Source: a virus
Direction: 5' to 3' (one strand)
Virus record (IMG/VR): IMGVR_UViG_3300025736_000250
Coordinates: 1 to 21,146 of that record
Length of the DNA: 21,146 nt
Position 1 is the first letter of the stretch; every line of letters begins with the position of its first letter. This document shows positions 1-21,146 of this stretch, one piece after another. The notes beneath the pieces were generated by a model. It was given only the letters and a program-made list of their open reading frames with translations. It was not told where the DNA came from and searched no databases. The position numbers were made by a program, and so were the translations under genes.

Positions 1-63
1 ACGCTCAACAAAGTATGGCACTTTCCCGTTGTGTAATTTTAGCTCTATATATTCTTTACTCAT
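1..63 (-). CDS. Start of an unidentified gene, cut by the left edge
   Basis: The ATG at 63-61 is preceded by AGGGGAT at a suitable distance, and the frame stays open to the window edge. The 21 visible residues (MSKEYIELKLHNGKVPYFVE plus one more) are mostly polar and show no recognisable motif. The gene starts 11 bases after the stop of the large fiber gene, so it is probably in the same transcript and may be a fiber accessory or assembly protein. That role is inferred from position only. Confidence 0.6.
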   Translation of the reverse strand, partial: MSKEYIELKLHNGKVPYFVER

Positions 64-74
64 GATATTATCCC

Positions 75-3000
75 CTAAGGTGCTTTATTAAATATACTCT
101 GTGCTGCTATTTGTGGAGCAATTTCTGGCTGTGCATATACTTGTATATAAGCCCACTCTGTTTCTGTAGCAGAATCGCTAGGGATAAATATAATCCTATT
201 ATTATTAGGGTCATATACTCCTCCAGCATATGTTTTAGTAGATGTTAAGTTATTTGTATACGAAACTATGTCACCGCTGTTGCAATCATAATAATGCAAC
301 AAACTTTGACCTGCCTGTATATTCGGAATAAAAAATATTTTATTGGTAGTAAAATCATATACTCCACCTAAATATCCAAACTGTGATACAGTTGCTCCAT
401 GTGTATAAGCGTTAACACTTCCATCGCTGCAATCTATAAAATGCCATGGTGTATCATCTGTGATCTTATATGGAATTAAAATTATATAGTTCTGAGTTGG
501 AGAATATACAGCTCCTATATATGCGTCTGCTTCTGTTATTGTTAAACCTGTTGCGTAGGCATCGATACCACCATCAGAACAATCATAATAATGCCAGTTA
601 GCTTCTGAGGCTTGATCGAATGGAGCAAAATATATTTTTTCTTCTACAGGACTATAACACCCACCTCTATAAGCCGTTGCAACGACAGTTGCACTATGTG
701 TATATGCTACGATAGAACCATCAGAACAATCATAATAATGCCAGTCATTTTCCGCAGATTGTGTATAAGGAACGAAAATTATTCTCTCATTAATTGGATC
801 GTATACACCTCCAACATATGCTTGGTCTACAGCTGTTGCACCATGAGTATATTCTACTACCGATCCAGTACTCAAATCAATGTAGTGCCACTCCGTTTCA
901 TCTGCTATTCCATACGGAACTAAAATTAGTCGATTGTTAATTGGATCATATACACCTCCGTGGTAAGCACGATTAGTGATATCTGTACCATATCCGTGAG
1001 CATACGCCACTATTTCTCCAGTTAGACAATTATAGTAGTGCCAATTTGCTTCTGAAGTTTGTGCATAAGGACAAAAATATATTCTATTTTGTGTTTGAGA
1101 ATATACTCCACCAACATAACCATATCGTATAGCAGTAGCTCCGTGAGTGTAAGAATTAACTCCAAAATCTACATCAGCATTCTTATAATGAATAGGCTTT
1201 AAATACTTTAAAAGCTCTGCTCTGTCATAAGTACCAGATTGAGGCTGTATCTGTCCAGTATCTACGATAACAGCTCCACCTGTGTCTGTGGCTGATATAG
1301 TGTTGCCGTTAATATTGATATTATCAACAGTTAAATCTGTCATAGACCTAGTACCATTAGCGAAAACTACATTATCGTCCAAGTCCTCTATAGCATGATT
1401 TAAGCTCTCAATTCTAGCATTGATGTTCTGTATTAGGCTATAGTCTATCTCGTTAAGCAAGGTACCATTCTGGTACAAATAGCCATCTTCGAAAGCATAA
1501 AGCTGATCTAACTCAAGCTCTGTTTCTACTTCACTATCTAATTCATAATAAATCGTTCCTGCCCCTGTAGAAGTATCGCCATAATCACCCGACTGAATAC
1601 CCCCTGCGTCTAATACAAGTAAGAATACGCTAGATCCATCCATACTAGGAAGATTAGCTGTTGTAACATCTGTTGCATCAGCAAAAGCCTCGCCTTCGGA
1701 AACTCTCTGTGTATGACTCCAATTCTCAATGAAAGCAGATAGGTCATCGGAAGCATTTTGTAGAGTATCTTGCGTGCCATCTGGAAGGCTTCTCAATGTA
1801 ATGTTAGGATTAAATGTATTCTCTAAACTAGCATCTGAATTAGTTGTTCTAATATCAGGCTTGCTTTCAGATAGCCCTTCGAAATAGCCTTGCTGGACTA
1901 GGTCGAGCATTTGAGCTTCTGTGTAGTCTGTTATGCCTAGGTCGGTCATGTCTATTGCAAATACACCTGCGTTCCCGTCTATTTCCATTACTTTTCCAGA
2001 GGCTGCACCTATATTAACATATTGATGTTTAAATCCAATATTAACAGTTCCGCTTCCTCCAGATGTTAATGTAATAATTTTAGAATTATCATACCATGTA
2101 TTAATTGTAGGTGTATCTACTAGATGATTGTCTTGTGTATTCATTCCAGTAGCCAAAACTCTAACACCAATAAACCTACAATCAGAATTGGTTACTCTTG
2201 ATTTAAAATATATAAAAATCTTCTTTCCGCTACTATAAGCTATATTTTCTTGAGATATAGTACCAGCTGCTGATGTTCCATTAGCAGTAAGTGTCGCTAT
2301 ATTATCAGTAGCTATAAGAGCTGTTCCTACTCTAGTCCAATCATATGGTATATCAGAACCGTCTACTTCGCTGAAATCACCATTCTCAATATCATTATAA
2401 AGCGACAAGCCCTTGATATTAGCCTTCATCAAGTCGTTTTGTGTGCCTGCTGGAAAAGCATTTACAGATTCTTGCATTGTTGCAAGAGTAGAATAGCTTG
2501 CTACCTCTAATACTGAAATTCCCGTAGGATTTAGGTTAATGTTTCCAGAAGATGATATTGTATTTCCTGAAATAGTAATATTACCCGCCTGCATAGATGT
2601 GACATTAACATCGCTTGACCACTCAGGAGCTGTTGCACCAGTATTCATAGCTAGTACTTTCTTAGCATCACCCTTAGCTAATCTTACGTTGTTAGTTCCA
2701 TTATGATATATGATGTCGCTTTCTGTCGTTGTCGGAGCTAAATTATCAAAAGCTTCTAATTTTGTACTGGCATTTGTTCCACCTTTAGCAATAGCAACAA
2801 TATCTAATACTACATTTCCTGTTGTTACGGTAAAGTCTGTGGAATCAAAAGAGGCTACACCCTTCTGTGTATCAGAAGCGTCAGGTACTGCTGTAGATAT
2901 ACTTTTCCAGCTTCCATCGAAGATATATATTTTATTATCATCTTCATTAAAAACTTGAGTTCCTTCTGTAGGAGTTGTAGCTATCCAAAGAGTTCCTTCA

Positions 3001-3185
3001 AACTCTACTATATCCCAATTAGCTGCTCCGTCCCATCTTGCATTAACAGCTCCAGTATTGTCAAGTATGTATCTATTTCCTGTTACTTCTGTAGGTGGCA
3101 CTGCTGTTGAATCTACAATAGCTAATACACTATCTGCATAATCGGCATCTACTGCTTTAACTGCAATTATTCCTGAATTTGACAT
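75..3185 (-). CDS. Large tail fiber / receptor-binding protein with C-terminal seven-repeat beta-propeller
   Basis: This 1036-residue protein is probably a virion-attached tail fiber. Residues ~28-97 match the pattern of DUF2793 (GNRYIL, spaced tryptophans, a TPTEG turn, then IYIFDGSW), a module common near the start of phage tail proteins. Residues ~200-240 and ~615-645 contain short beta-rich stretches with NINxNGNTIS-type motifs. Residues ~270-410 look like a carbohydrate-binding-type beta-sandwich (inferred). Residues ~548-612 include a helical stretch that could trimerise. Residues ~679-1022 are seven imperfect repeats with a YxGGVYDPxxNRIIFxPY...WHYYDCSxG pattern, as expected for a beta-propeller. 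The last repeat is followed by a short Ala/Gln-rich tail. The start has an excellent SD (AGGAGGT, 4 bases before the ATG) that overlaps the upstream stop. No enzyme motif was recognised, so receptor binding is inferred. Confidence 0.8.
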   Translation of the reverse strand: MSNSGIIAVKAVDADYADSVLAIVDSTAVPPTEVTGNRYILDNTGAVNARWDGAANWDIVEFEGTLWIATTPTEGTQVFNEDDNKIYIFDGSWKSISTAVPDASDTQKGVASFDSTDFTVTTGNVVLDIVAIAKGGTNASTKLEAFDNLAPTTTESDIIYHNGTNNVRLAKGDAKKVLAMNTGATAPEWSSDVNVTSMQAGNITISGNTISSSGNINLNPTGISVLEVASYSTLATMQESVNAFPAGTQNDLMKANIKGLSLYNDIENGDFSEVDGSDIPYDWTRVGTALIATDNIATLTANGTSAAGTISQENIAYSSGKKIFIYFKSRVTNSDCRFIGVRVLATGMNTQDNHLVDTPTINTWYDNSKIITLTSGGSGTVNIGFKHQYVNIGAASGKVMEIDGNAGVFAIDMTDLGITDYTEAQMLDLVQQGYFEGLSESKPDIRTTNSDASLENTFNPNITLRSLPDGTQDTLQNASDDLSAFIENWSHTQRVSEGEAFADATDVTTANLPSMDGSSVFLLVLDAGGIQSGDYGDTSTGAGTIYYELDSEVETELELDQLYAFEDGYLYQNGTLLNEIDYSLIQNINARIESLNHAIEDLDDNVVFANGTRSMTDLTVDNININGNTISATDTGGAVIVDTGQIQPQSGTYDRAELLKYLKPIHYKNADVDFGVNSYTHGATAIRYGYVGGVYSQTQNRIYFCPYAQTSEANWHYYNCLTGEIVAYAHGYGTDITNRAYHGGVYDPINNRLILVPYGIADETEWHYIDLSTGSVVEYTHGATAVDQAYVGGVYDPINERIIFVPYTQSAENDWHYYDCSDGSIVAYTHSATVVATAYRGGCYSPVEEKIYFAPFDQASEANWHYYDCSDGGIDAYATGLTITEADAYIGAVYSPTQNYIILIPYKITDDTPWHFIDCSDGSVNAYTHGATVSQFGYLGGVYDFTTNKIFFIPNIQAGQSLLHYYDCNSGDIVSYTNNLTSTKTYAGGVYDPNNNRIIFIPSDSATETEWAYIQVYAQPEIAPQIAAQSIFNKAP
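120..1151 (-). repeat. Seven tandem ~49-codon repeats encoding a predicted seven-bladed propeller
   Basis: The repeat anchor WHY(Y/F/I) falls at residues 715, 766, 815, 864, 914, 963 (as LHYY) and 1011 (as WAYI), giving spacings of 51, 49, 49, 50, 49 and 48. Each unit contains a (Y)xGG(V/C)Y(D/S)P strand, an (R/K/Y)I(I/Y/F)FxP strand and a DCSDGSxxxYTHGAT-like strand and turn. The units are clearly related but diverged, so this is an old internal duplication and not a recent microsatellite-like expansion. The regular period, the seven units and the beta-strand pattern support a closed propeller; the fold itself is inferred. Confidence 0.8.
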
Positions 3186-3194
3186 AATGACCTC

Positions 3195-3536
3195 CTATAA
3201 GCCAGAAGCTACTGTTAATATTTCAACACTAACATATCCAGAACTTGGAGCAGTAGCATATTTTACATAAAATTGTGTTCCTTTTGGAAGGAATTGATTT
3301 GTTACATCAGGACTATTACTTGTTAAATCCCATGTTTCAAATGAATTTGCAGGTAATTTTAATTTATTGTTTGTACCGTCATCTGATATGTAAATTGTTA
3401 TATCAGTATTATTTGTTATTTTTACAGCTCTTCCTAGTTTAGTTGTTACACCACCCAATACGGTATAGAGATTAGTAATATCTCCGTATGCTTTTTCTCT
3501 AATTGTTTCAAAAGTACAAGATTTTCCGTACGACAT
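3195..3536 (-). CDS. Small predicted virion protein, 113 residues
   Basis: I do not recognise a named family. The protein is beta-rich: a central AVKITNNTDITIYISDDGTN strand pair is followed by a LPANSFETWDLTSN segment, an FLPKGTQFYVKY strand and a PSSGYVSVEIL strand. This resembles small phage decoration or fiber-associated beta-sandwich proteins. The start is supported by AAAGGAT 8 bases before the ATG. It lies 9 bases upstream of the large propeller fiber gene, whose SD overlaps its stop, so the two are translated from one message and may form one structure. It is the first gene after the 63-residue plus-strand gene, so it probably has its own promoter in 3537-3665. Confidence 0.7.
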   Translation of the reverse strand: MSYGKSCTFETIREKAYGDITNLYTVLGGVTTKLGRAVKITNNTDITIYISDDGTNNKLKLPANSFETWDLTSNSPDVTNQFLPKGTQFYVKYATAPSSGYVSVEILTVASGL

Positions 3537-3594
3537 AATTTTTATCCTTTGTTAGCAGTTTGTTCTGCGAGCTTTTGCCCAAGTTAAGAACCCA

Positions 3595-3621
3595 TATACT
3601 AAAAATACATTAATTAGTATA
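3595..3621. promoter_or_regulatory. Palindrome in the gap between two divergent genes (candidate operator)
   Basis: The gap 3537-3665 separates the divergent minus-strand 113-residue gene and plus-strand 63-residue gene. It contains a perfect 8-base inverted repeat, TATACTAA (3595-3602) and TTAGTATA (3614-3621), with an 11-base spacer. A perfect plus-strand -10 hexamer, TATAAT (3618-3623), overlaps the right arm, but no good -35 is visible. On the minus strand, TTGTTT (3656-3651), a 17-base spacer and TATATC (3633-3628) make a weak candidate promoter. In AT-rich DNA such matches can arise by chance, so the regulatory role is tentative. Confidence 0.35.
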
Positions 3622-3665
3622 ATTTAAGATATATCAAGTTTAATTTTTAAAAACAAGGTATTAAT

Positions 3666-3857
3666 ATGAAAAAACCAGAAGAAACTAAGGTATCATATAA
3701 AATAGATAACGAAATAACTATATCTTTAGAGGGTGGTACAAGATTAGTGCTACCAATTAGTTATACTCATAAAAATGCTAAAGTAGCATTAGAAATTTTA
3801 AATAAAATTATTGAAGAGCAAGAGAAAGAGAAAAAAGAAGTTGATTCTGAAAAATAA
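3666..3857 (+). CDS. Small plus-strand protein of unknown function, 63 residues
   Basis: This is a short, charged, probably cytosolic protein and I do not recognise its family. The N-terminal half alternates charged and hydrophobic residues (VSYKIDNEITISLEGGTRLV), suggesting a beta-hairpin. The C-terminal half is a likely amphipathic helix ending in a Lys/Glu-rich tail. The ATG has AAGG 7 bases upstream, and this codon-like SD placement together with the empty opposite strand argues for a real gene. It runs against the surrounding late genes, between the terminator of the 655-residue fiber and the divergent 113-residue gene. Such small opposite-strand genes in phage late regions are often regulators or superinfection 'moron' genes, but the sequence does not say which. 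Confidence 0.55.
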   Translation: MKKPEETKVSYKIDNEITISLEGGTRLVLPISYTHKNAKVALEILNKIIEEQEKEKKEVDSEK

Positions 3858-3860
3858 TAT

Positions 3861-3888
3861 AAAAACCCCCTTCCGTCTTGAAAGGGGG
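3861..3888 (-). terminator. Intrinsic terminator after the 655-residue fiber gene
   Basis: Read on the minus strand, a 7-base-pair stem (CCCCCTT with AAGGGGG, arms 3882-3888 and 3866-3872) and a 9-base loop are followed directly by TTTTT (3865-3861). It lies 32 bases after the fiber stop codon. On the plus strand the hairpin is followed by AATTATAT, which is a poor U-tract, so it should act mainly on minus-strand transcripts. It also lies just after the convergent 63-residue plus-strand gene. Confidence 0.8.
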
Positions 3889-3919
3889 AATTATATATCT
3901 AAAACTAATCTATACTTTA

Positions 3920-5887
3920 CTACAAGACTGGAATAAACATCATGTAAACCATAGCATCATCAGTATTAACACTGTTAAGGCAACGAAGTGTTGCATTAGC
4001 TGCTAATGTTGACTTTGAATCATCTATATTCGGAAAGTCTGTAACATCAGTATCTGTTCCGCTATAAGCAACGGCAGCACAAATAGCATCTGCACCATCG
4101 TCTATAGTAACGTTACCAGTGTTGTTATCAGTTTCTTCTACCCATGCTTTTATAAGACGAGCTTTTTGTGGAAAGGCCGCATTATAAAGAACAGTAGTAA
4201 GAGCATTGCTGATATCTTTCTTAATAATGAAAGGTATTGCCATCCCAAGAGCTGTTGTTGCAGCAGCATCTTCAAGTTCAGCACCGTTAATATTGCTAAC
4301 TGTATTACTTGCACAATCAATAGTCTTTGTTGTCAAAGTTTGAGCAGCATCAGCAAAAACAAAAGCATCATCACCTAGAGGGTCAATAATACTTAATGCT
4401 CTAGCAGCAGCAGGATCAACTACAGTAAGAGTATAATTAGCAGTAGCCTGTTGGAAAACAAGACTTGTTTTTACAATACCACTTGTTATGGTTTTGTTAG
4501 TTAACTCTTCTGTACCAGCTAATGTAGACAATGTACCTGTAATAGGTAAAGTAACAGTAGTATTATTAGTTAATGTATACCCAAGAGTAAACGCACCAGT
4601 ACCTGTTACTGAACCCAAAGTAGTAAGTGTACCACCTAAAGCAATATTACCGCCTAAAGTGATTGTTCTATCTGTATCACCAACACTCCAAGAAATCTTT
4701 TTGCCTCCTGTTAATACTTCAGCAGTATCCTGCTCTAAATCAAAAGCAGCTCCAGATGAACGAATACTAAATCCAGTAAGACTATCAGCAGTACCGCCGT
4801 TAATATCAGGGGCTGTAAGAGTTTTACTAGCTAGTGTTTGTGCTAAAGTAGTAAATACAAATGTATCTGCAACAGAAGCAAAATCAGGTATTGTTAAAGC
4901 ACAAGTACCGACTGTTTGTGTAGTAAATGCTAATGTGGCATCGTTAGCACCAGCATCATTTAAAATACAACCATTAGCTATAGTAGTAGCCGATGATAAT
5001 GCTGGAGTTCCCCAATAGTTGTTAGCACTTGCGCCTGCTGAAAGCAAAGATTGACCTGCTGCACCAACAGCTAAAACTTCCCAACCTGCACCAGTATATT
5101 GTAAAAGAGTACCTTGAGCCTCTGAAGCAATAGTCAAATCAGTAACAGTAGTAGCTCCTGTATTAAGTAAAGAAACATCACCAGTTACAACTACAGACTT
5201 AACATCTGTACCATCACCAACAAGAATAGCTTTATCTGTCTTTGCTGAAAGACGATCATAACTAGCAACTCCACGAACAGCAATATCACCTTGAGCATCA
5301 GAGCCGAAAGTTAAACCTGTTACTGTAGTAGCACCAGCTTTAGTAATAGCAACATCACCAGAGATAGCTTGGTTTTTCCAAACAGTATCAAAAATAAGAA
5401 CATTAGCTTCAGCAGCTGTTGTTATTGTAACATCAGTAGCGGCTGCTATTGTAGTAATACCTGTTGTAAAGCTACCCCAAGCAGAACTAGAATATAGTAA
5501 ATATCCTGCTGTATCTTCATCAAAAACAATCATTCCTTCTGATGGTGCTGTTCCAATCCATTCCTCAGATGTATATTGATAAATATAGTTATCTGTCCAT
5601 AGACCGCTTGTAGCAGTTGATAAATATCTATTTCCTTCTGTAGCTGTTGCGGAAGCATATGCTATTTGAGATATAACAGATTCTTGATAATCATATCCAC
5701 CTTGCACATTTTTCCATGTTTTTACTCCACCTTCTTTAGAAGCCAAGTAATATAGTAGTCCAGATGATGAATCTAAAACAAAATCACCAAGTTTTCCACC
5801 TGTAGTAACAGTAGGAGCACTTGAAATTATTTTTAATTCTGGAACATTTTTTGATAGTCCCAAATATCTTAATGGGTCGTATGCCAT
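3920..5887 (-). CDS. Tail fiber-like protein with DUF2793-like module, 655 residues
   Basis: The N-terminus (MAYDPLRYLGLS) is followed at residues ~66-140 by a DUF2793-like module (EGNRYLST, TAPSEGMIVFDED, LYSSSAW) similar to that of the larger fiber. The long middle is Thr/Ala/Gly-rich and beta-repetitive, with spaced copies of a phage-fiber motif of the L(A/T)(S/N/T)KT(L/I) type at about residues 352-357, 462-467 and 517-522. Residues ~545-655 look like the beta-sandwich C-terminal domain seen in many phage structural proteins (AxIPFIIKKD, AFPQKARLIKAWV, ending YMMFIPVL). The start has AGAGGAT just upstream. The gene has its own candidate promoter and a strong terminator, so it may be a single-gene transcription unit. 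Host attachment is inferred. Confidence 0.78.
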   Translation of the reverse strand: MAYDPLRYLGLSKNVPELKIISSAPTVTTGGKLGDFVLDSSSGLLYYLASKEGGVKTWKNVQGGYDYQESVISQIAYASATATEGNRYLSTATSGLWTDNYIYQYTSEEWIGTAPSEGMIVFDEDTAGYLLYSSSAWGSFTTGITTIAAATDVTITTAAEANVLIFDTVWKNQAISGDVAITKAGATTVTGLTFGSDAQGDIAVRGVASYDRLSAKTDKAILVGDGTDVKSVVVTGDVSLLNTGATTVTDLTIASEAQGTLLQYTGAGWEVLAVGAAGQSLLSAGASANNYWGTPALSSATTIANGCILNDAGANDATLAFTTQTVGTCALTIPDFASVADTFVFTTLAQTLASKTLTAPDINGGTADSLTGFSIRSSGAAFDLEQDTAEVLTGGKKISWSVGDTDRTITLGGNIALGGTLTTLGSVTGTGAFTLGYTLTNNTTVTLPITGTLSTLAGTEELTNKTITSGIVKTSLVFQQATANYTLTVVDPAAARALSIIDPLGDDAFVFADAAQTLTTKTIDCASNTVSNINGAELEDAAATTALGMAIPFIIKKDISNALTTVLYNAAFPQKARLIKAWVEETDNNTGNVTIDDGADAICAAVAYSGTDTDVTDFPNIDDSKSTLAANATLRCLNSVNTDDAMVYMMFIPVL

Positions 5888-5922
5888 AATATCCTCTTTG
5901 TTATGGGTTAATACAGCTTAAA

Positions 5923-5952
5923 TATATAGAGTGAAATGATTGTTTAAAACAA
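5923..5952 (-). promoter_or_regulatory. Candidate promoter for the 655-residue fiber
   Basis: The minus-strand -35 TTGTTT (5952-5947), an 18-base spacer and -10 TATATA (5928-5923) lie about 36 bases before the fiber ATG. The spacer is one base over the ideal. The -35 overlaps the palindrome at 5940-5952, so a bound repressor would be expected to block it. Confidence 0.45.
5940..5952. promoter_or_regulatory. Palindrome TTGTTTAAAACAA between divergent promoters (candidate operator)
   Basis: This is a 6-base inverted repeat (TTGTTT / AAACAA) around a single central base. It covers the -35 of the fiber promoter and ends 4 bases before the -35 of the RHH gene promoter. A second inverted repeat, AATATTG (5962-5968) and CAATATT (5982-5988), overlaps the RHH promoter. 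Either could be the binding site of the RHH protein encoded next to it. Confidence 0.4.
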
Positions 5953-5956
5953 ATTA

Positions 5957-5985
5957 TTGACAATATTGCCAGCATGCCATACAAT
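5957..5985 (+). promoter_or_regulatory. Near-consensus sigma70 promoter for the RHH gene
   Basis: TTGACA (5957-5962) is a perfect -35. A 17-base spacer leads to TACAAT (5980-5985), 5 of 6 matches to the -10 consensus. Transcription would begin near 5992, about 13 bases before the ATG at 6005. This is the best promoter match found in the window and the only strong one on the plus strand. Confidence 0.8.
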
Positions 5986-6004
5986 ATTATTAAAAAGATA
6001 TAGC

Positions 6005-6160
6005 ATGGATTATTTTAAGAAGGTTACTTTTAGAATGACATACGAAAACATAAGAGAGCTAAAGGCATATTTAGCTTTGCTAGATATTAGCATGCAAGAT
6101 TTTATTAATATGGCTATTAAGGAAAAACTTGATAGAGATTTAAGTCCATCAATTAAATAA
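6005..6160 (+). CDS. Small ribbon-helix-helix (Arc/MetJ-type) DNA-binding protein
   Basis: The 51-residue product fits the RHH fold. A short beta-strand, KVTFRM (residues ~6-11), is followed by helix A (~13-27, YENIRELKAYLALLD), a turn with ISM, and helix B (~31-45, QDFINMAIKEKLDRD). RHH dimers insert the paired strand into the DNA major groove, usually as repressors. I chose the ATG at 6005 because a longer reading from the TTG at 5957 would begin inside the promoter -35; the SD is only AAAGA. The gene opposes its neighbours: it is divergent from the fiber gene, and its last 12 bases overlap the end of the large ejection gene tail to tail. Autoregulation and control of the fiber promoter are inferred from the palindromes. 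It could instead be an antitoxin-like protein, but no toxin gene is adjacent. Confidence 0.75.
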   Translation: MDYFKKVTFRMTYENIRELKAYLALLDISMQDFINMAIKEKLDRDLSPSIK

Positions 6161-9100
6161 TATATTATTTTCATTATCTTTATAAAACTTTCTAACTTGT
6201 TTTATACGGCTCTTTATCTGAGTATCACTATACCCATTATCTTTTAAATTTACTCTTATTGAGTTTAACTTAATAGCATCTCTCGATCTTATTGCATCTA
6301 ATATACGTGTTTCCGCTGCATACAAAGAAAGTCCTCTTACTACTGGAACTGCTCCCATACCAGAGGCAACTGTTGTCGCAAGTCCTTTGTCATCAAGTCC
6401 TCTTAATGAAAATGGTATAAAATCACCTATAAATGATATAGTGCGAGCCTTTGCTCTTTTAAATGTACCAGGTTTAGAACCATCCCAAGCCGTAAATTTT
6501 CCTGCTGCATACTTTCCTCTAACAGGAAAAAGCTCTCCTTTATATGGAGTTCCACCAATCATTTGCTTAAAAGCAGTTTGTATAACAGGAGAAGATTTAC
6601 CAAATAGTGCGTCAACTGGATCAGTAACATATCTAGGTATCTCTAATGCTTGCTTACCAAAGTGCGAATAAAACTTTCTACCAGTTCTTTCATCCTTACC
6701 TGGGTTAAACTTAATTCCTGCTATTTCCATATCAATATCAGGCAAAGGAAAACTAACCATTGCATTAGGTTCGCTATTTTCTATTGAACTAAAAGCTTTT
6801 TTTGGATTCCATTTAATTGACTGTTTATCTTTATCATTCTCAAATCCACCAAAAATAAATCTCATAGCATATGTTGCCATCATCCAATTTGATAAATATT
6901 TAAGCCAATAATTACGAGATAGGTTTCCTCTTATACCTGGAGCAAAGGCATCTGTTGCCTGTCTTAATGCTGAAATACCCCAGTCAGGATAACCTGCTAA
7001 TCTTCTTATCCATTTTCTAGTATTAGGATCATTATAATTCATTGTTGTTATAAGTTCAGGTATTTGTCCTCCAAACTGATTATTAACAGTTCTTGCAACT
7101 TCCTTAGCTATATCATTTACCATTTCAGGAGTTACAGTCTCTCCTTTCTTAATCTTCTCTTTAACTACTTTATCAAGATACATATCAAATGTAGCTATCT
7201 TTAATCTTGGTTGATACTCTTTAAATATCCAATCATGGCTTTTCTTAGCAATCTTAGCAGGAACTTTTGCTAAATCAGTAAATATAGATTTTTTTTCCAT
7301 GTCTTTAGAATATTTATTTAATATATCATTCCCTTTTTCAAAGCTTTCTGCATCAGGTATATTAAATGTAAGACCCTGTTTAGTCCTCCAGGCTAACTTT
7401 TCTACATCTTCAAATGCTTTAGAGCCTTCTTTCCACCATTTACCAGAAATAAAATCTTTTGCACCCATTCCTCCTACTGCACTTTCTGCTAGTGCTATTA
7501 TATGGAAAGGGCTTAGAGAAACCCTGGATATCTTCATTAAACTATTTATATTATCATAATAATCCCATCCAACACTCTGAGGTGAACCTTTCTTCTTTTG
7601 GAATACACCTTGAAATACTTTAGCAAATTCTGGGTCTACTAAAGCAGGTAGTTCTGATTTATATTGTGGCTTACCATCTTTAAATACAGTTCTTAGGAAT
7701 GGATCGTTAAACTCTACGAAACCTTGTTTTTTAGCAGCTTTGTATTCATCAGAAATCTGTCCTTTCTCAGAATTAACAATAAACTTTTGTCCACCTTCGG
7801 CTTGTTTTGTCTGTATATCATTAGATAGTTTAGAGTTAGCCATAGTTCTTATCATCATATTGTCATAATAAGACAATAGGTCTTTGATATTATTGAACCT
7901 TGGCTTTAGACCTGCTTTCTCAAAAGCTTCCTTATAGTTTTCATATTCCTTTGGATTTAAGAAAGCACCTTCTGTTTTAAACTTAGACTTTTCCTCTGGT
8001 GTCATTTTTTCAGACATTTTATCTATAGTATCTTGCATTGTCTGCTTAGACTCTGTTTCATAGACACCGTGAAGATAATCTTCTTTTTCAACTATCTTTC
8101 TTTGTGCAGGACTTTCATTCCACTTCTTACGCCAGTCTTTAAGGTGCGTATCAATAACTGTATCTACAACTATCTTAGCCTCTTTTGGTAGTCTTTTGCT
8201 TAGAGTTTCAAAGCTATCTCCTTCTAAATTAGGATTACCTGTTTTTTGACGATAATATATCATGTCTTCAAGTTCTTTATCAGTGAACTTCCTCTTTTTA
8301 CCTTCAATATCTCTAGGCTTTTCTAATTCTTCACGCCATTTTAATTGTGATTTTAATGTTTCTGCTCTTTGTTCGCCCAAATGCTCTTCTAAATCGCTGA
8401 AATACTCTTTTGTTCTTTCTTTTCTTGCTATATCATTCTTTTTAGTTAAAGTATCAGAAATGTTCTTGGCAAATTTTTCATTTATAATCTTAACTTTCTC
8501 TGGAAACATAGAGTTAAGCTTCTTTAATAAAGACTTTGTGTACTCTTTTGCATTTTCACTTCTTACCTCATCTCTCTCAGCGTTTTTATCTAATTTTTTT
8601 CTTATTTTTTCTCTGGATTTAATAACATCTTCGGGGCTTTTTGCTATTCCTTCTGTAACTTTTCCCTTAATACCCTTAACAGCTCTAAATCCTCCAATAA
8701 CTAAAGCATTTTCTGCAATCTCTGATGGATTAGGTAGCTTTCTCTCAATAATAGTTTCTCCACCTGTAAGAGCAAGAATTTCAGCTAAAGGTTCTTCTAG
8801 TTTAGCTCCTATCTTTGTGTCTAATAACTTTGCTAACTTTGGTGTTCTTCTTAGTATAGGTATTAGCTTTCCAGCTTGACCTACAATAGCACCAAGTGTA
8901 GCAGATTTGCCTGTACCCTTTACTATGTTTCCAATGTCTGATAGAAACTCACCATATGTACCATTAAAGCCTTCCTGTGAGTGCTTCTTATACATTTCAT
9001 ATGTTTCTTTTATCAATGTTGGCAATGCGAAAGCACCAGAAGTAGCTCCCACAGCTGCTCCAGCAACAGTACCAGCACCAGGAATAAAAGAACCAACTGC

Positions 9101-9481
9101 TCCACCAGCTAAAGCACCAGCCTCTCCTCCTGCCCACATAGCCGGTAAATCACCAATAACACCGCCTGCTAACTCTGATAAATGCTGTAGAACTGTATTA
9201 TCTTTTACATTTGGAGAATCGCCCTGTCCTGCTAATATTCCAGAAGTGCTATGAGAAAGACCTCTTTTAAAAGAAGCACCTATACCTCTTTCTGGTTCAT
9301 ATTGGTTTAGCTCTTCAGAACTTAATCCTGTAAGATTAGATAGTATCTCAGAAGATGAAAAATAACTATTTTTAGCTTTTTTAATCTTATTAGAAATCTC
9401 GCTATTTGTACCAGATAAATAATCAACTAATTCATCATCGGTAAAACCTTGTTTCTTAGCTTCTAAAATACTATTCTGCAT
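6149..9481 (-). CDS. Large internal virion / DNA-ejection protein, 1110 residues
   Basis: This is probably the largest ejected core protein, occupying the position of T7 gp16 or P22 gp16 although sequence homology is not evident. Residues ~8-62 contain helical motifs such as KQGFTDDELVDYLS. Residues ~104-155 and ~186-210 are Gly/Ala-rich with glycine-zipper spacing (AGALAGGAVGSF, AGTVAGAAVGATSG), suited to membrane insertion. Residues ~275-580 are highly charged and helical. Near residue ~645 is LMKISRVSLSPFH, a motif type found in large phage virion and polyvalent proteins. The C-terminus repeats a LKDNGYSDTQI motif also present in the 291-residue protein. No lysozyme or transglycosylase catalytic signature was recognised. 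The ATG follows the upstream stop directly (TAAATG) with a weak SD, suggesting translational coupling. Confidence 0.72.
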   Translation of the reverse strand: MQNSILEAKKQGFTDDELVDYLSGTNSEISNKIKKAKNSYFSSSEILSNLTGLSSEELNQYEPERGIGASFKRGLSHSTSGILAGQGDSPNVKDNTVLQHLSELAGGVIGDLPAMWAGGEAGALAGGAVGSFIPGAGTVAGAAVGATSGAFALPTLIKETYEMYKKHSQEGFNGTYGEFLSDIGNIVKGTGKSATLGAIVGQAGKLIPILRRTPKLAKLLDTKIGAKLEEPLAEILALTGGETIIERKLPNPSEIAENALVIGGFRAVKGIKGKVTEGIAKSPEDVIKSREKIRKKLDKNAERDEVRSENAKEYTKSLLKKLNSMFPEKVKIINEKFAKNISDTLTKKNDIARKERTKEYFSDLEEHLGEQRAETLKSQLKWREELEKPRDIEGKKRKFTDKELEDMIYYRQKTGNPNLEGDSFETLSKRLPKEAKIVVDTVIDTHLKDWRKKWNESPAQRKIVEKEDYLHGVYETESKQTMQDTIDKMSEKMTPEEKSKFKTEGAFLNPKEYENYKEAFEKAGLKPRFNNIKDLLSYYDNMMIRTMANSKLSNDIQTKQAEGGQKFIVNSEKGQISDEYKAAKKQGFVEFNDPFLRTVFKDGKPQYKSELPALVDPEFAKVFQGVFQKKKGSPQSVGWDYYDNINSLMKISRVSLSPFHIIALAESAVGGMGAKDFISGKWWKEGSKAFEDVEKLAWRTKQGLTFNIPDAESFEKGNDILNKYSKDMEKKSIFTDLAKVPAKIAKKSHDWIFKEYQPRLKIATFDMYLDKVVKEKIKKGETVTPEMVNDIAKEVARTVNNQFGGQIPELITTMNYNDPNTRKWIRRLAGYPDWGISALRQATDAFAPGIRGNLSRNYWLKYLSNWMMATYAMRFIFGGFENDKDKQSIKWNPKKAFSSIENSEPNAMVSFPLPDIDMEIAGIKFNPGKDERTGRKFYSHFGKQALEIPRYVTDPVDALFGKSSPVIQTAFKQMIGGTPYKGELFPVRGKYAAGKFTAWDGSKPGTFKRAKARTISFIGDFIPFSLRGLDDKGLATTVASGMGAVPVVRGLSLYAAETRILDAIRSRDAIKLNSIRVNLKDNGYSDTQIKSRIKQVRKFYKDNENNILFN

Positions 9482-10357
9482 TTATCTACCCATTATTTTA
9501 GATAAAAGACTTTGTCTTTCCTTTCTTATATTAAATATCTGTGCTTGTTGTCTTTCTGATAATTGAATACCATTAGAGGCATCTTGTATACTTCTTTGTA
9601 TTTCTGTATCAGAATAGCCATTATCTTTTAACTTATTATATAATAAAGAAATTGAAGATCCATCTTTTAAAGATTTTCTAATTAACTTCATATTATCAAG
9701 CTTATTTGACTCAGCTTTATCAATATTTTTTTTAAAAGTTGGGAATGGAAGAGATACACTCTTTATATTGTTAATTGCTGAAATAGCACTTTTAGGAGTA
9801 TTGATTCTTTCTATATCATATTCTGAAATACCAGATGACTGTAGCCTTTGATTAATATCATTAGTGGTAAGTCCCTGTTTCTCAAGCTTCTTTATGCTAT
9901 TAGAAATAATATCTACATTAACATCTGATAAGCCTCCAATATTACTTTTATTAGAGATATTATCCATTATAGAATTTAAGTTATTAACGCTTTTGTCATA
10001 GTTTTTTTTAGTAGCCAATAAACGCTGTTCAGGAGTACCTTTATTTTTATATTTTTCAGATAATGATATAAGAGATTGAGCTTGTTCTGGAGATTGTGCA
10101 TTTTCTATAATAAGGTTCTGAAACTTGCTTTCCCTCTCTTCATCTTCAAGTCTAATATTCCTTTCTTTTTCTTCTCTCATCATATTTAGTTTAGGCTCTT
10201 GTATTCTCAAAGCATCTGTAGTACGCTGTTCTTGCAAGGCTTGTTGTTGACTAAATTTTTGTTGCTGTTGCCTAGCAGGAACATATCCCTGAGTGAAACC
10301 GCTTAACAATGCCTCTAATGGAGATTGAGCTGACATATTTTTAAGTTGCTGTACCAT
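9482..10357 (-). CDS. Predicted internal virion / ejection protein, 291 residues
   Basis: The protein is almost entirely polar and helical. A Gln-rich segment (~28-45) leads to a charged probable coiled coil (~50-80). Three GxS/T-D-x-I-like helical motifs follow: KQGLTTNDI (~160-168), SSGISEYDI (~174-182) and KDNGYSDTEI (~244-253). The third is nearly identical to the end of the adjacent 1110-residue protein. It lies between a gp14-like gene and a gp16-like gene, so a gp15-like core role is likely from context, although it is much shorter than T7 gp15. The start is supported by GAGGA 9 bases upstream. No signal peptide or membrane segment is visible. Confidence 0.65.
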   Translation of the reverse strand: MVQQLKNMSAQSPLEALLSGFTQGYVPARQQQQKFSQQQALQEQRTTDALRIQEPKLNMMREEKERNIRLEDEERESKFQNLIIENAQSPEQAQSLISLSEKYKNKGTPEQRLLATKKNYDKSVNNLNSIMDNISNKSNIGGLSDVNVDIISNSIKKLEKQGLTTNDINQRLQSSGISEYDIERINTPKSAISAINNIKSVSLPFPTFKKNIDKAESNKLDNMKLIRKSLKDGSSISLLYNKLKDNGYSDTEIQRSIQDASNGIQLSERQQAQIFNIRKERQSLLSKIMGR

Positions 10358-10372
10358 GTTAATATTTCCTCT

Positions 10373-11008
10373 TTATTTGACTATGTTTCCTAATTGACTA
10401 CCTGCGGCTGCTCCAGCTGGTCCACCTAAATAAGCACCACCTATAGTACCAGCAGCACCGATAGCTTGGCTTAATATGCTTGGTTGTTGTTGTTGCTGAA
10501 TATTCTCAAAGGAATTAATTCCGAGAGCTGACATAATAGACTGTAATTGTTGTTGTTGTGGGCTAGAAGCAAATCCAGGTGCAATACCTAATGATGATAA
10601 TTGCTGTTGCGCTCCCATCTGCTCACCTTGTTGTAAAACTCCTGATAACTGACCTGATAAGTTAGATTCTAACTGTTGTCCTGCTTGAGTTTGTATTCTT
10701 TCAGCTCCAGTTCCTCGTCCTACACCAGCTCCTATTAGCTGTTCTCTAATACCTGGTAATGTCTGTTCTTGGAATTGTTGTCTAGCAGGATCTGCGACTT
10801 GTTGTTGAAACGCTTCTTGAGTTCTTTGTGGATTGAATCCACCAAGTAACTGTGATAAAGCTCCCATTCCTTGCTGATATTGGTCAGATTCTCCAAACTT
10901 GCTATACTCTCCTCCCTGTATTCCAGATATAAGCTGTGATAATATATCTTCTTGACCGCCTGTAAATTTAGACACTTGCTCTATTGGAGCTGCCTTTGAC
11001 TTTCCCAT
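10373..11008 (-). CDS. Gln-rich predicted ejection protein with glycine-zipper C-terminus (gp14-like position)
   Basis: This 211-residue protein has two parts. Residues ~60-110 contain a DPARQQFQEQTLPGIREQL segment followed by a Gly-rich GAGVGRGTGAE, a pattern I associate with small virion proteins of podovirus-like gut phages. Residues ~180-208 form a small-residue segment (AIGAAGTIGGAYLGGPAGAA) typical of a glycine-zipper membrane helix. Several poly-Gln runs (CAA/CAG repeats) lie between. Its size and single membrane segment resemble T7 gp14, which forms the outer-membrane part of the ejection channel, but this is an analogy. A GGGGGT SD precedes the ATG, and a good promoter lies just upstream, making it the first gene of the ejection operon. 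Confidence 0.68.
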   Translation of the reverse strand: MGKSKAAPIEQVSKFTGGQEDILSQLISGIQGGEYSKFGESDQYQQGMGALSQLLGGFNPQRTQEAFQQQVADPARQQFQEQTLPGIREQLIGAGVGRGTGAERIQTQAGQQLESNLSGQLSGVLQQGEQMGAQQQLSSLGIAPGFASSPQQQQLQSIMSALGINSFENIQQQQQPSILSQAIGAAGTIGGAYLGGPAGAAAGSQLGNIVK

Positions 11009-11041
11009 TTAATACCCCCTATATGTTATATATTTAATTTT

Positions 11042-11070
11042 AATATAGTAGGTAAGGTAATTAATGACAA
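11042..11070 (-). promoter_or_regulatory. Promoter for the ejection-protein operon
   Basis: On the minus strand TTGTCA (11070-11065, 5 of 6 to consensus) is separated by 17 bases from TATATT (11047-11042, 5 of 6). The predicted start near 11035 leaves a leader of about 27 bases to the ATG at 11008. The -35 lies inside the end of the GNAT-like gene. The 52-base gap contains no terminator, so upstream read-through is also expected. Confidence 0.6.
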
Positions 11071-11468
11071 GAGTATTGAAGTAAATCGCCATCAGCTTTA
11101 TTAAAGCCAGACTTTATGAAATATGCACTTTTATAACAATGCCAAACTATATTTAGATATGTAACATCACCAAGTTTCTTAAAACAATTTATAATGAAAG
11201 GAAGTGTTTCTTTATCGTGTTGGTGTTCTTTATCTATACTGAGTATATTTATATAAATTTCTTTATATAGTCTATCTATAGAATAGTTGACAAAACCAAT
11301 GATATTATTTTCATCATTAATAATTACTTCAAATATTATAGTACTAGATGTTAAAGGCTCTTTGTAATACTCATAAAACTCATCAATTGTATAAGGTCTT
11401 CTATCTATTTGGTTTATAAGTCTTCTAGGTATCAAATTTATGTCAGAAATACGAGAAGTCTTTAGCAT
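11061..11468 (-). CDS. GNAT-like acetyltransferase-fold protein (T7 gp13-like position)
   Basis: The 135-residue product has the outline of a small GNAT fold: an N-terminal helix region, strands at IIFEVIINDENNIIGFVNYSI (~44-64) and IYINILSI (~71-78), a helix at ETLPFIINCFKKLG (~87-100), and a C-terminal strand and turn near LNIVWHCYKSAYFIKSGFNK (~105-124). The 'NxxW...KSAYFIKSGF' pattern is typical of the end of GNAT proteins. I do not see a clear R/Q-x-x-G-x-G/A acetyl-CoA loop, so enzymatic activity is doubtful. T7 gp13, a short GNAT-like protein of similar length, also sits just before the ejection genes. The ATG directly follows the previous stop (TAGATG). Confidence 0.6.
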   Translation of the reverse strand: MLKTSRISDINLIPRRLINQIDRRPYTIDEFYEYYKEPLTSSTIIFEVIINDENNIIGFVNYSIDRLYKEIYINILSIDKEHQHDKETLPFIINCFKKLGDVTYLNIVWHCYKSAYFIKSGFNKADGDLLQYSCH

Positions 11469-11960
11469 CTAAACTTGACCTATATATCTAATATTACATT
11501 TTAAAGAACCAGTACCAGAAACAGCAAATGTTAAAGCTTGAGCAGTCTGACCAGACCCTGTTTCAAAAATAGTAGCAGTTGTACTGTTTTGTTCTAGCAC
11601 AAGAAAAGCACTAGTATAATTAGCAGAAAAAGACAACCCCGACTGATAAATCGGGGCCATCCATGGAGTCGTAGAAAGTTGTTTTGATTTAAAAGGTAGA
11701 TCTATCGAAATATCACCTACAGCGCCACCAAGTGCTGAAAAGTTAATATCTAAAAATAAATCTACCATAAGGTTTTGTCTATGGTAAAATCCTACAGCAG
11801 ATGTATAAGTTAATGTTCCTGCCGTTGTTGAGCCATATAAAGTAGGTATAAATTCACTATAATATCCGTTAATCTCAGAGGCTATATCACGATAGAAATT
11901 AGTTATCTGTCTTCTTTGTTCTTCGCTATTTTCTGATAGATATATATTCTCTGGTAACAT
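11469..11960 (-). CDS. Small fiber-like virion protein, 163 residues
   Basis: Residues 1-35 form a probable helix (NSEEQRRQITNFYRDIASEI). Residues ~38-95 match the beta-rich domain of many phage tail fibers, with a T-x-x-G-T-x-T-Y-T strand, then VGFYHRQNLMVDLFLDINFS and an SIDLPF strand. The rest is Thr/Ser-rich and beta. I place the start at 11960 rather than 33 bases earlier because this ATG overlaps the hub stop by one base (TAATG) and has AGGGG upstream; the earlier ATG lies inside the hub gene without a better SD. A helix followed by a fiber domain suggests a trimeric spike or short fiber attached to the tail hub (inferred). Confidence 0.7.
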   Translation of the reverse strand: MLPENIYLSENSEEQRRQITNFYRDIASEINGYYSEFIPTLYGSTTAGTLTYTSAVGFYHRQNLMVDLFLDINFSALGGAVGDISIDLPFKSKQLSTTPWMAPIYQSGLSFSANYTSAFLVLEQNSTTATIFETGSGQTAQALTFAVSGTGSLKCNIRYIGQV

Positions 11961-14020
11961 TAAACACCCCTTATATCTGTAGAGTAAACCCAATATCTAA
12001 TAGCTGAAAGTTTAAAGTTTGCATTTGAATCTGAGCATTGTATTCCTATTTTATGAGTATTAGCTGACCTATTCACATAAACAGTATACCATTTTAGGTC
12101 TGCTTCAGTTGTTGGCTCTATAGTTTTAACTAAATAAGGTGTAGTATTAAAATTAGTATAGAAGTTTACTGTTATAGTTTTATCTTTAGTTATATCCATC
12201 AATAAATCTACTTTTCCAAGCCTAGAATTGACTCCTTCTGCAAAGAAGTTAAAGCGCTTTGTTTTTATTTCTACATCAATAGCAGTATCTATATCGTCAG
12301 AATTCTCTGCTGACATATTGTAAATTATTCCATTATGCCCACCAGCTAATAATAAAGGAGCTTCTGACATAAATAAATATGAATCTAAACGAACATCAAC
12401 CATATCTTCAAGTGTAGCTTCCCCAAAATCTCCTAATGTCTTATCAGAACCAACATTATAATATCCAAAACATGATAAATCTATATTGTATGTACTCCAT
12501 GAACCGCTTCTTTGGTCTAATACTAGCATTTTATCTGATTTAACTGTGGTATCTCCTATTGTTTCAGAAGATGGATATAACATATAAAGTTGGTCATTCT
12601 CTCCATGATAAAAACCAAAAGCTTGTTTTATATATGTTTGGTTCATAGTTAGAGTATAGTCAGGTATGAGTTGGTCTATATCTTGCACATTTACACCATC
12701 ACAAGCAATAATACTCTTTTTTCCTAGTGATATTACTCCTTGGTCGCTTTCTATTATAGAATATGGTGCATCTATTGACCTTGAACTATTTAATTTAGTT
12801 ATAGTAAATGGTACATCTGGATTTGATATATATCTCATTAAAAATGTAGAGTTCTGAAAGAATAAAACTAGATCTTCTCTTGCAAATCCAGTACATTGAA
12901 ACCATTGTCCTGTTGATATGTCTAATGAAGAACCACGACCTGAAACAGTGTCCTGCCATATATCAGTATTACCAGCTTGACACCATCTAACCCTTTGAGG
13001 ATAACGGACACTATCTTCAGTTGTGTCAACTAATACTAAACGCTCTTTAAATACCTTAATACTGCTACAACGGGATACTTGGTTAGTAGTTCTTGCTTGA
13101 TTAGTTAGATCGAAAATATGAGGCTCTAAAACGCTTCCATTGAATGTTAGTATTCTATCTTTGCTATTTGTAATCCATAGCTTATCATCATAGTTAACAG
13201 AATTAAAAAAGTCTGTGTTATCACCAGTGAAAATATCACCTTGACAACGATAAGTGCTAGTTACAGCAATACCATCAGTAACATTAGCATTAAAAGTTAT
13301 AGAATAAGCACCTGTAGCATAAACTATAGTTCCAGAACCTCCTCCATCTCCTGTTAAAGTACCATCTCCATTATCTGAAAATATTTCAGTACCATCTGTA
13401 ACAGCAAACGAACTTGTTAATATTGGTTTAAATACTAATGTTCCAGTATATTTTTTTGTTGCACCATCTCCACGACCTAATATTTCAGAAAAGTTTTCTA
13501 TAGGCAAAAATACTTCTGAAGTATCGTTATATAATGCTGCTCTATTGTCAGTGAAACATAATAATTCAGTAGTACCATCAGATTTTATATGCCTTTTTAA
13601 TCCCATTATTGGATCTGAACAAAATGTAGAAACAACTCCTCCACTAGTATATGTAGTATAAGAAGTTGAATTTGTACTATTTAATGTAAATTTATCATTA
13701 TCTACTTTAGTAACAGTATAATCAGCATTATTAAGTTCTACCATTCCAGATATTCCTGATAAGCGGACTATATCTCCATTAGAAAGTCCATGAGTTCCTG
13801 CTGTAACTTGGCATGGATTGGCTTTAGTACAAGCTGTTATATTGGCAACTATTTCAGGAAACTTATCAAACTGTGTTAAACCTTCTCTTTTTATTACTGA
13901 CCCTTTGTTTAAGTAAGCATTAGATAGACTTTCAAAGGCTTGTTCAGGCAATAAAAATGGTTCGGTATTGCTCTGCTGTCCAAGTTTGAAGTCTGATATA
14001 AGAAATGGTTTATATGGCAT
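11960..14020 (-). CDS. Tail hub / nozzle protein (P22 gp10-like)
   Basis: The 686-residue product resembles packaged-DNA stabilisation or tail-hub proteins (P22 gp10, T7 gp12). The N-terminus has FLLPEQAFESLSNAYLNKGSV and KREGLTQF, the usual opening of this family. After residue ~250 come propeller-like strands, including DDKLWITNSKDRILTFNG, RVRWCQAGNTDIWQD, LVLFFQNSTFLMRYI, GVISLGKKSIIACDG and DKMLVLDQRSGSWSTYNI. Residues ~60-129 are an inserted FCCH-like domain that is nearly repeated in the neighbouring 342-residue protein. Length exceeds P22 gp10 (472), partly because of this insertion and a beta-rich C-terminal domain (~575-686). It lies downstream of the adaptor, as expected for the tail. 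An AGGGG SD precedes the ATG. Confidence 0.82.
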   Translation of the reverse strand: MPYKPFLISDFKLGQQSNTEPFLLPEQAFESLSNAYLNKGSVIKREGLTQFDKFPEIVANITACTKANPCQVTAGTHGLSNGDIVRLSGISGMVELNNADYTVTKVDNDKFTLNSTNSTSYTTYTSGGVVSTFCSDPIMGLKRHIKSDGTTELLCFTDNRAALYNDTSEVFLPIENFSEILGRGDGATKKYTGTLVFKPILTSSFAVTDGTEIFSDNGDGTLTGDGGGSGTIVYATGAYSITFNANVTDGIAVTSTYRCQGDIFTGDNTDFFNSVNYDDKLWITNSKDRILTFNGSVLEPHIFDLTNQARTTNQVSRCSSIKVFKERLVLVDTTEDSVRYPQRVRWCQAGNTDIWQDTVSGRGSSLDISTGQWFQCTGFAREDLVLFFQNSTFLMRYISNPDVPFTITKLNSSRSIDAPYSIIESDQGVISLGKKSIIACDGVNVQDIDQLIPDYTLTMNQTYIKQAFGFYHGENDQLYMLYPSSETIGDTTVKSDKMLVLDQRSGSWSTYNIDLSCFGYYNVGSDKTLGDFGEATLEDMVDVRLDSYLFMSEAPLLLAGGHNGIIYNMSAENSDDIDTAIDVEIKTKRFNFFAEGVNSRLGKVDLLMDITKDKTITVNFYTNFNTTPYLVKTIEPTTEADLKWYTVYVNRSANTHKIGIQCSDSNANFKLSAIRYWVYSTDIRGV

Positions 14021-14029
14021 TTATAACCC

Positions 14030-15058
14030 CTATGCTTGGTTTCCTAATATCATTACAGAATGACTAACGGTTCTAATAGTATTTGTAGAAATAATAAATC
14101 GTATCTTAAATCCATTTACTGTCTTATCGCTAATGACAGCAGAATAAAGAAAACTAGTAGAAGAAGTATTTGGAGTTGCTAATATAGCATAATTTACGCT
14201 AGACATAGCAGAAGAAAAAGCATAAGTATATACACTAGCTGTTTCTGAACAAGAAGCAAAACCAAAGCTATCAGTTATAGTACTATTAGCAGCAGTAAGA
14301 GACCATGCCTTTACTACTCCATCTTTACCACTTGTAGACAAAGCTCCAGAAACAGTTAAATCATTAGCTACTGTTACATCACCACTACTATTAAAAGATA
14401 CCTTTTCAACACAAAAAGCACCGCCAGATGTGTATGTTGTATATAATGATGAATCAGTACTATCTAAAGTAAAATTGTTAGCGTCTACTTTTGTTATAGT
14501 GTAATTAGCATTGTTTAATTCTACCATGCCTTCTACATTTACAATCCTTACAACATCTGCGGTTGATAAATCATGTGCAGTAGCAGTTATTTTACATGGA
14601 TTAGCTTTTGTTGCTGCTGATATAGTATATGAAGCACTTTTTATTGATACTTTATTAGAACCTGCAGAATCACCCAATACAATCTCTACATCTTCTCCAT
14701 CAGCTGCTGTTAACTCTAATTCTGTACTACTAACAGCTTTAAGTCTATTTGCTAGAACCTCTCCCTCTTCTGTAAGCTGTATAACATTTGAATCTTCATC
14801 AATAATATGTAATTCAGGTTTCGTTGAGCCTGACGGATTTGCGACATCTTTTGAAAATATAATATCATTATCTGCTACTGCTGTAGGATTTGTAGTAGCT
14901 TTTAGAGTTACCTTGCGATGTTTGCCGTCATCGGTATCACCCATTTCGTAATGGTCAACTTTTATATTATCTTCTAAAGCATCCCAGTTATTCCGTATTT
15001 CTGCGGACAAAGAACCTAGTTTTGTTGAATTAGTTGGTTTTGTTTTGTCCCAAGTCAT
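14030..15058 (-). CDS. Fiber-like virion protein with FCCH-like domain, 342 residues
   Basis: The start, MTWDKTKPTNSTKLGSLSAE followed by IRNNWDALE, is a typical opening of phage fiber or fibritin-like proteins. Residues ~40-135 are beta-rich with Asp-rich turns. Residues ~145-213 are an FCCH-like domain (TKANPCKITATAHDLSTADV, EGMVELNNANYTITKVD, TTYTSGG). The C-terminus (~248-342) fits a fiber tip domain with KAWSLTAANSTITDSFGFAS, SVYTYAFSSAMSSVNYAI and a HSVMILG end. The gene has a strong SD (AAGGAG, 5 bases before ATG). It lies between adaptor and hub, so it could be a head fiber, collar whisker or tail fiber; the sequence does not decide. Its FCCH domain shares much DNA sequence with that of the hub. 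Confidence 0.75.
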   Translation of the reverse strand: MTWDKTKPTNSTKLGSLSAEIRNNWDALEDNIKVDHYEMGDTDDGKHRKVTLKATTNPTAVADNDIIFSKDVANPSGSTKPELHIIDEDSNVIQLTEEGEVLANRLKAVSSTELELTAADGEDVEIVLGDSAGSNKVSIKSASYTISAATKANPCKITATAHDLSTADVVRIVNVEGMVELNNANYTITKVDANNFTLDSTDSSLYTTYTSGGAFCVEKVSFNSSGDVTVANDLTVSGALSTSGKDGVVKAWSLTAANSTITDSFGFASCSETASVYTYAFSSAMSSVNYAILATPNTSSTSFLYSAVISDKTVNGFKIRFIISTNTIRTVSHSVMILGNQA

Positions 15059-15067
15059 AATATCTCC

Positions 15068-15706
15068 TTAAAATGATGGTATACTTCGTCTTTTATAAAA
15101 TTGTTGGCTTCTTTTTCTAGAAATTACTATTTTCTTTTCCTCATACATAGGCATTAGTAATTGTAGAGTTTGAAAGTCTCCTGTATCTTCTAATACTTCA
15201 AGGCTAGAACCATATGCAATTATAGAACCCCATTCTTCACGAATAGGGGTATCAGAATCATTATCTAAAGCAGATGGTCTAGTCCATGCAGAAGCTTTAA
15301 ATTCTAAATAGTCCGAACTAGGTGGCTGCATAAATGTAAGTTTATTATCATATAAAAGAATATCAGAAGGACAGCCATTGTCATATGTTTGGTCTTGCGG
15401 ATATTTAGCATAAAAAGTTGAAGGATCAAGACTTAATATCATCGGAATATCACTTATATAACATGGATTGTCTAATGTAAGATAACTATCATCAAAGCTT
15501 AGACTAGCTAGAGTATATTCACTTGTTCCTGCTGTTAAATCAGCTTCAAACCATGTTTGTAACTCTAAAGGTCTTAACTCCATAGGGAATATGATTTGAT
15601 AATATCTATTTATACAGATATCAATTTCAGCATCTGTTAAATCTGTAGCTGTAAGCTTTTTTATCTTTTCTCTGATATATATTAGAGTCCATAATCCTAG
15701 TGACAT
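15068..15706 (-). CDS. Head-to-tail adaptor protein
   Basis: The 212-residue product has the layout of podovirus adaptors (P22 gp4, T7 gp11 type). An N-terminal helical part (IREKIKKLTATDLTDAEIDICINRYYQIIF, split here as helix, short linker, helix with DAEI) is followed by a beta domain (TSEYTLASLS, PCYISDIPMILS), a KLTFMQPPSSDYLEFKASAW strand pair and a helical C-terminus rich in Arg/Lys. Adaptors dock under the portal and receive the hub. The order portal, capsid, adaptor, fiber, hub supports this. Its ATG overlaps the preceding stop by one base (TAATG) and has AAGG 7 bases upstream. The final basic residues (SRKRSQQFYKRR) could contact DNA or portal. Confidence 0.75.
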   Translation of the reverse strand: MSLGLWTLIYIREKIKKLTATDLTDAEIDICINRYYQIIFPMELRPLELQTWFEADLTAGTSEYTLASLSFDDSYLTLDNPCYISDIPMILSLDPSTFYAKYPQDQTYDNGCPSDILLYDNKLTFMQPPSSDYLEFKASAWTRPSALDNDSDTPIREEWGSIIAYGSSLEVLEDTGDFQTLQLLMPMYEEKKIVISRKRSQQFYKRRSIPSF

Positions 15707-16092
15707 TATTCTACCTTAGTTTCTTCTGATAATATTTGGCATAAGAAACGGTTTTTATAAGTATATTCTTTTACGCCCTGTTCTTTACAGATATTTGTTG
15801 ATACTCGTCTCTGTATACCATTAAGATGTTCAACTATATTTTTATTAAGTGTAACTTCGCACCCATCTAGTAGTTCGTAGTATTTAGTATTATAGTTAAA
15901 CTGTAGGTTTTGACCAGGGTCTCCAAGATTGTTAAACTTAAACTTGTAATATGTTACCTCTTTAGGTTCGTGCTTTTTAGGTTCTTCTTCCTTCTTAGGC
16001 TCTGGCTTTGCTTCCATCATAGCTGTTAATTTAGCTATCTGTTCTTCTAAGATATTTATTTTATCTTCGCTTGATACTGCTTTCTTAGGCAT
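15706..16092 (-). CDS. Coiled-coil structural-cluster protein of unknown function, 128 residues
   Basis: I do not recognise a named family. Residues ~8-28 are a short predicted coiled coil (EDKINILEEQIAKLTAMMEA). A Pro/Lys/Glu linker (~29-44) connects it to a compact beta domain with KFKFNNLGDPGQNLQFNYNT, YYELLDGCEVTLNKNIVEHL and a C-terminal YTYKNRFLCQIL strand. The domain pattern (F-N-N-L-x-x-P-G ... I-V-E-H-L-N) looks conserved-type. The ATG has GAGG 5 bases upstream. It is the first gene after a strong terminator and has its own candidate promoter, and it is coupled to the adaptor gene, so a neck or head-completion role is a reasonable inference. Confidence 0.65.
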   Translation of the reverse strand: MPKKAVSSEDKINILEEQIAKLTAMMEAKPEPKKEEEPKKHEPKEVTYYKFKFNNLGDPGQNLQFNYNTKYYELLDGCEVTLNKNIVEHLNGIQRRVSTNICKEQGVKEYTYKNRFLCQILSEETKVE

Positions 16093-16122
16093 GCAAACCT
16101 CATGTAGTTAAATTTAAATTTT

Positions 16123-16151
16123 AATATATCTTCTTATCTTATTATTTGCAA
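16123..16151 (-). promoter_or_regulatory. Candidate promoter for the neck and tail gene block
   Basis: Minus-strand TTGCAA (16151-16146), a 17-base spacer and TATATT (16128-16123) lie 31 bases before the ATG at 16092 and just after the terminator at 16165-16195. A promoter is expected here because the terminator would otherwise isolate the downstream genes. Strength is moderate, and AT-rich background makes chance matches possible. Confidence 0.5.
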
Positions 16152-16164
16152 ATAGATAACAAAC

Positions 16165-16195
16165 AAAAAAAGGTAGACCTATTTAAAAGCCTACC
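16165..16195 (-). terminator. Intrinsic terminator after the head genes
   Basis: On the minus strand, GGTAGGC (16195-16189) pairs with GTCTACC (16178-16172) through six Watson-Crick pairs and one G-T pair, with a 10-base loop. It is followed at once by seven Ts (16171-16165). It lies 29 bases after the stop of the 213-residue decoration gene. The opposite strand has no U-tract. Confidence 0.85.
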
Positions 16196-16223
16196 CTCTT
16201 ATCTACTTCGATATCAGCTAATA

Positions 16224-16865
16224 TTAACCAATATCTCCTAAATCCTGATAAAACTCACCAGGAATGGCTTCAACAATAATAACATCACTGTTTGAACCGA
16301 TAATATCAGTACCAAGCGTCATAGTATATGCTCCTGTTGTACCTTGATCGTCTGATAGATTTACAAGATAGTCAATAGTTCCAGCAACATAAGTTGTGAA
16401 ATCTGTTGTATCAACAGCAACTCCAGTAGCCAAATCTTTCAAGCTAAAGGTAGTAGAGTTAATAACAACGATCTCATATGTGTTGTTATTAAGCTCAGTC
16501 ATACCAGCAACACCGAAGATTTTAATAGTATCTCCAGTAGTGAAACTAGCTGTACTAGCAACTGTTCCAACGCCAGGATTTGCTTCTGTGAAGGCACTTA
16601 TTGCCGACTTAGCTCTTCCAGATGTTGAACTTGCTTCAAATTTGAAACCGTTAGATGTAGAAATAGAACGATTTATTCCTGTGTCATCAGCAATTTCATT
16701 GTATGCGTAATCAGAAGTATCACCTTTATGATAAATACTTTTAGCAACTGTTCCATCACTTGCCCATTTTGTTTTATTAAAAACAATAACCTTTGAAGGC
16801 TCAAAACCGATTTTTAAATCGTAAGCTGCTCCACCTGATGTTAATCTATAAAATTGGTGCATCAT
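16224..16865 (-). CDS. Predicted capsid decoration / head fiber protein with FCCH-like domain
   Basis: The 213-residue product follows the major capsid gene by 12 bases, a usual place for decoration proteins. Its N-terminus (FYRLTSGGAAYDLKIGFEPS, then VIVFNKTKWASDG) resembles phage capsid-surface beta domains. Residues ~88-163 are an FCCH-like domain (FTEANPGVGTV, TTGDTIKIFGVAGMTELNNN, TTFSLKD, TTYVAG), the most diverged of three copies in this window. The C-terminal part returns to the first domain (YTMTLGTDIIGSNSDVIIVE), which suggests that the FCCH domain was inserted into an older decoration fold. The first ATG of MM is chosen because AGGAG stands 8 bases upstream. Confidence 0.68.
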   Translation of the reverse strand: MMHQFYRLTSGGAAYDLKIGFEPSKVIVFNKTKWASDGTVAKSIYHKGDTSDYAYNEIADDTGINRSISTSNGFKFEASSTSGRAKSAISAFTEANPGVGTVASTASFTTGDTIKIFGVAGMTELNNNTYEIVVINSTTFSLKDLATGVAVDTTDFTTYVAGTIDYLVNLSDDQGTTGAYTMTLGTDIIGSNSDVIIVEAIPGEFYQDLGDIG

Positions 16866-16877
16866 AATTTATTCTCC

Positions 16878-17801
16878 TTATGCCGAAGCTAGTGTTGAGT
16901 TAATTTTGCATAACCAGTTTTCGTTTAGTAAAACTGCAGCAAAGAAATCCTTCCAACCTTGTGTACTTCTTTGCTTCAAAGGATCAGTAGGCTCTTGGAA
17001 AATCATCGAGCTTACGCCCTCAGCAAGTTCAGAAATAGCATACGCATTCTTTCCGCACATGATAGAACTATAAGTTCCAGAAGCTTCAATTCCAGCACTA
17101 GTCAATAACCAACGACTATTACCAATAGAACACTCTTCTCCTTGGATTGCAACTTTCTGTCCGTAACCTGCTACAGGAGTAAATCCAGTAACATCTCTTA
17201 GATCAGGTATTAAATCAGTATGACCAAGTACCCAGAAAGCCTTTTCCAAAGGACTAGTTCCAAAGTTTGTTGAACCGCCTATATCAGGAGTAAACATCTT
17301 AGCATCGTTGCTACGAAGGCGAGCAACAACAATAGCGATGTCACTAGCTGTTATCTCTGTTGGAGTGCCACCATTAGAACCTTTAGTACAATTATATACC
17401 GAAGCAGTAGAGTTAAGAACATCTCGAACTAATTCGTCACGAGTCTCACCCATTTGCTGTCCTAGGACATCAGCGTTTTCATTAAGAATACTATCTTCTA
17501 TGATATACTGAATTTTATCAGTAACAGTTATAAAATCACCGTACTGCTTAAGTTGAACTCTGATATCAGTAACAGAAGCAACTTTTCCAGTAGGTGTAAC
17601 ACCTTCTGTCAATGGAGTTGTCGCTGTAGCTAAGTTGCTATATCTACGAAATTTCATGTAATCACTGCTGTTAGCAGGGATATTTCTTTTTTGAGCAGGT
17701 ATTGAGAAAATCAATTCTTGCTTGGCACGCTCTAGCAACACTTTGTCATAATAGTTATTGACAGCTGCTGGAACATTGCCTGATGTTGTCATTTGAGTCA
17801 T
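16878..17801 (-). CDS. Major capsid protein, N4-gp56 family
   Basis: This 307-residue protein is the shell subunit, in the HK97 fold lineage. It shows clear N4-gp56-family features: NYYDKVLLERAKQELIFSIP (residues ~15-34), QKRNIPANSSDYMKFRRYSN (~37-56), TTPLTEGVTPTG (~61-72), KQYGDFITVTD (~85-95) and a helix with GQQMGETRDELVRDVLN (~114-130), followed by GYGQKVAIQGEE and the C-terminal QGWKDFFAAVLLN. It is slightly shorter than many relatives. The gene lies directly downstream of the scaffold and upstream of a decoration gene. AAAGG stands 6 bases before the chosen ATG; this SD sits in the loop and stem of a small hairpin that also covers the scaffold stop codon. Confidence 0.93.
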   Translation of the reverse strand: MTQMTTSGNVPAAVNNYYDKVLLERAKQELIFSIPAQKRNIPANSSDYMKFRRYSNLATATTPLTEGVTPTGKVASVTDIRVQLKQYGDFITVTDKIQYIIEDSILNENADVLGQQMGETRDELVRDVLNSTASVYNCTKGSNGGTPTEITASDIAIVVARLRSNDAKMFTPDIGGSTNFGTSPLEKAFWVLGHTDLIPDLRDVTGFTPVAGYGQKVAIQGEECSIGNSRWLLTSAGIEASGTYSSIMCGKNAYAISELAEGVSSMIFQEPTDPLKQRSTQGWKDFFAAVLLNENWLCKINSTLASA

Positions 17802-17821
17802 AATAAACCTTTTGTTTATTA
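17801..17821 (-). promoter_or_regulatory. Hairpin covering scaffold stop, capsid SD and capsid start
   Basis: On the minus strand TAATAAAC, the loop AAAAG and GTTTATTA form a perfect 8-base inverted repeat. The left arm begins with the scaffold stop codon, the loop contains most of the capsid SD, and the right arm ends with the A of the capsid ATG. The stem is AT-rich and weak, with only one G-C pair, so a ribosome finishing the scaffold should open it. This would couple capsid to scaffold translation. Confidence 0.45.
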
Positions 17822-18418
17822 CTTCCTAAATTTAGCATTTAAAGCTAAAATCTCCTCTCCTGACATATTTGAATACTTAGATATATTGCTTAACAATCCA
17901 CTGCTCCCAGCTTTTGCTGGATTACCAGGCTTTTTAAGATTTTCATCGATTTTTTCCGCATCTTTGAAGGTCTTGCCACTCATCTGGTCTTTTATGTATG
18001 CTGGGCTTTGCTTGCAAAGTATATAAGCAAACTTATATGGGTCTGGAGAATATTTAATAGTCTCTAACGCTTCCTTGGGAAGTGTTTTTCCATATTTGTC
18101 TAATACTTCGCTATAATCTGGATGTTGAGCCTGCACACGCAATTCAGCTATCTCGTTTTGATATGATTTATCCTTTTCTGCAAAAGAGTCTTTTAAGTCT
18201 TTAACAGTGATTAAATCCTCATCATCACGACCACTGAACGATCCATTCTTGGCTTCCTTAAGTTGTTCTATCTCTTTCGAGAGAGCTTTAACTTGGTTAG
18301 CCTGTTCTGACATCGTTGCATTTGCTTTAACCCAGTTAATATCCTGACTATTGCTTTCTTTCCCAGCGTCGACCTGAGTTTCTTCGACCGTTTGAGTTTC
18401 CTCGATTTTTTCGCTCAT
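17819..18418 (-). CDS. Capsid scaffolding protein
   Basis: The 199-residue product is acidic, helical and polar, without enzyme motifs, and lies between portal and major capsid genes: the classical scaffold position. Residues 1-30 are Glu/Gln-rich and probably disordered. Residues ~35-58 and ~72-97 are predicted coiled coils. Residues ~99-130 contain HPDYSEVLDKYGKTLPKEAL and the following YSPDPYKFAYILC, a pattern seen in phage scaffolds. The C-terminus (MSGEEILALNAKFRK) ends in basic residues, which in P22-type scaffolds bind the coat protein. The start has AGGA 8 bases upstream. A putative promoter and 5' hairpin precede the gene. Confidence 0.82.
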   Translation of the reverse strand: MSEKIEETQTVEETQVDAGKESNSQDINWVKANATMSEQANQVKALSKEIEQLKEAKNGSFSGRDDEDLITVKDLKDSFAEKDKSYQNEIAELRVQAQHPDYSEVLDKYGKTLPKEALETIKYSPDPYKFAYILCKQSPAYIKDQMSGKTFKDAEKIDENLKKPGNPAKAGSSGLLSNISKYSNMSGEEILALNAKFRK

Positions 18419-18444
18419 GTTTTGAGTCCTATTTTAAGCGTTAT

Positions 18445-18465
18445 GAAACAGCGACTTCCTGTTTC
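18445..18465 (-). promoter_or_regulatory. Stem-loop in the leader of the scaffold gene
   Basis: GAAACAG (18465-18459 on the minus strand) and CTGTTTC (18451-18445) are perfect 7-base arms with a 7-base loop. No T-tract follows, so it is not an intrinsic terminator. It begins almost exactly at the predicted start of transcription from 18473-18502, so it could be a 5' cap-like stem-loop that stabilises the scaffold-capsid mRNA. It could also be a processing site. Confidence 0.45.
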
Positions 18466-18472
18466 TATTTCC

Positions 18473-18502
18473 GTTATAGTTAAAGTTATTATTTTAATGC
18501 AA
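18473..18502 (-). promoter_or_regulatory. Candidate promoter for scaffold, capsid and decoration genes
   Basis: Minus-strand TTGCAT (18502-18497), an 18-base spacer and TATAAC (18478-18473) lie in the 87-base gap before the scaffold gene. This gap is larger than those around it, which supports a regulatory role. A promoter here would allow high expression of scaffold and capsid relative to portal. Confidence 0.45.
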
Positions 18503-18505
18503 ATA

Positions 18506-18853
18506 TTATTTTAGAATAATTCCGCCCATTTCATCGCTGACAAGTTCTGAATAGCTTGCTTTATGGTCAAAAGGTAGGCAATAGAGAGTCTCTATCTTAC
18601 CAGCCATCTCATCAATTTCCCAACATATAGCCCCTAGCATAGGAGGTATATTTTTAATCCGATTAGGAGAAACTACCGTGAAGCCTTCTCTTATTATGTT
18701 TGTAAGAAACTTATCAAACTTCGCTGAATATATTACAAAATAATGTTTAAGCGTTGGTTGTTCAACTCTTACTTCTTCGACAACTTTATAAAGTTTATCT
18801 GATAAGTCTTTTCCTAACGCATTTCTTGTTTCTCCAATTTCTTGATATACCAT
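18506..18853 (-). CDS. Small head-cluster protein of unknown function, 115 residues
   Basis: I do not recognise a family. The protein is mixed alpha/beta and probably soluble: an N-terminal helix (GKDLSDKLYKVVEEVRVEQP), a strand (HYFVIYSAKFDKFL), a helix (LTNIIREGFTVVSP), then EIDEMAGKIETLYCLPFD and a C-terminal GGIILK. There is no membrane segment or catalytic motif. It is placed between portal and scaffold, where many podoviruses carry a small assembly gene. AAGG overlaps the portal stop and lies 5 bases before the ATG, so the two genes are translationally linked. Confidence 0.65.
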   Translation of the reverse strand: MVYQEIGETRNALGKDLSDKLYKVVEEVRVEQPTLKHYFVIYSAKFDKFLTNIIREGFTVVSPNRIKNIPPMLGAICWEIDEMAGKIETLYCLPFDHKASYSELVSDEMGGIILK

Positions 18854-18860
18854 AAATGCC

Positions 18861-20924
18861 TTATTGTTGATTAGGTTGTTGAGTTATCTGGTTTAATGCC
18901 ACAAATTCTTGTTCTGGTTTTTCTTGCTCTGCAATAACTGTATTAACTAATGTTGCTTGGCTTGTTTCTTCTTCTGCCTGCTTTTCCATCTGTTGAATAA
19001 ATGTAATAGCCTTTATTAAGCTATCTTGTCTTATATCTGCTATTTCTGCTACTGCTCTAACGCTATCAAGAACACTTTGAGAACGATTTTGAACACTTTC
19101 TGACATTCTTTCTTGTAATAATCCGATATCGGCTTTTGCTCTGGCTTTTCTTTCTTCTCCTAAACTTAAATCCGAAACAATCTTAGCATTGTTTAGTTTT
19201 ATATTGAGTTCTTGCTGTTGTTGAACTAATTGTTTAGCTTCTTGTTCTTGTTGTTGTTCTACTTCGTTAATCTCGTTAAAGTCGCTTATTAGGTTTGTTT
19301 TGTTAGCTATTGGGGCATATTTGATCATTAACTTATCTGGTATATTTATCCCAGCATTGCGTAACTCTAGCAACTGTAAAAACATTAATTCTTTTTGGTT
19401 GTTTGTCTGTGTTCCTTCTACCACATCTATATCAAAAGAAAGTATTTTGTCTTTATCGAGCTCCATATCTTCGGGAAACTGTGTATCACATATTTGGTTA
19501 ATCTTGGCTATGCTAAAGTTTGCTAATGCTAAATCGATAGTCTTTTCAGCTATAAGTTTTTGAGATAAAGAACAGTTGTCAAATAAATCTTGGAATGCTG
19601 TAAGGGCATTTCCTGCTCTTTGCTTTGATAGAGTGCCGCTAACCTGAGAATTACCTGCACTAGATACACCAAATAACTCTTGGCTACCTCCTGCAAGCTC
19701 TATAATGTTTCTCTGCATGTTTTGTATCATTATCGGATATGTCTGCGATATCTCTGGAGCTGTAAGCCTATTAAGTGGAGGTGTCCCCTTTCTCCTTTCG
19801 ATGACTATTCCTTGCCCTGTTTCGTATAAGCTATTAGGATTTACAACTTGGTTTTCTTCTACTTCCCAACCTGAGTTTAGTTGTGATTTCATTATGTCTG
19901 AGGACTTAGAAACCATCTTGTTTAGTTCTTCCTGGCTATCCCTTAGCTTTCTAACAATACCCTGCATTTTATAGCCATAATCGTAGTATTCAGGGGTATA
20001 TATTCCGATAATAGGAGTAAATGGATAGTCGTCAACTTTATAAGGCGCTTTCTCGCTATAGAATAACTCACCTTCTACCATTATATTAAGCCTTACTGTT
20101 GGTATATCTATCTTTTTAACATCTATCATAGGATAGGTTTTTTTAACCCATTTTATGTAGTCCGTAGTAGCTTCTTTTAATGTCTTTATTTCTTGATTAT
20201 ATCTATCTACTAAAATATAACCTTGTTTTGTAGTACGCTCCCAATATTCATCGTATCTTAATAGATTGTTTCTGCCTTTGTTGTTGCGTGATTGCGTCAT
20301 ATATTGAAACTTATCATCGCCAGATGTTGCAGGCTCCATATCCATTAAATCGTTCTTAAATTCTGGTAATAACATTGCAGCAGTATTGTTATCAACATAT
20401 CTACGCCGTAGAATATAGCTACAATCTTTTAAGTCTATAGATGAAAAAGCAGGGTCTAACATGAAAGCATTGTATGGAATACGGTTATACTCTATATCGC
20501 CGTTAATCTTATCTTTGGTAGTGTCTATATATGTGGACACAAGATTGATCCCTGTTATTAAAGCCCCTTGTTCAAAACCATCTGAGATAATATTATAACC
20601 ACCGCATCTATCAAAAGCGTAATCTAAAACTTTATTGATTGTATCGGATATTTCTTGATCTTCATCACCGCCTGGAATTGTCATTGCTTGAGTTCTGTTT
20701 CTGCGTTGATGTCCCGATATTTGCTTTACTGTTCTGGCTATCTCGTTAAAAACATATGCCTCACGGTTCTGCCTTTTAAGATAGTCTAAATTAGCATTAC
20801 TCCACTGCTTACCAAGATAGTAAGATTGGTCTACATCTGCCTGCATATAATACGGCTGCCAGAAATCGAATCCATGCTCGTATCGATCGTTAAAGTCTTT
20901 TACTTTGTCTATATCGCTCGCCAT
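18861..20924 (-). CDS. Portal protein (P22-type)
   Basis: The portal is the dodecameric ring at one capsid vertex through which DNA enters and leaves and to which the tail is fixed. The N-terminal part (FNDRYEHGFDFWQPYYMQAD, YYLGKQWSN, NREAYVFNEIARTVKQISGH) and the DYAFDRCGGYNIISDGFEQG segment match P22-type portals. A wing/stem region includes YRVDDYPFTPIIGIY-like KVDDYPFTPIIGIY and KLRDSQEELNKMVS. The C-terminal ~130 residues are Gln-rich and helical, fitting the barrel domain of P22 gp1, and the length (687 from the preferred start) is close to the 725 of P22. I prefer the ATG at 20924 over the GTG at 20933 because AAGG is then 8 bases upstream and would be too near the GTG. It follows the terminase gene by about 70 bases. 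Confidence 0.88.
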   Translation of the reverse strand: MASDIDKVKDFNDRYEHGFDFWQPYYMQADVDQSYYLGKQWSNANLDYLKRQNREAYVFNEIARTVKQISGHQRRNRTQAMTIPGGDEDQEISDTINKVLDYAFDRCGGYNIISDGFEQGALITGINLVSTYIDTTKDKINGDIEYNRIPYNAFMLDPAFSSIDLKDCSYILRRRYVDNNTAAMLLPEFKNDLMDMEPATSGDDKFQYMTQSRNNKGRNNLLRYDEYWERTTKQGYILVDRYNQEIKTLKEATTDYIKWVKKTYPMIDVKKIDIPTVRLNIMVEGELFYSEKAPYKVDDYPFTPIIGIYTPEYYDYGYKMQGIVRKLRDSQEELNKMVSKSSDIMKSQLNSGWEVEENQVVNPNSLYETGQGIVIERRKGTPPLNRLTAPEISQTYPIMIQNMQRNIIELAGGSQELFGVSSAGNSQVSGTLSKQRAGNALTAFQDLFDNCSLSQKLIAEKTIDLALANFSIAKINQICDTQFPEDMELDKDKILSFDIDVVEGTQTNNQKELMFLQLLELRNAGINIPDKLMIKYAPIANKTNLISDFNEINEVEQQQEQEAKQLVQQQQELNIKLNNAKIVSDLSLGEERKARAKADIGLLQERMSESVQNRSQSVLDSVRAVAEIADIRQDSLIKAITFIQQMEKQAEEETSQATLVNTVIAEQEKPEQEFVALNQITQQPNQQ

Positions 20925-20957
20925 CGTATACACCTTGGTTATCTAAATCTATTGTCT

Positions 20958-20986
20958 TGTATACATGTTTATCTTAAAAATGACAA
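20958..20986 (-). promoter_or_regulatory. Candidate promoter between terminase and portal genes
   Basis: Minus-strand TTGTCA (20986-20981), a 17-base spacer and TATACA (20963-20958) lie in the 70-base gap. The -10 is inside the palindrome TGTATACA (20958-20965), and TGTATAC occurs again at 20926-20932 near the portal start. The -35 hexamer is identical to that of the ejection operon promoter. Confidence 0.4.
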
Positions 20987-20994
20987 TTTAAAAT

Positions 20995-21146
20995 TTAAAC
21001 TATCATTCTGTTTCGTCTGTTAAGCTCATTAATATTATAAGGTTTATTTGGACTGTCTGGATATTCATACCAGTGCATTAATCCGTATCTAAGAGCGTCC
21101 AGGCAGTGATCATTAGTTTTGGAAGGCTTGTCAATGCCTCTTAATG
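20995..21146 (-). CDS. Terminase large subunit, C-terminal end only
   Basis: Only the last 49 residues are inside the window. They contain KPSKTNDHCLDALRYGLMHW, which fits the end of the RNase H-like nuclease domain of large terminases, where a D-x-x-D-A-x-R-Y motif carries a metal-binding aspartate. After it comes a short polar tail (YEYPDSPNKPYNINELNRRN). The gene ends with TAA at 20997-20995. Its place directly upstream of the portal is the standard late-gene order. The ATPase domain and any small subunit lie outside the window. Confidence 0.85.
   Translation of the reverse strand, partial: LRGIDKPSKTNDHCLDALRYGLMHWYEYPDSPNKPYNINELNRRNRMIV

Follow-up and report, generated by a model that had tools for sequence, protein, structure and literature searches.

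In P22-like phages, the stretch separating genes 16 and 9 is a site of variable insertions, called the "ant moron" (PMC2629481). The moron ranges from the full mnt-arc-ant set of P22 to complete absence in Sf6, APSE-1, APSE-2, and phiSG1, and in ST64T, ST104, and Para1 it is cut down to mnt and one unknown gene (PMC2629481). Phage L likewise has mnt and one unknown gene (PMC8022706). The P22 moron has been proposed to affect the amount of late transcription that reaches the tailspike gene, and a terminator of its own, although common in morons, is not demanded by their definition (PMC2629481). Since lone-mnt morons exist, a lone ribbon-helix-helix (RHH) gene at the junction of the ejection and fiber genes is a known pattern, of which the locus described below is a single instance.

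The sequence analyzed here (the window) is an entire IMG/VR record of 21,146 bases, probably a fragment. Its RHH gene, encoding 51 residues, resembles P22 immI (mnt, arc, sar, ant, sieA) in position and general type only. Both comprise one or more RHH genes with their own promoter in the gap between the ejection and tailspike or fiber genes of a podovirus (PMC2629481, PMC8022706), but ant, arc, sar, and sieA are not detected in the 261-bp gap of this phage, which is distantly related to P22 and whose protein falls outside the Arc family by Pfam. The first-pass annotation had presented the locus as a mirror of P22 Arc/Mnt; position and RHH type bear out that comparison, whereas kinship does not, with no match to Pfam Arc (PF03869) and no BLASTP alignment to Arc itself. 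Its remark that an antirepressor gene is absent holds for the whole window. With ST64T, ST104, Para1, and phage L the locus shares a single RHH gene, no antirepressor, and one small gene near the fiber or tailspike. Those phages, however, carry mnt homologs related to immI, whereas no Arc/Mnt-family match was detected for the 51-residue protein, and their second small gene lies in the same gap, rather than beyond the fiber as it does here. By analogy, the 51-residue gene may act like a lone-mnt moron.

The late region and its two small backward ORFs

All large genes of the window lie on the minus strand. Read from right to left, the late genes start with the end of the terminase gene, a portal that is of P22 type by profile match, and a major capsid protein matching PHROG 1357 and Phage_capsid_4. 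These are followed by a possible adaptor, E1_FCCH-domain proteins (one of them stabilization-protein-like), and an acetyltransferase-like protein, and then, further leftward, by proteins of 291 and 1110 residues, a probable fiber of 655 residues, a protein of 113 residues, and a DUF2793 protein of 1036 residues. The 291- and 1110-residue products are probably ejection proteins, a role suggested for the latter by its position and by weak PHROG matches to large structural proteins. The 655-residue product is probably a tail fiber, as judged from a weak DUF2793 match (24.6 bits, E 2e-5) and its repetitive sequence. The same order of capsid, adaptor, stabilization protein, and acetyltransferase genes recurs in Pseudoalteromonas phage Y3 and in the viral contig L091, where the last two genes were judged by tblastn.

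Over 14405–21146 the window is matched without a difference by two further contigs, L004 and L005, which represent the same virus population. L005 extends the sequence by 5 kb; the added part encodes terminase subunits and contains divergent genes, among them one for a Sak-type single-strand annealing protein. Positions 8088–8253 of L004 are 95% identical to 13855–14020 of the window, at the start of the stabilization-protein gene, and blastn reports no L004 match within 14021–14404; this difference is strain-level variation in the neighboring FCCH-domain gene. A terminator-like hairpin with a T-run is also present at 16167–16200 on the minus strand, in the 131-bp gap that follows the 213-residue FCCH gene, itself downstream of the capsid gene.

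Only two of the gaps between the 17 annotated late genes exceed 131 bp. One of them, the 261-bp gap (5888–6148) between two large minus-strand genes, has room for the 51-residue gene only, which is translated as MDYFKKVTFRMTYENIRELKAYLALLDISMQDFINMAIKEKLDRDLSPSIK and overlaps the 3′ end of the 1110-residue gene by 12 bp (Table 1). With a codon model built from the window's own genes, the frame reaches 0.22 bits per codon; the true genes span 0.07–0.55, and all 58 spurious frames of 40–110 residues fall below it, the best of them at 0.15. By this measure we take the ORF to be a real gene. Its ribosome site is weak, with no clear one seen, the leader predicted from the upstream promoter, if used, is about 12–14 nt, and no terminator-like site follows the gene within 5000–7000.

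A second plus-strand ORF, of 63 residues and beginning MKKPEETKVSYK, sits in a 383-bp gap at the opposite end of the 655-residue fiber gene. Its codon score of 0.34 bits per codon is within the range of the phage's genes, a ribosome-site-like AAGG lies upstream, and no homologs were found. The RHH gene had been described as opposite to all its neighbors; this is correct for the two genes that flank it but not for the 63-residue ORF, which runs in the same direction.

Table 1. Features at and around the ejection/fiber junction of the window
Feature	Position	Strand	Basis or remark
51-residue ribbon-helix-helix gene, moron candidate	6005..6160	+	Translation, codon score, RHH profile, NCBIfam BrnA
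Sigma-70-type promoter TTGACA-17-TACAAT (predicted)	5957..5985	+	Sole 11/12 match in the window
Possible autoregulatory operator, ACAATATT x2	5960-5967, 5981-5988	+	Covers -35 and -10
1110-residue late protein	6149..9481	-	3′ end convergent with the RHH gene; position after adaptor and stabilization genes
655-residue probable tail fiber	3920..5887	-	Divergent from the RHH gene; DUF2793 and repetitive sequence
Second backward small ORF, 63 residues	3666..3857	+	Codon score; no known family
Intrinsic terminator CCCCCTTTCAAGACGGAAGGGGG-TTTTT	3866..3888	-	-19.4 kcal/mol, z -3.8

The ribbon-helix-helix assignment

The protein was scored against an ungapped profile of 42 columns made from 33 RHH domains, of which it is not one. 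It fits over the full domain length without a gap at 10.3 bits; shuffles of the same protein average -28 bits, and 1 in 100,000 reaches 10.3. It ranks best among the 130 frames of the window, with the runner-up at -4.2. As a positive control, P22 Arc, a solved RHH protein outside the profile set, scores 3.8 bits. Across 11,725 open frames of relatives only three exceed 10 bits, and one of these, an RHH_1 protein that passes the Pfam cut-off, itself belongs to the 33-sequence profile. The ungapped scoring was picked after weaker results from HMMER local alignment were known, in which the protein placed 730th among shuffles with a profile of 9 RHH sequences and 217th of 20,000 with a profile of 33. 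We adopted the full-length ungapped score because local alignment rewards short chance matches.

Searches of family databases returned a single weak match in NCBIfam, to the RHH half of the BrnA antitoxin (E = 0.0065), where three scrambled sequences of equal length gave none; Pfam RHH_1 (PF01402) did not match. The likeness to CopG/RHH_1 and to the BrnA RHH domain consists of a collinear, gapless 40-residue RHH pattern with a KKVTFRM ribbon. In contrast to CopG/RHH_1, the protein stays under the Pfam thresholds, and a plasmid replication or toxin context is absent. Even if it has no effect on late read-through, the gene is a clear case of a small regulatory gene overlooked by standard domain searches: Pfam reports none here, whereas a gapless profile combined with shuffles succeeds.

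Structure prediction gives a mixed picture. Single-sequence AlphaFold (AF2) places helices at residues 2–25 and 30–46, and the turn between them is correctly placed. Residues 2–12, the expected ribbon, nevertheless come out helical, whereas the N terminus of a bona fide RHH protein modeled likewise stays non-helical. A Foldseek search of the PDB found no match. The RHH call is therefore based on sequence, and on the strength of the ungapped profile score, the shuffles, and the Arc control we assign the product as an RHH DNA-binding protein, in agreement with the first-pass annotation.

Promoters and late transcription across the junction

The predicted promoter of the 51-residue ORF lies 20 bp upstream of it. 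Window-sized shuffles are expected to hold 1.65 such 11/12 sites and the window holds one, but for one to fall on the correct strand and no more than about 55 bp ahead of the ORF the odds are, by simple arithmetic, roughly 0.002. The earlier description of a small backward gene with a near-perfect promoter of its own is sustained by the codon score, the RHH profile, and this predicted site. Counting both strands, the window has just two copies of the octamer ACAATATT, which are 21 bp apart, or two helical turns. They could form an autoregulatory RHH operator; the pair is offered as a lead, since in a best-repeat test 34% of shuffles of the region equal it, which is not significant.

A dedicated fiber promoter, with its -35 in a palindrome, had also been proposed, and we find little to distinguish it from background. 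It is a 9/12 site, a class represented 77 times in the window against 86 expected from shuffles. The palindrome (TTGTTTAAAACAA, 5940–5952) is weaker than the top inverted repeat of the same 118-bp stretch, which is itself equalled by 44% of shuffles. No terminator was found between the 1110-residue ejection gene and the fiber gene, so the fiber can be expressed without a dedicated promoter. A strong intrinsic terminator follows the fiber gene, just past the stop of the 63-residue ORF. With this terminator after the fiber and none before it, late transcription can cross the RHH gene in antisense and continue into the fiber. The same terminator implies that the 113- and 1036-residue genes to the left need another promoter; none of 9/12 or better was found in 3500–3960. 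Direct repression of the fiber by the RHH protein is neither needed nor supported, and an indirect effect of the RHH gene on read-through into the fiber is possible.

Relatives of the junction and alternative readings

Usable relatives of the 1110- and 655-residue genes were not found, so junctions were compared through the capsid gene. The nearest relatives by this gene, at 46–50% identity, stop short of the junction, and those that reach it (G009, G010, G014, and Y3) have capsids only about 32–39% identical. No RHH gene was found at the junction in the distant syntenic relatives G009, G010, and G014 (38–39% capsid identity) or, by annotation, in Y3. As far as such distant relatives can show, the RHH gene appears to lie outside the conserved late set; because they come no closer than about 39% capsid identity, insertion and loss look alike in this comparison.

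Searches of viral contigs, phages, plasmids, and the PDB yielded no convincing homologs of the 51-residue protein, and an Rfam search gave no match. The only viral match, in L001, was dropped because it falls in another frame of a GC-rich contig that lacks an RHH-like gene, and an RHH_1 match in G001 was dropped as missing the ribbon when read from its ATG. An RHH match in G009 was not confirmed by the profile scan. In G027, an integrase-bearing relative, a leftward early operon opens with an RHH gene whose product has a comparable ribbon (MKKVNFFMT); the similarity of this product to the 51-residue protein is only 26% across the domain, and scanning with the two as seeds yielded no relative.

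Unrelated backward genes also occur in the tail or late regions of other relatives. Contig L103 has a backward ORF of 77 residues with a good coding score (15203–15436, minus strand), between the gene in the acetyltransferase position and the ejection genes. Another backward gene with a good coding score lies in the tail/late region of L176 (8825–9181 on its reverse complement).

That the ORF is an unexpressed chance frame in AT-rich intergenic DNA is very improbable: it is short, its ribosome site is weak, no homolog was detected at the same place, and AlphaFold predicts no ribbon, but its codon score beats every spurious frame, its RHH profile score is all but unmatched among shuffles, and a promoter stands where one would be needed. 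RHH domains are common in antitoxins, and the sole family match of the protein is to the RHH part of one. That the protein is a BrnA- or CopG-like antitoxin, or is cargo left over from a toxin-antitoxin pair that lost its other member, is nevertheless unlikely. The gap holds no toxin partner or second plus-strand gene, a 94-residue frame inside the 1110-residue gene (6387–6671) has a codon score at the spurious level and no family, PADLOC gave no match, and the tail of only about 7 residues past the RHH domain is short for a toxin-binding segment.

We see only a slim prospect that the locus is a pared-down immI switch, with the RHH protein acting directly on a dedicated fiber promoter to repress it or conferring superinfection immunity. 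The RHH gene is divergent from the fiber gene across a shared intergenic region of 117 bp, a common arrangement for a regulator and its target, and its position is that of P22 immI (PMC8022706). Against this stand the chance-level frequency of the fiber promoter site and its palindrome, and the late transcription that can supply the fiber for want of a terminator before it. The window contains no antirepressor, an integrase is absent from both the window and L005, which are fragments, and lone-mnt morons have been published without any such demonstrated switch (PMC8022706). It is quite improbable that the protein regulates early or host genes in trans, with its late-region location incidental. 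The early-operon RHH gene of G027 would fit that arrangement, but the similarity is low and the pair led to no relative, and both ACAATATT copies in the window are at the gene's own promoter, although the available sequence covers only the smaller part of this phage's early region.

The reading we favor, and consider reasonably probable, is that the 51-residue gene is an autoregulated RHH moron with its own promoter, read against the late operon. The locus has the look of a moron gene acquired independently, and not of a novel type of switch. The favored reading is supported by the codon score, the RHH profile with its Arc control, and the predicted 11/12 promoter, by the lack of an RHH gene at the junction in G009, G010, G014, and Y3, by the unrelated backward genes in the tail or late regions of L103 and L176, by the variability of the P22 ant moron, lone-mnt versions included, and by the effect on tailspike level proposed for the P22 moron. 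It is weakened by the helical ribbon in the AF2 model, the missing Pfam RHH match, the weak ribosome site, the short leader, and operator repeats that are not significant. A promoter of its own is predicted for the gene, but it has no terminator of its own in 5000–7000.

The RHH-like coding frame, its orientation, the strong promoter-like sequence, and the position can be read directly from the sequence, and they suggest the following scheme. A moron, meaning a small gene with expression independent of its surroundings, would have been inserted at the ejection/fiber junction in the late operon of a podovirus with a P22-like portal, and its product would be a homodimeric RHH DNA-binding protein. 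The dimer may repress its own synthesis by binding the ACAATATT boxes that overlie the -35 and -10 of the gene's promoter. It would be made early, in the prophage, or both, while the late operon is silent, and in the lytic phase late transcription would overrun the gene in antisense. Any effect on the fiber would be indirect: late RNA polymerase would be impeded between the ejection and fiber genes, either by the bound protein or by the opposing promoter, in the way suggested for the P22 ant moron and tailspike level. The main target of the protein may be elsewhere in the phage or host genome.

Should the RHH gene influence late read-through, it would offer a simple example, outside the lambdoid group, of a repressor moron that controls fiber dosage, and it would point to the ejection/fiber junction as a place where insertion of RHH morons is recurrent and tolerated. 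More broadly, podoviruses unrelated to one another might each have acquired an RHH repressor, opposed to the late operon, at this junction as a means of tuning late transcription into the fiber, with the present phage as a minimal one-gene version; we consider this unlikely.

Among the relatives with backward genes, L176 (7724–8245 of the reverse complement) and L177 (8151–8615) have backward ORFs resembling LAGLIDADG-type homing endonucleases, recognized by eye only from the motif IAGLFDGEGW. They sit beyond the fiber genes, beside a second backward ORF common to both contigs.
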